The translations under genes were made by a program, and so were the position numbers. Below are positions 1-64,000 of a stretch of 64,000 nt of DNA, one piece after another. Position 1 is the first letter of the stretch. Each line of letters begins with the position of its first letter. The notes under the pieces are model-generated. The model made no database searches, was not told the origin of the DNA, and saw only the letters and a list, made by a program, of their open reading frames with translations. Source of the stretch: Sphingobium baderi (GTDB taxonomy: Bacteria; Pseudomonadota; Alphaproteobacteria; Sphingomonadales; Sphingomonadaceae); assembly GCF_001456115.1 (NCBI RefSeq), contig NZ_CP013265.1:124001-188000 (forward strand). The letters are read 5' to 3'.

Positions 1-407
1 TTGACCTTCCTCGCGCCTAGCCCCCCCACCCCGGCATCGGCGAGACGTTCTCCCCATCCCGGCAAGTCAGGCACGATCGCGCGGAGCTGGGGCTGAAAGT
101 CCTGCAATACTGACCAACAAAATCCGTGAATGGTCTCCGGCCGAACCGCCGGGTGGGCCTGAACGCGCGCGATAATCTCATCCTTCGCCACGTTCGTGAA
201 CGTGATGCAACCAATCTGTTGGCGCTTACGCACAAGTTCCGTACCGCGAAGTTCGATCAGGCGGCGCAGCGCCTTTTCTAGGGAATATGTCTTGCCTGCG
301 CCCGCGCCTGCCTCGAGCCGGAAGCTTTGTCCGGCATCGAAGCACGCATAGACACGCTCAAGTGCAAGGCGGCCGGCCGCGTCGGCGGCGGTCTCTTCGT
401 CAGCCAT
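1..407 (-). CDS. GajB-like UvrD/Rep-family helicase, N-terminal part (runs off left edge)
   Basis: The minus-strand frame is open from the ATG at 407 to the window edge, giving about 135 residues. It holds a P-loop GAGAGKT, a motif like the UvrD Ia region (ITFTNVAKDEI) and TIHGFCW, which resembles the TFHSFC helicase motif. These are superfamily 1A helicase signatures. The gene overlaps the end of the upstream OLD-family nuclease gene by 8 bp, so the two are translationally coupled. An OLD/TOPRIM nuclease followed by a UvrD-like helicase is the layout of the Gabija antiphage system (GajA-GajB), in which the pair acts on phage DNA. The helicase body (motifs II-VI) lies outside the window, so its integrity cannot be judged. 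It could also be the helicase of another class 2 OLD pair. Confidence 0.8.
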   Translation of the reverse strand, partial: MADEETAADAAGRLALERVYACFDAGQSFRLEAGAGAGKTYSLEKALRRLIELRGTELVRKRQQIGCITFTNVAKDEIIARVQAHPAVRPETIHGFCWSVLQDFQPQLRAIVPDLPGWGERLADAGVGGLGARKV

Positions 408-2466
408 CGACCTGGGCCCCATCAGCCGCGTCAATCACTTCGGCGACCAACTCGGCGGCGATCGCGTCTGGCCCGAGGGTCGGCGCTGGATTGCCTTGGG
501 CAAGCCACCGCAACCCTTCGCCGATGTAGCGCGGCGTCCGCCACTCGGTGTTTACGATCGCATGTTCAAGCGCAAAGCTGGACTTTTTCTGTTCGGCCGC
601 ATGCTCATAGGCGAGCGTCGCCTGGTCGCCCTCGCCGAGATCGAAGAGTTCTGGATTGGCGAGGATGAAGGCATCCTCAAAGCTGCGAGCACATGGACCG
701 CCATCCTGCTCGGGGATCTGATAGGCGAGCCGTCGTCCGCCGTCGGTCTTCTCCTCGGTCGACTTGTCGAGCAGCTGGGCTGGGCTCACGTCGGGCTCGT
801 ACCAGCTTTTGATACAGGCATTGCTGGTGAATGTGCCCTCGGCCACACGAACCGCCACGCGCTTGTTCTTGGCCCCGGGCGCAACGGAATCGATATCGGT
901 GATGATCAGCGTGCGCAACTCGAGGAACGCCAGCAGGCCGAAGAAGCGATGGGCGTAGGCGCCGCCGACCTCCATGACAGTGAGGTACTGACTGCTTAGT
1001 TGCGGCTCGCCTTGCGCGGCAGCGTCGGTCTTGCGGATCATCGCCGGAAGGAGAAGGCGTTCAGCGGTTCCTTCGATCAGCACCGCCTTGTCCGCAAAGA
1101 AAAGGTCGCAGCGGGATAGCGTGAGATATTGATGAAGAAAATTGCGATCCTCTTCCGGCGCGCCGCCCATACCCTGCCGGAGATCCTTCACAACTGAGCG
1201 CCGGAGGCCCGGGCCGTCGGTAACCGACAGAAAATAGCGGAGGCTCTCGAAGCGGGCTTCGTTCGCCATGTGGGGCGAGTGGGTGGTGACGACGAACTGG
1301 ACCGGCCACGGACGGTCGGCGTTCAATTGGGCGACGAACGCGTTGGCGATGTACTCCAGCTGGCGTATGAACACCTCCTGCATCTGGGGATGCAGATGCG
1401 CCTCGGGCTCCTCGATAAAGATTAGATGCACGCCGGCCGCTGTTGGCGTTCCCTGGAACTCGCGGAAGAAGCGCAGGAGCTGTAGTAGCATGTAAACGAG
1501 GTTGCGCGCGCCGAGGCCATTGTAGGTTTCGGGCAGGGTTACGCCGTTCACGCCCCGGTAGCGCAGGCGCGTGTGGTTGCTGAGCAGCTTGTCGACGTCG
1601 AAGCTGGTCTCTGTCACCAATCCCGGGTCTACAAGGCCAGGATATCCAAACAGGTCGAACGTGGGCAGCAGTGAGGTCAGCTTGGCGTTAAAACCGATAT
1701 GCAGATCGCCCTGGATCTGATCGACCGCCTCCTTGAGCTGCTCGGCGGTGCTGCGTCGCGTTGGATCCAGTTCGTCCGTCAATGCCGATTGGAAGAGCAC
1801 CTCGACCACCTTGCCGAGCACGTCGCGCTCGCGGAATGTATCGTCATCCAGCCCGCGCTGGGCATTGATGAAGCCGCCGCCGACGAGCGCGGACAGGATC
1901 TTTGGTTCCAGTGTCTTCCGGTTGGTCGGGTCGTTCGGATCGACCGCTTCCAGCGATCCGGCATAGGCCGAGGCAATGCGATTTCCGAGTTCGCGGTAGA
2001 GCCGGGCGCGGTCCGCCTCCGGATCTTCGAGCGGCTCCGTTAAATCAACGAACAACGCCTGTAGCGCATTGGCCTTCGGCGCGAACCGGAACTCCAGCCG
2101 GGCCTCGTGGCAATCGGGATTCAAGTCGATGATGCACTCGCTAAGCGGCCCAAGATCGGCCGCATCGACGTCATAGCCGATATCGAGCACGAGCTTGATT
2201 GCTGGCAACTGTCCGAGCGTCTCGGACGAATCTTGCTGCGCGCGGAAAGACACAAGCGATGTCCAAAAGCATTCGTGACACCCGAGCGAAAAATCTTCGA
2301 GGCGGAAACTCAGGGCGCGATCGGACAGCAAGCGCCGGAACAGCTCGGCGATCGACGTCTTGCCGCTGTTGTTGCGGCCAACGATGAGCGTCGTCTGTTC
2401 TTCGAAACCGATCTCCACGTCGCGGAGGAGCCTGAAGTTTTCAATCTTAGCTCGGTTGATGCGCAT
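400..2466 (-). CDS. GajA-like OLD-family ATP-dependent endonuclease
   Basis: This 688-residue protein has an N-terminal ABC/SMC-type ATPase half and a C-terminal TOPRIM nuclease half. Visible motifs are Walker A GRNNSGKT (residues 30-37), a GLGARN segment near 318-322, Walker B/D-loop IEEPEAHLHP (351-360) and an H-loop TTHSPH (394-399). The TOPRIM glutamate is in LIEGTAE (463-469) and the DxD in TDID (523-526). OLD-family nucleases cut DNA; in Gabija, GajA is the nuclease and ATP sensor. It is about 100 residues longer than typical GajA proteins as I recall them. The ATG at 2466 has a strong purine-rich RBS (AGGGGGGAAA) directly upstream. The next gene is a UvrD-like helicase overlapping by 8 bp, which supports the Gabija assignment. 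A class 2 OLD pair with another role is the alternative. Confidence 0.85.
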   Translation of the reverse strand: MRINRAKIENFRLLRDVEIGFEEQTTLIVGRNNSGKTSIAELFRRLLSDRALSFRLEDFSLGCHECFWTSLVSFRAQQDSSETLGQLPAIKLVLDIGYDVDAADLGPLSECIIDLNPDCHEARLEFRFAPKANALQALFVDLTEPLEDPEADRARLYRELGNRIASAYAGSLEAVDPNDPTNRKTLEPKILSALVGGGFINAQRGLDDDTFRERDVLGKVVEVLFQSALTDELDPTRRSTAEQLKEAVDQIQGDLHIGFNAKLTSLLPTFDLFGYPGLVDPGLVTETSFDVDKLLSNHTRLRYRGVNGVTLPETYNGLGARNLVYMLLQLLRFFREFQGTPTAAGVHLIFIEEPEAHLHPQMQEVFIRQLEYIANAFVAQLNADRPWPVQFVVTTHSPHMANEARFESLRYFLSVTDGPGLRRSVVKDLRQGMGGAPEEDRNFLHQYLTLSRCDLFFADKAVLIEGTAERLLLPAMIRKTDAAAQGEPQLSSQYLTVMEVGGAYAHRFFGLLAFLELRTLIITDIDSVAPGAKNKRVAVRVAEGTFTSNACIKSWYEPDVSPAQLLDKSTEEKTDGGRRLAYQIPEQDGGPCARSFEDAFILANPELFDLGEGDQATLAYEHAAEQKKSSFALEHAIVNTEWRTPRYIGEGLRWLAQGNPAPTLGPDAIAAELVAEVIDAADGAQVDG

Positions 2467-2625
2467 TTTCCCCCCTATTTTGGCGCTATATAACCCGGGC
2501 GATGAACCCTAGCGTCAGCGCGCCCGACGCCATCGGCTTGGGCGCCGATCACCTGGACGTCCGCACGGCGGAACCAAGGATCGGTCCCGAAGATGATCAT
2601 GGCGCTGTCCTCTAGCCGCATCGCG

Positions 2626-5600
2626 TCAAGCGAGCTCGCACTTCGAGTGGAGGTCGTCACCGACAACGGACTTGGCAATCTCGACAAGGTGGGGATGGTG
2701 CGTGAAGAACAGGACCTGCGTGGAACAGGCCACCTCGGCGAGCACCCTGAACCCCGCTTCGGCGCGCTCGTCGTCGAAGTTCACGAACAAGTCATCGGCG
2801 AGAAACGGCAGGTTGACCCCAGCCTTCACCGATTGCTCCAGCGCCGCCAGCCTAAGGGCGAGGAAGAGCTGGTCGGTGGTGCCCTCGCTCATGGCGCCCA
2901 CCTCCACCATTGTGCGTCGATCGTCCCTCAGGCCCAGCAGCCGCGGGACGCTTCCGTCGGCGTCCACTCGTAGCGCGGCATAGCGGCCGGCGGTCAGAAT
3001 CGAGAACAAATCGCCGGCGCGCAACAGCAACGGATCTTGATGTCTTTCGCGGTATTTCTCGATCGCCCACTTCAACGTCAGCGCCTGAGCACGCTTCAGG
3101 ATGTACTGTTCGGCAAGGACTTCAAGCTCGGCCTTCGCCTGTTCCGCGTCCGATGCCGCGTCCACCGCGGCTGTCCCGCCCGCGTCGAGGGCGGTGAAAG
3201 CAGATCTGGCGTGGCCATGCGCCGTAGCCGCTGCGGCCACCTCGTCGTTCAATTCCCCCAACCGTGCATCCAGCGACGAGACGTGGCTCGCGATTTGGTC
3301 AGGATTAGAAGCGGCGACTGCGGCGACGAGTTCGTCCAGCGTGAAGCCGTCCCCTTCCTCGACGATCCTGCGTTCTATGGCGGCCCGCTCCACCGTCAGC
3401 CGGCGCTTCGCGCGCGACCGTTCGATCGCTTCCGATAATTCCGCGCGATCCGTCGATTTGGTTTCAGCGAGCGCGGGGGCCAGCGCCGCGTCGGCCGTGG
3501 CGAGCTTCGCCGAAGCCTCCTCGAACTGATCCGCGCGGCGGCGCGCTTCCTCATCCAGCGAATCGATCAGCGTGGCGGCCGACCTGGCCGCCGTGAGGCA
3601 ATTCCTTAGAGCGCCAAGCCGCGTCGCCGTGTCGCCCGCGGGAACGTTGGAGCCATCGGACAACTTCTCTACCCGCTCCATGTGATTGCTGGCGTCCCTG
3701 CGGATCGTCTCGACCCTCCTGCGCAGGTCTGCCTCTGCCGCGATGGCGCCACGAAGATCATCGAGTAGTTCCAGAACCGCACCGCAAGTGACGATGTCCA
3801 GCTGCAGACCGGCTTCGTCCATTACTTCTCGCCAGGAGGTGACGTTCGACGCGTCCTCATCGTCGAGGCGCTGGTGCCGCCGGTCGAGGGCGGAGGCCTC
3901 CGCGGCGATCTGGTCCAACTGTTCTGCGGCAAGACGGCGCTGTTGCGTAAAATCCTCGTATTCAGCCCGCTTCCGCTCGGCTGCCGCGAGTACCGGCGTT
4001 AACGGTCCGCCGGCGTCCGCAACCTCCAACGCCTGCGCCAGCGCGGCCCGGCACCGGTCACGCCGTCCGACAATGGAAGCGAGATCGGCCCGCAACGTCA
4101 AGCCATCGCGATGGGCCTCGACCGCCGCGTCCCGCGCCGACCGCCAGGTTAGGAAACGGGTGGGCTCGAGGGCTGGCAGGCCGGCCGCGGTCAATCGCGC
4201 CGCCCATGCCTCCGCTGCTTCTCCATAACGCTTGCGGGCATCTTCAATCCGGCCCTGCGCTTGTTTGGCCTGAAGATCGTGCGACGCCTTGGACCGCTCG
4301 AGCACGGAGAGGCGGCTCGACTCCTCGGCCAGCGAAAAACGGAGGACCATCTTCTCGTCCACACGGGACACGCTTGTCTCGTAGTCGGCTACGGCCGCTT
4401 CTGGAGACCCGAGTGGGGTCCCCGCAAGGACATTCTCACGGATGGGTTGCCAGCAGTCCTGGCGGCTCAAACGGACCGATGCGATCTCGTCCTCGGACAC
4501 GACGGTGCCGGTCGCGAGTTGGCCAATCTCCAGCGCAACCTTCTCGGCCTCTTCGGTCCAGTGCCGGAGCTGCTCCTCTTCACGGCGAACTTGGCCGAGA
4601 ATTTCGGCCAGTTCGCTACGTGCGGACTCGATCTCCTCGTCGCCCACCTCGGGTAGCACCAGCAGCTCGTCGATTCCGCCCGTCCACGGCGAAAGGCGGG
4701 TGAGCAGGGCGGGCAGCGACGATGCCAACGCTTCGACCCTAAGGCCGGCTCCTTCGCAACGAGCGTCGGCATCCGATCCGAGCGCGCGTGCGGCGTCGAC
4801 CGCATCAATGAGCGCCTCGGAAGCCGCGGCGGCCGATGCACCATCGAGCCGGTCCTGCGCGCGCTTCCTTCGGTCGTCGAGATCGTTCCGGCTCTCGGCG
4901 ATCTGCCTTCTCGCGGCGGCGTTCTCGCCGTGAGTCCGGGAGAGGTCGCGCAACTTTGCCGCCAAAGCGCGTGAAGGTGTGGCGTCCGCGTTGGGTCCCG
5001 CTTCGGCCCTCAAACGGCGAGTCAGCGCCTCCGCGACGACGAGCTCCGCCTCGCGCCGGACTAGATCCTGCGCGGCCTTCGCGACGGCGCCCCCGTCCGC
5101 GATGAGCTGGTCGATCTCGTCCGCCTTTTCCAAAAGGGTCGGATCGGCCTCGATTTTGTCCCGACGGTTTTCCGCGTCAGCCTTTAGCTGCTCTGCGGTC
5201 GACCTCTGGCGCTGGGCCTCCTCGGCCTCGCGGATCACGCGTTCCGCCTCGTCCTCGCGTTGCACACTGAGATCAACGATGGTTTCGTAGCCGAGCAGGG
5301 TCTCGGTCTGCTCGTCGCGCAGCCGTACGAGCGGGGCGAGCCGCCTTACGCGGTCTGCAGCCCTCAGCTCCGTTTGGACCACGTCGCGGGCGTCTCGAGC
5401 CAGATTGAGTGCGGCCTGTGCCTCCAGCATCGCGTTCCGTGCGTCAGACCAGGACTTGGGCTTGAGAGCTGCGTCTCGGATCGTCTTGGTGGCTTCGGCG
5501 AGCTGGCGGTGCGCGAAGGTAAAGCTGCGTCGCTGGGACGTCGTAGGCGCCCAGATGGCATCGGCCTCGCCTTCGAGCTTCTTGAGCTCGTCGGCGACGC

Positions 5601-6066
5601 CGGTGAGGCCAGAACCCGCGGCGAACAACGTGCGGCCGAGGTCGTTCTTGGCTTCTACCATTGCCTTGCCTCCCGAGCGCAGGGCATCCTGGTCGAGACT
5701 GAAGGAGAGGCTGAAGGTTTCGCGGGTCTGCCCTTTCAGCATCGAGGCAAGGGGAGCCTCGTCGATCGCTGCGTCATTCGTGTCAAGCAGCGTGCCGGCC
5801 GTACCCTTTTTCCGGCGGCACGCGAACGTCCGACTACCGTCCTCCAGTACCGCACCGACCCTGAGGAGGATGTAATCGAACATGAAGTTGTACGGCGACC
5901 GCTGGGGGAATCCGAAAAGGAGGTCTGACACCGCCGCCAGCGAGGTCGTCTTGCCGGCTTCGTTCGCCCCATAGATGATGTGGAGGTCGGGGTCGCCGGA
6001 CCGAAAGTTTAGCTCGCAGTCCGCGAAGCGGCCGTAACGTTCGAGGGAAAGGCGGGAGAAACGCAT
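2626..6066 (-). CDS. yhaN: YhaN-like SMC/SbcC-type AAA ATPase
   Basis: The 1146-residue protein starts with the YhaN signature MRFSRLSLERYGRF and a Walker A GANEAGKTT near residues 33-41. A long Ala/Glu/Arg-rich middle with coiled-coil character follows. The C-terminal half-site has an ABC signature-like MSEGTTDQLFLALRLA, a Walker B LPFLADDLFVNFDD and an H-loop FFTHHPHL. The signature reads SEG where relatives usually have SGG. This is the Rad50/SbcC architecture: a DNA-end-binding ATPase that drives its partner nuclease. The partner YhaO ends 2 bp upstream, so the two form a tight operon. YhaO/YhaN pairs lack a settled role; placement between a restriction enzyme and a Gabija-like pair suggests a defence or repair role, by inference. 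Confidence 0.85.
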   Translation of the reverse strand: MRFSRLSLERYGRFADCELNFRSGDPDLHIIYGANEAGKTTSLAAVSDLLFGFPQRSPYNFMFDYILLRVGAVLEDGSRTFACRRKKGTAGTLLDTNDAAIDEAPLASMLKGQTRETFSLSFSLDQDALRSGGKAMVEAKNDLGRTLFAAGSGLTGVADELKKLEGEADAIWAPTTSQRRSFTFAHRQLAEATKTIRDAALKPKSWSDARNAMLEAQAALNLARDARDVVQTELRAADRVRRLAPLVRLRDEQTETLLGYETIVDLSVQREDEAERVIREAEEAQRQRSTAEQLKADAENRRDKIEADPTLLEKADEIDQLIADGGAVAKAAQDLVRREAELVVAEALTRRLRAEAGPNADATPSRALAAKLRDLSRTHGENAAARRQIAESRNDLDDRRKRAQDRLDGASAAAASEALIDAVDAARALGSDADARCEGAGLRVEALASSLPALLTRLSPWTGGIDELLVLPEVGDEEIESARSELAEILGQVRREEEQLRHWTEEAEKVALEIGQLATGTVVSEDEIASVRLSRQDCWQPIRENVLAGTPLGSPEAAVADYETSVSRVDEKMVLRFSLAEESSRLSVLERSKASHDLQAKQAQGRIEDARKRYGEAAEAWAARLTAAGLPALEPTRFLTWRSARDAAVEAHRDGLTLRADLASIVGRRDRCRAALAQALEVADAGGPLTPVLAAAERKRAEYEDFTQQRRLAAEQLDQIAAEASALDRRHQRLDDEDASNVTSWREVMDEAGLQLDIVTCGAVLELLDDLRGAIAAEADLRRRVETIRRDASNHMERVEKLSDGSNVPAGDTATRLGALRNCLTAARSAATLIDSLDEEARRRADQFEEASAKLATADAALAPALAETKSTDRAELSEAIERSRAKRRLTVERAAIERRIVEEGDGFTLDELVAAVAASNPDQIASHVSSLDARLGELNDEVAAAATAHGHARSAFTALDAGGTAAVDAASDAEQAKAELEVLAEQYILKRAQALTLKWAIEKYRERHQDPLLLRAGDLFSILTAGRYAALRVDADGSVPRLLGLRDDRRTMVEVGAMSEGTTDQLFLALRLAALEQSVKAGVNLPFLADDLFVNFDDERAEAGFRVLAEVACSTQVLFFTHHPHLVEIAKSVVGDDLHSKCELA

Positions 6067-6068
6067 TG

Positions 6069-7322
6069 TCAGGCTTCCGGCGTCAGGCGCGACCGCAACG
6101 CCGTTGATGCGGTGCCGAGGATTCCTGCCCAGTCGCCCTGTGCCGCTAACAGACGCAATTCACCGTCCTCCGACTCACCGAGCGCGCTCTTCGCCAGAAC
6201 CATGAAGCGCTCCAGATCCGCCTCAATCGCCGCCGCTAGTCCGAGGTCCGAGGAGCCCTCGCCGATCAATTCATCGAGATCCTCGCCGAGCACGGCGTGT
6301 TGTTCCGTGGTCGGCTCCGACACCAGTACCTTCACCTTCTCGACATGAAGGTCTGGCGAGATCGACGTGGCGATGGCGCGCACGTCGTCCCGAATGGCCC
6401 CAGCCTTGTCGATGAGCGCGCCTGCGCCTGCGAGCTCGCCCCTCAGGCTCACGCGGACGATCATTGGCCGACCGGAGCCATCGGCGCCGTGGATGCGCGT
6501 CAGTTCGGCGCGGATCAGGTCCGGGAGGCCGCCCGGCGATGAGCCGGCGCAATCGATGTCGAGGCGGATCCAGCGCACAACGTCCAGATCGATGCGATCA
6601 ATGGACGAAACCTCGCCATCCACCACCGTCACGATGACTGCACCCTTTGCGCCCGCCTCGCGTATAGTGCGGCCCTGCACGTTGCCTGGAAAGACGACAT
6701 AGGGGTTGTCGTTGACGATTTCGAACTCGTGCACATGGCCGAGTGCCCAGTAGTCGTAGCCCTTCCCGCGTAAATCTTCGACGCCACAGGGCGCGTATTT
6801 GGCGTGTCCCGGCCGCCCCGCCAAGGCGGTGTGGAGTACGCCGATGTTGAACGAGTTCGCTTCTGCGGCCGGATAGGAGAGGACGAGGTTGTCGGTGACG
6901 GCCGGCGTGGAAAAGCTCTGGCCGTGCAGCGCCACAGCGAGGTTCGGCAGCCTGTGGGTTTCGGGACGCCTCGGTCCGAATTGGCGAACGTTTGGCGGCC
7001 AAGTCAACGTCCGCGAGATCGCCGAGGCGGCGTCGTGGTTGCCGGCAATAATGAACGCTGGAATGCCGGCCTGATCGAGACGGCCCATGGCCCGGGCAAA
7101 GTAGAGTCCCGTCCCCATATCGCGCCAGTCGCCATCGAATAGATCGCCGGCGATGACGACAAAGTCCACCGCCTCGTCGATCGCGCATTGGATGAGGTTG
7201 TCAAACGCGGATCGCGTGGCCGACCGGATCTCCTCGACGGGAAGTCCATCGTACCGCGATAGGCCATGCAATGGACTGTCCAAATGGATGTCCGCAGCAT
7301 GCAGGAAGCGGAAACTCGACAC
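6069..7322 (-). CDS. yhaO: YhaO-like SbcD/Mre11-family metallophosphoesterase nuclease
   Basis: This 417-residue protein carries the full calcineurin-like phosphoesterase motif series of SbcD/Mre11 nucleases: HAADIHLDSPL near residues 8-18, VIAGDLFDGDW, IIAGNHD and ALGHVHEFE. Such enzymes use two Mn ions to cut DNA ends. The C-terminal half (about residues 270-417) is the variable accessory region. The stop codon lies 2 bp before the YhaN start, so the two subunits are made together, as in sbcDC operons. A 91-bp gap separates it from the MmeI-like gene upstream. The start MSSFRFLHAADIH fits the family, where the first metal motif is close to the N terminus. Confidence 0.88.
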   Translation of the reverse strand: MSSFRFLHAADIHLDSPLHGLSRYDGLPVEEIRSATRSAFDNLIQCAIDEAVDFVVIAGDLFDGDWRDMGTGLYFARAMGRLDQAGIPAFIIAGNHDAASAISRTLTWPPNVRQFGPRRPETHRLPNLAVALHGQSFSTPAVTDNLVLSYPAAEANSFNIGVLHTALAGRPGHAKYAPCGVEDLRGKGYDYWALGHVHEFEIVNDNPYVVFPGNVQGRTIREAGAKGAVIVTVVDGEVSSIDRIDLDVVRWIRLDIDCAGSSPGGLPDLIRAELTRIHGADGSGRPMIVRVSLRGELAGAGALIDKAGAIRDDVRAIATSISPDLHVEKVKVLVSEPTTEQHAVLGEDLDELIGEGSSDLGLAAAIEADLERFMVLAKSALGESEDGELRLLAAQGDWAGILGTASTALRSRLTPEA

Positions 7323-7413
7323 GGTGATGTTCCCCCCTGGCAGTCAGTGCCTACCGTTTATGAAGATAAGAGCGGCAAATGGAGACGTTGGCCATTTGCC
7401 GAAGCGCAGCTTC

Positions 7414-10400
7414 TCAGGCCGCATAGCGGCCGTCCTCAAGCTTTCGTACCATCCCCATTCCTGCAAGCGCATCAAGCACTGGCGCGACTGTAGAGGCGCG
7501 TTTCCCTTTGAATGCACGGGCAACATCTTTGGGCGCCAATGGTTTGGCGGACCGCGCCACGACGCTTGCGACGGCAACCACTTGTTCTGGAAGGGCGCTT
7601 GGCCAATCCCGCTCCACCTTCTTTGCCTTGGTGCCTCTGCGAAGTTGCAGGACGACTTGGGCCGGCTTCTTTCGGAGGGATTTCGCCTGGAAAGAGGGCC
7701 GAACCCACCGGATCTGCCCCGCACGCTCCTCCTCGGCTCGCTCGTCATTCAAAGCAACAAGCCTGACCAGCATTTCCTCATGTTCCAAGTCGCGCGGCCA
7801 ACCGTATGCTTCAGCGACAGCCTCATCTATCTGTTGGTGATAATGGCGGATGAGCGAGACTTCGCCGCGTTCGGCGACGGACCGGTATTTGGGATCAAGA
7901 ACTCCACCCTTGGCATCTCGCATACGGGCGAGCGTGGTATAAAGTGCTGTCAGGGTCAGATCCGAATGGCGCGCTAGAACCTTCCGGCGCAACCTGTCCA
8001 ATTTGCGCGCTGCAATCCGAATCCTCTGCTCCAGTTCCGGCACGCTCGGCGGAAAGGGAAACGGATCAAAACAGGTTTCATTTTGATAACGCGGATCGTC
8101 GCCCGACCCCATCCGCCCGCCCGCACGAAGCGCCCACACGGTGTGCGCTGTGCTCGAGACCACGCCGAGAACATAGGGGTCGTCGGACGCAATCGCTATA
8201 ACTGAGCCATCCACGAGACGGCCCGCACTGGGAATAAACTTGAAGAACCTCTCCGTAGCTGTTTCGCTGGTGACGATGTAGCGCCGGAGACCGCTGATGG
8301 CTGCACGAAGCCTCGGTCGAGGTTCTGCGAAGCGCCACCAATTGAGGCGGTACTGCTCCCTGTCGTTTTCATCGCGCTCTGGCTTCACATGATCGAACAG
8401 GTAGCGGTGCACGCCAGGGAAGCGATCATGCAACTCGTCCTCAGTCTCGATGTCGAAGAAGTCGAGAGCGTAAGTGTTACTTTGAGACTCAGTCACATCC
8501 GTGCCGGCCACAACCAGCGGCATTCGTTCCGGCGGCACGCCATCGGCGATGAAGCGGGCTCGCTGCTCGGTATTGATTTTGAATCCGTCACCGGACATTT
8601 TCACACCCATACGACAGATGTTGCCGTTGGCTCTGAGTGAGGTGGCGCCGGCGACGTTGGCGCCGGTAGTCAGATCGATGTTAATCGGCGCAACTTGCTC
8701 CTCAAACTCGAGCAGTGTTTCACCTTTTTTGCGCTTCTCCAGTGAAACGCTCGACAGCCGTCCTGCGCCTTGTCCGGCAGCAGCCGCAGTCATCGCGATC
8801 CGCACCGCAGCGGTTGTTTCCTGATCGTGCCACGGATGGTTCGGAATCGCGAAGGTCAGGTAGAGTTTGCCACCGCGCTCAGGATCGAGATAGCGGCTAA
8901 GCACCGAGCGATTACTCGATTGGGCAATAGTCTTCGTCGTGATGAGACCAAATCCTCGAACAGAGCCATTCGCTACCTGCTCGGCACTTCGTGCCCACCA
9001 ATAGGTCACGAAATCGATCTCGCCAGAAAGGTCGCCGTACACGCTCCGGAGCGTATCGACGTAGGGCGACCCGAGGCGCTTGCGCATTCGGCGGCATCCG
9101 ATGAAGGGCGGGTTCCCGATGATGAAGTCTGCCTCCGGCCAGACTTGCCGCCGCGGATTGACGTACCGATATACCGTTAGCCGACCGGAGTGATCGGGAA
9201 CGGGTCGCCCGGTCACTGGATGCGGCTTCATCGACGTACCATCCCAGATCGTCTTTGGCTCGCCGTTCTCCATCTCAGGAAGCTTCTCGTCCCAATCAAG
9301 CAGGGCATCGGCTGGGATGATCGTTCTGACATCACGCAAAACGGGGGGCTCGGGCATCCGATCTTCTCCGTTCACACGAAAATGCCATTGAAGATAGCCA
9401 ATCCAGAGCACGAGTTGAGCGATCTGTGCAGCCCGAGGATTGATTTCGAGGCCATGGAAGTTGGCAGGAGTAATCGTGTGGCTGCCGAGCTCAAGAAGAT
9501 AGCGCTCATCGCCGAGTGCTTCGAGCAATTCGAGCACCTCTCCTTCCAACTCCTTAAGTCGCGCAAGCGCGACATAAAGGAAATTGCCCGTTCCGCAGGC
9601 CGGGTCTAGAATGACGATGTTTGCGAGCTTGGTGTGAAAGCGTTCGACCTCAAGACGCGCGGTCTCCTTGTCGCCTGCTTCCGCAGCCAAGGTTGCTGCG
9701 GTTCGCGCACCTTCCCAATCAGCGCGCAGGGGTTCCATTACGGTGGGGCCGACCAGTCGCTCTACATAGGCGCGCGGAGTGAAATGCGCGCCAAGCTTGG
9801 CGCGTTCTTTGGCATTCAGCGCACGCTCAAGCAAGGTTCCGAAAATTGCTGGCTCGACCTGGCGCCAGTCCGATGCCGCTGCGTCGATGAGGACGTTGAT
9901 CTCACGCTGATCAAGCGCCAGCGCACTGGCATCCTTAAAGAGGTATCCATTGAACTGACGCACAACCTCCCCTGCCTCACCAAGGCCAAACGCAAGGCCA
10001 CCGGTATCCATCGCCTCCCATAGCTGACTGAGTTGGGGGGCCAGGAGTTCGGGGCGATCGCGGACTTTTTTCAAGAGCGCGCTGAAACTCGCCTTCGGAA
10101 TAAGACCAGTGTCCTCCGCGAACATGGTAAAGAGGAGACGCATAAGGAAGGCCGCCACGCGATCCGGGTCCTGCTCTCGAGCTTCGATACCCTGGGCTAG
10201 AACAGCCAGATGATCCGCAATTTTTCGCGTAACCCGTGCCGCCTCGGCCGAGGGGTCGAGCGACATTGGCATGGTCCAAATTGCCGCCAGGCGCTCCCGG
10301 ACTGTCTTGTCGCGCAGTTCATCGAGGGTAATTCGATACCGACGACGGTCGGGAAATGGCGCATAGCCTTTCCCGTTGCGTTGAAAGTCCGCATAGACGT

Positions 10401-10884
10401 CGATGCAATATCCAACGTCGCTGACCAGCAGGAAAGGTGGCCAGCCATGTGAGCGGGGCAAATTCTTAGCGTAGCCCTCCGCTTGACTTGCAGCTCGCTG
10501 CATAGCGCCGGTCCATGCAGCGGTGTCTCGACGAGCCATGCCGCGCTTGAAGCGGTCCTCCGCAGTCTGGCCAAAGAAGTCGCGAAGCGAGTAACCTTGA
10601 CCAGCGTCGACTGCCGCCAGGTCGGCACTGCTACCTTGCTTAGCCTCTAAGATGAAACTGCCACGCTTATAGCAATCAATCCAGCCGTTGGATGTAGCGC
10701 CATCAATCTCGGTTTTGATGACATGACGTTCGAAGACGTAATCATTCTGCGCTGTGTCACTTAGCGTTGGCCGCGGGGCCTCTACGCCGAGCAGTTGACA
10801 CAGATCGGTTAGAAACAATTGTGTGTTGGCTCGCTCGTTGCCACCTGCGGGTGCCCACTTCGCAATAAAATCTTCGACGTCCAC
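7414..10884 (-). CDS. MmeI-like type IIL restriction-modification enzyme with C-terminal winged-helix-like extension
   Basis: One 1156-residue chain carries both activities. Asp70, Glu80 and Lys82 form a D-x9-E-x-K endonuclease motif (in GWIDCYKRGSFILEAKQ), the spacing published for MmeI. The helical spacer (FTMFAEDTGLIPKASF, near 251-266) follows. The N6-adenine methyltransferase then has SAM motif I LDPACGTGNF (425-434) and catalytic NPPF (590-593). The target recognition domain should lie between about 620 and 950. MmeI itself is about 920 residues. The extra ~110 residues at the C terminus include KPLAPKDVARAFKGK and end in EDGRYAA, which looks like a winged-helix domain. The likely role is to cut unmethylated foreign DNA at a fixed distance from an asymmetric site. 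It sits between conjugation genes and YhaO. The recognition site cannot be read from sequence. Confidence 0.87.
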   Translation of the reverse strand: MDVEDFIAKWAPAGGNERANTQLFLTDLCQLLGVEAPRPTLSDTAQNDYVFERHVIKTEIDGATSNGWIDCYKRGSFILEAKQGSSADLAAVDAGQGYSLRDFFGQTAEDRFKRGMARRDTAAWTGAMQRAASQAEGYAKNLPRSHGWPPFLLVSDVGYCIDVYADFQRNGKGYAPFPDRRRYRITLDELRDKTVRERLAAIWTMPMSLDPSAEAARVTRKIADHLAVLAQGIEAREQDPDRVAAFLMRLLFTMFAEDTGLIPKASFSALLKKVRDRPELLAPQLSQLWEAMDTGGLAFGLGEAGEVVRQFNGYLFKDASALALDQREINVLIDAAASDWRQVEPAIFGTLLERALNAKERAKLGAHFTPRAYVERLVGPTVMEPLRADWEGARTAATLAAEAGDKETARLEVERFHTKLANIVILDPACGTGNFLYVALARLKELEGEVLELLEALGDERYLLELGSHTITPANFHGLEINPRAAQIAQLVLWIGYLQWHFRVNGEDRMPEPPVLRDVRTIIPADALLDWDEKLPEMENGEPKTIWDGTSMKPHPVTGRPVPDHSGRLTVYRYVNPRRQVWPEADFIIGNPPFIGCRRMRKRLGSPYVDTLRSVYGDLSGEIDFVTYWWARSAEQVANGSVRGFGLITTKTIAQSSNRSVLSRYLDPERGGKLYLTFAIPNHPWHDQETTAAVRIAMTAAAAGQGAGRLSSVSLEKRKKGETLLEFEEQVAPINIDLTTGANVAGATSLRANGNICRMGVKMSGDGFKINTEQRARFIADGVPPERMPLVVAGTDVTESQSNTYALDFFDIETEDELHDRFPGVHRYLFDHVKPERDENDREQYRLNWWRFAEPRPRLRAAISGLRRYIVTSETATERFFKFIPSAGRLVDGSVIAIASDDPYVLGVVSSTAHTVWALRAGGRMGSGDDPRYQNETCFDPFPFPPSVPELEQRIRIAARKLDRLRRKVLARHSDLTLTALYTTLARMRDAKGGVLDPKYRSVAERGEVSLIRHYHQQIDEAVAEAYGWPRDLEHEEMLVRLVALNDERAEEERAGQIRWVRPSFQAKSLRKKPAQVVLQLRRGTKAKKVERDWPSALPEQVVAVASVVARSAKPLAPKDVARAFKGKRASTVAPVLDALAGMGMVRKLEDGRYAA

Positions 10885-10963
10885 AGGCCCCCCTTGCTCT
10901 GAGTCTTTTGGGGCTCAGGACGATGAGGATCAAGCTATTCCGTGCGAGCGGTTTCAGTCGCGC

Positions 10964-11848
10964 CTATCGACTGCGAGATCGCTGGATAGGTGGGTGAACC
11001 TTAGACGATTCCTGTCGGCCGGACGCGACTTTGACAGGCCCCCGTTCCCGTGTATCCCTGACCGTGGCAGGACGAATTTGATGACCCTGTTCGACGTGGT
11101 TTCGCAGTTTCGTGGTCGCGACCTTCATAACACGCGAGATCGCTTCGGGATTGTCGAACAATGCGGTTCGCACGACCGCCTCGATCACTCGCAACTGACT
11201 TTGCGCGGCTCGCTCGTTTCTGTCTCCGGGCGCCTCAGGTCGGGATCGCGTCGGTCGCTCGCGAGCCTGTGACTGACCTCGGCCGGACTCCAGGCTGATT
11301 GATGGAACGGCAGCCGGCGCAATACTGTTGCGGCTCTTGTCTCGCCGTAGCCGATCCAATTCTTGTAGGTCGCGTTCGTTCGGCCGATATCCTCGTACTT
11401 CCAATCCTTGGCGACTGGCCTCGAGCCATGCTGCCCGGCGGAAGGCTTCGCTGCCAGTAAGATGAACATTCGACCATCCGCGATGCCGGGCGATGGCGAC
11501 GAGATCACGCACGACCTCCTCACTCTCGCTCGAGGTGACAAGACGCCGCCCTTGGTCCCGAAATGCAGGCTCTTTTGCCTGCGCCGTCGTGAAGTAGGCC
11601 GGTTCGCCCGACCATTTGCCGGTCGACGAAAAGTAGCGCTTTCGCAGGGGCTCCGGTATGTCGCCGGCAGAAATTGATCGGGGCTCGACCCCTGCCCCCT
11701 CCTTGCCTTTGTTAGGGGTGCCGGGATCCTTGGGAATGTCGTCCCGCGTGTCTTTCCCAGAACGCGGTGCGGACTGACCTTCACCGATTGAAATGGCATT
11801 GGCGCGCTTCCTGGCGCCCCGCGAATTCTCGGACTTCTCAGCGGACAT
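10964..11848 (-). CDS. LPD7-domain conjugation-associated protein
   Basis: I place the start at the ATG at 11848 because GGAAAGGA lies just upstream and it overlaps the virD4 stop by 11 bp; the open frame reaches further upstream but shadows virD4. The 294-residue protein has a charged N terminus, then a segment (about residues 75-175) with YFSSTGKWSGEPAYF, FRDQGRRLVTSS and VRDLVAIARHRGW. This resembles the LPD7 polyvalent-protein-associated domain found in relaxases and phage/plasmid polyproteins. The rest is Arg/Ser/Gln-rich and looks disordered. It follows the coupling protein, where many alphaproteobacterial conjugation operons carry such a protein. No nuclease motif is visible. Its precise function is unknown. 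Confidence 0.72.
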   Translation of the reverse strand: MSAEKSENSRGARKRANAISIGEGQSAPRSGKDTRDDIPKDPGTPNKGKEGAGVEPRSISAGDIPEPLRKRYFSSTGKWSGEPAYFTTAQAKEPAFRDQGRRLVTSSESEEVVRDLVAIARHRGWSNVHLTGSEAFRRAAWLEASRQGLEVRGYRPNERDLQELDRLRRDKSRNSIAPAAVPSISLESGRGQSQARERPTRSRPEAPGDRNERAAQSQLRVIEAVVRTALFDNPEAISRVMKVATTKLRNHVEQGHQIRPATVRDTRERGPVKVASGRQESSKVHPPIQRSRSR

Positions 11849-13802
11849 GGGCTGTCCTTTCCTGGATAATGGATGTGGATGCCTGCCCGACCGCTGGCAC
11901 AAGCGCCCGCTCGACCATCGCCGACACGAAGGCGATCGCGGCGGCCTCGTCGCCCGGGGGCGGCAGTTCGGCCAGGTCGCCCAGAACCAGCATGTCATCC
12001 GTGATCTCGGCCGCACCTGCTAGCTCGGCGTCGGTCATTTCCCGCATCACAATTTCCTCCTGTATGGTCCCGCCCGAGCTTGTCGCCGGTTGCTGTGGGG
12101 CGCCGCTCAGACCGGGTGTACCAGCGCCCTGCCGCGCTGAAGCCGGCGTAGGTGGGGAAAGCATTGCCGCGATTGGACGGGCGGACGGCACAGGCGGAGC
12201 AACCACCCGCCGAGTGAAGCGCGGCATCCGGTAATAGGCGATCTTGCGCCCTCGAATTGGGGGGATGCCGGCGCGAAGGAGCAGGAGCTCGTTCTTCGGC
12301 AGCTGCATGAGCTCTTGCGGCAGCAGGAGCGCGCGGCGCTGATCAGATTCCGAGATGCTCCGGTTCGCCAGTAGCCCGTGGATGGTACGGCTGCGGGATT
12401 TCACGTTCATCGTGAAAAAGCCGAGCCGTTCGGAAAGTTCGTTCGCGACCTTCAGCTCCTTAGGCGTGAAGACAACCTCGAGGCCGCAATTGGCGATGAT
12501 CTCGTCGGTGACATCGGGACCGTAGATTGCGCGAAGCTGGGATCGGCTCTGAATGACCGGAACCAGGCGCAGGCCATAGCCGGCGACGTAGGAGAAGCCG
12601 CTCGCAATCACCGAGGCTTTGCCGAGCCTGGCGAACTCGTCGAGCAGGACCAGGACCGGGACATTGCTAGCGCCCTCAGGAAGGTCGCGGGTGTTGAGAT
12701 CCACGAGTTGCTGCAGGAACAGACTGTAGATCGGCGCGATGCGGTCGATATTGTCAGGCGACACGCCAAGGTAAATCGACATGCGCCGACGCCGCACCTC
12801 GCGCAGGTCGAAGTCGCTCTCCGAGGTGGCGGTATCCACCATGGGGTTGAGCCAGAGATTGAGCCGTGCGGTGATGGTCTGCTTGATCCCGGAAAAGGTG
12901 TTGTCCGAGGCCGAGGTGAAATCTTGGATCGCGGACACGCAAGCTTGGCTGAGGCGCTGGCCCACCCTGCGAGCTTCCTGAAGCGCTGCGGGAAGGTCGC
13001 TCTTGGGATCCCCGCTCGTGAGGCGGCGGTATATCTCGCCGATGGTGAAGGGCAGGCCCGGGTTGGATGCGACCAGGGCGCCGACGCCGACAAAGGCCGC
13101 TCGCGCGGCCTCCGCCCAGAAGGGATCGGATCGCTCGGGCGCGGGGAACAGCATGCCCGCGATCTTCTGCAGCTCGTTGATGACTTCGGTGTCATCAGTC
13201 CGCCTGATGTGCGCCAGGGGGTTGTACCGCGCCGTCCGCCCCTCCGCGTCGAGCGGATCGAACAGATGCACGGCTTGGCCGGCCCGTGCCCGATAGCCGG
13301 CGCTTGCGCCCCAGTTCTCCCGCTTCACGTCGAGCACGATCACCGAATCTGGCCAGGTCAGCAGATTGGGAATGACGACGCCCACGCCCTTGCCCGCTCG
13401 CGTGGGCGCCTCGAGCAGAACATGCTCGCTCCCGCCGAATATCAGGAAACGTCCAGCCTTGCGGCCGACAACGATGCCGGCAGCGTCGCGAAGGCCCTCC
13501 CGCCGGATCTCGCCTTCGCGCGCAAACCGGGCGGTGCCGTGCAATGCCGGCCCGCGGCGCAGAATCCCGATTGCGAGGAGCCCGACCACAACAGCGCCCG
13601 CCAGAGCCCCGCGCTTTAGCCAAAGAATAAGCAGCGGGTCCGCCCGATAGTACCACAACCATGCGGGCAAGGCCGTGATGTCGGTGTTCGGGCCGATCTG
13701 GCCCATCCCAAAGAGGGCAACTGGCACGGCGATGGCGCAGCACAATAAGGTGCCGCCGGCAACGGACAGGCCGATGATCCAGAAGTTACGCTGCACCGGC
13801 AT
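11838..13802 (-). CDS. virD4: VirD4/TraG-type conjugal coupling protein
   Basis: From the ATG at 13802 the product is 654 residues; the open frame upstream shadows virB11. Two N-terminal membrane segments are visible (WIIGLSVAGGTLLCCAIAVPVALF and the LAGAVVVGLLAIGIL region). They are followed by HGTARFA, the Walker A region LEAPTRAGKGVG and the Walker B VLVLLDEFARLGK. VirD4 is the inner-membrane ATPase that brings relaxase-bound DNA to the secretion channel. The C-terminal ~120 residues are Pro/Ala-rich and end in an acidic segment, fitting a substrate-recognition tail. It overlaps virB11 by 17 bp and the LPD7 gene by 11 bp. The gene looks intact although the channel operon upstream is broken. 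Confidence 0.93.
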   Translation of the reverse strand: MPVQRNFWIIGLSVAGGTLLCCAIAVPVALFGMGQIGPNTDITALPAWLWYYRADPLLILWLKRGALAGAVVVGLLAIGILRRGPALHGTARFAREGEIRREGLRDAAGIVVGRKAGRFLIFGGSEHVLLEAPTRAGKGVGVVIPNLLTWPDSVIVLDVKRENWGASAGYRARAGQAVHLFDPLDAEGRTARYNPLAHIRRTDDTEVINELQKIAGMLFPAPERSDPFWAEAARAAFVGVGALVASNPGLPFTIGEIYRRLTSGDPKSDLPAALQEARRVGQRLSQACVSAIQDFTSASDNTFSGIKQTITARLNLWLNPMVDTATSESDFDLREVRRRRMSIYLGVSPDNIDRIAPIYSLFLQQLVDLNTRDLPEGASNVPVLVLLDEFARLGKASVIASGFSYVAGYGLRLVPVIQSRSQLRAIYGPDVTDEIIANCGLEVVFTPKELKVANELSERLGFFTMNVKSRSRTIHGLLANRSISESDQRRALLLPQELMQLPKNELLLLRAGIPPIRGRKIAYYRMPRFTRRVVAPPVPSARPIAAMLSPPTPASARQGAGTPGLSGAPQQPATSSGGTIQEEIVMREMTDAELAGAAEITDDMLVLGDLAELPPPGDEAAAIAFVSAMVERALVPAVGQASTSIIQERTAHVR

Positions 13803-14790
13803 CGCCCACCTTCGGGTGGAAGTAGACCTCTTCGACCTCAAAGCGACCGCCATGGCGCCGGGTCTGGACGACCACATCGATGAGCATTCGCAAAAGTCCG
13901 CGGATATCATCGCGCGCGAGATCGCGGCCGCCCTCGGATTCCTTGACGAGCAATGTCAGCTGCTCGAAGGCGCCCGCCGCAGAGCCAGCATGGACGGTGG
14001 TGATCGACCCAGGGTGCCCCGAGTTGACGTTGCGCAGGTAGAAGAAGGCGGTGCCGTCGCGCAGCTCCTGCAGCAGGATCCGGTCCGGGCGCATGCGCAG
14101 CGCGCTCTCGAGCAGCTGCTTGGGACCGACCTTCGCACGGCCCTGCCCTTCGCCCGAATAGACCATGTGAACGACATTGCGATGGGGCACGATGAGTTCG
14201 CGCGTGTCCTCGATCGTAAGCAGCCGCTCGTCGGGCGGGATGAGCTGGATAAGCGCTTTCGCCAAGGTCGTCTTGCCGGACCCGGTCGCCCCGCTGACCA
14301 GGATATTCTTGCGCGCGGCGACCGCGACCTTGAAAAAGGCTGGCCAGTCGCCCGCGTCGCGAAGTGCCACCAACTCGGCGTCGGTTTCGGTAAGGCCCCG
14401 GGCGCTCGCGCGCGTCGTGTCAAAGAGGCCAGCGCGTGCGAGCTGGTCGATCGGCAGGGTTACGGTCGAGGGCTTGCGTATCGTAAAGGACGGGCAGCCG
14501 CTCGGCGTCACCGACGGGATCACGATCTGGCAGCGCTCGCCGCCTGGGAGGACGGTCGAACAGATCGGCGTCTGCCCATCGATGTCCTGGTGCGTGAAGC
14601 TTGCCGCGGCGACGGCGAGCGTTCCAAGCCACTCGCTGTCCAGTTCAGGCAACTCATGCCATCGCCACCCCTGCCGGTCCTCGATCCCCGCCTCGCCCGG
14701 GCGGTTGATGACGAGCTCGGTTACATCATCCGGCTCCAGCAACGGAAGAAGCGGTTCGAGATAATGGCGGAGGACGGCGGTATCGCGCAT
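13786..14790 (-). CDS. virB11: VirB11 secretion ATPase
   Basis: This 334-residue hexameric traffic ATPase powers pilus assembly and substrate transfer at the inner face of the membrane. It has the VirB11 N-terminal domain (ELVINRPGEAGIE), Walker A GATGSGKTTLAKAL, an Asp box LLTIEDTRELIVPH, Walker B-like ILLQELRDGTAF and the His box NSGHPGSITTVHAG. All catalytic elements are present and the length is normal. It begins 3 bp after the virB10 stop and overlaps virD4 by 17 bp. Confidence 0.95.
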   Translation of the reverse strand: MRDTAVLRHYLEPLLPLLEPDDVTELVINRPGEAGIEDRQGWRWHELPELDSEWLGTLAVAAASFTHQDIDGQTPICSTVLPGGERCQIVIPSVTPSGCPSFTIRKPSTVTLPIDQLARAGLFDTTRASARGLTETDAELVALRDAGDWPAFFKVAVAARKNILVSGATGSGKTTLAKALIQLIPPDERLLTIEDTRELIVPHRNVVHMVYSGEGQGRAKVGPKQLLESALRMRPDRILLQELRDGTAFFYLRNVNSGHPGSITTVHAGSAAGAFEQLTLLVKESEGGRDLARDDIRGLLRMLIDVVVQTRRHGGRFEVEEVYFHPKVGDAGAA

Positions 14791-14793
14791 GGC

Positions 14794-16011
14794 TTACCGC
14801 CGCAGCTCCAGATTGTAGACATCGGCGAAGTTGAAGTCCTTGGCGACGAAGATACCGACCTCCTCGCCCTGGTTCTTTTTCAGCACCGGCCGGATGTTGA
14901 TGTTGTTCTGGAGCGCGATCGCGGCCCCTTCGCTCGGCGCACGCGTGACATTGTTGAAATTGCCGTTGCCGCTCGATGCGGCCTGCCCGGCAATATAGGC
15001 GGCGTCATCGACGAGCGAGAGTAGGAGCGCGCCGCCGAACCGTGCCCAGAAGAAGCTGTCGACCGCTCCGGCGAGCCCGGCGCGGCCGAGCGCGTCTGAC
15101 CCAGGCGAGGCAAGGTCGATGCGGACGCCTTGTGGCGTCACCGCCCGGGTCCAAAGCACAAAGAGGCGGTTCTGCCCCTGTTGGATGCCCCCGCGATACT
15201 CGCCGAGTACGCGCGTGCCCTTTTCCATGAGCACGACCCGGCCATTCTCGGAATACACGTCCCGTGGAATCAGGCAGGACGTGTATCCAGGCTGTGCGGA
15301 ATTGATGGCCGTCTGAAGGGTGCAGGGAATCAATGTCCCCGCAGTGATCAGAAAATTGCGATTGGGGAGCATCGAGGCTCGCGCTTCGCCTACGGCTGAG
15401 CTTTGTCGCAGCAAGTCCAGCGCATTGGGCGCACCGCCCTCCGTACTCCCTGGCGTTCCTGAATTTTCGGTCGGTTGCGCGCTCGAGGCCGCCGCCGGGC
15501 CTTGCGAGGTCTCTCCACCGAGATCGCGCCCGCCATAGGCGATGAGTGTCGACCGTCGCGCCTGGTCGGCCAGGTTCGGCCGGGCGCCTGACGGGCCGGG
15601 CGCTGCACCGGGCTGCATGGCAGGGACGATCTGACCGTCGGGGCCAGGAACCCCGGCTGCGGGATTGAGCACCGGTGCGTTGGGATCGTTCCCGCCTGCG
15701 CCGAGCGGTCTCGGCTGCGGCGCGACCGCCGCGTAATCGACGGTTTCCCGGGCCACGATATCGCGCCGCTCTTGGGCCGCCCCGCCCGGTGCAGTGAGGT
15801 CACGATTGGAGGCCTGTTGGCTCGTTCCGGAATTAACCCACAGGATGCCGAGTACCATCGCCGTGCCGGCAAAGATGAGGGCGGTATTACGCTTGGAAGG
15901 CGTCATCCCCCCGATCGGCTCGATACCGCGCTCGTGCAGGATCTCGTCTTTTTCTGGCGTGAGATCGGCGCTCGGCAGAGGGCGCGAAACGGAGGATGGA
16001 TCTTCAACCAT
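14794..16011 (-). CDS. virB10: VirB10 channel scaffold protein
   Basis: The 405-residue protein has a cytoplasmic N terminus, one membrane helix (NTALIFAGTAMVLGILWV, about residues 42-59), a Pro/Gly-rich periplasmic linker and a C-terminal TrbI/VirB10 domain. That domain includes LIPCTLQTAINSAQPG, VYSENGRVVLMEKGTRVLG and the conserved FVLWTRAVTPQGVRI. VirB10 spans both membranes and couples ATP use to channel opening. It lies 3 bp after virB9 and 3 bp before virB11. No damage is visible. Confidence 0.95.
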   Translation of the reverse strand: MVEDPSSVSRPLPSADLTPEKDEILHERGIEPIGGMTPSKRNTALIFAGTAMVLGILWVNSGTSQQASNRDLTAPGGAAQERRDIVARETVDYAAVAPQPRPLGAGGNDPNAPVLNPAAGVPGPDGQIVPAMQPGAAPGPSGARPNLADQARRSTLIAYGGRDLGGETSQGPAAASSAQPTENSGTPGSTEGGAPNALDLLRQSSAVGEARASMLPNRNFLITAGTLIPCTLQTAINSAQPGYTSCLIPRDVYSENGRVVLMEKGTRVLGEYRGGIQQGQNRLFVLWTRAVTPQGVRIDLASPGSDALGRAGLAGAVDSFFWARFGGALLLSLVDDAAYIAGQAASSGNGNFNNVTRAPSEGAAIALQNNINIRPVLKKNQGEEVGIFVAKDFNFADVYNLELRR

Positions 16012-16014
16012 GGC

Positions 16015-16872
16015 TCATTCCTGCGGATGTGTGATGGTGCGCTCGACATGGGGCGACCCGGTGTTCGTCCCATGATCGACCCCATAGGGTTCTGGCGCCT
16101 GATTATAGATGCACAGCACCTCGCCGCCCCGCCGAAGGCGCAGCTGACGCGCCACCAGATGGACGACGACGAATTCGTCACGGACGTCGAAGGGAACCAG
16201 CGTCTCAGACCCGTCTGGTCGCACCAGATATATAGCCGGCACCTCGCGGTTCGCTGGGAAACGCAACACCGTGAACTGCCCGTTATCGGAGACCTCCGAC
16301 GGCTGAAGCTCGCTGGAGCCCTGCACCTTGTAGTTCATGTTGCGAGGCCCTTCGACGACCCCATGATCGAGAGCGCCGCGAACGGCCCGGCTCTCCAGGG
16401 CAGCCGCCTGCATGGCAATCTGCGCGGCCCTGAGACGCGCGGCGCGGTCTGCATCGTCCCTGGGATATCGGAACCGCACCTGAAAATAGGCTTGGCCGTT
16501 GCGGCCCGTGATCGGACCGCTGCGAGCGGTCAACTCGAACGCATAGCTGCGCAATTCGCCTCCGCGCGACGTGGTGACGATGAGATTGGTCGGTCCGGCA
16601 CGCTCACGCGGCTTGAGGAACAGGATGTGCCCGGCGACGGCGACCTCCCAAGATACGGTGTCGCCCAGCGCGACGTGCTGGATCGTCTCATCGTCGCTCA
16701 GGACAATCTGCGTTGCGGTCCGGAACGTGCCGACGATCCGATAGACCTCGGTCTCTTCATATTCGACGAACTTGACGCGCGGGTCGGACGGACCACCTCG
16801 CGGAACTTCGACCGCGTGCGCCGCCGTTACAGGCACCAGCGCGCAAATGATGGCGGCGGAGAGCGCCCTCAT
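16015..16872 (-). CDS. virB9: VirB9 outer-membrane channel protein
   Basis: I start at the ATG at 16872, which overlaps the virB8 stop as ATGA and yields a signal peptide (MRALSAAIICALVPVTAAHA). The 285-residue product has the VirB9/CagX N-terminal domain (DPRVKFVEYEETEVYRIVGT, then FLKPRERAGPTNLIVTT) and the C-terminal domain that packs against VirB7 and VirB10 (MNYKVQGSSELQPSEVSDNG, EVPAIYLVRPDGSE). It forms the outer-membrane ring of the channel. The frame upstream of 16872 shadows virB8. Confidence 0.93.
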   Translation of the reverse strand: MRALSAAIICALVPVTAAHAVEVPRGGPSDPRVKFVEYEETEVYRIVGTFRTATQIVLSDDETIQHVALGDTVSWEVAVAGHILFLKPRERAGPTNLIVTTSRGGELRSYAFELTARSGPITGRNGQAYFQVRFRYPRDDADRAARLRAAQIAMQAAALESRAVRGALDHGVVEGPRNMNYKVQGSSELQPSEVSDNGQFTVLRFPANREVPAIYLVRPDGSETLVPFDVRDEFVVVHLVARQLRLRRGGEVLCIYNQAPEPYGVDHGTNTGSPHVERTITHPQE

Positions 16873-17567
16873 CGGATCACCTCCGGATCGGCACGATAGT
16901 TTTCGACCTGGAATCCCAGCGGGTTCCGGTAGCGATCGCCTTCCGCCATGGGCGCGTTGGCGTAGGCGAACGTGATTGTGGCGATCCAATCGCTGTTCTG
17001 AACGTCGGTCTCGGTCTGGACCGTCCGCGTGAACCGCACATTGGCGACGCGATCATTGATGAAGGCGATGTTGCGCACGCGCGCTTGCACGACCGCATTC
17101 TTGCCCCAGACATTTTGGGGACTTGCACCATTGTTGCTGCTATAGAAACGCGCCCAGCGCTGCTGTTCAGTCGGTTGCGAGAGGATCGTCACGAACCGAA
17201 AATTTTCTTCGGCCGCTGCCGGGATCCAGCTTTCGCGGGTTCTCACATACTGGGCGAGGAAGTATTTGGTGACCGCCTCATCGTAGCGCATCGGCCGCTG
17301 GGTGAGCGCGGTCTGGACATCTACTGCGCCGGTGGTCTGGTTGACGCGAATAACATAGGGGACGACAGTCTTGAGAGGCGTCAGAGCCGCAACTGCAAAG
17401 ATCGATGCTGCGGCCAGGAGTGAGGCGATGGCCGCGATGCTCCAAGCGATGCGGGTCGAGCGCAGCGCGTTCCGGATCCTGTCCTGATCCCAGCTTCGTG
17501 CGTCCCGGAAATAGCGCTGCAGCCCCGACGCCGGCACCGCCTCCGAGCGGTCATCAGCAGCTCGCAT
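16869..17567 (-). CDS. virB8: VirB8 inner-membrane channel protein
   Basis: The 232-residue bitopic protein has a short cytoplasmic N terminus (YFRDARSWDQDRIR), one membrane helix (about residues 38-65, SIAAIASLLAAASIFAVAAL) and a periplasmic domain of the VirB8 type (VPYVIRVNQTTGAVDV, VTKYFLAQYVRTRESWIP, FTRTVQTE). VirB8 nucleates assembly of the inner-membrane complex. It overlaps virB7 by 14 bp at its start and virB9 by 4 bp at its end. Confidence 0.94.
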   Translation of the reverse strand: MRAADDRSEAVPASGLQRYFRDARSWDQDRIRNALRSTRIAWSIAAIASLLAAASIFAVAALTPLKTVVPYVIRVNQTTGAVDVQTALTQRPMRYDEAVTKYFLAQYVRTRESWIPAAAEENFRFVTILSQPTEQQRWARFYSSNNGASPQNVWGKNAVVQARVRNIAFINDRVANVRFTRTVQTETDVQNSDWIATITFAYANAPMAEGDRYRNPLGFQVENYRADPEVIR

Positions 17568-17895
17568 AGTGCGGTCCCCTTGGTGCGAACGAGATCTTGT
17601 CGTCCGAGGTAGACGGCGACGGCACGGCGGGCGGCGGGGGCGGATCGCCGTCTCGTGGGTGGGACAGGGGTGGTATGGGCGGCGCAGCTCTTGGTGCCGT
17701 GGTGGCAGGCACTGGCGAGCCAGGCAGGACGCTTCCGTAGATGTTCACGTCTCGCAGGCGATGACCATTGCAAACCGCGAGCTTCTTGGGTCCGGAAGCA
17801 CAGCCCGCGACGCCGAGCACAGCTAAGCCACCGACCAGGCAAGCGACGCTGCGGCGGAAGCTCGAGGCGGAAATTCGCGGAAAAAGGAAAGTCAT
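17554..17895 (-). CDS. virB7: VirB7-like outer-membrane lipoprotein
   Basis: The 113-residue product has a lipoprotein signal peptide ending in the lipobox LGVAGC, with the cysteine near residue 32. A short region NGHRLRDVNIYGS follows, then a long Pro-rich tail. Position between virB6 and virB8 and the lipobox support VirB7, which stabilises VirB9. It is longer than classical VirB7 (about 50 residues) because of the Pro-rich tail. Assignment rests on context and lipobox rather than sequence identity. Confidence 0.72.
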   Translation of the reverse strand: MTFLFPRISASSFRRSVACLVGGLAVLGVAGCASGPKKLAVCNGHRLRDVNIYGSVLPGSPVPATTAPRAAPPIPPLSHPRDGDPPPPPAVPSPSTSDDKISFAPRGPHYASC

Positions 17896-17907
17896 GATGA
17901 TGCCTCA

Positions 17908-18159
17908 CTACGCCGCTTCGATGGTGCCGCCGCGACGAGCGGCGCGCTCCAAGTTGCGGCTGTTGCGCATGACGCGACGCTGTCGGAAGGGAGATGCCAT
18001 TGTGCCCCAGGCCGTTCCGGCGAAAGCGCCCACACCTGCAGCGGCGCCCCCGGCTATTCCCGTCGCGATGGCGGGCGCTTGGAAGAAGAAGATAGTTCCT
18101 AGAAAGAGGTAAACTGCGAACAGAACCGCACCGATCGTCACATCGGCCTTTGATTCAGC
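17908..18159 (-). pseudogene. virB6: virB6 remnant: last ~83 codons only
   Basis: The reading frame comes straight out of the IS terminal inverted repeat with no start codon of its own at the junction. It encodes a membrane segment (TIGAVLFAVYLFLGTIFFF), then QAPAIATGIAGGAAAGVGA and a basic tail. The aromatic-QAP-x-(I/L)-A-x-x-x-x-GGA pattern is the conserved C-terminal part of VirB6/TrbL inner-membrane channel proteins. A full VirB6 is about 300 residues, so some 220 residues are missing. A GTG at 18141 could start a 77-residue peptide but not a working VirB6. Confidence 0.82.
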
Positions 18160-18244
18160 TGTCCGCCGTCAGCACCGATGGCACAGATTTGAGGTTGTGA
18201 TTTAAGGAGGATCTGGGCTTCGTCGTAGTGACGAAGGAACGAAG

Positions 18245-18631
18245 ATGAAGCCCAGATCCTCCAATGTAAAATCGCCCGCCAAGGCCCCAGCAGAGCGGGT
18301 AGTGAAGGACATCCGCCGACAGACCCGGCGCCACTTTTCGGCCGAGGACAAGATCCGCATCGTGCTGGATGGCCTGCGCGGGGAAGACAGCATCGCCGAG
18401 CTATGCCGCAAGGAAGGCATTGCCCAGAGCCTGTATTACACCTGGTCGAAGGAGTTCATGGAAGCTGGCAAGCGCCGCCTGGCCGGCGACACCGCCCGTG
18501 CCGCGACCACCGGAGAGGTCCAGGACCTGCGCCGCGAAGCCCGGGCCCTGAAGGAATGCGTGGCCGATCTGACACTGGAAAACCGTCTGCTCAAAAAAAG
18601 CATGGTCGCGGATGGGGGCAACGACGAATGA
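18245..18631 (+). CDS. IS3-family transposase OrfA (helix-turn-helix, leucine zipper)
   Basis: This 128-residue OrfA has the IS3/IS911-type HTH (FSAEDKIRIVLDGLRGEDSI then AELCRKEGIAQSLYYTWSKE) and a leucine-heptad C terminus (VQDLRREARALKECVADLTL). It binds the terminal repeats. A run of seven A followed by G (18593-18600) lies near its end, 28 bp before the orfB ATG. orfB is in the -1 frame, so programmed -1 slippage there would make the OrfAB transposase, as in other IS3 elements. Confidence 0.93.
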   Translation: MKPRSSNVKSPAKAPAERVVKDIRRQTRRHFSAEDKIRIVLDGLRGEDSIAELCRKEGIAQSLYYTWSKEFMEAGKRRLAGDTARAATTGEVQDLRREARALKECVADLTLENRLLKKSMVADGGNDE

Positions 18632-19608
18632 GGTATCCCGCATCCGAGAAGCTCGAGATCATCAGAACCGTCGAGCAGTCGCACCTGTCGGCCAAGCGCA
18701 CGCTGGACCAACTCGGCATCCCTCGTCGGACATTCTACCGCTGGTATGATCGCTACCTCGAAGGCGGGCCGGAGGCGTTGGAAGATCGGCCATCGGCGCC
18801 GAGCCGGGTGTGGAACCGCATCCCGGCGGGCATCCACGACCAGATCATCGAGCTGGCGCTGGAACAGTCTGAGCTGAGCCCCCGGGAACTGGCCGTGCGC
18901 TTCACCGATGGGCAGCGCTACTTCGTGTCGGAATCCACGGTTTACCGCCTGTTGAAGGCCCACGACCTGATCACCAGCCCGGCCTATGTCGTGATCAAGG
19001 CTGCCGATCAGTTCCACACGAAAACCACGCGGCCGAACGAGATGTGGCAGACCGACTTCACCTACTTCAAGATCATCGGGTGGGGCTGGATGTATCTGTC
19101 GACCGTGCTCGACGACTTCTCACGCTACATCATCGCCTGGAAGCTGTGCACCAACATGCGAGCCGAGGACGTCACCGACACGCTGGACCTCGCCCTGGCG
19201 GCTTCTGGTTGCGACAGCGCCACGGTGCTGCACAAACCCCGGCTACTCAGCGATAATGGCCCCAGCTACATCGCGGGTGAGCTGGCGGAATACATCGAGG
19301 CCCGGAAGATGAGCCATGTCCGCGGCGCCCCGTGTCATCCCCAAACCCAGGGCAAGATCGAGCGCTGGCACCAGACCCTGAAAAACCGCATCTTGCTGGA
19401 AAACTACTTCCTGCCCGGCGACCTCGAAGCCCACATCGAGGCCTTCGTCGAGCACTACAATCACCAGCGATACCACGAGAGCCTGGCCAACGTGACGCCT
19501 GCCGACGCCTACTTCGGCAGGGCTCCGGCAATCATCAAACTGCGCGAAAGGATCAAGCGACAGACCATCGAACATCGGCGCTTGCAGCACCGCAAGTTCG
19601 CCGCCTAA
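18628..19608 (+). CDS. IS3-family transposase OrfB (DDE integrase)
   Basis: The 326-residue OrfB starts at an ATG overlapping the orfA stop (ATGA). It has an N-terminal HTH (SAKRTLDQLGIPRRTFYRWY) and the rve integrase core with the DDE residues in WQTDFTYFK, LSDNGPSYIA and GKIERWHQTLKN. The last holds the catalytic Glu with the K/R seven residues on. The C-terminal YNHQRYHESLANVTPADAYFG is typical of the IS3 family. All catalytic residues are present, so the element may still be active. Confidence 0.94.
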   Translation: MRYPASEKLEIIRTVEQSHLSAKRTLDQLGIPRRTFYRWYDRYLEGGPEALEDRPSAPSRVWNRIPAGIHDQIIELALEQSELSPRELAVRFTDGQRYFVSESTVYRLLKAHDLITSPAYVVIKAADQFHTKTTRPNEMWQTDFTYFKIIGWGWMYLSTVLDDFSRYIIAWKLCTNMRAEDVTDTLDLALAASGCDSATVLHKPRLLSDNGPSYIAGELAEYIEARKMSHVRGAPCHPQTQGKIERWHQTLKNRILLENYFLPGDLEAHIEAFVEHYNHQRYHESLANVTPADAYFGRAPAIIKLRERIKRQTIEHRRLQHRKFAA

Positions 19609-19682
19609 CATCAACCCCCTGACGAGGTCCGCACTCCGCTAATCTACGCCGCGAGTTGTGCCGAATGTTCTGACGACGGACA

Positions 19683-19862
19683 GGCGCCTCCGATGGCGCC
19701 GGCATAGAGCGGGTTGCCGCTGACGATCAAAGTGAGACAGGCGGCAAGCGCGATCGGCAACGAGGCTTCGAGCGGCACGCCGAGCCACATCGTCGGGCGC
19801 GTGACCGCGAGAAACAACGTCTCCTCGCGCAGCCGCTCGTCCAGCGCGGCGCTCTCCTTCAC
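19683..19862 (-). pseudogene. virB3: virB3 truncated by the IS element (first ~60 codons)
   Basis: The GTG at 19862 overlaps the virB2 stop (GTGA). The frame encodes KESAALDERLREETLFLAVT, RPTMWLGVP, the membrane segment LPIALAACLTLIVSGNPLYA and GAIGGA, which matches the start and hydrophobic core of VirB3. It then runs into the IS inverted repeat and stops after 12 foreign residues (CPSSEHSAQLAA). VirB3 is normally 90-110 residues, so roughly a third is gone. virB4, which should follow directly, is absent. Confidence 0.85.
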
Positions 19863-20197
19863 GCGCCACCCGTGATGGTGTCGACGATCCACTGCGCGCT
19901 GAAGACGATGAAGATGCCAACAATGACCGTCACCAGAAGGCCGAGGCTGGCGCGCCCGGTGAAAAACATGAACCCGACGATCACGACCGCGATCACCGCG
20001 ATGGTCTTGGCGAAGGTCCCGGTGAGCCAGGTCTTGATGTTCTCCGCCATGGACGTGATGCCGTCGGCACCTTGCGCGTGCGCAGGATCGCTCAGCAGTA
20101 TCGAGACAAGCAGCGCCAATGCCATCACGCCGATGATGCGCAGCAGAAGTCGCGCCCATTGTGGCCGTCCGCCCAGGTGGGCGGTGATTGCTGTCAT
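19859..20197 (-). CDS. virB2: VirB2 major pilin
   Basis: I use the ATG at 20197, which overlaps the virB1 stop (ATGA). The 112-residue prepilin has a long signal sequence ending DPAHAQGADG and two hydrophobic helices (TIAVIAVVIVGFMFFTG and LGLLVTVIVGIFIVFSA). This is the VirB2/TrbC layout. The processed pilin would be about 75 residues. It ends with a 4-bp overlap to virB3'. Confidence 0.9.
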   Translation of the reverse strand: MTAITAHLGGRPQWARLLLRIIGVMALALLVSILLSDPAHAQGADGITSMAENIKTWLTGTFAKTIAVIAVVIVGFMFFTGRASLGLLVTVIVGIFIVFSAQWIVDTITGGA

Positions 20198-20859
20198 GGA
20201 TGCTGTCCTTTCTGAGATGCGGCCCCGTCGCCGAACACCATGAGCGAGGCCTGGCTCGCCCTCGCCGCTGTTTTCCACCCGGCTGCGGCCGGGGGCGAAA
20301 CAGGGGTATCGGGTGGCGGAGCGAAGGCCGGAGCCGCTGGGGCAACGACCGAGTTTCTGGTTGCCGGCGCCGTACTCCGGATCAACGGAATGACGGCCGA
20401 CGCGCTGGCATAGACCCTGGCGACATAGCCGTTGCGAAAGCCGCGCTGCCGGTCGCCGGTATTGTACAGCGACAGGGCGGTCGCGATCGCGTGATCGCGG
20501 CTCGGGGCAAGGCGCGCGACCGCCTGGTAGTTGGTCGCTAGGACACGCGCGGCGGCGGCTAGGTTGGAGCAGGGCTCGAATGCATTTTCCACCGAAAGCC
20601 CCAGCCAGCCGAGATTGGCGCTGTTGATCTGCCCCAGGCCGAGATCGATGTTGTAGCCTCGACCAATCAGGCTGCGCGCCGCAGCGATTGCCTGCGCCTT
20701 GGTCGCGGGCTTTGGCGCGCGCACGCCGGGACTATTGACCCCGATTGCGAGACTGTTGAACCGGCTCTCCGTGTGGACGATCGAAATGAGCGTCTCAGGC
20801 GCCACCGTCGGTGCGCAAGCTCCTGCAAGCGAAAGAAGGGTGGCGACATCGAGGATCAT
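20194..20859 (-). CDS. virB1: VirB1-type lytic transglycosylase
   Basis: The 221-residue protein has an SLT domain with the catalytic Glu in ISIVHTESRFNS, followed by GYNIDLGLGQINSANLGWLG and a C-terminal TALSLYNTGDRQRGFRNGYV. VirB1 opens peptidoglycan for the secretion channel. The first ~20 residues are hydrophobic and may be a weak signal peptide. The C terminus (about 165-221) is Pro/Ala-rich. It overlaps the TrbM-like gene and virB2 by 4 bp each. Confidence 0.92.
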   Translation of the reverse strand: MILDVATLLSLAGACAPTVAPETLISIVHTESRFNSLAIGVNSPGVRAPKPATKAQAIAAARSLIGRGYNIDLGLGQINSANLGWLGLSVENAFEPCSNLAAAARVLATNYQAVARLAPSRDHAIATALSLYNTGDRQRGFRNGYVARVYASASAVIPLIRSTAPATRNSVVAPAAPAFAPPPDTPVSPPAAAGWKTAARASQASLMVFGDGAASQKGQHP

Positions 20860-21194
20860 CGGCGGCCGCCGTCCAAACGCTCGATGCCGGCCAGCGAGAA
20901 GGTCTGGCTGCGGCCGTCGTTGAACGTGATGACCACCCGGCGGCGAGTTGTGGAATCGCGATCATAGACCTTCGTGCGGGCGACGCCGCCGCTACAGCCG
21001 GGAAAGGCGCCGCCGGTGGCCAAGCGTTGCCATAGCTTGGTCATCGGCGACACGCATTGCGCGTATTGGGTCGCGCCACCGGGATTGGAAAGACACAGGA
21101 GAACCTGGCAGCCCAGGTCATTCGCCGCTGCCGGTGCGCTTGGAAGGGCTGTGGCGAGGGCGAGCATCGCCATGCCGAATATTGCACGTTGCAT
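20856..21194 (-). CDS. TrbM/KikA-like periplasmic conjugation protein
   Basis: The 112-residue product has a signal peptide (MQRAIFGMAMLALATALPSAPAAA) and a mature part with the TrbM pattern: NDLGCQVLLCLSNPGG, then YAQCVSPMTKLW and GGAFPGC. The four cysteines in this pattern are conserved in the TrbM/KikA family, which promotes DNA transfer. It is the first gene of the virB run and overlaps virB1 by 4 bp. A 63-bp gap separates it from the upstream phyH-like gene, so it may share the quorum-sensing transcript. Confidence 0.8.
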   Translation of the reverse strand: MQRAIFGMAMLALATALPSAPAAANDLGCQVLLCLSNPGGATQYAQCVSPMTKLWQRLATGGAFPGCSGGVARTKVYDRDSTTRRRVVITFNDGRSQTFSLAGIERLDGGRR

Positions 21195-21257
21195 CGGGTC
21201 TTCCCCCGCGAGAGACAGCTCCCGCGTCGGGAAATGCCGTCAGCTATCCGTTGGATT

Positions 21258-22190
21258 TCACCTCTCTTTTGTTCCGACCGCGCTCGATTTCGGCAATCCC
21301 CCTAGCCGGGGGGGGAGTTGATCGGTTTGCTGCCGCAGGAATTCGGACAGAGCGCCTTCCTGGTCGGGCCGGAGAGCATCGATTGCGGCGAGATGGTCTG
21401 GCGGATCGCCGCCGAGCAGGATGGACGGGCACTGCCCGTCATAATTGCCGAGATTGGGGCGGTGCTGCTGGTAGCCGACCAGCGCGGCAAGCTCGGGATC
21501 GAATGCGCTGGCCACCTCGGGCGGATAGGTCAGCCACTGGTTCTCATAGGGCTTCAGCCAGCCGAGGCAGTAGCTGACGATGATGCCTCGGCGCACCGCG
21601 TTTGAACGATTCGCGCCGGCGCCATGGAGGGTCGATCCCAGGAATATGATCGCCGATCCCGGATCCGCTTCGATGGCGACCGGCTCCGCGCCGTCGTCGC
21701 CCTGCCCGCCATTGTGGCTCCCCGGCCAGACCAGCGTCGCCCCATTTTCGGCCTTGAACGGCGAAATCGGCCACATGACGTTGACGAGATATTCGAGCTC
21801 GCCGGTCGGACCGCGCCACATGTCCTGATCCCGGTGCGGAAATTGCGCTGGCGCCCCCGGGTGCAGCTCGAGCGCTTGCGTGAGGTTGAGCTGGACCGTG
21901 TCGCACCAGGGCTCGAGGATAGCGTGGACGAGGCGCATGACGGCAGGGTTTTGGACAAGACTTTCAACCGTCGGCGCGCGCTTCAGCAGGCCACCGAAGC
22001 GTTTTGTCCGAGGGCCGTAGAATCCGCCCTGGCAGAAAGGCGTGGCGGCAAAACGCGGATGGAGGGATCGATTGATCTCCTCGATGCGTGACCGAGACTC
22101 GACATCCCGCAGGATGCAGAAGCCGTGCTGCCGCAGATTTTCGTCGGCTTTGGTCGCGGCGGAGACGCCGCGCGGTGCGATCGTGGCCAT
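21258..22190 (-). CDS. Phytanoyl-CoA dioxygenase (PhyH) family Fe(II)/2-oxoglutarate oxygenase
   Basis: I start at the ATG at 22190, preceded by GAGGAGGGCG; the longer frame shadows luxI. The 310-residue protein has the iron triad: His119-x-Asp121 in FPHRDQDMW and distal His189 in GSTLHGAGANRS, with an Arg near 200-201 for 2-oxoglutarate. PhyH proteins hydroxylate lipids or small metabolites; the substrate here is unknown. The gene begins 11 bp after luxI, so it belongs to the quorum-sensing operon and could modify the signal or make a co-regulated metabolite (inference). Confidence 0.85.
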   Translation of the reverse strand: MATIAPRGVSAATKADENLRQHGFCILRDVESRSRIEEINRSLHPRFAATPFCQGGFYGPRTKRFGGLLKRAPTVESLVQNPAVMRLVHAILEPWCDTVQLNLTQALELHPGAPAQFPHRDQDMWRGPTGELEYLVNVMWPISPFKAENGATLVWPGSHNGGQGDDGAEPVAIEADPGSAIIFLGSTLHGAGANRSNAVRRGIIVSYCLGWLKPYENQWLTYPPEVASAFDPELAALVGYQQHRPNLGNYDGQCPSILLGGDPPDHLAAIDALRPDQEGALSEFLRQQTDQLPPRLGGLPKSSAVGTKER

Positions 22191-22201
22191 GATCGCCCTC
22201 C

Positions 22202-22813
22202 TCATGCTGCGGCGGGAAGATCGGCAAGGCCGACAGGGCGGAAAATGCCGCTCGCGCGCAGCTGCTCGCGCGTTCGGTCGTCCACATCGATTTGCAAGGC
22301 GACGAGACTTCGCCCTTGCTCGGACGTGGGAAGACCCAATGGTCGGCAAGTCCAGCCGAAACCCAGGATCTGCTGGAACCACGGCCACTCGGCGACCCCG
22401 GTGAAGCTGTGGATCTGGTTGGCGAGGGCATATTCGACGAGCGCGGTGACCAGCTGATTGCGCAGCTCGAGACGCTCCCGGGCGCGCAATTTTCGCGCAA
22501 GGCAAAAGCGGGTGATTTCCAGGATAGCACTGCCGCGCGGCGGCGCTTCCTCGCAAAGATCCGGGAAGATCGTGCCGAGAATATGCTCGTGCGTGGTCGG
22601 CAGAAGCCGTGCGGATGCCCGGTGTTCCCCGTCGTCCCCGGTAACAACGATGTAGACGGCGCGATCATTGTCGAACTGATCGATCTCGTAGCGACCGGCG
22701 ATGACCGGAACGTCCCAGCGAAGAAGATCGACGAAGACCCGCTTGCGCTCCTCGAACATGGAGCGAAACAGGCGGTGTTCCATGGCTTGCGAAAAGCCGG
22801 TCCCGATGTGCAT
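22202..22813 (-). CDS. LuxI-family acyl-homoserine-lactone synthase
   Basis: The 203-residue protein shows the invariant LuxI residues: Arg25, Phe27 and Trp33 (ERKRVFVDLLRWDVP), Glu43, Asp45 and Asp48 (YEIDQFDND), Arg69 (ASARLLPT), and Glu99 with Arg102 (LEITRFC). It should make an N-acyl-homoserine lactone from acyl-ACP and SAM. The acyl length cannot be read. A lux-box-like palindrome lies about 57-72 bp upstream and two LuxR genes precede it in the same direction, suggesting autoinduction. The RBS AAAAGGAGG is strong. Confidence 0.94.
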   Translation of the reverse strand: MHIGTGFSQAMEHRLFRSMFEERKRVFVDLLRWDVPVIAGRYEIDQFDNDRAVYIVVTGDDGEHRASARLLPTTHEHILGTIFPDLCEEAPPRGSAILEITRFCLARKLRARERLELRNQLVTALVEYALANQIHSFTGVAEWPWFQQILGFGWTCRPLGLPTSEQGRSLVALQIDVDDRTREQLRASGIFRPVGLADLPAAA

Positions 22814-22869
22814 GACAGCCTCCTTTTGGTGAGGCCTGTCAGTCGATCAGAGGCGGCTTTTTTGCGTTA

Positions 22870-22885
22870 TCCCCAGTTCTGGGGA
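22870..22885. promoter_or_regulatory. Candidate lux box upstream of luxI
   Basis: TCCCCAGTTCTGGGGA is a perfect palindrome with 7-bp arms and a 2-bp centre in the 74-bp gap between luxR and luxI. The position, about 64 bp before the luxI ATG, suits LuxR-type activation. It differs from the canonical lux box (ACCTGT...ACAGGT), but CCCC...GGGG palindromes serve some alphaproteobacterial LuxR proteins. Confidence 0.6.
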
Positions 22886-22887
22886 GA

Positions 22888-23634
22888 TCATCGGCCGAAC
22901 ACATCGGCAAAGCTGATTTGCCCTTCGAACAAGGCGCGAATGGCGAGGAGGGTGCGCTTGGTGACGCCATAGCGGTCGCGCGCATCCTTCACATGCTGGA
23001 TCACCGTTTCCTGGCCGATGCCGAGGATCTGGCTGATCTCCCAATCGGTCTTGCCCCGCGCGACCAGCGCCACGCATTCGGCCTGCCTTTCGGTCAGGCT
23101 CGGGCATTCGGATTGCGGCGCGTGGATCCGGGAAATCTTGCGTGCCGCTTCGAACGCGAAGCTGCCGACGAGCTGCACGAACGGCAGCTGCCGATGGTCG
23201 AGCATCTCGCCCGCCGCCATCGCGAAGGAACAGGATCCATTGAGCTCGCCAGGAATATGGGCCGGAACGGTGAAGCCGTCGCCCAGCCCGGCCTCGTAGG
23301 CTTCTGCCAGGATCGAGCGATCGGCGGCCGTCAGAGAGATGATCGACTGAACCGCCGACCAGGCAAAGCCCACATTGGTGCGATGGCTGGCGCGGTGGAT
23401 CGGGTCGCTCGCATAGAGGCGTCTCGCCTGGAAGCGCTCCACCCAGTCTTGCGGATAGTCGACGATGTGGACCGAGCGAACCGCAGGCTTCAGGTCGACA
23501 TGATGGACCAGGGCATAGTGCCGAAAGCCCATGGCCTTCGTGATTTCGGCCATCAGGTCAGACAAGGCCGTAGCGTCCTTGATCGCGCCAGCGACAGCGC
23601 AGAAATCCTGAACTTGCCCAAGCCCGATCATCAT
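22888..23634 (-). CDS. LuxR-family AHL receptor/regulator (proximal to luxI)
   Basis: From the ATG at 23634 (or 23631) the product is about 248 residues. An N-terminal autoinducer-binding domain (YALVHHVDLKPAVRSVHIVD, YASDPIHRASHRTNVGFAW) is followed by a C-terminal GerE-type HTH (SLTERQAECVALVARGKTDW, EISQILGIGQETVIQHVKDA). It is in line with luxI and with a second luxR 13 bp upstream. The two receptors share the same HTH pattern and look like a tandem duplication. The frame upstream shadows the other luxR. Confidence 0.92.
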   Translation of the reverse strand: MMIGLGQVQDFCAVAGAIKDATALSDLMAEITKAMGFRHYALVHHVDLKPAVRSVHIVDYPQDWVERFQARRLYASDPIHRASHRTNVGFAWSAVQSIISLTAADRSILAEAYEAGLGDGFTVPAHIPGELNGSCSFAMAAGEMLDHRQLPFVQLVGSFAFEAARKISRIHAPQSECPSLTERQAECVALVARGKTDWEISQILGIGQETVIQHVKDARDRYGVTKRTLLAIRALFEGQISFADVFGR

Positions 23635-23647
23635 ATGGCCGGCGAGA

Positions 23648-24451
23648 TCAGAGCAGCGCTTCCATGTTGAGATGACCATCGCGAACCGCGCGCAGCACCA
23701 GCTGCGTGCGTCGTCGCACGCCATAACGCCTGCGGGCCGATTCAACATATTCGTGCACGGTGTCGCGGCTGAGGCCGAGGATCTGGCCGATCTCCCAGTC
23801 GCTTTTGCCTTGCGCGACGAGCGCGATGCATTCGACCTGGCGAGGGCTGAGAGGGACGCAGGCCAATGGCCCTGCCCTTTCGCCAAGCAGCTCGCGCGCC
23901 CGATCATAAGCGACCGAGCCGAGCAGACGGGCGGTCAGAACCTCTTCTGCACTCAGCGGCTCGTCGCGTGATCGGGCCGCAGTGAAGATCGCCTCGGGCT
24001 CGCCCGGAGTCCGGATCGGCAAACTGTAGCCCGATGCAAGGTCATGATCCCGGGCGCGGTCAAGGATGCCTCGCTGGCGCGGCGTGAGCTCCAGCACGTC
24101 GCCGACACGGTCCCAGGCCAGTCCAGAGGGCGTACGTGCGCAGGCCGCATGAATGGGATCTTCGATATAGTGGCGTTCTTCTAGAACTTCCTCGAGCCAG
24201 GCCGACGGATAGGTTGTGAGGAACAGGCTTTGCTCGTCGCCGCGCCGAAGGTCGATATTGTGAAGCAGCGTGAACCAGCGGAAGCCAAGATCGCGCACGG
24301 CGGCATCGATCGTGCCATGCAGATCGCCAAGGGTTTCAGCACGCTGACAGTCCGTCGCAAAGCGCGTGAGATCATCAAGGCGGCCGCAGTCTTTTATCCT
24401 GTTCGCCATAGGCGACGGAAGCTCGTTCGCGAGGAGACGGCTCGTCCACAC
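23648..24451 (-). CDS. Second LuxR-family AHL receptor/regulator
   Basis: The 267-residue frame (or 253 from the ATG at 24409, MANRIKDC) has an autoinducer-binding domain (FTLLHNIDLRRGDEQSLF, YIEDPIHAACARTPSGLAWD) and a C-terminal HTH (LSPRQVECIALVAQGKSDW, EIGQILGLSRDTVHEYVESA). It is first in the QS run and precedes the other luxR. Neither candidate start has a strong RBS. The pair may act as heterodimers, or one may act as an antagonist (inference). Confidence 0.9.
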   Translation of the reverse strand: MWTSRLLANELPSPMANRIKDCGRLDDLTRFATDCQRAETLGDLHGTIDAAVRDLGFRWFTLLHNIDLRRGDEQSLFLTTYPSAWLEEVLEERHYIEDPIHAACARTPSGLAWDRVGDVLELTPRQRGILDRARDHDLASGYSLPIRTPGEPEAIFTAARSRDEPLSAEEVLTARLLGSVAYDRARELLGERAGPLACVPLSPRQVECIALVAQGKSDWEIGQILGLSRDTVHEYVESARRRYGVRRRTQLVLRAVRDGHLNMEALL

Positions 24452-24525
24452 CTAAGCGGCGAGCGCCATGATTATCAGGATGAGTTGAGAACGATTCGCA
24501 ACAATCTACGATTAGAATGGATCGC

Positions 24526-24559
24526 CTATGACACTTTATCCGCCGGCAAAGTGTCATAG
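24526..24559. promoter_or_regulatory. Perfect 12-bp-arm inverted repeat between divergent genes
   Basis: CTATGACACTTT (24526-24537) and AAAGTGTCATAG (24548-24559) are exact reverse complements separated by 10 bp. The repeat lies between the luxR run (minus) and the winged-helix-like gene at 24631 (plus). There is no following T-run for a terminator. An operator for a dimeric regulator, possibly the adjacent gene product, or a plasmid maintenance site would fit. Confidence 0.6.
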
Positions 24560-24630
24560 CTGACAACCCGTCTGCGGCCGCCGATTTGGGATTCACATTG
24601 ATCCTGCTTTGTGCTTGATTCCATCATGTT

Positions 24631-25200
24631 ATGTTTCATGCAGGCAAGCCTCTTGAACCCTCCATTGGCTGTGATGTCGCGGCCGTGCTCGAGACGCTGG
24701 CGACCGTATCGAGCCGGCCCCGTTATGCCTTCATGCTGCTCAACCTGATCGCCCAGGTGGCGGGGCCAGATGGAAGCGCCGGTCCCTGGGTCAGGCGGAA
24801 CGATGGGCTCGTTTCCCTGCGCGATTGGCTATGCGACGCATTGACCCCGATGGCCCAGCGTGGTCCGCGCAGCATTACGCTGGCCGAGCGGGTCGAGAGC
24901 GACCTCGCTAGAAACGGACTGCTCCCCGGCGATCCGGAGAAAAGGCGCGGCGTGATCGCGGAGGAAATGCGGGCACGCATTCGCACAGCCGGCAAGAGTA
25001 ATCTCAGTCGCGCCGTTTCCGAACTGGTGAATGCAGGCCTGCTCCGCCGACATTATCAGGGCTATCGCGTCGACCATCGGAACCGTGGCGGCCAGCGCCA
25101 CGCCGTCTATACCTTGATCGGCGATGCTCTGCGTCTAGTGCCGGGCATCAGCTCCACACCGAATCTGCCCGTGCAAGGCGAACTTGCCCTCCCAAGATGA
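24631..25200 (+). CDS. Winged-helix-like protein of unknown function (plasmid-type)
   Basis: The 189-residue protein has no family I can name with certainty. Its middle and C-terminal parts (about 110-165: SNLSRAVSELVNAGLLRRHY, then QGYRVDHRNRGGQRHAVYTL) look like a winged helix with a basic wing. The N-terminal half is helical. A perfect palindrome lies about 70 bp upstream, so it may be a self-regulating DNA-binding protein or a plasmid maintenance factor. Its 3' end overlaps the convergent methyltransferase-like gene by 66 bp. Confidence 0.6.
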   Translation: MFHAGKPLEPSIGCDVAAVLETLATVSSRPRYAFMLLNLIAQVAGPDGSAGPWVRRNDGLVSLRDWLCDALTPMAQRGPRSITLAERVESDLARNGLLPGDPEKRRGVIAEEMRARIRTAGKSNLSRAVSELVNAGLLRRHYQGYRVDHRNRGGQRHAVYTLIGDALRLVPGISSTPNLPVQGELALPR

Positions 25201-25989
25201 TTGCGCAGTCGAACCGGGATTGCTGCAGTAGTGTGCTGTGAGGTCGGGTAACGATGTCCGAATAATAAGGCCAGTCAGAACGTCAGCATTGACCTTGCCG
25301 GCAATTACATCAGCCATTCCCGTCAAGGATCGCCATGGCCTTCTTCGACGCGAATGGATTGTCAGATTCGGAATGAAGCCGGGCACGCGAGCCATATAAT
25401 CGCGGTAAACCTCGCCGAAGTTGGCTAGCGCCTCCTTTTCCTCATGCCGAGCCAGCCGAATATACATCACGACGAGCACCGGAAACATAGCAAGGGTCAA
25501 AAGGGTCGGCCATTGTAGCAAAAAGCCGAGCATGACGAGAATGAAGCCGACATATTGCGGGTGCCGGATCCGGGCATAAATCCCAGTAAGGGCCAATTGG
25601 TGTTTGCGCTGACTCAAGTGAAGGGCCGTCCATGCAACCGAGATCAGCCAGTAACCCACGCCGATCAGCACAAAGCTGGCGATGTGGAATGGACCGTAAT
25701 GGGGATTAACTCGCCAGCCGAACATCATCTCCAGGAGATGTCCAGCATCGTGGCTCCACCAGTCGACAGCGGGGAAATACGACTGGAGCCACCCCGAAAG
25801 CACGAAGATCGTGAGCGGGAAGCCATACATTTCCGCGAAGAGCGCTATGATGAAAGCGCTGAACGCCCCCAAACTGCGCCAGTCTCGTTTAGTTGCCGGC
25901 TTGAAGAAGCTGAACGCAAAGAGGATGAAAACGGCGGCGTTAACCAGCGCGAGCCCCCACAGACCATAGCCATAGTCGGCGTGCGTCAT
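25135..25989 (-). CDS. Isoprenylcysteine carboxyl methyltransferase (ICMT/PEMT-like) membrane protein
   Basis: The 284-residue protein has five or so hydrophobic segments and the ICMT C-terminal signature: GIYARIRHPQYVGFILVMLG (about 137-156), then LARHEEKEALANFGEVYRDY followed by MARVPGFIP (about 177-205), which holds the SAM-binding and EE motifs. Such proteins methylate small membrane-associated substrates; bacterial versions often sit with metal-resistance genes. The normal fold ends near residue 212; the last ~70 residues are not hydrophobic, resemble nothing known to me and overlap the convergent gene, so they may be a read-through tail from a junction. It is coupled to the DUF2933 gene by ATGA. 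Confidence 0.8.
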   Translation of the reverse strand: MTHADYGYGLWGLALVNAAVFILFAFSFFKPATKRDWRSLGAFSAFIIALFAEMYGFPLTIFVLSGWLQSYFPAVDWWSHDAGHLLEMMFGWRVNPHYGPFHIASFVLIGVGYWLISVAWTALHLSQRKHQLALTGIYARIRHPQYVGFILVMLGFLLQWPTLLTLAMFPVLVVMYIRLARHEEKEALANFGEVYRDYMARVPGFIPNLTIHSRRRRPWRSLTGMADVIAGKVNADVLTGLIIRTSLPDLTAHYCSNPGSTAQSSWEGKFALHGQIRCGADARH

Positions 25990-26249
25990 CGCGACTCTCC
26001 TTCGATGCGGCCGTTGGGATTGGCCGGTAAGCCGGCGGGTGCCTGACCGGGCTCATGGCCATGCTGATGCCCACCATGGCCGCGGTGCATGAACAGGTGC
26101 ATGAGCGGGCAGGCGAGCAGGATGAGATAGGGCAGCACACCCAGGAAGTGCGCGGTATGCTCGGTGAGGAGGAAGAAGCTAGCGACGAGCAGGAAGCCGA
26201 TCAGAACGATCTTGCCGCGCTTGCGCATGCGATGGTCATGTTCGCCCAT
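25986..26249 (-). CDS. DUF2933-type small membrane protein
   Basis: The 87-residue product from the ATG at 26249 has two hydrophobic helices (KIVLIGFLLVASFFLLTEH and GVLPYLILLACPLMHLFMH) followed by a His/Gly-rich tail (HRGHGGHQHGH). The LACPLMHLFMHRGHGGH pattern is typical of DUF2933. These proteins are common next to copper, silver and heavy-metal genes. The His-rich end could bind metal (inference). It is cotranscribed with the methyltransferase-like gene. The long open frame above 26249 is not credible. Confidence 0.8.
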   Translation of the reverse strand: MGEHDHRMRKRGKIVLIGFLLVASFFLLTEHTAHFLGVLPYLILLACPLMHLFMHRGHGGHQHGHEPGQAPAGLPANPNGRIEGESR

Positions 26250-26305
26250 ATGCCGTCCTCTTCTGGTCAACGTCCGGGCAGCATAGGCTCGAGTCCAAGG
26301 AGCAA

Positions 26306-26316
26306 GGTATAAGTAG
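26306..26316 (-). promoter_or_regulatory. CTACTTATACC element upstream of DUF2933 gene
   Basis: On the minus strand this reads CTACTTATACC, about 57-67 bp before the DUF2933 start. It resembles elements before the aldehyde dehydrogenase, two Met-rich genes and the SDR gene (core TTAC[GT]TATA). It is the weakest copy of the group. Confidence 0.35.
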
Positions 26317-26501
26317 AGACCGAAGTCCCCCGGGCATCGCGCAGGCATGGGTAAGGCGATCGATGGGATCGGCCATCGGCGTTCGGGCGACGCAGCTGTC
26401 GGGGAGCAGCAGTCGTGCTGCGGATTTTGCGTATAGGCGTGCGGCGTCCGCGAACCAATGCTGCGCTCACGAACATAATCGTGAGAGGCAGGCCCGCGTC
26501 C

Positions 26502-27950
26502 ATGCAAAAGAGAAAGAAACGGCACCATTCCCGCGTGACCATCTTCGAGCGTGAAGCAAGGATCGATCTGGCCAAGCGCCCGGCCGATGGTCTCGGCGTT
26601 GCCTTTCTCGGCGCATCGGGAACGGTCACAGGGTCGCGTTATCTGGTGGACGATGGTGAAACTCAGATCGTGGTCGATTCCGGCCTGTTTCAGGGACCCA
26701 GGGATCTGCGCCGCCTTAATTGGGCATCGATCCCACCCGAAGTCGCGGATGTCGGCCAGGTGCTGCTGACCCACGCCCATCTCGATCACTCGGGCGCACT
26801 ACCGCGCATGGCGCGCCTGGGCTGGGACGGGACCGTCCTTGCCACGCGGGCGACCGCGGCCCTGTGCGAGCTCCTTCTTCCCGACAGCGGCCATCTGCAG
26901 GAAAAGGATGCGGAGTTCGCCAACCAGCACGGCTTCTCCAGGCACCAGCCGGCGCTGCCCCTCTACACCCAGGCCGACGCGCGTCTGGCATTGCAGCTCT
27001 TCCGCCCGATCGAGTTCGGAGCGTGGCATGCAGTCACGGACGGCATCAGGGTGCGCTACCATCGCGCCGGCCACATCCTCGGCGCGGCGTCGATCGAGAT
27101 CGACTGGAAGGGGCGGACAATCCTCTTCTCAGGCGACATCGGCCGTTACGGCGATGCGGTGATGAAGGATCCCGAGCCGCCCGCGCGCGCCGACTATGTC
27201 CTAGTGGAATCGACCTATGGCGATCGGCGCCACGAGCAGGTCGATCCGACAAAGACGCTTGGAGATCATGTCGAACGATGCGTCGAGAGAGGCGGGACGG
27301 TGGTGATTCCGGCCTTCGCCGTGGGACGGGTTCAGTCGCTTCTCTATCATTTCTCGCGTCTGCGCGCGCAGGGACGCCTCCGCGACATCCCGATCTTCCT
27401 CGACAGCCCGATGGCGATCAACGCGAGCGGGCTGATGTGCGATTTCATGGACGAGCATCGCCTGGCCCGCGCCGAGTGCGAAGCGGCGTGCAGCGTCGCG
27501 CACTATGTGCGCGAAGTGGAGGAATCCAAGGAACTCACCGCCAACCCCGCTCCCAAGGTCATCATCTCGGCCAGTGGAATGGCAACGGGCGGCCGCGTGC
27601 TCCACCATCTCAAGCGCTTCGCGCCGGATGGGAAGAACCTCATCCTCTTCTCAGGCTTCCAGGCGGCGGGCACCCGCGGCGCCGCCATGATCGGGGGCGC
27701 CCGGACGATCAAGATCCACGGCGAGTATATCCCGGTCGAAGCCGATGTCGCCAACCTGACGATGCTTTCGGCGCATGCCGACAGCGACGAGCTCATGCGC
27801 TGGCTCGGGTCGCTGCAAGAGCCCCCGCGCCATGTCTATGTCACGCATGGCGAGCCGACCGGCGCCCAGGTCCTGGCGAAGCGTGTCTCGGAGGATCTGG
27901 GCTGGGCATGCAGCGTACCGGCGCTGGGTAGCTGGGGCATGCTCGCGTGA
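26502..27950 (+). CDS. MBL-fold/beta-CASP RNase-like metallohydrolase
   Basis: From the ATG at 26502 the product is 482 residues. It has the metallo-beta-lactamase metal motif HAHLDHSGALP, further motifs HRAGHILGAASIEI, LFSGDIGRYG and VESTYGDRRH, the beta-CASP domain, and the RNA-specificity C terminus with VIISASGMATGGRVLHHLK and LSAHADSDEL. This is the CPSF/YSH1-like exonuclease family that processes RNA. The gene overlaps the next one by 4 bp (GTGA), tying it to AMP phosphorylase and PRPP synthase. The upstream part of the frame (26415-26501) is probably not translated. Confidence 0.9.
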   Translation: MQKRKKRHHSRVTIFEREARIDLAKRPADGLGVAFLGASGTVTGSRYLVDDGETQIVVDSGLFQGPRDLRRLNWASIPPEVADVGQVLLTHAHLDHSGALPRMARLGWDGTVLATRATAALCELLLPDSGHLQEKDAEFANQHGFSRHQPALPLYTQADARLALQLFRPIEFGAWHAVTDGIRVRYHRAGHILGAASIEIDWKGRTILFSGDIGRYGDAVMKDPEPPARADYVLVESTYGDRRHEQVDPTKTLGDHVERCVERGGTVVIPAFAVGRVQSLLYHFSRLRAQGRLRDIPIFLDSPMAINASGLMCDFMDEHRLARAECEAACSVAHYVREVEESKELTANPAPKVIISASGMATGGRVLHHLKRFAPDGKNLILFSGFQAAGTRGAAMIGGARTIKIHGEYIPVEADVANLTMLSAHADSDELMRWLGSLQEPPRHVYVTHGEPTGAQVLAKRVSEDLGWACSVPALGSWGMLA

Positions 27951-29485
27951 AGCCCGGGATCATCGAGGACGCCGAAGTAGAGCCTGTCGCGACGACGCTG
28001 CGGGCACACCGCCTCGGCCTGTCGGCTGCCGGAGGTGATCTGATCGCGGTCATGCGCCAAGACTGTCCCGTCTGCCGCTCGGAAGGTCTCGCGTCGCGCG
28101 CGCAGGTCGCGCTGCACGCCGGCGGGCGGGAAATCGTCGTCTCGCTGCTGCACAGTTCCGCGGAGGCTCCAGCGCCCGGCGAGATCGGCCTGTCCGAATC
28201 CGCATGGCGGCGGCTCGGCGTCAGCGAGGGCGATCCGGTCGAGATCGCGCACGCCCAGCCTCTCGCCTCGCTCGCCGAAGTGCGTCGGCGCATCTATGGC
28301 AATCGTCTCAGTGAAGGGGCTTTTTCAGCGATCATGACCGACATCGCCGAGCGACGCTATAGCGATGTCCATCTCTCGGCGTTCATCACGGCATGCTCAG
28401 CGGTCCCGCTCGATACGGACGAAACGATCAGCCTGACCAGGGCGATGGTCGATGTCGGCGAGCGATTGCAGTGGTCCGGAGCGGTCATCGTCGACAAGCA
28501 TAGCGTCGGTGGATTGCCGGGCAATCGCACCACGCCGATCATCGTCTCGATCATGGCCGCGGAGGGCCTGATCATGCCCAAGACATCGTCGCGGGCGATC
28601 ACCTCGCCGGCCGGCACGGCGGACACGATGGAGGTGCTTGCACCTGTCGACCTCGACGTTTCCGCCATCCGCAAGGTGGTCGAGCGCGAAGGCGGCTGCA
28701 TCGCCTGGGGCGGCGCCGTCAATCTCAGCCCGGCCGACGATGTGATCATCGGCGTTGAACGAGTGCTCGATATCGATGCCGTAGGGCAGATGGTCGCCTC
28801 GGTGCTGTCCAAGAAAATCGCGGCCGGTGCGACCCATCTGGTCATCGATATCCCGGTCGGGCCGACCGCCAAGGTACGCGGAACCGATGCCGCCGATACG
28901 CTCGAGCGCGCGCTGAGCTCGGTCGCCCAAGCCTTCGGGCTTCGCACGCGCGTGATGCGCGGCCCCGGCGCGGAGCCGATCGGACGGGGCATCGGCCCGG
29001 CGCTCGAGGCGCAGGATATCCTTGCCGTCCTCCAGGGGCAGCCGGGCGCCGAGGATCTCGCCCACCGGGCCTGCGAGCTGGCGGGAGGACTGCTTGAGCT
29101 CGCTGACGCGGCCCCGGCCGGCGAAGGCTATGCGCGTGCGCGGGCGTGTCTCGAAAGCGGCGGGGCCTGGGCCAAGTTCCAACGTATCTGCGAAGCGCAG
29201 GGCGGCATGCGGGCTCCACCGGTCGCCCGGTTTCAGCAGGATATGATCGCTCCCTATAGCGGCCGCCTGGTGAGTATCGACAATCGCAAGCTCGCGACGG
29301 TCGCGAAGCTCGCCGGCGCGCCGGTGGCCAAGGCCGCTGGCGTCGCACTGCAGTGTCGGCTGAACCAGATGGTGGATGCCGGGGCTCCCTTGTGTAGCAT
29401 TCATGCCGAGAGCCCGGGCGAGCTCGACTATGCGGCGGCCTATGCCGTGAGCGACGGGCCGATCTTCGGGATTGAAGCGCTATGA
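27947..29485 (+). CDS. AMP/NMP phosphorylase (TK0353-type, DeoA superfamily)
   Basis: The 512-residue protein begins at a GTG overlapping the previous stop. An N-terminal extension of about 90 residues precedes the thymidine phosphorylase core, as in archaeal AMP phosphorylases, whereas true DeoA proteins are about 440 residues. Core motifs are VDKHSVGGLPGNRTTPIIVS, MPKTSSRAITSPAGTADTME, VINPADD-like VNLSPADDVIIG and SKKIAAGATHLVIDIPVG. AMP phosphorylase turns AMP and phosphate into adenine and ribose-1,5-bisphosphate. No isomerase or RuBisCO gene is nearby, so the fate of the product is open. It is coupled to the PRPP synthase gene by ATGA. Confidence 0.88.
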   Translation: MKPGIIEDAEVEPVATTLRAHRLGLSAAGGDLIAVMRQDCPVCRSEGLASRAQVALHAGGREIVVSLLHSSAEAPAPGEIGLSESAWRRLGVSEGDPVEIAHAQPLASLAEVRRRIYGNRLSEGAFSAIMTDIAERRYSDVHLSAFITACSAVPLDTDETISLTRAMVDVGERLQWSGAVIVDKHSVGGLPGNRTTPIIVSIMAAEGLIMPKTSSRAITSPAGTADTMEVLAPVDLDVSAIRKVVEREGGCIAWGGAVNLSPADDVIIGVERVLDIDAVGQMVASVLSKKIAAGATHLVIDIPVGPTAKVRGTDAADTLERALSSVAQAFGLRTRVMRGPGAEPIGRGIGPALEAQDILAVLQGQPGAEDLAHRACELAGGLLELADAAPAGEGYARARACLESGGAWAKFQRICEAQGGMRAPPVARFQQDMIAPYSGRLVSIDNRKLATVAKLAGAPVAKAAGVALQCRLNQMVDAGAPLCSIHAESPGELDYAAAYAVSDGPIFGIEAL

Positions 29486-30390
29486 ACCGTCCCGTCCTGT
29501 TCGCGCTGCCTGGCAGCGAGGCCCTGGCACAGCCGCTATCCGCCGCGCTCGATGCAGAGGTCGGCACGATCGAGCATCGTCAGTTTCCTGACGGGGAAAC
29601 CTATCTCAGGGTCGGAAACGACGTCAGCGACCGCGAGGTCATCCTGCTGTCCAGTCTCGATCATCCGGACGCCAAGCTGTTGCCGCTGCTGTTCGCAGCC
29701 GACACCGCGCGCGATCTTGGCGCTCGCAGGATCGGGCTCGTCGCCCCTTACCTCGCTTACATGCGCCAGGACATACGCTTCCATGCCGGCGAGGCGGTGA
29801 CGTCGCGAACCTTTGCTGCGATCCTGTCTCGCCATCTCGACTGGCTGGTGGCGGTCGATCCGCATCTCCATCGCTACCATGAATTGTCGGAAATCTACCG
29901 CATCCCAACCCAGGTTGTTCATGCCGCGCCGTTTTTGGCCTCGTGGATCAAGCGCAATGTCGCTCGCCCGCTGATCATCGGTCCGGACCTGGAAAGCGAA
30001 CAGTGGGTCTCGCAGGTGGCGGCCGATGCCGATGCTCCGTTTCTCGTGTGCGAGAAAATCCGATCCGGCGACCGTCACGTCACCATCTCGATTCCGAATG
30101 CCCCAGCGTTTCTCGATCGCCAGCCGGTGCTGGTCGACGATATCGCCTCATCCGGTCGGACCCTCACCGAGGCGGCGCGCCAACTGGTCGGCATGGGGTT
30201 CGCGCGACCGGATTGCGTGGTCGTGCATCCGCTTTTTGCCGGCGATGCAGCGCAGGTTCTGGGTGGGCTTGTCGAAAGGATCGTCAGCACGAACGCGGTT
30301 GCACATGCGTCGAATGATATAGACGTCATGCCAGCGATCGCGGAGGCCGTTCGCCACCGGATTGAATGGCGTGCTGCGCGTCAGTTCTAA
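29482..30390 (+). CDS. prs: Ribose-phosphate pyrophosphokinase (PRPP synthase) homologue
   Basis: The 302-residue protein has two phosphoribosyltransferase-type domains. Visible motifs are HRQFPDGETYLRV, the flexible-loop region VAPYLAYMRQDIRFHAGEAV and the PRPP loop VLVDDIASSGRTLTEA. PRPP synthase makes PRPP from ribose-5-phosphate and ATP. It is somewhat short against housekeeping Prs (about 310-315) and sits in an operon with AMP phosphorylase and an RNase-like protein, which suggests nucleotide recycling under stress rather than the housekeeping copy. Confidence 0.88.
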   Translation: MNRPVLFALPGSEALAQPLSAALDAEVGTIEHRQFPDGETYLRVGNDVSDREVILLSSLDHPDAKLLPLLFAADTARDLGARRIGLVAPYLAYMRQDIRFHAGEAVTSRTFAAILSRHLDWLVAVDPHLHRYHELSEIYRIPTQVVHAAPFLASWIKRNVARPLIIGPDLESEQWVSQVAADADAPFLVCEKIRSGDRHVTISIPNAPAFLDRQPVLVDDIASSGRTLTEAARQLVGMGFARPDCVVVHPLFAGDAAQVLGGLVERIVSTNAVAHASNDIDVMPAIAEAVRHRIEWRAARQF

Positions 30391-30952
30391 GACGGAAATG
30401 AACGCCCGGCAAACGCTGTGCGCGTCCTCATCCATTGACCCTAAACGAGTCCGAACCAATCTCCTGAGATCTCCCTTTCGGAGAAAATCGCGGCAGGGAA
30501 GGAGGATATGTCGTGTCGCACACACGCTCGTTCATCGATCCCCTCGACGTTGCTGGGCACCTGAAGCTTGAGCCCGAAGTAAAGCGCGCCACCCTGCTAT
30601 CCTGGGCGTCCGATCGCGCAGCCGTCAAGGGCCAACCCGCCCCCCTCGCCCGCCGGGCGCCAGTAACCCGCTGCCGGTCGACGATGTGATGGAAGCGTAG
30701 CGATGGCTCGATCGCGCCGAGGGCGGCGCGGGCAACTCGCATGCATCGTCCGGAGCAGAGACCCGGCAATGAGCCGCAGCGACCGCGGCATTGGTGTGAG
30801 CGGAGTAGCCGAACCCTCACAGTTTCGCTGTCCTTCGCCGTTTTGCCTCGCCAAATTTTTACTCTTGACCTGGGACCATAGTCCAACGTGCAGAGAAGTA
30901 TCCCTTGAAGCGCTGCCCTCGCGGCACTGCGTATTGATCGATCTCGGGGGCT
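30391..30952. other. 562-bp stretch without an intact gene
   Basis: Apart from the frameshifted small ORF at 30513-30772, no credible coding frame, RNA gene or strong hairpin is visible. The open frames here in other registers are Arg/Ser-rich and look like shadows. The 3' part must hold the promoter of the FixJ-like gene at 30953. Confidence 0.5.
30513..30772 (+). pseudogene. Frameshifted small protein gene (hypothetical)
   Basis: A GTG at 30513 with AAGGAGG about 8 bp upstream opens a frame SHTRSFIDPLDVAGHLKLEP, then EVKRATLLSWASDRAAVKGQ. This resembles a small conserved sphingomonad/rhizobial protein (LSWASDxxAVxxxPxLRR). Near 30650 the likely continuation moves into another frame (ASNPLPVDDVMEA), which then meets a TAG at 30698 and goes on as RWLDRAEGGAG to a TGA at 30770. 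One frameshift and one in-frame stop mark it as broken. The family resemblance is from memory. Confidence 0.45.
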
Positions 30953-31588
30953 ATGGGGAACAAGCGCGTCGTGCATATCGTCGATGACGAAGAGACAATA
31001 CGAAAAGCACTAAGTTTCACGTTGCGGACCGCAGGGTTTGCCGTAGAAGCCTACGCTTCGGGGCCGGAGTTTCTGTTGAGCGCAGAGGACGCCGAGAAAG
31101 GCTGCGTGGTTCTCGACATGCACATGCCCGACATGGACGGCCTGCAGGTTCAGGCGGAGCTGACGCGACGCGGTATCGACATGCCCGTCGTGGTGCTGAC
31201 GGGCAATGGCGATCCTACGCTCGCCGTACAGGCGATGAAGGCGGGCGCTGCCGACTTTCTCGCCAAACCGGTCGAGAAGGCCGCATTGCTCGGCGCGATC
31301 GACCGCGGCTTCAGCTGGCTTGAGAGTATAGCCCGTCGTGCCTCCGAACAGGCCGACGCTCTTTCGAAAGCCGCGAGACTGACGCAGCGCGAACGGGCCG
31401 TTCTGAGAGGAATTTCGCGAGGCTATCCAAATAGCCTTATCGCAGATGAACTCGGCGTCACGTCGCGCACGGTCGAGCTGCATCGGGCCAGTCTGATGAT
31501 CAAACTCAACGCGCAAAGCCTGCCCGACCTGTTGCGGATCGCTTTCGCCGTCGACCTGCACGAATCGACCGAAAACGGGCACCCCTAA
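30953..31588 (+). CDS. FixJ/NarL-family response regulator
   Basis: The 211-residue protein has a receiver domain with the acidic pocket DDE (11-13), phospho-acceptor Asp55 (VVLDMHMPDMDG), the switch Thr in VVLTGNGD and Lys in LAKPVEKAA, followed by a LuxR-type HTH (LTQRERAVLRGISRGYPNSL then IADELGVTSRTVELHRAS). The D(M/V)xMPxMDGLQVQ signature places it with FixJ. It is a paralogue of the FixJ at 42845. No kinase is adjacent, so the FixL at 41290 may serve both. Confidence 0.92.
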   Translation: MGNKRVVHIVDDEETIRKALSFTLRTAGFAVEAYASGPEFLLSAEDAEKGCVVLDMHMPDMDGLQVQAELTRRGIDMPVVVLTGNGDPTLAVQAMKAGAADFLAKPVEKAALLGAIDRGFSWLESIARRASEQADALSKAARLTQRERAVLRGISRGYPNSLIADELGVTSRTVELHRASLMIKLNAQSLPDLLRIAFAVDLHESTENGHP

Positions 31589-31614
31589 AATTCTCGGCCG
31601 TGCGATGCCGGATG

Positions 31615-32013
31615 CTATGCGGATCGGGCCGCGGCCAGTTCGGCGATGATCGGACAATCCGGCCGCTCGTCGCCTTGGCAGCGCTCGGCCAGGTCGATTA
31701 GCGTGTCGCGCAGCGCCGTCAACGCCTCGGCTTTGCGCTGAAACTCATCGGCGCGGGCAAGGGCAAGCCGCTTCACCTCCGCGCTGGCACGGCCGGTATC
31801 GGCCCAAAGGCTGAGCAACGTGCGGATCTCCTCGATCGGGAAGCCGAGATCGCGGGCATTGGCGATAAACCGGAGGCGATGGAGGTCGCGCTCGCCATAG
31901 TCACGATAGCCAGCACCCCGACGCGCCGGCGCCGGGATGAGGCCGATCTTTTCATAATGGCGGATCATCCGCTCAGAGACGCCGCTCTGCCGTGACGTCT
32001 CGCCGATGTTCAC
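31615..32013 (-). CDS. cueR: CueR/HmrR-type Cu(I)-responsive MerR regulator
   Basis: The 132-residue protein has a MerR winged HTH ([20 protein letters not shown], then [12 protein letters not shown]), a long dimerisation helix and the metal loop with Cys112 and Cys120 ([10 protein letters not shown]), the positions used by CueR for Cu(I), Ag(I) and Au(I). It is translationally coupled to the P-type ATPase gene (ATGA) and would regulate the promoter at 34393-34423. Confidence 0.93.
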
Positions 32014-34367
32014 AGTGCTTTCCGGTTGAGGCGCAGCGCGTTGGTGACCACGCTCACCGAAGAGAGCGCCATCGCCGCCGCCGCGATAATGGGCGAGAGC
32101 AGAATACCGAACAGCGGATAGAGCGCACCCGCCGCTACGGGCACGCCCGCGACATTGTAGATGAAGGCGAAGACGAGATTCTGGCGGATGTTCGACATGG
32201 TCGCTTGGCTGAGCCGCCGCGCCCGGACGATGCCAGTCAGGTCGCCCTTGAGCAGCGTGACGCCAGCGCTCTCGATCGCGACGTCGGTGCCGGAACCCAT
32301 GGCGATGCCGACGTCGGCGGCGGCCAACGCGGGGGCGTCGTTGACACCGTCGCCGGCCATGGCGACCACCCGCCCCTCGCGCTTGAACTTGGCGACCACG
32401 GCGCTCTTCTGATCGGGCAGCACCTCGGCCTCCACCTCGTCGATGCCCAGACGCCGGGCGACCGCTTCCGCCGTCGTGCGGTTGTCGCCTGTCAGCATGA
32501 CCACGCGAATGCCCTCCGCCTTGAGCGTGGCGAGCGCTTCTGGTGTCGTGGCCTTCACCGGATCGGCGATCGCGAAGGCGCCGCCGACTGTGCCGTCGAC
32601 CCCGATGAAGATCGCGGTGGCGCCATCCCGGCGCAGCGCGTCGGCCTGGTCGGCGAGCGCCTCGGTGGCGACGCCCTCGTCGGCGAGGAACCGCGCATTG
32701 CCGAGGACGATGCGCCGCCCTTCGACCGTACCGAGCGCGCCGCGCCCGGTCGGCGAGTCGAAGTCGGTGACGTCGCTCGTGGCGATGGCGCGATCCTTCG
32801 CAGCCTCGACGATCGCCAGCGCGAGCGGATGTTCGGAAGCCCGTTCGACCGAGGCGGCAAGCCGCAGCAACTCGGCTTCGTCGAAGCCGGGCGCCGGCAC
32901 GACCTGGGTGACGGCAGGGCGGCCTTCGGTCAGCGTGCCTGTCTTGTCGACGACGAGCGTGTCGACCTTCTCCATATGCTCGAGCGCTTCGGCATTCTTG
33001 ATAAGGACGCCGAGTCCGGCGCCGCGGCCGACGCCCACCATGATCGACATCGGCGTGGCGAGACCCAGTGCACAGGGACAGGCGATGATCAGCACGGCGA
33101 CCGCCGCCACCAGCCCATAGGCGAAGCGCGGCTCGGGGCCCCAGATACCCCAGGCGATAAACGCGACCACCGCAACCGCGATGACCACGGGCACAAACCA
33201 GCCCGACACCTGATCGGCCATGCGCTGGATCGGCGCGCGCGAGCGCTGCGCCTCAGCGACCATCTGGACGATGCGTGCGAGCATGGTATCGCGGCCGACC
33301 TTGTCGGCGACGATCACCAGCGCACCGGTCTGGTTGAGCGTGCCGCCGATCACTGTGTCGGCCTTTGCCTTGGTGACGGGCATGGATTCGCCGGTGACCA
33401 TCGACTCGTCGAGCGAGGAGCGGCCGTCCTCGACTACGCCGTCGACCGGCACCTTCTCGCCCGGCCGCACCCGCAGGCGGTCGCCCACCGCAACCAGATC
33501 AAGGCTGATTTCCTCTTCGTTCCCATCAGAACCGATCCGGCGCGCGGTCTTTGGTGCAAGGTTGAGCAGCGCCTTGATCGCGCCCGAGGTGCGTTCCCGC
33601 GCGCGCAGTTCGAGCATCTGGCCGAGCAGCACGAGGACGGTGATCACCGCGGCCGCCTCGAAATAGACGGCAACCATGCCGTCCTCGCCGCGGAAGGCCG
33701 GCGGGAACAGCTGAGGCGCGAGCGTCGCGATGACGCTGTAGATCCAGGCGACCCCGGTCCCCATCGCGATCAGGGTGAACATGTTGAAGTTGCGGGTCTT
33801 GAGCGAGGCCCAGCCACGCTCGAAGAACGGCCAGCCCGCCCACAGCACGACGGGTGTCGCCAGCACGAACTGGATCCATACCGAGATAGACATCGGCACG
33901 AGGCGATGGATCGCGGGAAAGACATGCGCGCCCATCTCGAGGATCAGCACCGGGAGAGCCAGCACGAGGCCGACCCAGAAGCGCCGCGTGAAATCGACTA
34001 GCTCGTGGCTGGGGCCGCTGTCGGCGGTCACGGTCGCGGGTTCGAGCGCCATGCCGCAGATCGGACAGGACCCGGGATGGTCCTGGCGGATCTCGGGATG
34101 CATCGGGCAGGTCCAGATCGTGCCTTCGGGCGCCGCGACCGGCGGCGTCGGCGGGCCGAGATAGCGCTCGGGATCGGCGATGAATTTGGTCCGGCAGCCC
34201 GCGCTGCAGAAATGATAGCTTTCACCGCTATGCTCGGCGTGATGCGCCGTGGTCGCCGGATCGACGGTCATGCCACAGACCGGGTCCTTGATGCCGGTCG
34301 CCGCTTTCGCGCCGCCGTGGCCGCCGCAGCAACCGCCGCCATGCGCCGCTCCATGTGTCTCGTTCAT
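32010..34367 (-). CDS. copA: Cu(I)-exporting P1B-type ATPase with YHS and heavy-metal-binding N-terminal domains
   Basis: From the ATG at 34367 (RBS AAGGAGC) the product is 785 residues. The N terminus is Gly/His/Cys-rich, then a YHS-like domain ([12 protein letters not shown] ... [12 protein letters not shown]) and a heavy-metal-binding domain ([20 protein letters not shown]) in place of the usual HMA domain. The ATPase core has the metal-site [10 protein letters not shown], phosphorylation DKTGTLTEG and hinge [10 protein letters not shown]. It pumps Cu(I) or Ag(I) out of the cytoplasm. The upstream open frame to 34583 includes the promoter and is not coding for this protein. It is cotranscribed with cueR. 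Confidence 0.94.
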
Positions 34368-34392
34368 CGCCTTGCTCCTTTCGACGCCTGAC

Positions 34393-34423
34393 GATCTAGG
34401 GTCTGACACCGTGTCAGGGTCAA
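34393..34423 (-). promoter_or_regulatory. CueR-type promoter with 19-bp spacer and operator
   Basis: On the minus strand a -35 TTGACC (34418-34423) and a -10 TAGATC (34393-34398) are separated by 19 bp, the stretched spacing of MerR-family promoters. The spacer contains the palindrome CTGACAC-C-GTGTCAG (34403-34417). It lies 26 bp before the copper ATPase ATG and its cognate regulator gene is cotranscribed. Confidence 0.85.
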
Positions 34424-34434
34424 TACGTAATCGC

Positions 34435-34725
34435 CTAAGCGGCCAAATCGGCGTACCCGGTCGCTCGGCCGGGATCAGGCCGGGGAGCACGCCGTCGGCA
34501 TTGGGCTGGGTATCGTCGATGCCATCGAGCCGCTGCACGGTCAGGCGGAAGGCGAGCCGCATGAGACCCGTGCTGGCGGCCATAATCGGCGATTACCAGG
34601 CGCCAATCCGGGCGCAGCATGGCAAGCATGGCGGCACGCCACCGCTTCTCCCGCGCCCACAGGCGGATCGCGCGATCATAGTCTTTCGTCGATCCAGTCC
34701 CGCGCGGCGGGGTGTAGGATTGCAT
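34435..34725 (-). pseudogene. Remnant of a small hypothetical protein, probably frameshifted
   Basis: The minus frame starting MQSYTPPRGTGSTKDYDRAI continues as a plausible helical protein ([30 protein letters not shown]) to about 34570. It then turns Arg/Pro-rich, while the neighbouring frame reads [20 protein letters not shown], which looks like the true continuation. A single frameshift near 34575 would join them. No family is recognised. It lies between copD and the copper ATPase promoter. Confidence 0.35.
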
Positions 34726-34761
34726 TGGCTTCTCCCAACGCGAGGCGTTCGAAACGATAAA

Positions 34762-35706
34762 CTACATCGACATTGGTGGCGACAGTGTCCCCAGCCAGGC
34801 GACCAGCCCGAGAATGACGATCGCAAGACCGCCTTCGACGACGAGGCTCGCCCGCAACAGCGCCTGCGCCCGGGGCGCGTCCTCTTCCTCGATCGCCTGC
34901 GCCAGTGCCGGGGTCAGGCGGTAACGGTTGAGCGCGGCCAGGCCCAGCATGCCGGCGAAGAGCAGCAGCTTGGCGATGAGCAGCAGGCCGTAGGTCGACT
35001 GCCCGAGAGACGCGATGTTGCCCGGGCCGACCAGGAACCAGCCGTTCACCGTCCCGGTCAGGATCAGCAGGGCGACGATGATCGTGCCGACGAGGGAGAA
35101 GCCCCGCAGCGCTTCCTCGGCGAGCATGACCCGGTCCATGTCTTCAGTGGCGAGATCATCGGTTGCGAGCCTGGTAAGAACCAGCGCAAGGAATGCGGCA
35201 AGCGCGCCGACCCAGGCGCCCGCGGCGAGCAGATGGATGAGATCGGCCCCCAGTTGCAGCCAGCCCGCCTCGCCTTCGCCGGCCGCGCCATGCCCGCTCC
35301 AGGCGAGGGTCGCGAGCGCGACCGCGCCTGCCAGAGTGGACGCGATAAAGACAGGACGGGATTGCCGGCGATAGAAGGGGATGCAGAGCAGAAGAACAAG
35401 AAGCGCGACAAGACGCGCCTTCAGCGCCGTTCCCATGGACGTGCCGTTGATGAGGTCTGCGACCATGGATAGATCAGGCTGGGTGAGCGGCAGGCCGGTC
35501 ATGGCCGCAGCCTGCAACGCGAACCCCAGCGCCGACAGCAAGAGGGCGAGACAGGCGAGACAGGCCACCATTGCCGCCATCGGCATATGCCGCTGAACGA
35601 TCCGGCCGCCGCCAGGCGCATAGAGCGCGAACAGCGGCAGGCCGAACAGCAGGCCGAGATCGACGTAGAGCGCCCAGCGGACGGCGACGAGTGCCACGTC
35701 GTTCAT
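34762..35706 (-). CDS. copD: CopD-family copper-resistance membrane protein
   Basis: The 314-residue protein has about eight hydrophobic segments, with the CopD/PcoD pattern including LIHLLAAGAWVGALAAFLAL and a C-terminal LVVEGGLAIVILGLVAWLGT. CopD sits in the inner membrane and works with periplasmic CopC in copper handling or uptake. It starts 4 bp after the copC stop, forming a copCD operon under the promoter at 36119-36145. Confidence 0.9.
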   Translation of the reverse strand: MNDVALVAVRWALYVDLGLLFGLPLFALYAPGGGRIVQRHMPMAAMVACLACLALLLSALGFALQAAAMTGLPLTQPDLSMVADLINGTSMGTALKARLVALLVLLLCIPFYRRQSRPVFIASTLAGAVALATLAWSGHGAAGEGEAGWLQLGADLIHLLAAGAWVGALAAFLALVLTRLATDDLATEDMDRVMLAEEALRGFSLVGTIIVALLILTGTVNGWFLVGPGNIASLGQSTYGLLLIAKLLLFAGMLGLAALNRYRLTPALAQAIEEEDAPRAQALLRASLVVEGGLAIVILGLVAWLGTLSPPMSM

Positions 35707-35710
35707 GGCG

Positions 35711-36088
35711 TCACTTGACGGTAAAGGCGAGATTGCCCTGGATGCGGTGCGTGTCGGTCGAGACGACGTGCCAGGCGACCTGATAGCTGCCCGCCATGAG
35801 CGGCTTGGCGAGCGTCAGCACGAGCGTCTTGTCGCCTTCGACGGACGTCTTGAAGCCGGTTACCGCCATGCGGTGGTTGGGCATGCCGGGCATGCCGGTC
35901 ATCACGATCTCGGCGCCCGACAGCTTCGGCATCAGACCTTCACTGAAGGTGAGCGTTATACGCGACGGCGCCGGGACGCTGGCGTTGGCGGCGGGCGTCG
36001 AGGACACGAGCTTGGGATGGGCGTAGGCCGGAGCAGAAACACTCAGGCCGACGGCGGCGATGGCTGCGAGCGGCGAAAAGAAGCGCAT
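35711..36088 (-). CDS. copC: CopC periplasmic copper-binding protein
   Basis: The 125-residue protein has a signal peptide ending SAPAYA, so the mature protein starts HPKLVSS with the N-terminal His of the Cu(II) site. SYQVAWHVVSTDTHRIQG supplies further ligands. The segment MTGMPGMPNHRM resembles the Met-rich Cu(I) site. Length matches the family. It is first in copCD and is divergent from the CnrYXH-like operon. Confidence 0.94.
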   Translation of the reverse strand: MRFFSPLAAIAAVGLSVSAPAYAHPKLVSSTPAANASVPAPSRITLTFSEGLMPKLSGAEIVMTGMPGMPNHRMAVTGFKTSVEGDKTLVLTLAKPLMAGSYQVAWHVVSTDTHRIQGNLAFTVK

Positions 36089-36118
36089 TTGGACATTCTC
36101 CTGTCAGTGACATGAGAG

Positions 36119-36145
36119 AATACGCAGCCGCGACCTGCACCCCTC
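36119..36145 (-). promoter_or_regulatory. ECF-sigma-type promoter for copCD
   Basis: On the minus strand GAGGGG (36140-36145), 15 bp, CGTATT (36119-36124). The same element with identical spacing precedes the CnrYXH-like operon and copAB. It lies 31 bp before the copC ATG. Confidence 0.7.
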
Positions 36146-36169
36146 GCAATTTTCTTTTTGTTCCCGGAC

Positions 36170-36196
36170 AAGGGTTAGAAGACCACCCTGCGTATT
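36170..36196 (+). promoter_or_regulatory. ECF-sigma-type promoter for the CnrYXH-like operon
   Basis: AAGGGT (36170-36175), 15 bp, CGTATT (36191-36196), 24 bp before the anti-sigma-like ATG at 36221. Sharing the motif with copCD and copAB suggests autoregulation by the ECF sigma factor encoded in the operon. Confidence 0.68.
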
Positions 36197-36220
36197 GAGA
36201 AGAGAAGACGGAGAAACATC

Positions 36221-36490
36221 ATGGACCACCTCGACGACATGCTCAGCCGGTTGCGGGAAGCCCCCCTCGATCCCCGGCTTGCCGGGCTGGACAGCCGCGT
36301 CATGGCCGAGATCGCCCGGCTCCAGGCCATGCCGCGCCTGAGCGCCACGACCTTCGGTGTCGCAGCCGCGGTCGCGCTCTTCATCGGCATCGCCGGTTCC
36401 GCGGTGCCAGTGCGTTCGGCAGATGCTGCGGCATCGCCCTTCGACGCGCGGCTCGCGCTCGCTCCTTCGACGCTGCTGAGCGCGCAATGA
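36221..36490 (+). CDS. CnrY-like membrane anti-sigma factor
   Basis: The 89-residue protein has a short cytoplasmic N terminus (MDHLDDMLSRLREAPLDPRL), one membrane helix (TFGVAAAVALFIGIAGSAV, about 46-64) and a short periplasmic tail. Size, topology and position before a CnrX-like sensor and an ECF sigma match CnrY, which holds CnrH at the membrane. It overlaps the next gene by 4 bp. Assignment rests on context. Confidence 0.7.
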   Translation: MDHLDDMLSRLREAPLDPRLAGLDSRVMAEIARLQAMPRLSATTFGVAAAVALFIGIAGSAVPVRSADAAASPFDARLALAPSTLLSAQ

Positions 36491-36930
36491 TGCGCGATCG
36501 CCGCGGCCTTCTCCTTCTCGTGCTGCTGACGTTTGTTGCGGCAGTAGCGGGGGTCGTGATCGGCCGGCTCTATGTCGTGCCGGCGCCCCCTGTCGAGAAT
36601 GAGCTGCACGACCTGCTCCATCGCGATCTCAAGCTGGATAGCGCGCAACATGCACGGCTCGAGGCTATCGAAGCCCGCTACGCCATCCGCCGACAGGCCC
36701 TGGAAGCGGAACTGCGCGCCGACAATGCATGGCTCGCGCAGGCCATCAGGTCGGAACATGGCTATGGGCCTCAGGTCTCCGCCGCCGTCGACCGGTCACA
36801 CCAGGCGATGGGCGCGCTGCAGAAGGAAACGCTCGAGCATATCTTCGCGATGCGTGCGGTGCTCCGCCCCGACCAGACGGTGAAGTTCGACGACGCCGTC
36901 GTGAAAGCGCTGACGGCCGAGAAAAAATGA
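36487..36930 (+). CDS. CnrX-like periplasmic metal sensor
   Basis: The 147-residue protein has an N-terminal membrane anchor (LLLLVLLTFVAAVAGVVIG) and a helical periplasmic domain with HDLLHRDLKLDSAQHARLEA, RSEHGYG and LEHIFAMRAVLRPDQ. This is the CnrX/ZraP-like metal-sensor fold with several His and Met residues that could bind copper. It would signal through the anti-sigma factor to free the sigma factor. It overlaps both neighbours by ATGA. Confidence 0.82.
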   Translation: MMRDRRGLLLLVLLTFVAAVAGVVIGRLYVVPAPPVENELHDLLHRDLKLDSAQHARLEAIEARYAIRRQALEAELRADNAWLAQAIRSEHGYGPQVSAAVDRSHQAMGALQKETLEHIFAMRAVLRPDQTVKFDDAVVKALTAEKK

Positions 36931-37493
36931 CGCTCCACCTCCCCGACTGCTCGGACGGGGAGCTTGCGGCTCTGGCGCTGGGGGGCCGGCAAGCGGCCTA
37001 TGGCGAGCTGGTCCGCCGGCATCAGGGCTGGGTACACCGTCTCGTGCGCAGCCATGTCGGTAGCCCCGACGAGGCGCTCGACGTCACTCAGGCGAGCTTC
37101 GTGGCCGCCTTTTCCGCGCTCAGCCGCTATGATGGGACGCGGCCCTTCCCGGTCTGGATGTCGCGGATCGTCATCAACAAATGCCACGACTGGCGCCGTC
37201 GCCGTGCGGTCCGCAATTTCTTTTCCTTCGCCCTTCCTCTGGGCGAAGCCGAACATATCGTCGACGACGCACCCTCGGCCGACCGCGCCCTGGATGCCGA
37301 ACAGCAACTCGCCGAGGCGATGACGGCGATCGCCGCCCTGCCCGCCTCGCTCAAGGACACGCTCATCCTGCGGACGATCGACGAGAAATCGGAAGCCGAA
37401 ACCGCCGAGATCCTCGGCATCTCCCAGAAGGCCGTCGAGACCCGCCTCTACCGCGCCCGGGCGCGCCTCGCGGAAAGTTTGAAGAAAGTTTGA
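36927..37493 (+). CDS. ECF sigma factor (CnrH-like)
   Basis: From the ATG at 36927 the product is 188 residues. Region 2 (ALGGRQAAYGELVRRHQGWV, DEALDVTQASFVAAFSALSR, FPVWMSRIVINKCHDW) and region 4 (LPASLKDTLILRTIDEKSEA, ETAEILGISQKAVETRLYRA) are clear. It should direct transcription of copCD, its own operon and copAB through the shared GAGGGG-N15-CGTATT elements. The copAB promoter overlaps its stop codon. Confidence 0.92.
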   Translation: MTLHLPDCSDGELAALALGGRQAAYGELVRRHQGWVHRLVRSHVGSPDEALDVTQASFVAAFSALSRYDGTRPFPVWMSRIVINKCHDWRRRRAVRNFFSFALPLGEAEHIVDDAPSADRALDAEQQLAEAMTAIAALPASLKDTLILRTIDEKSEAETAEILGISQKAVETRLYRARARLAESLKKV

Positions 37494-37518
37494 GGGGCAG
37501 GCGGGTGGGCTGCGTATT
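37492..37518 (+). promoter_or_regulatory. ECF-sigma-type promoter for copAB
   Basis: GAGGGG (37492-37497), 15 bp, CGTATT (37513-37518), 42 bp before the multicopper oxidase ATG. It begins inside the stop codon of the sigma gene. Sequence and spacing match the copCD promoter, except for the spacer. Confidence 0.7.
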
Positions 37519-37560
37519 TCCAATAGGTCCGCCCTCTTTCCGCAAGCTGAGACAAACCGA

Positions 37561-39513
37561 ATGATTTCTGCCCTCGACCGCCGCCAGTTCCTTCGCGGCG
37601 CGGCCCTCGCCGGTGGTGGCGCCGCATTATCAGCCTGGCTGCCTGCCTGGGCGCAGACCATCTCGCCGGGGATGCGACCGACGCTACCGACCGTGTCGGG
37701 CGAAGACATCACGCTGACCATCGCCCGGCAGTCGATGAGCATCGACGGGCGCCAGTTCCGCGCAATCGGTCTCAACGGCACGGTCCCCGCCCCGCTGATC
37801 CGGCTGCGCGAAGGCCAGCGCGTGCGGCTCAACGTCGTCAATCAACTCGAGGAGGACAGCTCGATCCACTGGCACGGGCTGATCCTGCCGGCCAATATGG
37901 ACGGCGTGCCGGGCGTGTCTTTTCCGGGCATCAAGCCGGGATCGAACTACCTCTACCAGTTCCCCGTCGTGCAAAGCGGCACCTACTGGTATCACAGCCA
38001 TTCGGGCCTGCAGGAGCAGGAAGGCCATTACGGCCCGATCATCATCGACCCCGCCGGTGCCGATCCGGTCGCCTATGACCGCGAGCATGTCATCGTGCTC
38101 GCCGATCACAGCGCACTCTCGCCGCAGGCGATCTTCCGGCGTCTCAAGGTCAACCCCGGCCATTTCAACTTCCAGCGCCAGACGCTGGCCGGGCTGCTCT
38201 CGGGCAAGGACCAGCCACTCAAGGACCGGCTCGACTGGGGCCAGATGCGGATGGACCCCGCCGACATCTCCGATGTCACCGGATCGACCTACACCTATCT
38301 CGTCAATGGCCATGGTCCGATGGACAACTGGACCGCGCTCTTCACCCCGGGCGAGCGGGTGCGGCTGCGCGTCATCAATGCGTCGGCGATGACCACCTTC
38401 AACGTCCGCGTACCCGGCCTGCCGCTCAGCATCGTCCAGGCCGACGGGCAGAATGTGGTGCCCGTCACCGTCGACGAGTTCCAGATCGGTGTCGCCGAGA
38501 CCTACGACGTCGTTGTCAGCCCAGGCGAGGACAAGGCCTATACTCTTGTCGGCGAGGCCATCGACCGCTCGGGCATGGCGCGTGCCACGCTCGCGCCGCG
38601 CGCCGGCATGGCTGGCGAGGTGCCTCCCTTACGCAAACGGCCGCTCGCCGACATGAAGGACATGGGCATGGACATGTCCTCGATGCCGGGCATGGAAGGC
38701 ATGGACATGTCGGGCGGCGCTATGCGGGGCGTCGATCCGACGGCCGAGAAGAACGCGTCCGCGCGCCTCGCGACCGGCGCGGCGGCAGCGATGGCGACCA
38801 TGGACAACAGCGCCATGGCGGGCATGGACCATTCGGGGATGGATCATTCCGCGATGAGCGGGATGGATCATGGATCGATGGCCGGCATGGACCACGGCGC
38901 GATGGGCGCCGATGGCCAGATGGCGGGCATGGATCATGGCGGGCACGCGATGGGTTCGATGAAGATGCGCGACTTCTCGAACGCGCCGCAGGTGAAGCGC
39001 GATCCGAGCGTCCAGACCATCTCGCCGATGCCCGTCGACCGCACCGGCGAGCCCGGCCAGGGCCTCACCGACGTCGGCCACAAGGTGCTCGTCTACAAGG
39101 ATCTGATGGCGCTCGAGCGCAATCCAGACGTGCGCGCGCCGAGCCGCAGCATCGACATCCACCTCACCGGCAACATGGAGCGGTTCATGTGGTCGTTCGA
39201 CGGCGAGAAAATGTCGGACCATCACGAGCCGATCCCGTTCATCGAAGGCGAGCGGGTGCGCGTCAATCTCATCAACGACACGATGATGGGGCATCCGATC
39301 CACATCCACGGCCATTTCTTCGAGCTGGTGACCGGGCATGGCGACCATGCGCCGCGCAAGCACACCGTCATCGTCCAGCCCGGCGGCAAGGTGAGCTGGG
39401 ACTTCACCGCCGACGCGGTCGGGGACTGGGCCTTCCACTGCCATCTCCTCTACCACATGCATGCAGGGATGATGCGGGTCGTGAGCGTGCGTCCGAAGGG
39501 AGACGCGCAATGA
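37561..39513 (+). CDS. copA: CopA multicopper oxidase (periplasmic, Tat-exported), first copy
   Basis: The 650-residue protein has a twin-arginine signal (DRRQFLRGAALAGGG). The four copper-site His clusters are SIHWHGLIL, WYHSHSGLQ, HPIHIHGHFFEL and HCHLLYHMHAGMM. Between domains 2 and 3 (about residues 360-470) lies a Met/His-rich insert with repeated GMDHS and GMDHG units, which can bind many Cu(I) ions. CopA oxidises Cu(I) and sequesters copper in the periplasm. It overlaps copB by 4 bp and follows an ECF-type promoter. Confidence 0.95.
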   Translation: MISALDRRQFLRGAALAGGGAALSAWLPAWAQTISPGMRPTLPTVSGEDITLTIARQSMSIDGRQFRAIGLNGTVPAPLIRLREGQRVRLNVVNQLEEDSSIHWHGLILPANMDGVPGVSFPGIKPGSNYLYQFPVVQSGTYWYHSHSGLQEQEGHYGPIIIDPAGADPVAYDREHVIVLADHSALSPQAIFRRLKVNPGHFNFQRQTLAGLLSGKDQPLKDRLDWGQMRMDPADISDVTGSTYTYLVNGHGPMDNWTALFTPGERVRLRVINASAMTTFNVRVPGLPLSIVQADGQNVVPVTVDEFQIGVAETYDVVVSPGEDKAYTLVGEAIDRSGMARATLAPRAGMAGEVPPLRKRPLADMKDMGMDMSSMPGMEGMDMSGGAMRGVDPTAEKNASARLATGAAAAMATMDNSAMAGMDHSGMDHSAMSGMDHGSMAGMDHGAMGADGQMAGMDHGGHAMGSMKMRDFSNAPQVKRDPSVQTISPMPVDRTGEPGQGLTDVGHKVLVYKDLMALERNPDVRAPSRSIDIHLTGNMERFMWSFDGEKMSDHHEPIPFIEGERVRVNLINDTMMGHPIHIHGHFFELVTGHGDHAPRKHTVIVQPGGKVSWDFTADAVGDWAFHCHLLYHMHAGMMRVVSVRPKGDAQ

Positions 39514-40697
39514 CCCGCATCCTCACGCCGCTGGTGAGCGCGATCGCCCTTCTCGCCGCCGCACCCGCCTTTGCCCAGGATCATTCGATGCACGACATGC
39601 CCGGCATGGCGCCGCCGGGCGGGGCGCGGCCGGCGCAGGAGAAAAAGAAGGACAAGGCCGCCGCGCCGCGCCCCAAGCCCACTGCCAGGCCGCGCGCTCA
39701 GAAGCCAGCGCCGGACACCATGCCGGCAATGGACCATTCGCAGCACCAGACCACTCCCGCGGCGCAAGCAAATGCGGCCGGTCAGCCGCAATCCACGTCT
39801 CCCGCAATGCCGGAGATGCCGGGCATGGACCACTCCCAGCATCAGGACGGCGCGATGCCCGACATGCCCGGGATGGACCATGCGCAGCATGGCCAGACAG
39901 CGACGCCGGGAATGCCCGCCATGCCCGGCATGCAAATGACCGGCACGGCGCTTCCGGCCGGCAATGCGCCCCCGCCGCCTCCCCCAAGCGACCACTTCGC
40001 CGATCGTGATTTTCCCGGCGGCGAGATGGCGCGCTCGCGCGACATCATGATGAAGGATACCGGCGGCAACAATTTCGGGCAAATGCTGCTCAACCTGTTC
40101 GAGTATCAGGCGCATAGCGGCCGCGATGGCTATCGCTGGGATGGCGAAGGCTTTTACGGCGGCGACATCAACCGGCTCTGGCTCAAGAGCGAGGGCGAAG
40201 GCGAGTTCGGCCGCGGCATCGACAGCGCCGAGGTGCAGGTGCTCTACAGCCGGGCCATCGACCCCTATTTCAATCTTCAGGGCGGTATCCGCCAGGACTT
40301 CGGCCGCGGGCCCGACCGCACCTACGCGACGATCGGCGTCGAGGGCCTGGCTCCTGGCATGTTCGAGGTCGAAGGCGCGCTGTTCCTCTCGACCAAGGGC
40401 GATGTTCTGGGCCGGGTCGAGGGCTATTACGACCAGCGCATCACCCAGCGCCTGATCCTCCAGCCGCGCGCCGAGGTCAATTTCGCCGCACAGGATATTC
40501 CGGAGAACGACATCGGTTCGGGGCTGGTCAACATAGAGCTCGGCGCGCGCCTGCGCTACGAATTCAGCCGCCAGTTCGCGCCTTACATCGGCGTTTCCTA
40601 TCTGCGCAAAGCCGGAGACACGGCGCGGCTGTCGAGGCTTGCGGGCGAGGACGTCCATGCCACCAGCTTCGTCGCCGGCGTTCGCTTCTGGTTTTAG
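39510..40697 (+). CDS. copB: CopB outer-membrane copper-resistance protein, first copy
   Basis: The ATG at 39510 overlaps the copA stop and gives a signal peptide (LLAAAPAFAQ). The 395-residue product has a Met/His/Pro-rich N-terminal third (MHDMPGMAPPGG, GMDHSQHQ, GMDHAQHG) and a C-terminal beta-barrel (from about residue 185: NLFEYQAHSGRDGYRWDGEG to FVAGVRFWF). The terminal aromatic residue is typical of outer-membrane proteins. It may bind copper at the outer membrane. Confidence 0.94.
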   Translation: MTRILTPLVSAIALLAAAPAFAQDHSMHDMPGMAPPGGARPAQEKKKDKAAAPRPKPTARPRAQKPAPDTMPAMDHSQHQTTPAAQANAAGQPQSTSPAMPEMPGMDHSQHQDGAMPDMPGMDHAQHGQTATPGMPAMPGMQMTGTALPAGNAPPPPPPSDHFADRDFPGGEMARSRDIMMKDTGGNNFGQMLLNLFEYQAHSGRDGYRWDGEGFYGGDINRLWLKSEGEGEFGRGIDSAEVQVLYSRAIDPYFNLQGGIRQDFGRGPDRTYATIGVEGLAPGMFEVEGALFLSTKGDVLGRVEGYYDQRITQRLILQPRAEVNFAAQDIPENDIGSGLVNIELGARLRYEFSRQFAPYIGVSYLRKAGDTARLSRLAGEDVHATSFVAGVRFWF

Positions 40698-40787
40698 CAT
40701 CAGGACGGCTGATGGCGGGGGCGAACAAGAGAGCGGGGCGTTACACTCATACCCAGGTCGGCCGGCGCCGAGCGAAGGAGATACGCC

Positions 40788-41261
40788 ATGGACCATTCGT
40801 CCCACATGAACACCCGGAAGATGGGCGCCTATTGGAGCCTTGCCGTTCAGACCGTCATCAGCGGCGTCATCATGTATCTGGTGATGTTCGTCATGATCGA
40901 CGGGCTCGACAGCTTCTACAACAACCTCAACATGCTCTACATGACGCTGATGATGGTCGCGCCGATGGTGGTGCTGATGATCCTCGCCATGCGGCACATG
41001 TTCGCGTCGAAGGCCGCCAACATCGCGCTGATCGCCGCGTCGCTGGTCGCCTTCTTCGGCAGCTTTGCACTCATCCGCACCCAGACCACGATCGGCGACA
41101 CGGCCTTTCTGCGCTCGATGATCCCGCATCATTCCGGGGCGATCCTGATGTGCCAGGAAGCAAAGCTCAGCGATCCGGAAGTCATCCGGCTTTGCGAATC
41201 GATCAAGCGCTCGCAGCGGCAGGAAATCGACGAGATGAAGGCCATACTCGCGCGGCGCTGA
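40788..41261 (+). CDS. DUF305-type membrane protein
   Basis: The 157-residue protein starts [13 protein letters not shown], has three hydrophobic helices (residues ~18-40, 48-68, 73-93) and a C-terminal DUF305 segment with [20 protein letters not shown]. The PHH...C pattern and Met/His N terminus suggest metal binding. These proteins often accompany copper genes. A GGAG-rich RBS lies upstream. Confidence 0.85.
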
Positions 41262-41289
41262 GTGGCACGGTCGGGCTACGCCCGGATAC

Positions 41290-42855
41290 GTGCGCCCGGC
41301 CAGGTATGTGAGCCGGCCGATGGTCGACACGAGGCGCGGGGCGGACGAGATTGCAAGCGACGTAGCGCGGCTTGCGCCGCTGTTCCTGCGACAGGCTGGC
41401 GGCCACGTCCTGACGCTGCTCGATCCTTCCGGGATCGTGCTGAGCTATAATGAAGAAGGCGAGCGTGCCGAATGCTGGCCGCTCGATCGCGTTCTGGGAC
41501 AGCCCCACGACCTGTTCTACCCGCCAGACGAGATAACGGCAGGACGGCCCCGCGCCGACTTGGACGCCGCTCTGCGCGAAGGCACTCTGGAGCGTGAAGC
41601 CTGGCGAGTCTGCGAGAACGGCTCGGAATACCTTGCGCGATTGACCATCACTGCGCTGTTCGAAGACGACGCCCATCGAGGCTTTGCCTGCATCAGCCGG
41701 GATGTCACCGACGAGGCGGCGGTCCGGGCTTCAAACGAAACGCGCGAGCAGCATCTGCAATCGATCCTGGCGACCGTACCTGATGCAATGATAATAATCG
41801 ACGAGGCCGGCGTCATCACCTCGTTCAGCGCTGCTGCCCAGCGCATGTTCGGCTATTCGGAAGCCGAGCTCGTCGGGCAAAATGTCTCCTGTCTTATGCC
41901 TCAGCCCGACCGCGACCGGCACGACGAATACATCGCGCATTATCTGCAGACGGGCGAGCGCCGGATCATCGGTCTGGGCCGCGTCGTTGTGGGTCAGCGC
42001 CGCGACGGCTCGACCTTCCCGATGCAGTTGTCGGTCGGCGAGGCCGGTGAAGAGGGCCAGCGGCTTTTCACAGGGTTCATCCGGGATCTCACCGCCAAGG
42101 AGCAGGATGAGCTCAGGCTCAAGGAACTGCAAGCGGAGTTGGTTCATGTCTCGCGGTTGAGCGCGATGGGTACGATGGCCTCCACGCTTGCTCATGAACT
42201 CAATCAGCCGCTCGCCGCAGTGGCGCTCTATCTCGAAACCATTCGGGACATGCTCGCTGTCCAGGATGATGAGCCATTCGTCTCTCTTCGGTCCGTAATG
42301 GACGATGCCGCTCAGGAGACGCTGCGCGCTGGCCACATCGTCCGGCGCCTCCGCGACTTCGTCGCACGCGGTGAGGTCGACAAGAGTTTGCACGACCTGC
42401 CGCAAGTCATCACCGAGGCAAGCCAACTGGCACTGGTCGGCGCGCGCGAGCGGGGCATCCGTAGCTTCTTCGCAATCGACCCCGCAGCCACGCCGGTCCT
42501 CATCGACAGGGTGCAGATCCAGCAGGTGCTCGTAAACCTGATGCGCAACGCCGTTGAGGCCATGGCAGAATCATCGATCCGCGACCTCAAAGTCGCGACG
42601 AGTTTGCGTGCCGACGGCCTTGTCGAGGTTACGGTGGAGGATACCGGCCCCGGGATCGCGGAAGAAATTCGCGAACAACTGTTCATGGCGTTCACATCGA
42701 CGAAGGCCGACGGCATGGGCCTTGGCCTCTCGATCTGCCGGACGATCATCGAAGCACATGGCGGCCGCATCTGGATGGAGCGCTCTGACCGAGGCGGCAC
42801 GTGCTTTCACTTCACGCTGATCCACGCGCGGGCGGAGGAGGAACATGGGGGATAG
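41290..42855 (+). CDS. fixL: FixL-like haem-PAS oxygen-sensing histidine kinase
   Basis: The 521-residue kinase (511 if it starts at the ATG at 41320) has two PAS domains (about 30-145 and 155-270) and a HisKA/HATPase core. The second PAS carries [15 protein letters not shown] with His211 at the FixL haem-ligand position, and IIGLGRVV with Arg231 at the position of the haem-propionate/O2-responsive Arg. The phospho-acceptor is His302 (TLAHELNQP), then [10 protein letters not shown] (N box) and GLGLSI (G box). No membrane helix is seen, so it is soluble. It overlaps the fixJ start by 11 bp. Confidence 0.92.
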
Positions 42856-43465
42856 ACGCATCATTCATCTGGTCGACGACGAGGAGAGCATCCGCAAGGC
42901 GGCAAGCTTCGCGCTCAAAACCGCGGGCTATGATGTCATCGCCTACACCTCCGGAGTGGAATTTCTCAGGACAGCGAAGTCCGCTGAAGTAGGCTGCGTT
43001 ATCTTGGATGTGCGGATGCCTGAAATGGACGGTCTCCAAGTCCAGACCACTATGGCTGCGCGTGGGATCAACATGCCGGTCATCGTCCTGACCGGCCACG
43101 GCGATGTGTCGGTAGCTGTGCAGGCTATGAAAGGCGGCGCGATTGACTTTCTCGAAAAGCCCTTCGAGAAGGCTGCCCTGCTCGAGGCCGTGAGGCGCGC
43201 TTTCGCTCGTCTCGACGATGTCGACCTTCGCGCGCTGGAATCGTCGGAAGCCGAGGTGCGGGTTGCTGCCTTGACCCCCCGCGAGCAGGAAGTGCTGGAA
43301 GGATTGGCGAACGGCTTGCCCAACAAGACGATCGCCTATGATCTGGGTTGCTCATCCCGGACGGTCGAGGTTCACCGCGCCAGCCTCATGGCCAAGCTCG
43401 AGGTCCGCAATCTCTCTGAGGCGTTGAGGATCGCCTTTGCTGCCGGGTTCGGTCGCAAGACGTGA
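42845..43465 (+). CDS. fixJ: FixJ response regulator
   Basis: The 206-residue protein has a receiver with Asp55 ([12 protein letters not shown]), [20 protein letters not shown] and the Lys in LEKPFEKAA, then a LuxR-type HTH ([40 protein letters not shown]). It lies in an operon with fixL. In alphaproteobacteria phosphorylated FixJ turns on fixK and microaerobic genes. I did not see a fixK gene in the window. Confidence 0.94.
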
Positions 43466-43503
43466 TAACTGCGCCCTCTACGTAGCGACGAGGATGCCGC
43501 ATC

Positions 43504-43953
43504 GTGCGAGCCATTGCCGTGATGCAACAGGTCCTCATGTCGCGCGAGATGTCTTCGTTTTCTGACACACAAGGTGATGGGCGCTACACCATCCTCGTCT
43601 CCGACGACGACCCGGGTGTTCGGCGTGCCCTTCAGCTTCTCCTTAGATCCCGTGGCTACTGCGTCTGTAGCTATACAAGTGGTAGCGCGCTTTTGGCCGA
43701 TTCGCGTGCCAAGCGAGCCAATTGCCTGATTGTTGATTATCGCATGCCGGACATTGATGGCTTTTCGATCCTGCGCCAACTCCGATCGCTGGGCTGGTCC
43801 GGATGCTCCATCATGATTTCGGGCTTCCATGACGAGGTTCTCGCCCGCCGCGCTGCCGACGCGGGCTTTGATCACATGATCACTAAACCACTAAGGAGCC
43901 GTCTACTCCTCGAGGCAATCGGCCGTCACAGACGCCTCTCGTCGAATGAGTAA
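43504..43953 (+). CDS. Single-domain response regulator
   Basis: The 149-residue frame contains only a receiver domain: acidic DDD (34-36), phospho-acceptor Asp78 (LIVDYRMPDIDG), Ser in IMISGFHD and Lys in MITKPLRSR. Starts at 43504 (GTG) or at the ATGs at 43522, 43540 or 43552 are possible; the receiver begins shortly after 43585. Without an output domain it may be a phosphate sink or a feedback partner of FixL, a role known for FixT-like proteins (inference). Confidence 0.85.
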   Translation: MRAIAVMQQVLMSREMSSFSDTQGDGRYTILVSDDDPGVRRALQLLLRSRGYCVCSYTSGSALLADSRAKRANCLIVDYRMPDIDGFSILRQLRSLGWSGCSIMISGFHDEVLARRAADAGFDHMITKPLRSRLLLEAIGRHRRLSSNE

Positions 43954-44134
43954 ATGGACCGCGTCCGACCGCCAACGCTAAAGAGGCCAGGTGGGGACAC
44001 GAGCACGTCGTTTTTCCAGAGGAAACCAACCCAGCTGCGCCCAAGGGCCTTGCCCGCGGCTGGGCTCATTTGTCACAGCAACACATCTTGGATAGTGGTG
44101 GACGGTACGATTCATATCGATTTACGCGCTCCCC

Positions 44135-45373
44135 TTATCCGCCTGACGAATTAGCACCTGAAGAGGGCCGTTTCCAAGCTAGTGGCAGGACCACAAGCAG
44201 CAGGAGCGACAGGCCGGCAATGCTCCAGAGGACGAGAGGCTGAGCGCCGGGTGCGGCGAAAGCGAGCGCCACGGGCGCCAGTGCCTGCCCGATGCTGGCA
44301 GCCGAATGCTGGAGGCCAAGCCTCACCCCTGAGGCCGCCGCAGAACCGCTGATCCAGAAGCTTGTGACCAATCGCAGGCTCGCCGAGCTCCAACCGGCGA
44401 CCAGGATGAACACGCTCATATCGGCTATGCTTGATGCGAGTGGAAAGGCAACGAGCGCCGCTGCCAGCAAACCGAGCGTCAATCCGGCAAGACGCCCGGG
44501 AACCTTCACTAACCAATCGAGCCTTGCATGAAAGATCTGCGCCGCCAGCATGCCGAATCCGCAAAGACTGAGCATCCAGGCGATCTGCTCGCGGCTCAGC
44601 GAGACCGCACTGCGCGTCATCAGGAGATTGACGTGCATAGCGGCAAGCCCGGCCCCCGCAGCGATCGTGATGAGTAATAGGACTCCCGTGGCGCAGACTG
44701 TCGGCGGCGGCGGATCTCCTGAGTCGAGGCAGTGCGCACAGCGGCCTGGCAGGCTTACAAGGCAAAGCGACCCCGCGACGGTGCCGATGCTGGCAGCAAC
44801 GATCATGAGCGGCGCGCCGGGCATGATCGCAACGGAGGCTTCCGCCAAAAGCGGTCCGCCGAGGTCTCCCAAAAATACAGACCCCGTCAACCAGGTGAAA
44901 CGCCGCGCCTGCTCCCCACGGCTGACCGCGGCGAAACTCGCACTGAGCAGCGCAAGCGGTATGATGGCGGCGGCCGCCATCCCCGCGACCGTGCGCAAAA
45001 CGTAGAGAGTCGGCAGAGCTACGAGGCCAACTGGTGCAGTCACCATCGCGAGGATAATGAGCGCTGTGCGCAACATGACGCGGTAGTCGACCCGGTCGGC
45101 AATCCAGCCCCAAAGCGGTGCCGCCACCAGTGCTGCCAGCGGGTGGACGGCGGTCAAGCTCGCGACATGAAAATCATGCGCTGAGGAAAGCCCGCCGGGA
45201 TTTGGGTCGACCAGGGTCGGAAGGAAAGCGAGAATGGCCGTCTGCCCTGCCGAGGCCGACACCGCCGCGAGCAGCAACACAATGAAGGAGGATTGACCAC
45301 GCTTGCCATCGTGTGATTCGCCTTGGGGAACAAGCGGGTCAGCGGTTCGTCGGAGAGCCGGTATCACCACCAA
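44135..45373 (-). CDS. MFS transporter
   Basis: The 412-residue protein has about twelve hydrophobic segments and the MFS motif A-like GWIADRVDYRVMLR after helix 2. The central loop holds an unusual CAHCLDSGDPPPPTVC segment. The start is uncertain; the frame opens from a TTG at 45373 that overlaps copB by 10 bp, and GTG at 45370 is an alternative. Substrate unknown. Position at the end of the dehydrogenase-copAB run suggests metal or stress-linked export. Confidence 0.82.
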   Translation of the reverse strand: MVVIPALRRTADPLVPQGESHDGKRGQSSFIVLLLAAVSASAGQTAILAFLPTLVDPNPGGLSSAHDFHVASLTAVHPLAALVAAPLWGWIADRVDYRVMLRTALIILAMVTAPVGLVALPTLYVLRTVAGMAAAAIIPLALLSASFAAVSRGEQARRFTWLTGSVFLGDLGGPLLAEASVAIMPGAPLMIVAASIGTVAGSLCLVSLPGRCAHCLDSGDPPPPTVCATGVLLLITIAAGAGLAAMHVNLLMTRSAVSLSREQIAWMLSLCGFGMLAAQIFHARLDWLVKVPGRLAGLTLGLLAAALVAFPLASSIADMSVFILVAGWSSASLRLVTSFWISGSAAASGVRLGLQHSAASIGQALAPVALAFAAPGAQPLVLWSIAGLSLLLLVVLPLAWKRPSSGANSSGG

Positions 45374-46350
45374 GCGCGCAAGCCGATCACCAGCCGGTGT
45401 TCGGATGACCCCTCGCCCCGCAGGCGTCGGAAGCCCGCCGTGCCATCGAACGCACGCTCCCAGACGAAGCCGATATAGGGCGCGAACTTGCGCGACACCT
45501 CGTAGCGCAACCGTCCGCTCAGCTCGACATTGCTGAAGCCGCTGCCAAGCTGCCGATCTCTCGACCGCTTCGAATAGATATTGGTCTCTACCTGCGGTGT
45601 GAGGATCAACCGATTGGTGAACAAGACCTCATAGGACGCCTTGGCGCGCGCCGCGAGACGCCCATCGGTTCCTACATAGCCGGTGAGCTGGACGTCGAAC
45701 CAATAGGGCGCCAGTCCCTCGACGCCGGCGGCCAGCCAGGTGGTCGCACCCTTGCCGAGATCCTGCCTGACCCCGAGCAGCGTGCCCCAGAACGGGTTCT
45801 TGCTGTGCCACCACAGCGCCTCGACGCTGCTCTCCGGATCGAGACGTTGGTCGCGGGAGTTCTTGAGCCCCTGGCTGCGCAGCCAGAGCTTGTCATTGTC
45901 CTGACCCTTGGTGACGAGCACGGTCCAGCCCACGCCCTGACCCTCGTTGCCGCTGGTGAACTCAAGCTCATCGACAAGTATCTTGGGGATTGAGAGCTTG
46001 TCGGCCATCTCATAGCCCGGCAGCGTCGAGTTGCGGTAGCCGTCGGCATAATCGTCCGAGTTGCGCGCGTCCGGCGGGGCCTGGCCGCCCTGCATCGAGC
46101 CCATGTCCATCGTGGCGCCGTTACCGGACGCCTTCGTGTCGGTCATATCCATGCCCGGCATGTCCATGCCCGCATGGTCCTGAGAGCCTTGCGCGGAAGG
46201 AGTGTGCGGAGCGGGAGTGGCCGTTTGGGCAGGGGTGGTGGCGGGCGACGGGGGCGAGGCATCCTGCGCGAGGGCGGGGGCCGTGATCGCCGGCGCCAGG
46301 AAGAGGGCAGCGCCAAGAGCGATGCCGCGCGAGGGGAAAATCCGGATCAT
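45364..46350 (-). CDS. copB: CopB outer-membrane copper-resistance protein, second copy
   Basis: The ATG at 46350 overlaps the copA stop. The 328-residue product has a signal peptide (ITAPALAQ), a Met/His-rich N-terminal part (HAGMDMPGMDMTD, MDMGSMQGG) and the CopB beta-barrel (EGLAPYWFDVQLTGYVG, FAPYIGFVWERAFDG, ending LRAWW). It is clearly diverged from the first copy and has a shorter Met-rich region. The upstream frame shadows copA. Confidence 0.92.
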   Translation of the reverse strand: MIRIFPSRGIALGAALFLAPAITAPALAQDASPPSPATTPAQTATPAPHTPSAQGSQDHAGMDMPGMDMTDTKASGNGATMDMGSMQGGQAPPDARNSDDYADGYRNSTLPGYEMADKLSIPKILVDELEFTSGNEGQGVGWTVLVTKGQDNDKLWLRSQGLKNSRDQRLDPESSVEALWWHSKNPFWGTLLGVRQDLGKGATTWLAAGVEGLAPYWFDVQLTGYVGTDGRLAARAKASYEVLFTNRLILTPQVETNIYSKRSRDRQLGSGFSNVELSGRLRYEVSRKFAPYIGFVWERAFDGTAGFRRLRGEGSSEHRLVIGLRAWW

Positions 46351-48053
46351 GCGACCACCACCTCCCGGAACATGCCGGCCGCCATGTGATAGAGCAGATG
46401 GCAGTGGAAGGCCCATCGGCCCATGGCGTCGGCGGTGACGCGGAAGCTCACCCGCTGGGCGGGCTGGACCACGACCGTATGCTTGCGGACCTGGAAGGCG
46501 CCGTCCGGGCCTTCGACATCGCTCCACATGCCGTGCAGATGCATCGGATGCGCCATCATCGTGTCGTTGACGAAGGTGACGCGCAGCCGCTCGTTTGGCT
46601 TGAAATGAAGCGGCCTGGAATCGTTGAGCTTGATGCCGTCGAGCGACCAGATGAACCGTTCCATATTGCCCGTCAGATGCAGCTCGATGTCGCGCTCGGG
46701 CTCGCGCGGGTCGGGATCGCCGCCCGGCGTGCGCAGATCGGCCAGCGTCAGCACGCGCCAGCCGCGCCCGCGCAGCCCGGCGCCGGGATCGTCGAGATTG
46801 GTGCGCGGATAGTCGACGCGCATGTCGGTATTGGCGCCATATTCGGTGCGGGCGTGCCGTGCCCTGGCCGGCATCTCGGTCATGCCGTGCCCGGCATGCG
46901 CGTCGCCTCCCATTGCGCCCATCGTCGCCATCGCGCCCATCATGTCGACCGGCTCGAGCCAGGTCCGGGCATCGAGCGGCGGCACGGCTGCCGCCATGCC
47001 CGGGGCCGGTGCGATCGTGCCACGCGCATAGCCGCTCCGATCGATCGCCTGCGCGAAGATGGTGCGGGCGCCGCCCTCGGGCATGGTGAACTCGACGTCG
47101 TAGGTCTCGCCCGGGCCGATCCGGAATTCCTCGACCGTGACCGGCTCGACCGGCTGCCCGTCGGTCGATACGACCGTCAGCTCGACCCCGGGGATCCGCA
47201 CGTCGAAGAACGTCGCCGTCCCCGCGCCGACGAAGCGCAGGCGCACGCGCTCGCCGGGCGCGGCGATACCGGTCCAGTTGCCGGCGGGCGGCGCGCCGTT
47301 CATCAGATAGGTGTAGGTCGCGGCAGAGACATCGCTGTAGTCGGTCGGGTTCATCCGCGAGCTGTTCCACATCCGCCGCCGCTCGAGCGCCTTGCCCAAG
47401 CCCATGGTGCCGACATCCTTGAGGAAATCGCCGGCGGTCGGCTGCGCAAAATTATAGTAGCTGCTCTGCTTCTTGAGATTGAGGAAGATCTGCAGCGGCG
47501 GCTCGTCCGACCAGTCGCTGAGCACGATGCAATAGTCGCGATCGGGCGCCCGCGCCGTCGGCACCTGTTTTGGCTCCACGATGATCGCTCCATAGAGTCC
47601 CGTCTGCTCGGCGAGCGTGTGAGCGTGATACCAGTAGGTTCCGCTCTGGCGGACCTCGAAGCGATAGGTGAAGGTCTCGCCCGGCGCGATGCCGGCAAAG
47701 CTGATGCCGGGCACGCCGTCCATCTCCGCCGGCACGATGATGCCGTGCCAATGGATGCTCGACATCTCCTTGAGGCCGTTGCGTACGCGCAGCGTGACCG
47801 TGTCGCCTTCGCGCAGGCGCAGGACCGGCGCGGGCACGCTGCCGTTCACGGCGGTCGCGATACGGCGTTTGCCGGTGAAGTTGACCGGCAGCTCGGCGAT
47901 CTCGAGGTCGAACTCGGTCCCGCTCAGCTCAGCGGGCAAGGTTGGTGCGGATCGCGCGAGAAGCGCCGGGGCGAAACCGGCGACCGCGCCGCCGATCGCC
48001 AGCCCCTGGACGAAACGGCGCCGCGCGATCGGCCGGATATGTAAGGGAGACAT
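46347..48053 (-). CDS. copA: CopA multicopper oxidase, second copy
   Basis: From the ATG at 48053 the product is 568 residues with a Tat-like signal (RRRFVQGLAIGGAVAG). Copper-site motifs are SIHWHGIIV, WYHAHTLAEQ, HPMHLHGMW and HCHLLYHMAAGMF. The Met-rich insert of the first copy is reduced to a short MMGAMATMGAMGGDAHAG. It starts 25 bp after the alcohol dehydrogenase stop. It may have a different copper affinity or substrate (inference). Confidence 0.93.
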   Translation of the reverse strand: MSPLHIRPIARRRFVQGLAIGGAVAGFAPALLARSAPTLPAELSGTEFDLEIAELPVNFTGKRRIATAVNGSVPAPVLRLREGDTVTLRVRNGLKEMSSIHWHGIIVPAEMDGVPGISFAGIAPGETFTYRFEVRQSGTYWYHAHTLAEQTGLYGAIIVEPKQVPTARAPDRDYCIVLSDWSDEPPLQIFLNLKKQSSYYNFAQPTAGDFLKDVGTMGLGKALERRRMWNSSRMNPTDYSDVSAATYTYLMNGAPPAGNWTGIAAPGERVRLRFVGAGTATFFDVRIPGVELTVVSTDGQPVEPVTVEEFRIGPGETYDVEFTMPEGGARTIFAQAIDRSGYARGTIAPAPGMAAAVPPLDARTWLEPVDMMGAMATMGAMGGDAHAGHGMTEMPARARHARTEYGANTDMRVDYPRTNLDDPGAGLRGRGWRVLTLADLRTPGGDPDPREPERDIELHLTGNMERFIWSLDGIKLNDSRPLHFKPNERLRVTFVNDTMMAHPMHLHGMWSDVEGPDGAFQVRKHTVVVQPAQRVSFRVTADAMGRWAFHCHLLYHMAAGMFREVVVA

Positions 48054-48078
48054 GAACTGTACTTTCGCGAAGTCGGCT

Positions 48079-49104
48079 TCAGGCGAGGTCGAGGACGATC
48101 CGGCCCTCGATGTCGCCATGATGCATGCGGGAGAAGACGTCGTTGATGTTCTCCAGCTTGTCTGCATGGACCGTGGCCTTGACCTTGCCCTCGCCGGCGA
48201 ACGCCAGTGCCTCGAGCAGATCGAGCCGCGTGCCGACGATCGAGCCGCGCACGGTAATGCCGTTCAGCACGGTGTCGAAGATCGACAACGGGAAGTCGCC
48301 CGGCGGCAGGCCGTTGAGCGCGACCGTGCCGCCGCGCCGGACCATGCCGAGCGCCTGCTGGAACGCCCTGGGCGAAACGGCGGTCACCAGCGCCCCGTGC
48401 GCGCCGCCAATGGCTTTCTTGAGCGCTGCCGAAGGGTCCTCGTTGCGCGCGTTGACCGTCAGTGTGGCGCCAAGGCGTGTAGCGAGGTCGAGCTTGCTAT
48501 CGTCGATGTCGACCGCGGCCACATTGAGACCCATGGCTCGGGCATATTGCACCGCCATGTGGCCGAGCCCGCCAATGCCGGAGACGACCACCCACTCGCC
48601 GGGTCGGGCCTCGGTGGCCTTCAATCCCTTGTAGACGGTGACGCCCGCGCAGAGGATCGGCGCAATGTCGAGGAAGTCGACATTGTCGGGAAGGTGACCA
48701 ACATAGTTGGGATCGGCGAGGACATATTCGGCAAAGCTGCCATTGACCGAATAGCCGGTGTTCTGCTGTTCGTGGCAAAGCGTCTCCCAGCCACCCAGGC
48801 AATGCACGCAGTGCCCGCAGGCGGTGTAGAGCCAGGGCACACCGACCCGGTCGCCTTCCTTCACATGGGTGACGCCGGCACCAACGGCGGCGACATGCCC
48901 GACGCCCTCATGGCCAGGAATGAAGGGCGGGTTGGGCTTGACCGGCCAGTCCCCTTCTGCCGCGTGCAGGTCGGTATGGCACACGCCGGTTGCCGCAATC
49001 TTGACCAGGACCTGCCCGGGGCCGACCGTCGGGATCGGCGCGTCCTCGATGACCAGGGGCTTGCCAAATTCGCGGACGACCGCCGCCTTCATGGTTTTCG
49101 CCAT
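48079..49104 (-). CDS. adhP: Zinc-dependent alcohol dehydrogenase (AdhP type)
   Basis: The 341-residue enzyme has the catalytic zinc motif [14 protein letters not shown] with GHEGVGHV, the structural zinc cysteines [15 protein letters not shown] and a Rossmann fold [17 protein letters not shown] followed by AAVDIDD, which indicates NAD preference. It matches AdhP ethanol/propanol dehydrogenases in length. It follows an aldehyde dehydrogenase gene by 26 bp. Confidence 0.94.
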
Positions 49105-49130
49105 GTCCGTTTCTCCTTTTAAGCGGGGGG

Positions 49131-50651
49131 TCAGAATAGGCCGAGCGCGTGCTCGTCATAGGAGACGAGCAGATTCTTGGTCTGCTGATAATGATCGAGC
49201 ATCATCCGGTGGTTTTCACGCCCGAAGCCCGATGCCTTGTATCCGCCGAAGGCGGCATGGGCGGGGTACTGATGATAGCAGTTGGTCCAGACCCGCCCGG
49301 CCTCGATCGCGCGGCCGAGCCGGTAGGCGGTGTTGCCGCTCCGGGTCCAGACGCCCGCGCCAAGACCGTAGGCGGTGTCATTGGCAAGTGCGATCGCCTC
49401 CTCGACCGTCTTGAACGTGGTGACCGACAGGACGGGACCGAAGATCTCCTCCTGGAAGATGCGCATGTGGTTCTGACCCACGAACACGGTCGGCTGCACG
49501 AAATAGCCCTGGTCGAGCGCACCGCCCGGCAGCGCCCTGGCGCCACCGACCAGACACTGCGCGCCCTCGGCCTTGCCGATATCGATATAGCCCAGGATCT
49601 TGTGGAGCTGGTCCTCCGACGCCTGCGCGCCGACCTGGACCGACGGGTCGAGCGGATCGCCCTGGCGGATCGCGGCGACGCGCGCCACGGCGCGCTCGAT
49701 GAAGCGGTCGAAGATCGACTCATGGATCAGGGCGCGCGACGGGCAGGTACAGACCTCGCCCTTGTTGAAGGCGAACAAAGTAAAGCCTTCGAGCGCCTTG
49801 TCGAAGAAGGCATCGTCCTCGTCGAGCACGTCCGCCATGAAGATGTTGGGCGACTTGCCGCCAAGCTCCATCGTCTGGGGGATCAGATGGTCCGCCGCGG
49901 CGTGCATGATCTGCTTGCCGGTGACGGTCTCGCCGGTGAACGAGACCTTGGCGATGCGCGGATTGGCGGCGATCGCCTGGCCAACGGTCCGTCCCGGGCC
50001 GGTAACGACATTGAGCACGCCGGGCGGCAGGATGTCGGCGGTGAGCTCGGCGAACATCAGCAAGGTGAGCGGCGTCTGGGATGCGGGTTTGATGACGGTG
50101 CAGTTGCCCGCCGCCAGCGCCGGGGCGATCTTCCACGCCGCCATCAGCAGCGGGAAGTTCCACGGGATGATCTGGCCGACGACGCCGAGCGGCTCGCGGA
50201 AATGATAGGCGATGGTGTCCGCATCGATCGTCGAGATGCCGCCTTCCTCCGCCCGGATGCAGCCGGCGAAGTAGCGGAAATGGTCGATCGCGAGCGGCAC
50301 GTCGGCAGCGCGCGTCTCGCGGATCGGCTTGCCATTGTCGATCGTCTCGGCAAGTGCCAGCAACTCCAGATTGTCTTCGAGCCGGTCGGCGACGCGATTG
50401 AGAATCCTGGCGCGTTCGGCGGGCGCGATCCTTGCCCATTGATCCTTGGCGGCGTGCGCCGCATCGAGCGCGCGCTCGACATCTTCCGGCGTCGACAGCG
50501 CGAACTCTGCGATCTGGGCGCCATTGATCGGGCTCGTGTCGGCGAAATACTCGCCGCCCGCAGGAGCGCTCCAGCGGCCTCCGATGAAATTATCATAGCG
50601 GTGTCGGAAGGAGGCCGCCGCGTTAATGGTCCCGATCGCCTTCTCGAACAT
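49131..50651 (-). CDS. NAD-dependent aldehyde dehydrogenase (ExaC/AldA type)
   Basis: The 506-residue enzyme has the cofactor loop [31 protein letters not shown], catalytic Glu in MELGGKSPN and catalytic Cys in [13 protein letters not shown]-terminal [10 protein letters not shown] and YDEHALGLF are typical of acetaldehyde dehydrogenases. With AdhP it converts ethanol-type alcohols to acids and NADH. It starts the dehydrogenase-copAB-MFS run. Confidence 0.94.
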
Positions 50652-50706
50652 AACCTGACTCCATCTCTATCGATGGCCTGACGGAGTAATCTCTTTGCCC
50701 GGGTGG

Positions 50707-50720
50707 CCTATAAGTAAGTT
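50707..50720 (-). promoter_or_regulatory. AACTTACTTATAGG element upstream of the aldehyde dehydrogenase gene
   Basis: Read on the minus strand it lies 56-69 bp before the start and is preceded by GCGG, giving a GGAACTT that resembles an ECF -35. It shares the core TTAC[GT]TATA with sites before other genes in the island. The rest of the 252-bp gap 50652-50903 shows no gene. Confidence 0.45.
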
Positions 50721-50903
50721 CCGCAGAAGGTAGTCTGGTATCGGGGTCGCGGGCTTGAGGGTCAGACACGCCAACAGAGCCGATGACTATTCATCGACTC
50801 CTGAACGTATTCGCGCACGCCTGATCGGAATTATGCCGAGACAGGCGTTACTCGGCCGAGTCTTCTTTTGGCGAGGGCGGCGCTTGGCATTCCAATTCTG
50901 GCG

Positions 50904-51233
50904 TTACGCCCGGACGCGCTTTAGGCTCACCCAATCGCCTTTCTGAAGCGTCCCGTCCCTCACGCGGAAATGAGCATAATGGTCGTCGAAAATCTGGTCG
51001 ACTTCGACATGACCGACAAGACGGCGGTGGCGCGGCGTTGCGTGATAGACTTCGAGTATCTGCCCGATGTGCGCGCCATCGGCCTTACCCAGGCAGGCCA
51101 CTGTGCCGCCCGCATCCATACGGACGATCTTGCCGCGCATGAACAAGCTATGGCCGATACCCTGTGCGAGGAGCGGCGTGCTGCCAAAGAGCAGAAAGCC
51201 AACAGCAGCACCGACGCCAAGATGTTTTCGCAT
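50904..51233 (-). CDS. Exported protein of unknown function
   Basis: From the ATG at 51233 the product is 109 residues with a signal peptide ending STPLLAQ. The mature part (RGKIVRMDAGGTVACLGKAD, GHVEVDQIFDDHYAHFRV, KGDWVSLKRVRA) looks like a small all-beta domain. I recognise no named family. It lies between Met-rich genes and the dehydrogenase operon, on the same strand. One cysteine and several His residues are present but no clear metal motif. Confidence 0.65.
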   Translation of the reverse strand: MRKHLGVGAAVGFLLFGSTPLLAQGIGHSLFMRGKIVRMDAGGTVACLGKADGAHIGQILEVYHATPRHRRLVGHVEVDQIFDDHYAHFRVRDGTLQKGDWVSLKRVRA

Positions 51234-51318
51234 CGCTGTTTCCTCTGTCAAGTCAGACGCTCGGACCCGGTTTTGAAAGCTGGGAGCACGGGGCGACGCT
51301 GGGCATCGTCAAAGAACT

Positions 51319-51344
51319 GGCCCGCCGCGGGGGAACGGCGGGCC
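51319..51344 (-). terminator. Hairpin terminator after the first Met/His-rich gene
   Basis: GGCCCGCCG (51319-51327) pairs perfectly with CGGCGGGCC (51336-51344) around an 8-nt loop, 37 bp past the stop. On the minus strand it is followed by AGTTCTTT, a weak T-run. It resembles the hairpin at 52007-52034. Confidence 0.6.
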
Positions 51345-51380
51345 CTCAGCCCCTGGGGTCTGTTCTCGGGGCTGGAAACC

Positions 51381-51782
51381 TCACATGTCGCTCATCGGCT
51401 TGTCGGCCATGGGCTTGGCGGTCTTCTTCTTCGCCGCCGGCTTGGCCTTCTTCATCGGCATCTTGCAGCAGCCACTCTTCGCCTTACCGGCCATGCCCGA
51501 GCCGTTCGATGCAGGCGAGCCGCCGGACATGCCGGCCATCCCCGACATGCCCTGTTGATCCTGCTGGGCCGGTTGCCCCTGCTGCTTCTGCGCACCGGCC
51601 TGATGATCCTTCATCATCTGATCGTGCATCTGCTGCCCGCCATGATCCATGCCCTGCTGGTGGGCATGGGCCGGCGCAGCCTGCGCGGGCGCGGGCGTCG
51701 ACTGGGCGAGAGCGGTGCCGGCGGCGAAGGTTAGCGTCGCGAAGAGGCTGACGGGCGCCGCGAGAAATGTCGTCTGTCGCAT
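51381..51782 (-). CDS. Met/His-rich exported protein
   Basis: From the ATG at 51782 the product is 133 residues: a signal peptide (LFATLTFAAGTALAQ), then a low-complexity region rich in Met, His and Gln (HAHQQGMDHGGQQMHDQMMK, GMSGMAGMSGG). A CC motif (KSGCCKMPMKKA) and a Lys-rich end follow. It is likely a periplasmic copper-binding protein; no fold is evident. It has a shared promoter element and a hairpin terminator matching those of the next gene upstream. Confidence 0.75.
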   Translation of the reverse strand: MRQTTFLAAPVSLFATLTFAAGTALAQSTPAPAQAAPAHAHQQGMDHGGQQMHDQMMKDHQAGAQKQQGQPAQQDQQGMSGMAGMSGGSPASNGSGMAGKAKSGCCKMPMKKAKPAAKKKTAKPMADKPMSDM

Positions 51783-51870
51783 TGAGGGTCTCCGAGTGTT
51801 CTTCCTGTTGCCCGATCGACGTTCCGATCCCGGCAATTCCGAAGCTTCAATGCTGCTAGCGAGACGCTGT

Positions 51871-51885
51871 CTGTATACGTAAGTT
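51871..51885 (-). promoter_or_regulatory. AACTTACGTATACAG element upstream of the Met/His-rich gene
   Basis: On the minus strand it lies about 89-103 bp before the ATG at 51782. The 12-mer TTACGTATACAG recurs exactly at 52498-52512. GTAAC, 16 bp, CGTC can also be read here as an ECF-like promoter. Confidence 0.5.
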
Positions 51886-52006
51886 ACGAATCGAAATCCG
51901 ATCGGCCGTGTGCCTGCTGGAGCAGGCGCGTAAAATGATGATCCGGGATCGATCAAAAATGTGACCCGGCCTGGTTTTCTCGTCCTGAGACCGGCCAGAA
52001 AAGCGA

Positions 52007-52034
52007 TTGGCCCGCCGTGGGAACGGCGGACCAA
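52007..52034 (-). terminator. Hairpin terminator after the second Met/His-rich gene
   Basis: TTGGCCCGCCG (52007-52017) pairs with CGGCGGACCAA (52024-52034) with one non-Watson-Crick position, 66 bp after the stop. On the minus strand it is followed by TCGCTTTTCT. Stem and loop are close to those of the hairpin at 51319-51344. Confidence 0.65.
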
Positions 52035-52100
52035 GGCTTCGGTTGAAAGCGGCCATGATCTTGTCCGTCAACCTTGTCGTCTGATGGAATGATGGCAGGG

Positions 52101-52391
52101 TCAGCAACCACCGTCCGACCTGTGTGACATGCCGGAGGCGCCGTCCTGGTCCTGCGAATCCCGCATCGCCATTCGATGGCCCTGCATCATCTGGCCGTGC
52201 ATCTGCTCCTTACCGTGAGCCATGCCCTGCATGTGGGCAGGATCGGGCTGGGCAGGCGCCGGCCTGGCCTTGAGGGTCTCCTCAAGATCGGGCATGCCCG
52301 GCGGCATCCCGTCCGCCAGCACCGGTCCGGCACTGACGGCGAGGAAGCCGAGAGCTGCGAGCGAAGCGATCATTGCCGTCTTCTTGCGCAA
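52101..52391 (-). CDS. Small Met/His-rich exported protein
   Basis: The 96-residue product has a signal peptide (LAALGFLAVSAGPVLA) and a mature part with MPPGMPDLEETLKARPAP, then HMQGMAHGKEQMHGQMMQGH and a terminal cysteine. It is a likely periplasmic copper binder. It shares layout, promoter element and terminator type with the gene at 51381-51782, suggesting an old duplication. Confidence 0.72.
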   Translation of the reverse strand: MRKKTAMIASLAALGFLAVSAGPVLADGMPPGMPDLEETLKARPAPAQPDPAHMQGMAHGKEQMHGQMMQGHRMAMRDSQDQDGASGMSHRSDGGC

Positions 52392-52695
52392 GTATCCATT
52401 CCTTCAAGTCTGGGTTTCCCGTTCGATCGAGCATATGCCCGGTCGATTGTCGCCCCTTCCGGAGCTTGCCCGTGAAATGGTGTCACCTTCCGCCTTGCTG
52501 TATACGTAATGTGCGAAGTCCGTCTCTGAGATGGCCATAAATTATCGCACTGGCATCGTTGTTGTGCCGATGTGTAACTATGGTTCGGACTCGAGAGCAG
52601 GACAGGTCGGCAACAGTGACTAATCCATGGCGGCCAGCAGACGCTCGAGAGGAATAGTGGCAAAAGTGGTGAAGCTGTCAGCAATGGCATAAGGG
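52392..52695. other. 304-bp stretch without a gene
   Basis: It contains the TTACGTATACAG element and the promoter region of the Met/His-rich gene, then about 180 bp with no credible frame, ending at the IS6100 left end. The open frame on the minus strand here has no support. Confidence 0.5.
52498..52512 (-). promoter_or_regulatory. TTACGTATACAG element upstream of the small Met/His-rich gene
   Basis: On the minus strand ACATTACGTATACAG lies about 107-121 bp before the ATG at 52391. It matches the element at 51871-51885 over 12 bases. Confidence 0.5.
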
Positions 52696-53574
52696 GCTCT
52701 GTTGCAAAGATTGGCGGCAGTCAGAGGTAGGCTGTCGCTCTGCGCCGATCAGGCGGCTGCTGCGAAATGGTGGTTGAGCATGCCCATGGCCTCCGTCAGC
52801 GCCGAGGGCCCAATGCCAAAAGCTCTCTCCACAAGGCGCACCTCGCCCCTGATGCCGGGCTGCAGGCACCAGGGGCGAGCCTGTCCTTTGCGCAGGGCTC
52901 GCATGACTTCGAATCCCTTGATCGTGGCATAGGCCGTGGGGATCGATTTGAAACCGCGCACCGGCTTGATCAGTATCTTGAGCTTTCCGTGATCGGCCTC
53001 GATCACGTTATTGAGATACTTCACCTGCCGGTGGGCCGTCTCCCGGTCCAGCTTTCCTTCGCGCTTCAATTCGGTGATCGCTGCACCATAGCTCGGCGCT
53101 TTGTCGGTATTGAGCGTGGCAGGCTTTTCCCAGTGCTTCAGGCCTCGCAGGGCCTTGCCCAGGAACCGCTTCGCTGCCTTGGCGCTGCGGGTCGGCGACA
53201 GGTAGAAATCGATCGTGTCGCCCCGCTTGTCGACTGCCCGGTACAGGTAGGTCCACTTGCCCCGCACCTTGACGTAGGTTTCATCCAGGCGCCAGCTCGG
53301 ATCAAAGCCACGCCGCCAGAACCAGCGCAGCCGCTTCTCCATCTCCGGGGCGTAGCACTGGACCCAGCGATAGATCGTCGTATGGTCGACCGAAATGCCG
53401 CGTTCCGCCAGCATTTCCTCAAGGTCGCGATAGCTGATCGGATAGCGACAATACCAGCGCACCGCCCACAGGATCACATCACCCTGGAAATGGCGCCACT
53501 TGAAATCCGTCATCGTTCCGTCCGTCCAATCTCCGCCAAGCATGCTCAAGCTTCACGATTTTTGCAACAGAGCC
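52696..53574 (-). mobile_element. IS6100 (IS6 family), complete
   Basis: Perfect 14-bp terminal repeats GGCTCTGTTGCAAA (52696-52709) and its complement (53561-53574) bracket a single transposase gene; 879 bp matches IS6100 (about 880). The 8-bp flanks are GCATAAGG and CGACTTTG, so there is no target duplication. It truncates the MaoC/Pta gene on its right side. Confidence 0.96.
52749..53513 (-). CDS. tnpA: IS6100 transposase TnpA
   Basis: From the ATG at 53513 the product is 254 residues (MTDFKWRHFQGDVILWAVRW...). It has the IS6-family N-terminal HTH (YRDLEEMLAERGISVDHTTI) and DDE residues in WRLDETYVKVRG, LNTDKAPSYGAA and NVIEADHGKLK. The sequence is what I know as IS6100 TnpA. It appears intact and active. 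Confidence 0.97.
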   Translation of the reverse strand: MTDFKWRHFQGDVILWAVRWYCRYPISYRDLEEMLAERGISVDHTTIYRWVQCYAPEMEKRLRWFWRRGFDPSWRLDETYVKVRGKWTYLYRAVDKRGDTIDFYLSPTRSAKAAKRFLGKALRGLKHWEKPATLNTDKAPSYGAAITELKREGKLDRETAHRQVKYLNNVIEADHGKLKILIKPVRGFKSIPTAYATIKGFEVMRALRKGQARPWCLQPGIRGEVRLVERAFGIGPSALTEAMGMLNHHFAAAA

Positions 53575-54577
53575 CGACTTTGGGTTCTTCGATGCCGATC
53601 ACATGGGCAAGGTCGATCGCGTTGCGGATGATGTCGGCCTTTTCGACGAGGGTCGGCGCGATGTTGATCGCGGCGTCGGTGATGATGAGCGGCGTCGGAT
53701 GGTCGGGCACGTCCATCACATAGGCGTGGCTGATCCTGCGTTCTGTACGCAGGCCCGTCGCGGAAGGGACGACCGCGCCCATCAGTTCGTCGGTATGCAG
53801 CGAGCCTTTCATGAGCAGCCTTGCTTCGCCCGAACGGATCAGCGCGACGGCTTTTGCCGCCGCGTCATGGCTGTGATCGGCATCGATCAGGCGGAAGCCC
53901 GCGATATCCTTGCCTGCTTCCTGCGCCGCCTTTCGGATCCTGGCTTTCGGCCCGACAAGGATGGGCGCGATCAGCTTTGCTTCGGCCGCCTCGACCACCG
54001 CCGAAATGGCAGCCGGGCTGCAGGGATGGGCAACAGCGGTGCTCTCGGGCGTGCCGCTCGATGTCAGCTCGATCAGGCGCCGATAGCCGTCATGATCGCG
54101 AAGCTGTACCTCGGGGAGAGCCGCGCGAGGGCGACGCACCTTCTCGGTCGGCGCCTTCACCTCGGCCTGGCCTGAGATCACGACGTCCCCGTCCTGATTG
54201 GTGCAGCGGCAGTCGAACAGCACGATGCGATGCTCCGGCCGCTTCTCCGCGACCGTCACCGAGGCCGTGATAGTGTCGCCCAAACCCACCGGACGCGTGA
54301 AACGCAGCGACTGGCTGAGATAGATCGCGCCCGGTCCCGGCAGTTCGGTGCCCAGCACGGCGGAGATCAGCCCGCCGCCCCACATGCCATGCGCGATGAC
54401 CCGCCGGAACAGGTCCGTCGCCGCATAGTCGGCGTCGAGATGGGCCGGATTGACGTCGCCCGACACGAGCGCGAAGAGCTGGATGTCGCGCTCGCCCAGG
54501 GTGCGCACGATGCTCGCCGTCTCGCCGACCTCGATTTCGTCGAACGTTCGATTCTCGATCATGCCCGCGTCGCTCAT
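53575..54577 (-). pseudogene. Truncated bifunctional MaoC-like hydratase/phosphate acyltransferase
   Basis: The frame starts at 54577 and runs 334 codons before entering the IS6100 end, closing at 53546 with foreign residues (CCKNREA). Residues ~1-140 form a MaoC-type hot-dog domain (FALVSGDVNPAHLDADYAAT, VIAHGMWGGGLISAVLGTEL). Residues ~160-335 are the start of a phosphate acetyl/butyryltransferase domain (HPCSPAAISAVVEAAEAKLI, PLIITDAAINIAPTL). The intact fusion is about 470 residues, so over 100 residues with part of the acyltransferase active site are lost. It starts 3 bp after phaC. Confidence 0.88.
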
Positions 54578-54580
54578 CGT

Positions 54581-56338
54581 TCAACGCTCCAGAACATAGT
54601 GACCGGGCGCATCCGCGATCGGGGCATAGCCCTTGTCGGCGGCGCCTAGCGGCGGGGGCGCAACCGGGGCTCCCGAATGGCGGGCAAGCCATTCGCCCCA
54701 TTCGATCCACCAGCTGCCGTCTTTGCGCTCGGCGCGTTCCTGCCATTCCTCCGGATCATAAGCGAGACCTTCCGCCTCCCGCGTCTTCACCTTGAAGCGG
54801 CGGCCTTTATGGCCGGGTTCGGAGACGATGCCGGCATTGTGGCCGCCGCTTGTCAGCACGAACGTGATTTCCGCGTCGGTCAGAAGATGGATCTTGTGAA
54901 CCGAGCGCCAGGGCGCGACATGGTCGCGCTCGGTGCCGACCACGAACAGGGGCTTGCGGATCGCGGAGAGGGCGACAGTCTTGCCGTCGGCCCTGTACTT
55001 GCCTTCGGCAAGATCGTCGTCGAGATAGAGGCGCCGCAGATACTGGCTGTGCATGGCGTAGGGCATGCGTGTGCCGTCGGCGTTCCACGCCATGAGGTCG
55101 TTCAGCGATTCGCGCTCGCCCATGAGATAGGTGCCGAGCACGCGCGACCAGACGAGGTCGTTCGACCTCAATATCTGGAATGCGCCGCCCATCTGACTGC
55201 CATCGAGATAGCCGCGGCTCCACATCATCTTCTCGAGCAGGTTGAGCTGTCCCTCGTCGATGAAGAGGCCAAGCTCGCCCGGCTCGCTGAACTCGGTCTG
55301 GGTTGCCAGCAGCGTGGCGCTGGCGATGCGCTCGTCGCCGTCGCGCGCCATCGCGGCGAGCGCGATCGAGAGCAGGGTGCCGCCGATGCAGTAGCCGACA
55401 GCATGGACAGACTTGGCGCCGGTGATGGCCGTCACCGCGTCGAGCGCCGCCATCGGCCCCATCAGCCGGTAATTCTCCATGTCGAGATCGCGGTCCTGCG
55501 TCCCCGGATTGTGCCAGGAGATCATGAACACGGTATAGCCCTGGCTGGTCAGCCAGTTGACCATCGAGTTTTCGGGCGAGAGGTCGAGAATATAATATTT
55601 CATGATCCAGGCCGGGACGATCAGGATCGGTTCCGGGCGCACCTGATCGGTCGTCGGTTCATATTGGATCAGCTCGATGAGCCGGTTGCGGTAGACGACC
55701 TTGCCCCTGGCCGTCGCTACGGTGTCGCCGACCCGGAAATCCTCGACGCCGACGGGAGGCAGGCCGCGCACCAGATGCTCGATGTCCTCCATGAGGTGCT
55801 GAAAGCCATCGACGAGGCACTTGCCGCCGGTTTCGATGATCCGCTGCTGAAGCAGGGGATTGGTCGCCAAAAAATTGGTCGGCGCGACCATGTCGAGCAT
55901 CTGCCGCGCGGTGAACCGGACCATATCCTCATAATGGCCGTTGACGCCGCCCACGCCCGTCGTCGCGGCATGCCACCATTGCTGATGGAGCAGGAAAGCC
56001 TGCGAGAGGATGTTGAAAGGCGGATTTCGCCAGGCGGGATCGGAGAAACGGCGGTCCTGCGGCAGCGGCTCGATGGCGAGCGCCGCATCGCTGTCGGCTG
56101 CGCTGCGCGCCGCATAGTCGAAGAGGCGCATATGCTTGCGGCCCATCTTGGCGGCCAGCTGCAACTGCTTGCCCGGCGACAGCGCGAGGTGGAGGGCCCA
56201 GTTCGAGAAGGCCTCGTACAGGGTCGCGGGCGAGAGGCCGAGGGTCACCTGTGCGATCGCGCCGCCCGCGGCGTTGTCCAGCGTCTGCGCGATCCCGTCG
56301 AGCGGGTCGGGCGGCGATGTCGGGGTGTCAGCGCTCAT
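54581..56338 (-). CDS. phaC: Polyhydroxyalkanoate (PHB) synthase, class I
   Basis: The 585-residue enzyme has the lipase-like box GYCIGG with catalytic Cys317, an Asp in VVGTERDHVAPW and His in LTSGGHNAGIV. N-terminal FNILSQAFLLHQQWW and RNPPFN motifs are typical of class I PhaC. It polymerises 3-hydroxybutyryl-CoA to PHB granules. The operon order SDR, phaB, phaA, lptB-like, phaC, MaoC-Pta supports it. Confidence 0.95.
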   Translation of the reverse strand: MSADTPTSPPDPLDGIAQTLDNAAGGAIAQVTLGLSPATLYEAFSNWALHLALSPGKQLQLAAKMGRKHMRLFDYAARSAADSDAALAIEPLPQDRRFSDPAWRNPPFNILSQAFLLHQQWWHAATTGVGGVNGHYEDMVRFTARQMLDMVAPTNFLATNPLLQQRIIETGGKCLVDGFQHLMEDIEHLVRGLPPVGVEDFRVGDTVATARGKVVYRNRLIELIQYEPTTDQVRPEPILIVPAWIMKYYILDLSPENSMVNWLTSQGYTVFMISWHNPGTQDRDLDMENYRLMGPMAALDAVTAITGAKSVHAVGYCIGGTLLSIALAAMARDGDERIASATLLATQTEFSEPGELGLFIDEGQLNLLEKMMWSRGYLDGSQMGGAFQILRSNDLVWSRVLGTYLMGERESLNDLMAWNADGTRMPYAMHSQYLRRLYLDDDLAEGKYRADGKTVALSAIRKPLFVVGTERDHVAPWRSVHKIHLLTDAEITFVLTSGGHNAGIVSEPGHKGRRFKVKTREAEGLAYDPEEWQERAERKDGSWWIEWGEWLARHSGAPVAPPPLGAADKGYAPIADAPGHYVLER

Positions 56339-56491
56339 GATGGGTCCTTCTCGTTCGGAACAGGTTCGGGCTAGGCTTGTGATAGCCTGGTGATTGTCGA
56401 ATGACCGCTGGGCCCGACTTTACGGCCCCCTCTCGGACTTCGGTGGAATTGCAGGGGCTGCCCTGGCGGCATGTCATGTCGATGCCCGGCG

Positions 56492-57319
56492 TCACTCCTC
56501 GAAATCCTCGCCCAGATAGAGCCGCCGCACGTCAGGATCGTGAAGGACGGCCTGCGGCGTGCCGGCAAAGAGCAACTTGCCCGCATGGATGACATAGGCC
56601 CGGTCGACGAGATCCAGCATCTCGTGGACATTGTGATCGGTGATGAGAATGCCCACCCCGCGCTGCCTGAGCTGGCGCACCATCGCCTTGATGTCGGCGA
56701 TCGACATGGGATCGATGCCGGCGAAGGGTTCGTCGAGCAGGATGACCTTCGGGTCGGCCGCCATGGCGCGGGCAATCTCGCAGCGCCGGCGCTCGCCGCC
56801 CGAAAGCGCGGGGGCGGGCAAGGCACGCAGCCTTGTGATGCCGAAATCGCCGAGCAGCTCGTCCAGCCTGCGATCGATGGCGTCCTTGTCGCGCAGGCGC
56901 AGTTCGAGCACAGCGCGGATATTCTCCTCAACGCTCATGCCCCGAAAGATCGAGGCTTCCTGCGGAAGATAACCAAGGCCGCGCTTGCCACGCCCATCCA
57001 TGGGCAGGGCTGTCACATCCTCGCCGTCGAGCAGTATCTGTCCTCCGTCTAGGCGGTTGATGCCCATGATGCCGTAGAAGCAGACGGTCTTGCCGGCGCC
57101 GTTGGGCCCGAGCAGGCCCACCACCTCGCCCGGCGCGACATCGAGCGAGACGCTGTCCAGGACCTTGCGCGATCCGAACGATTTCTCGAGCCGCCTTACC
57201 GAGAGCGCGAAGGTAACCGCAGGCCTGGGCCCGGCACCGACGCCCGGACGTGCGGCATCGGGATCAGGCGTCTGGCCTGATCCCGACCCACTGTCGAGCG
57301 ACGGAGCCTCGTCGAACAT
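56492..57319 (-). CDS. lptB: LptB-like ABC transporter ATPase
   Basis: The 275-residue protein has a Pro/Gly-rich N-terminal tail (about 35 residues) and an ABC ATPase domain: Walker A LGPNGAGKTVCFYGI, Q-loop YLPQEASIFRGMSVEENI, signature LSGGERRRCEIARA, Walker B VILLDEPFAGIDPMS and H-loop ITDHNVHEMLDLVDRAYV. These are diagnostic of LptB. LptB normally works with LptFG and LptAC in LPS export, none of which are here. A copy inside a PHB operon is odd; it may be an extra copy or one specialised for another transporter. Confidence 0.85.
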   Translation of the reverse strand: MFDEAPSLDSGSGSGQTPDPDAARPGVGAGPRPAVTFALSVRRLEKSFGSRKVLDSVSLDVAPGEVVGLLGPNGAGKTVCFYGIMGINRLDGGQILLDGEDVTALPMDGRGKRGLGYLPQEASIFRGMSVEENIRAVLELRLRDKDAIDRRLDELLGDFGITRLRALPAPALSGGERRRCEIARAMAADPKVILLDEPFAGIDPMSIADIKAMVRQLRQRGVGILITDHNVHEMLDLVDRAYVIHAGKLLFAGTPQAVLHDPDVRRLYLGEDFEE

Positions 57320-57380
57320 CCTCAGATCTCCGACGGGGGTGGCGTCACCGCGGGGAATGTCATCAGACTGCCGCCCGGCA

Positions 57381-58562
57381 TCAGATGGCTTCCACGGCGA
57401 GCGCGACGCCCTGGCCGCCGCCGATGCACAGGGTGACGAGGCCGCGCTTCAATCCCTCGCGCTTCAGGGCATGCAACAGGCGGGTGGTGAGCACGGCGCC
57501 GGTCGCGCCGATCGGATGGCCATGGGCGATGGCGCCACCCTCGACATTGACGATGTCCTCGGCGAGCCCGAGCTCATGCGTGACAGCGATGGCGATCGCG
57601 GCGAACGCCTCGTTGATCTCGACGCGCTCGAGATCGGAGACCGACCAGCCCGCGCGGTCCAGCGCCTGCCGGACGGCGGGAACCGGGCCCAGGCCGAAGA
57701 GGCCGGGCGCCACCGCTCCGACACCGAAGGCGACGAGACGGCCCAGGGGCGTGACACCGTTGCGGTCGGCCCAGTCCTCGCTGGCGACGATCATCGCCGC
57801 AGCACCACTGTTGAGGCCCGGCGCATTGCCCGCCGTGATCGTGCCCTCGGGCCGAAAGGCGGGCTTCAGGCGCGCCAGGCTTTCAAGGCTCGTATCGGGC
57901 CGGTTCTGCTCGTCCTTGCCGAAAATGATGGGACCCTTGCGTGAAGGGATCTCGACCGCGACGATCTCCTCTTCGAAGTGGCCGGCGGCCTGGGCGGCGC
58001 TGAAATTCTGCTGGGAGCGGACCGCCCAGGCATCCTGCGCATCGCGCGTGATCTGGAACTGGCTGACGAGATCTTCGGTCACCCAGCCGGAATGCTGGTT
58101 GCAGAAGGCGTCGTTGAGACCGTCATGGAGCATGGCGTCGACGAGCTTACCGTCGCCCATGCGGTAGCCCCAGCGGGCTTTCTCGATGAGGTAGGGCGCC
58201 TGATCCATATTCTCCATGCCACCTGCAACGACAGCATGGCTGAAGCCGAGCATGATCTCCTGGGCGGCCGAGGCGATCGCCTGCGCGCCCGATCCACAGA
58301 CTCGGTTGACCGTAAGGGCCGGCACGCTGTCAGGAAGCTTGGCGCCGATGGCGGCCTGGCGCGCCGGGTTCATCTTCGCGCCGGCCTGGACCACCTGGCC
58401 CAGAACGACGGCATCGATGGTATCGAGGCCGACGCCGGCGCGTTTTACGGTCTCGGCGATCGCGATGCTGCCAAGGGCCGGCGCGGCCATGTCCTTGAGG
58501 GTCCCGCCATAGGCGCCGATGGGGGTCCGGACAGGCGCGCACAGAACGACATTGCTGCTCAT
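57381..58562 (-). CDS. phaA: Acetyl-CoA C-acetyltransferase (beta-ketothiolase)
   Basis: From the ATG at 58562 the product is 393 residues with nucleophile Cys89 (NRVCGSGAQAI), the His loop GHPIGATGA and C-terminal Cys in CIGGGQGVAL. It condenses two acetyl-CoA to acetoacetyl-CoA, the first step of PHB synthesis. It lies between phaB and the lptB-like gene. Confidence 0.95.
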   Translation of the reverse strand: MSSNVVLCAPVRTPIGAYGGTLKDMAAPALGSIAIAETVKRAGVGLDTIDAVVLGQVVQAGAKMNPARQAAIGAKLPDSVPALTVNRVCGSGAQAIASAAQEIMLGFSHAVVAGGMENMDQAPYLIEKARWGYRMGDGKLVDAMLHDGLNDAFCNQHSGWVTEDLVSQFQITRDAQDAWAVRSQQNFSAAQAAGHFEEEIVAVEIPSRKGPIIFGKDEQNRPDTSLESLARLKPAFRPEGTITAGNAPGLNSGAAAMIVASEDWADRNGVTPLGRLVAFGVGAVAPGLFGLGPVPAVRQALDRAGWSVSDLERVEINEAFAAIAIAVTHELGLAEDIVNVEGGAIAHGHPIGATGAVLTTRLLHALKREGLKRGLVTLCIGGGQGVALAVEAI

Positions 58563-58584
58563 GGGAATTCCTTTCCTTGGGCCT

Positions 58585-59307
58585 TCAGGCCAGATATTTG
58601 CCGCCGTTGACCGACAGGGTCTCACCGGTCACGAACCCCGCCTCATCCTCGACCAGAAAGAGGACGGCGCGCGCGATCTCTTGCGGGGTGCCGAGGCGTC
58701 CGACCGGCACGCCGGCCAGCACGGCCTTGAGCGCCTCTTCCGGCACGGCGGCGACCATGACCGTATCGGTATAGCCCGGGGCGATCGCGTTGGCGGTGAT
58801 GTTGCGGGACGCGCCCTCGAGCGCGAGCGCCTTGGTGAAGCCGATCACGCCGGCCTTGGCCGCGGCATAGTTGGTCTGGCCGAACTGCCCCGAGAGGCCG
58901 TTCACCGAACTGATATTGACGATGCGGCCGAAACGCCGCTCGCGCATGCCCTCGATAACAGCGCGGCACATGTTGAAGCATCCGCCAAGGTCCACGTCGA
59001 TGACGCTGCGCCACTGCTCCTCGGTCATCTTGTGGAGCGTGCCGTCCCGGGTGATGCCGGCATTATTGACGAGAATGTCGACCGGCCCGATATCGGCGAC
59101 GACTTTTGCGACGCCTTCCTGGCTTGCCGTGAAGTCCGCCACATTCCAGCTATAGGCCGGAATGGATGTGTCTTTCACGAACTGCTCGGCTTCCTCGTCA
59201 TTGCCATAATAGTTGACGGCGACGAGATAGCCTTTCTCCTTGAGGAGCCTGGCGGTCGCGGCGCCGATGCCGCTGACGCCGCCGGTGACGAGCGCGATTC
59301 TGGCCAT
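58585..59307 (-). CDS. phaB: Acetoacetyl-CoA reductase
   Basis: The 240-residue SDR begins MARIALVTGGVSGIGAATAR. It has NNAGITRD, the catalytic Ser in NISSVNG, Tyr-x3-Lys in TNYAAAKAG and GYTDTVMVAAVP, as in PhaB. I use the ATG at 59307 because AAGGA stands 8 bp before it; an ATG at 59313 is too close to the RBS. It reduces acetoacetyl-CoA to (R)-3-hydroxybutyryl-CoA with NADPH. Confidence 0.94.
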   Translation of the reverse strand: MARIALVTGGVSGIGAATARLLKEKGYLVAVNYYGNDEEAEQFVKDTSIPAYSWNVADFTASQEGVAKVVADIGPVDILVNNAGITRDGTLHKMTEEQWRSVIDVDLGGCFNMCRAVIEGMRERRFGRIVNISSVNGLSGQFGQTNYAAAKAGVIGFTKALALEGASRNITANAIAPGYTDTVMVAAVPEEALKAVLAGVPVGRLGTPQEIARAVLFLVEDEAGFVTGETLSVNGGKYLA

Positions 59308-59341
59308 GATCATTGTCCTTGAAGCTGGAAAGAGAGGCGGG

Positions 59342-60088
59342 TCATTGCGCGAGATAGCCGCCATCGACGGGATAGTAGCTGCCGGTCATGAACGAGGCGC
59401 GATCCGACAGCAGGAAGGCGACGAGCCCGGCAACCTCTTCGGGTTGCCCCAGGCGTCCTACCGGATGGTGCGCGATCGTCTCGGCAGGCGGGTGGCCGTC
59501 GGTCGTGGCATCGACCATCGGCGTGTGGATGAAGGCAGGCCCCACCGCATTGATACGAATATTCTGCTGGGCATATTCGAGCGCGGCGGTGCGGGTCATC
59601 CCGATCACGGCATGTTTGGCTGCCGCATAGCTGACTGATCCGGGCGCGCCGACCGATCCGTAGATCGAACTCATATTGACGATCGTACCGCCGCCGCCCG
59701 CCAGCATCGCGGGGATCTGGTAGCGCATGCCGTAGAAAACGCCGTCGAGATCGACGCCGATGACCCGGCGCCATTCGTCGAGATCATACTCCCCGGTCGG
59801 CTTGGTGACGGAGCCCACGCCCGCATTGTTGACCGCGGCGTCGAGCCGTCCGAAGTTCTTCAGGGTGAAAGCCACCAGCGCTTCGACTTCGGCCGGCTCG
59901 GCGACGTTGACCCGAAGCGCCTTCGCCCGGTCCGGACCGATCTCGTCCGCAAGGGCGTGGGCCTTGTCCGCGTCGATATCGGCAAGCACGAGTCGCGCGC
60001 CGGATGCTGCAAGTTCGCGGGCGATCGCCTCGCCCAATCCCATGGCGGCGCCTGTGACGATTGCGACCTTGTCCTCAAAATCGGGCAT
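59342..60088 (-). CDS. SDR-family oxidoreductase
   Basis: From the ATG at 60088 the product is 248 residues: TGAAMGLGEAIAREL (cofactor), ADIDADKA (Asp, NAD preference), NNAGVGSVT, Ser in NMSSIYG, YAAAKHA and a C-terminal VDGGYLAQ. Its exact substrate is unclear; 3-hydroxybutyrate dehydrogenase or a glucose-dehydrogenase-like SDR would fit. It is the first gene of the PHB run. Confidence 0.88.
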   Translation of the reverse strand: MPDFEDKVAIVTGAAMGLGEAIARELAASGARLVLADIDADKAHALADEIGPDRAKALRVNVAEPAEVEALVAFTLKNFGRLDAAVNNAGVGSVTKPTGEYDLDEWRRVIGVDLDGVFYGMRYQIPAMLAGGGGTIVNMSSIYGSVGAPGSVSYAAAKHAVIGMTRTAALEYAQQNIRINAVGPAFIHTPMVDATTDGHPPAETIAHHPVGRLGQPEEVAGLVAFLLSDRASFMTGSYYPVDGGYLAQ

Positions 60089-60277
60089 ACATGTCTCCGG
60101 CTTTTGCGAGCCACCGGCCAGAAAAAAAGGGACCCGCACAGCGGGCACGGACACACTCCTGGCCGGGAGTCTCACCGCGCGCATTTCGCGCAACCTCTCC
60201 TGATTCCCCGCTTTCTCATTGTCGAAACGGCGTGGCGCTTCTTTCGCCGTGAACCCGGCGGCGCGCCATCAGTAACT

Positions 60278-60293
60278 ATACTTATAAGTTTCG
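60278..60293 (-). promoter_or_regulatory. AACTTATAAGTATAG element upstream of the PHB operon
   Basis: Read on the minus strand it lies about 190-205 bp before the SDR start. It is a diverged relative of the TTAC[GT]TATA elements near 50.7, 51.9 and 52.5 kb and contains its own palindrome ACTTATAAGT. Confidence 0.35.
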
Positions 60294-60399
60294 TATTCCC
60301 TTCGTCAAACCACTTGTGGGACCCGCTTCCGCCGATCGATCCGTGCCCGGCCGCAGGCGGTCAGCTCAGTGCGTCCCCAGTCTGATATAGAGAATCATT

Positions 60400-60420
60400 T
60401 GACACAATCATATTGTGTCA
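60400..60420. promoter_or_regulatory. Perfect palindrome with embedded promoter-like hexamers
   Basis: TGACACAAT (60400-60408) and ATTGTGTCA (60412-60420) are exact inverted copies around CAT. On the plus strand TTGACA at 60399 and TAGATA at 60421 are spaced 16 bp, so the palindrome sits inside a sigma-70-like promoter. No gene follows within 400 bp on the plus strand. Confidence 0.5.
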
Positions 60421-60806
60421 TAGATAAATGCCGACAGTAAGGTGATCGAGGCCAGAACCTGCGGCGCGCCAAAGCATTCGGGGTAGCTGTATCTGGGTGT
60501 CATGTCGGAGGGCGGCAATTGTTTGATTATCCGGCATGAGCCGCCGCATGAGCCAAAGCCTCTTACGTGGTCGTGAATTCACGACGGTGAGAGAGCGCCT
60601 GCCTGCGTTCAGCTCCTTCGATAAAGCTCATCCGCCTGTCTTCTGCGGTTGAACATCTTAGGTTTTCAAACTCGCGCGCAGGCTTGCCCGTAGGAACGCT
60701 CTCAGTTGGTGCAGGTATGAATTACGCGATGTGGTCGCTGAGCGAAGGCGATCAATGAGCCGATCGTGCGGCTATGGATGGCGCGGCTAACGAATTTTAC
60801 AAAATC

Positions 60807-60823
60807 CAATTGTGCGCAATATA
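60807..60823. promoter_or_regulatory. Candidate OhrR operator
   Basis: CAATTGTGCGCAATATA lies 52-68 bp before the ohr ATG. The ATTG-TGCG-CAAT dyad and AT-rich flanks suit a MarR/OhrR-type site, and ohrR is the next gene but one. Confidence 0.5.
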
Positions 60824-60874
60824 ATATGACACTACACCCCCTTTTGATAAGGGAAAACGACTCAGGAGATTCGC

Positions 60875-61300
60875 ATGAGCGCGCTTTACACGACCAAGGT
60901 GACGGCCATCGGCGGACGCAGCGGCACGATTCGTAGCGAGGACGGCATTCTCGACCTGCCGCTCGCCATGCCCAAGGAACTCGGGGGCAAGGGCGGCGCC
61001 ACTAACCCCGAGCAGCTCTTTGCCGCAGGCTATGCAGCGTGCTTCGAGAATGCGGTAATCCACGTGACCAGGGCGCAGGCCGACAAGGTTCGCGACGACG
61101 ACATTAAGGTGATCGGCGAGGTCGGTCTGCTGCCGAACGCACAGGGTGGCTTCAACCTTGCGGTGACGCTCGACGTCGAGATTGCCGGCGTCGATCAGGC
61201 CAAGGCCGAGGAGATCGTACAGGCGGCCCATGCCGTTTGCCCCTACTCCAACGCGGTAAAAGGCAATGTCGACGTCGCGCTGAACGTCACCACGCGATGA
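60875..61300 (+). CDS. ohr: Ohr organic hydroperoxide reductase
   Basis: The 141-residue OsmC-superfamily protein has the two reactive cysteines, Cys56 (GYAACFENAV) and Cys122 (HAVCPYSNAV), and Arg20 in SGTIRSEDG. Ohr reduces organic and lipid hydroperoxides using lipoylated partners. It starts after AGGAG and overlaps ohrR by 4 bp. Confidence 0.95.
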   Translation: MSALYTTKVTAIGGRSGTIRSEDGILDLPLAMPKELGGKGGATNPEQLFAAGYAACFENAVIHVTRAQADKVRDDDIKVIGEVGLLPNAQGGFNLAVTLDVEIAGVDQAKAEEIVQAAHAVCPYSNAVKGNVDVALNVTTR

Positions 61301-61788
61301 GCGGCGGGGTGGCAACGCAGGAGCGTGACGAGGACCCGCTGCTGCTCGACAGGCAGGTCTGCTTCCCGCTCTACGCTGCCACCAACCTGCTCAACCGGCT
61401 TTACGGGCCGGTGCTAGGCGAGCTGGGGCTCACCTATCCGCAGTATCTCGTCATGCTGGTCCTCTGGGAGAATCAGCCCCAAACGGTCGGGGCGCTGGGC
61501 GCGCGGCTCTACCTGGACAGCGGCACGCTGACGCCGTTGCTCAAGCGCATGGAAAGCGCGGGCCTTATCACTCGTGCCCGCGATCCGGAGGATGAGCGGC
61601 GTGTCCTCGTGACGCTGACCGGAAAGGGCAAGGCGCTACGCCAGCAAGCCCTGCACGTTCCGGAGACAATTTCGAACGGTTACAAGCCCGAAGGCATCGA
61701 GGAACTTCGCGAGAGCGTTCGCGATCTGGTGTCCATCCTGGCGCAGCTCGACACCCGATCGCGAGCGTCCAGGGCGGCTCGACCATGA
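61297..61788 (+). CDS. ohrR: OhrR MarR-family peroxide-sensing repressor
   Basis: From the ATG at 61297 (overlapping the ohr stop) the product is 163 residues. Cys22 in RQVCFPLYAA is the sensing cysteine of OhrR. The wHTH includes YPQYLVMLVLWENQPQTVGA, LYLDSGTLTPLLKRMESAGL and RDPEDERRVLVTLT. Oxidation of Cys22 should release ohr. Confidence 0.94.
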   Translation: MSGGVATQERDEDPLLLDRQVCFPLYAATNLLNRLYGPVLGELGLTYPQYLVMLVLWENQPQTVGALGARLYLDSGTLTPLLKRMESAGLITRARDPEDERRVLVTLTGKGKALRQQALHVPETISNGYKPEGIEELRESVRDLVSILAQLDTRSRASRAARP

Positions 61789-61816
61789 TCGTGCGCACTT
61801 CAACGGAGAACAATCT

Positions 61817-62326
61817 ATGTTACGGTCTTTCCTGATCGGCTTGGTGGCCGGCCAGCGCGGCATGACGCCGCTGGCGGTAATCGCCACGGCGACGCGGCGG
61901 AAGGAAATCCCTGCCGACCTGCCGCTCCAGGCGCTGATGCTGAACCCGATGATTGCCGCCGGCGCCGCCGCCTTCGCGGCGGCTGAGATGGCAGGCGACA
62001 AGATGAAGACGGCACCCGATCGCACCGTGCCCATCGGCCTCGCCGTCCGCAGTATCACCGCAGCCTATGCGGGAGCAGCACTCGCACCGCGCGACAAGCG
62101 CGTGCTCGGCGGCGCGATCGCGGTCGGCACAGCGATTGCTTCCTCCTTTGCGGGCTTGGCAGCCCGCAAATGGGCCATGCGCCGCTATGGACAGACGGCG
62201 ACCGGGTTTGTGGAGGACGCGATCGTGTTTGGCAGCGGTCTTGTCATCGTCAATCCGGGGCTCATCGCCAGTGGGATCCGATCCCAATCGACCGAACTGC
62301 CATTTGCAAAGGAAAGCTCATGCTGA
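61817..62326 (+). CDS. DUF4126-type membrane protein
   Basis: The 169-residue protein has Gly/Ala-rich hydrophobic segments (MLNPMIAAGAAAFAAAEMAG, LGGAIAVGTAIASSFAGLAA, IVFGSGLVIVNPGLIASGI) and KMKTAPDRT, like DUF4126 proteins. Function unknown. It overlaps the glutathione transferase gene by 7 bp, so they are likely coexpressed. Confidence 0.75.
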   Translation: MLRSFLIGLVAGQRGMTPLAVIATATRRKEIPADLPLQALMLNPMIAAGAAAFAAAEMAGDKMKTAPDRTVPIGLAVRSITAAYAGAALAPRDKRVLGGAIAVGTAIASSFAGLAARKWAMRRYGQTATGFVEDAIVFGSGLVIVNPGLIASGIRSQSTELPFAKESSC

Positions 62327-62940
62327 CAGTCCACCATCTCGGTATTTCTCAGTCCGATCGGATTGTCTGGCTCTGCGAGGAACTGGGGATCCCCTACGAA
62401 CTGGTACGCTATGATCGCGATCCGGTGACCCGTCTGGCGCCCGCTTCCTACAAGGCGCTGCATCCTTCGGGGACCGCGCCCGTCATCAGCGACGATGACC
62501 TCGTCTTGGCGGAGTCCGGCGCGATTATCGATTATATAGTCGCCAAGCTTGGCGGCGGCCGATTGACCCTCCAGTCCGATCATCCCGACTTCGCCCAATT
62601 CCTCTACTGGTACCATTTCGCCAATGGTTCGATGATGCCTTGCATGATGATGCTGATGGCGGAAGGCAGTGTGGCCGAGATGATGCGGGACCGTGCAAAC
62701 CGCAATCTTGTGGCGCTCAATGAGCACTTTGCAAAAGGTAATCAGTGGCTTGCTGGTGAGGAATTCACCGTCGCGGACATCATGATCCTGTTCCCGCTGA
62801 CGACGATACGCGCCTTTGTACCGCTCGATCTTTCACCCTATCCGCATCTGCGCAGCTATTTGAAACGCGCGATCGCGCGCCCTGCTTTCCAGAGAGCGAT
62901 GGCCAAGGCCGACCCCGATCTGCAAATCCCCGCTGATTGA
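62320..62940 (+). CDS. Glutathione S-transferase
   Basis: From the ATG at 62320 (RBS AAAGGAAAG) the product is 206 residues. The thioredoxin-like N domain has LTVHHLGISQSDRIVWLCEE, HPSGTAPVISDDDLVLAESG with the Glu-Ser glutathione pair, then an all-helical C domain with GEEFTVADIMILFPL. It fits the detoxification theme next to ohr. The longer frame upstream is a shadow of the DUF4126 gene. Confidence 0.92.
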   Translation: MLTVHHLGISQSDRIVWLCEELGIPYELVRYDRDPVTRLAPASYKALHPSGTAPVISDDDLVLAESGAIIDYIVAKLGGGRLTLQSDHPDFAQFLYWYHFANGSMMPCMMMLMAEGSVAEMMRDRANRNLVALNEHFAKGNQWLAGEEFTVADIMILFPLTTIRAFVPLDLSPYPHLRSYLKRAIARPAFQRAMAKADPDLQIPAD

Positions 62941-62971
62941 AAGACAGGTGCATTTCAAGGGTGGCGACCCC

Positions 62972-63127
62972 ATGAGTCCGATTGAACGGGCCGCTCGACC
63001 GAGTTTGGATGGCAGCGATCAAATCAACAGCTTCGGCCAAGCTGTACCTTTCATGGAAGATAGTTTCCACAAAGCCTGGAAGTTGATCAGCCGCACACGC
63101 GATGTGACCAACGAGCAGGTTTCCTGA
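62972..63127 (+). CDS. Small ORF, unknown
   Basis: ATG to TGA gives 51 residues (MSPIERAARPSLDGSDQINS..., ending TRDVTNEQVS) with balanced composition, unlike the shadows around it. The RBS is weak. It could be a remnant or a short unannotated protein; no family recognised. Confidence 0.3.
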   Translation: MSPIERAARPSLDGSDQINSFGQAVPFMEDSFHKAWKLISRTRDVTNEQVS

Positions 63128-63191
63128 TCGCGTCGACGTCCAAGGGGCGCAATTTGCGCGACCCGGCGTAGGCGGTGCCTGGCCAGAAACA

Positions 63192-64000
63192 TCAACTGAA
63201 GCGACCCGACGGCCGTACACGCCTTGAAAGAACATCCAGGAGCCAGATGAGGCTGCCGCGAAACATGCCATGTATCCTTCCCTGATGGCGTCGGTATAGG
63301 AGAGCATGACCTAGCTGTGCAATCTTGCCGCGTATGAAGCCGCCCTTGAATATGCCGACGCGGCCCAGCGAACCATAGGCGTCGTAGCGGCCCAATGCGA
63401 CAAGCGATCCGAAGTCGTGATAGCGGAAGCCCGGCACGGGACGTTGCTTGATCATCGGCAACAGATATTTGCTGAGATAGACTGACTGTTGGAACGCGAC
63501 CTGCGCGGTCGTGGGCAGTGGACGATCGTCTCCAGCTTGAGTGAAGCTCGCACAATCACCGATGGCGAATATATGTGGATCGTCCGTCACCAGCGTTGGT
63601 CCGACTGAAAGCTGGTGGTTCATCGTACGCTTCAAGCCTTCGATCTTTTCGCAGAATTCAGGAGCCTGGACGCCTGCTGCCCAGACTTTAAGTTCAGCTG
63701 CGACCTGCTCTCCACTACCTAAGACTAAGCCGCCAGGCTCCGCCGAACTGACCTTCGCCGAGGTCCGCACTACAATTCCCAGCGCCTCCAACGAGCGCTG
63801 GGCTTCATGTGAGATACGTTCTGGAAATGGAGCTAGAATCCGATTACCAGCCTCGATCAGCGTGACATGCATCTGCTTTCGCGCGCCGGTCGCGCCGAAA
63901 TGCTCTACCACGTCCGCGATCTGGATCAGCTCGGCTGCCAGTTCCACACCCGTCGCACCGCCGCCGACAATCGCGACAGACAGGACACGCCGTTCCGACA
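63192..64000 (-). CDS. ndh: Type II NADH dehydrogenase (NDH-2), C-terminal part, runs off right edge
   Basis: The minus frame is open from the right edge and yields about 268 residues. It begins with SERRVLSVAIVGGGATGVEL (NADH-binding Rossmann loop), VTLIEAGNRILAPFPE, the FAD-site IFAIGDCASF and a C-terminal membrane-binding region (FGSLVALGRYDAYGSLG). NDH-2 passes electrons from NADH to quinone without proton pumping. The N-terminal FAD half is outside the window. Confidence 0.9.
   Translation of the reverse strand, partial: SERRVLSVAIVGGGATGVELAAELIQIADVVEHFGATGARKQMHVTLIEAGNRILAPFPERISHEAQRSLEALGIVVRTSAKVSSAEPGGLVLGSGEQVAAELKVWAAGVQAPEFCEKIEGLKRTMNHQLSVGPTLVTDDPHIFAIGDCASFTQAGDDRPLPTTAQVAFQQSVYLSKYLLPMIKQRPVPGFRYHDFGSLVALGRYDAYGSLGRVGIFKGGFIRGKIAQLGHALLYRRHQGRIHGMFRGSLIWLLDVLSRRVRPSGRFS

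Follow-up and report, generated by a model that had tools for sequence, protein, structure and literature searches.

A probable insertion sequence-associated deletion of virB4 in a conjugation operon of Sphingobium baderi, on a contig with a second transfer system

INTRODUCTION

How a conjugation operon comes to lack virB4, and what this means for the replicon that carries it, are the questions raised by a locus of Sphingobium baderi. The locus lies in a stretch of 64,000 nucleotides, referred to here as the window, which corresponds to C2:124001-188000; contig C2 has 229,716 bp and the genome 4.58 Mb in nine contigs. Within the operon, an insertion sequence stands where the genes between virB3 and virB6 would be expected. 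VirB4, VirB3, VirB5, and VirB6 are needed for a working VirB channel. A search for literature on pSLPG, a plasmid with a closely similar operon, as a conjugative plasmid found none, and among the papers listed for Sphingobium virB4 or for sphingomonad plasmids none appeared specific to the question.

RESULTS

Remaining Genes of the VirB/VirD4 Operon

The operon extends from virB1 to virD4 and is divided by a 1,523-bp insertion sequence into a part that ends with the head of virB3 and a part that begins with the tail of virB6 (Table 1). The initial annotation placed the end of virB3 at about codon 60, at the right inverted repeat of the element, and the start of the virB6 tail at the left one. 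Both positions were borne out: 60 native codons of virB3 are kept, the 61st residue of the frame being encoded by the last bases of the element, and 83 codons of virB6 are kept together with the stop codon. VirB8-VirB11 and VirD4 have kept their full length, with 99-100% identity to their counterparts in pSLPG. The annotation had also described virB7-virB11 and virD4 as intact and the loss as recent; this holds for virB8-virB11 and virD4, whereas virB7 is a candidate by position only. Because the rest of the operon is full length and nearly unchanged, the deletion is recent. Measured against the components of a working MPF_T system, VirB4 is absent, VirB3, VirB5, and VirB6 are incomplete, and VirB8-VirB11 and VirD4 are present. 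A VirB channel that lacks VirB4, with VirB3, VirB5, and VirB6 lost or cut, should be dead.

Genes for a phytanoyl-CoA dioxygenase, LuxI, and two LuxR proteins adjoin virB1 (window 21258-24451), as in pSLPG and pISP0. The LuxI/LuxR neighbors are common to the window and to the operons of pSLPG and Sphingobium fuliginis, and quorum control of the VirB transfer system through them is likely. On the minus strand of window 400-10884 there are defense- or repair-like genes that encode an OLD-type ATPase with a TOPRIM domain, a pair comprising an AAA protein and a phosphoesterase, and an MmeI-type restriction-modification protein.

Table 1. Features of the interrupted operon and of the insertion sequence (window coordinates)
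Feature	Position	Strand	Evidence or remark
LPD7-domain protein beside virD4	10964..12016	-	PF18821, E 1.2e-22
virD4 coupling protein	11838..13802	-	PF02534, E 3.3e-102 (longer frame 11838-13910); 99.2% to pSLPG
virB11	13786..14790	-	PF00437; 99.7% to pSLPG
virB10	14794..16011	-	PF03743; 100% to pSLPG
virB9	16015..16872	-	PF03524 (longer frame 16015-16989); 100% to pSLPG
virB8	16869..17567	-	PF04335; 99.6% to pSLPG
virB7 candidate, small lipoprotein-like protein	17554..17895	-	position only; no Pfam or NCBIfam match
virB6 tail, last 83 codons + stop	17908..18159	-	100% to S. fuliginis residues 239-321 of 321; 88% to pSLPG
Left junction	18159..18160		uninterrupted sister continues without element; alignment with G012:C20
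IS3/IS481-like insertion sequence	18160..19682	+	inverted ends, OrfA/OrfB family matches, four identical genome copies
orfA of element	18245-18631
orfB of element	18628-19608		-1 frame relative to orfA
Right junction	19682..19683		GACA common to element end and lost DNA; alignment with S. fuliginis contig G012:C20
virB3 head, 60 native codons	19683..19862	-	98.4% identical to residues 1-61 of 116, pSLPG VirB3
virB2 (pilin)	19859..20197	-	PF04956, E 9.2e-22; 97.3% to pSLPG
virB1 (lytic transglycosylase)	20194..20859	-	PF01464; 93.2% to pSLPG

DNA Missing Relative to an Uninterrupted Operon

An uninterrupted sister of the operon is present in S. fuliginis DSM 18781 on a contig of 235 kb (G012:C20, NZ_SEON01000008.1). 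In a base-level alignment, 4,211 bp separate the two junctions in the sister, the element is absent, and the 40 bp beside each junction are present letter for letter. The loss of about 4 kb including virB4 at the element, as proposed initially, is thereby confirmed. Both virB4 and virB5 are missing entirely, virB3 has lost its C-terminal part, and virB6 its N-terminal three quarters, so that of VirB5 (238 residues in the sister, VirB4 having 805) nothing remains, and VirB3 and VirB6 are reduced to 60 of 116 and 83 of 321 codons, respectively. The breakpoint on the virB3 side is uncertain by 4 bp because GACA ends both the element and the lost DNA.

The missing 4.2 kb has only distant relatives elsewhere in the nine contigs, the best being on contig C3 (69%) and on C1 (67%). 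The VirB4 family PF03135 has eight matches in the genome, seven on C1, one on C3, and none on C2, where the only VirB4 homologue noted is a distant one (23% identical), the TraC protein of an F-type system. A second virB4, which the initial annotation had suggested looking for, therefore exists in the genome as part of a separate VirB system on C3, and the lost DNA itself does not. The annotation had named virB4-virB5-virB6 elsewhere on the same replicon, as a functional split operon, as the observation that would speak against it; a split operon was rejected, because C2 has neither a virB4 or virB5 nor the N-terminal part of a virB6 of this kind. Collapse of two element copies during assembly, with the 4.2 kb between them dropped, is conceivable for an element that occurs in four copies and exceeds the length of short reads, but such an artefact is very improbable in an assembly that is rated 99.99% complete and includes a 4.1-Mb contig, with the 4.2 kb in none of the nine contigs. 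A 30-mer across the junction had no match in the GTDB contig collection, from which the genome of the window may itself be left out.

Intact and Broken Relatives

The operon was compared initially with nine related loci. The stretch is without notable gap or insertion in near relatives from four other genomes (G004, G008, G012, and G023, the third being the S. fuliginis sister); the roughly 350 bp that separate virB6 from virB5 in G012 are too diverged from pSLPG to align. A search of the plasmid collection PLSDB with a 9.4-kb query matched 193 records, in 16 of which a single place covers at least 80% of the query. VirB4 is listed under the match in all 16. The maximum coverage among them is 84%, and because none exceeds this value none of the 16 carries the element in place. 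Uninterrupted operons, the search for which in related sphingomonad plasmids had been proposed with the initial annotation, do therefore exist, and it was on the S. fuliginis contig that the junctions were mapped. The possibility that relatives naturally lack virB4-virB6 was rejected on the strength of the 16 plasmids with VirB4 and the four gap-free near relatives.

In pSLPG (Sphingobium sp. SYK-6, NC_015974.1) the order is virB1, virB2, virB3, virB4, virB5, virB6, virB8, virB9, virB10, virB11, virD4, according to a gene table in which some genes are named only "type IV secretion system protein" and virB7 is not listed. The operons of pSLPG and S. fuliginis have the same gene order as the one described here, with 93-100% protein identity for the remaining genes, and both are uninterrupted; the operon of the window differs by the absence of 4,211 bp and the presence of the element. 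The DNA at 17900-18134 is 89% identical to pSLPG, as compared with an overall 98% for the part of the operon left of the element. Because the virB6 tail matches S. fuliginis at 100% and the rest matches pSLPG, the operon is a mosaic of two lineages.

Two further plasmids, pC8-2 (CP034356.1) and pSCLO_4 (NZ_AP017658.1), resemble the window in that an operon with 94-95% DNA identity is cut beside mobile-element genes, but their breakpoints and elements are different. In pC8-2 the listed genes reach virB5, a recombinase gene follows 1.6 kb further on, and virB4 and virB3 are unlisted in the 30-kb stretch, although PLSDB gene tables are incomplete and missing listings are no proof of absence. The match in pSCLO_4 is limited to a 2-kb piece around virB8, which lies between IS6100 and a Tn3-type transposon.

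Family and Target Duplications of the Element

The element has imperfect inverted repeats, in which 12 of the 13 terminal bases agree between the ends, and an IS3-type orfA/orfB arrangement in two frames related by -1, with a possible frameshift site, seven A followed by G, at 18593-18600. The best match of OrfB is to the IS481 model (207.5 bits), which is under the cut-off of 224; its score with the IS3 model, 185.8 bits, is above the cut-off of 160. For OrfA there is a weak match (45.4 bits) to the N-terminal portion of the IS3 model. In the accessible part of PMC10045372, duplications of 2-15 bp, mostly 6, are given for IS481 members and of 3-5 bp for IS3 members, and an IS3-type duplication of 3-5 bp was found in none of 40 copies of the present element. 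The earlier label IS3 is thus partly correct, being supported by the model threshold and the -1 frames but not by the higher IS481 score and the lack of a 3-5 bp duplication; the element sits between IS3 and IS481. ISSsp2, an IS3-type element of Novosphingobium sp. KA1 (NC_008308.1), is 89.5% identical in DNA over the whole element but is not the same element, the window copy being at least 99% identical to copies on Roseomonas and Sphingomonas plasmids.

In addition to the window copy on C2, the genome contains three identical copies on C1, which makes four in all, and a partial piece of 269 bp (84%) at C2:204949. Target duplications were assessed as exact direct repeats in the flanks of 40 full-length copies with 83-100% identity: (i) the four of this genome; (ii) 17 mutually identical copies in G007; (iii) one copy from each of 15 other genomes of the genus, to the exclusion of further full-length copies listed and of partial copies; and (iv) four copies from two plasmids, one of Roseomonas mucosa and one of Sphingomonas koreensis. 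No copy has a direct repeat of 3-7 bp. Three have repeats of 8-9 bp (one of 8 bp and two of 9 bp), the rest have no longer repeat either, and a 2-bp flank match occurs in six, as chance allows. Among the 17 identical copies in G007, 16 are without any repeat. Applied to Escherichia coli K-12, the same procedure gives 5 bp for IS2A and 3 bp for IS3B. A duplication of 8-9 bp is probably the native one, and it is absent in 37 of the 40 copies.

The window copy is flanked by no direct repeat (AGC as compared with GGC), as the initial annotation stated, and by none at 8-9 bp. The argument drawn from this absence has little weight: the absence is real, but a missing 3-bp duplication says little about deletion because 37 of 40 copies lack a duplication and the other three show one of 8-9 bp rather than 3. 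The deletion is shown instead by the comparison with the S. fuliginis sister. Exchange of flanks between resident copies was considered as the cause of the missing repeats and rejected: pairs of different copies differ by at least two mismatches over 8-9 bp among the 17 copies in G007 (289 ordered pairs, self included) and by at least four among the four copies of this genome (16 ordered pairs). The AGC match between the left flank of the window copy and the right flank of the copy at C1:3844652 is 3 bp long, which is at chance level. At the C1:1999157 copy, the two flanks are alike at six of eight bases and could be a decayed duplication.

Sites of Other Copies

Directly at its end, the copy at C1:374096-375618 is joined to 1.4 kb of DNA with a counterpart of 99.9-100% identity at C1:871596-873004, within a relaxase-bearing region. 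In that region and in G018:C17 the sequence continues past this point, and it stops at the C1:374096 copy. A block of 9.9 kb is also common to the C1:374096 and C1:871596 regions. On the JS3065 plasmid, the copy occupies a place with 57 bp where a relative has 112 bp, or the stretch has simply diverged. No informative relative was found for the copies at C1:3844652 and C1:1999157. When 15 G007 sites were compared with 14 genomes, none was matched across the joint, at least one flank was found elsewhere for six, and for one site both flanks are in G005 on different contigs; in this comparison at most 20 candidates were scored per genome, and the genomes are of other species, so that breaks of synteny are possible. 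Together with that of the window copy, these sites fit IS-adjacent deletion or insertion at breaks, of the sort described for IS150, IS5, and IS481 (Ngan et al. 2024, PMC11708052). We tentatively raise the idea, which we regard as unlikely, of a lineage intermediate between IS3 and IS481 that makes an 8-9 bp duplication but whose spread is due mostly to adjacent deletion, insertion into broken DNA, and similar events in which flanking DNA is deleted or rearranged. If it is true, nearly every resident copy would mark a rearrangement junction, and the loss of the virB genes would be the product of a habit and not a chance accident.

Origin of the Deletion

The initial annotation offered two mechanisms, a deletion adjacent to the element and recombination between two copies. 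IS-adjacent deletion is favored here as the likeliest, although the second mechanism would leave the same scar. In the latter, homologous recombination between direct copies, one in virB6 and one in virB3, would have left a single copy; it predicts a scar without a repeat, and the four identical copies in the genome show that the element has been active. Against it, the element would have had to insert twice, 4.2 kb apart and in one orientation, in a genome that has only four full copies; none of the 16 well-covered plasmids has one or two copies in the operon; and the 4-bp identity at the right junction, for which the chance is 1 in 256, is not predicted by recombination. We consider recombination between two copies unlikely, at about the level at which it should still be kept in mind. 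For the favored adjacent deletion, the sequence of events may be reconstructed as follows. The IS3/IS481-like element would have inserted in or beside the virB3-virB6 stretch of a P-type (MPF_T) operon like that of pSLPG. The 4.2 kb would then have been taken by a deletion that started from the element and was most likely mediated by its transposase. The loss of virB4 and virB5 and of the greater part of virB3 and virB6 would leave a VirB channel that can no longer be built.

Other Transfer Systems in the Genome

Contig C2 carries a second transfer system, of the F type, with its own relaxase and coupling protein. The region lies outside the window, at C2:209872-229479 and C2:60426-66178. By Pfam it includes TraG, TraH, TraF, TraN, TrbC, TraU, TrbI, and a signal peptidase, and further TraC, TraV, DsbC, TraB, TraK, TraE, and TraL. 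A pilin-like protein scores just below the Pfam cut-off, and TraW was identified solely by comparison with S. yanoikuyae NZ_CP047219.1. The TraI relaxase (MOBF) is encoded by the frame C2:62918-66178 (PF08751, E 3.7e-81), and TraD adjoins it. NZ_CP047219.1 is the closest relative of the region, and each of 17 proteins compared from its F-type region has a counterpart on C2 that covers at least 98% of its length; the comparison included 16 named proteins and one hypothetical protein and left out three other hypothetical genes and one intron gene. In PLSDB this relative is typed by MOB-suite as "mobilizable, MOBF" only, and thus MOB-suite sees no full mating-pair system in it. Among 55 records with DNA similar to the F-type region, 35 are typed conjugative, by whichever system. 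The F-type system looks complete and, on its gene content, would be expected to work. The claim in the initial annotation that transfer would need help in trans is not upheld, the same contig having an F-type system, relaxase, and coupling protein with 17 of 17 proteins at full length. The plasmid can probably still transfer itself, the F-type system being the likeliest remaining route.

The S. fuliginis contig aligns with about 67 kb of C2, which except for 0.5 kb falls within 88-175 kb. Because the F-type genes are outside this S. fuliginis-like part and each of the two parts has a ParB-like gene, C2 looks like a fusion of two plasmids. A MOBP-type relaxase is encoded at C2:118836-120017. 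The ends of C2 share 20 bp within a repeat, which does not settle whether it is one circular plasmid. TniA/TniB/TniQ-like transposition genes are present at C2:84161-87926, just outside the pSLPG-like part, possibly at the fusion site.

The 85-kb contig C3 encodes VirB2-VirB6, VirB8-VirB11, and VirD4, and virB1 was recognized there by similarity. With this set at hand, the cut operon might work in a shared machine in which VirB3-VirB6 are supplied from C3. The C3 proteins are only 32-60% identical to those of pSLPG (VirB6 32%, VirB3 45%, VirB4 59%), and the F-type system on C2, if functional as it seems, makes sharing unnecessary; we regard a shared machine as highly unlikely. A chromosomal remnant of a third VirB operon is found at C1:145000-149000, with a virB1-like transglycosylase gene, virB3, and the first half of virB4, which is cut beside an IS6-type transposase gene.

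DISCUSSION

The locus is read here, with good though not complete confidence, as the scar of a recent IS-associated deletion that should have disabled a probably redundant VirB system on a plasmid that probably still transfers itself by an F-type system. The loss may have cost little, as the replicon, an apparent fusion, also has a MOBF relaxase and an F-type transfer system. The broken VirB system was probably redundant, which would explain the persistence of the loss in this single case.

The event is clear but ordinary, another case of a known route of decay for conjugation machines. Its interest is as a base-resolved example of the death of a conjugation system, by one IS-associated deletion on a replicon with a second system. 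It suggests that fusion of plasmids makes one transfer machine redundant and thereby allows the other to be lost, an idea testable across sphingomonad plasmids. A caution also follows, in that the absence of a target duplication is poor evidence for deletion when the element hardly ever shows one.

Deletions without target duplication that are associated with IS150, IS5, and IS481 are described in the part of Ngan et al. 2024 (PMC11708052) available to us. The cases given there resemble the window in having the element at the deletion junction and no target duplication; they were seen in laboratory lines, whereas the deletion in the window is deduced from a sister plasmid. Mobilizable plasmids arise reductively, according to the accessible portion of PMC11389934. 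C2 is like such plasmids in that mating-pair genes were lost and a MOBP relaxase is kept on the contig. As far as that portion describes them, it is unlike them in keeping a second transfer system, so that it need not become dependent.
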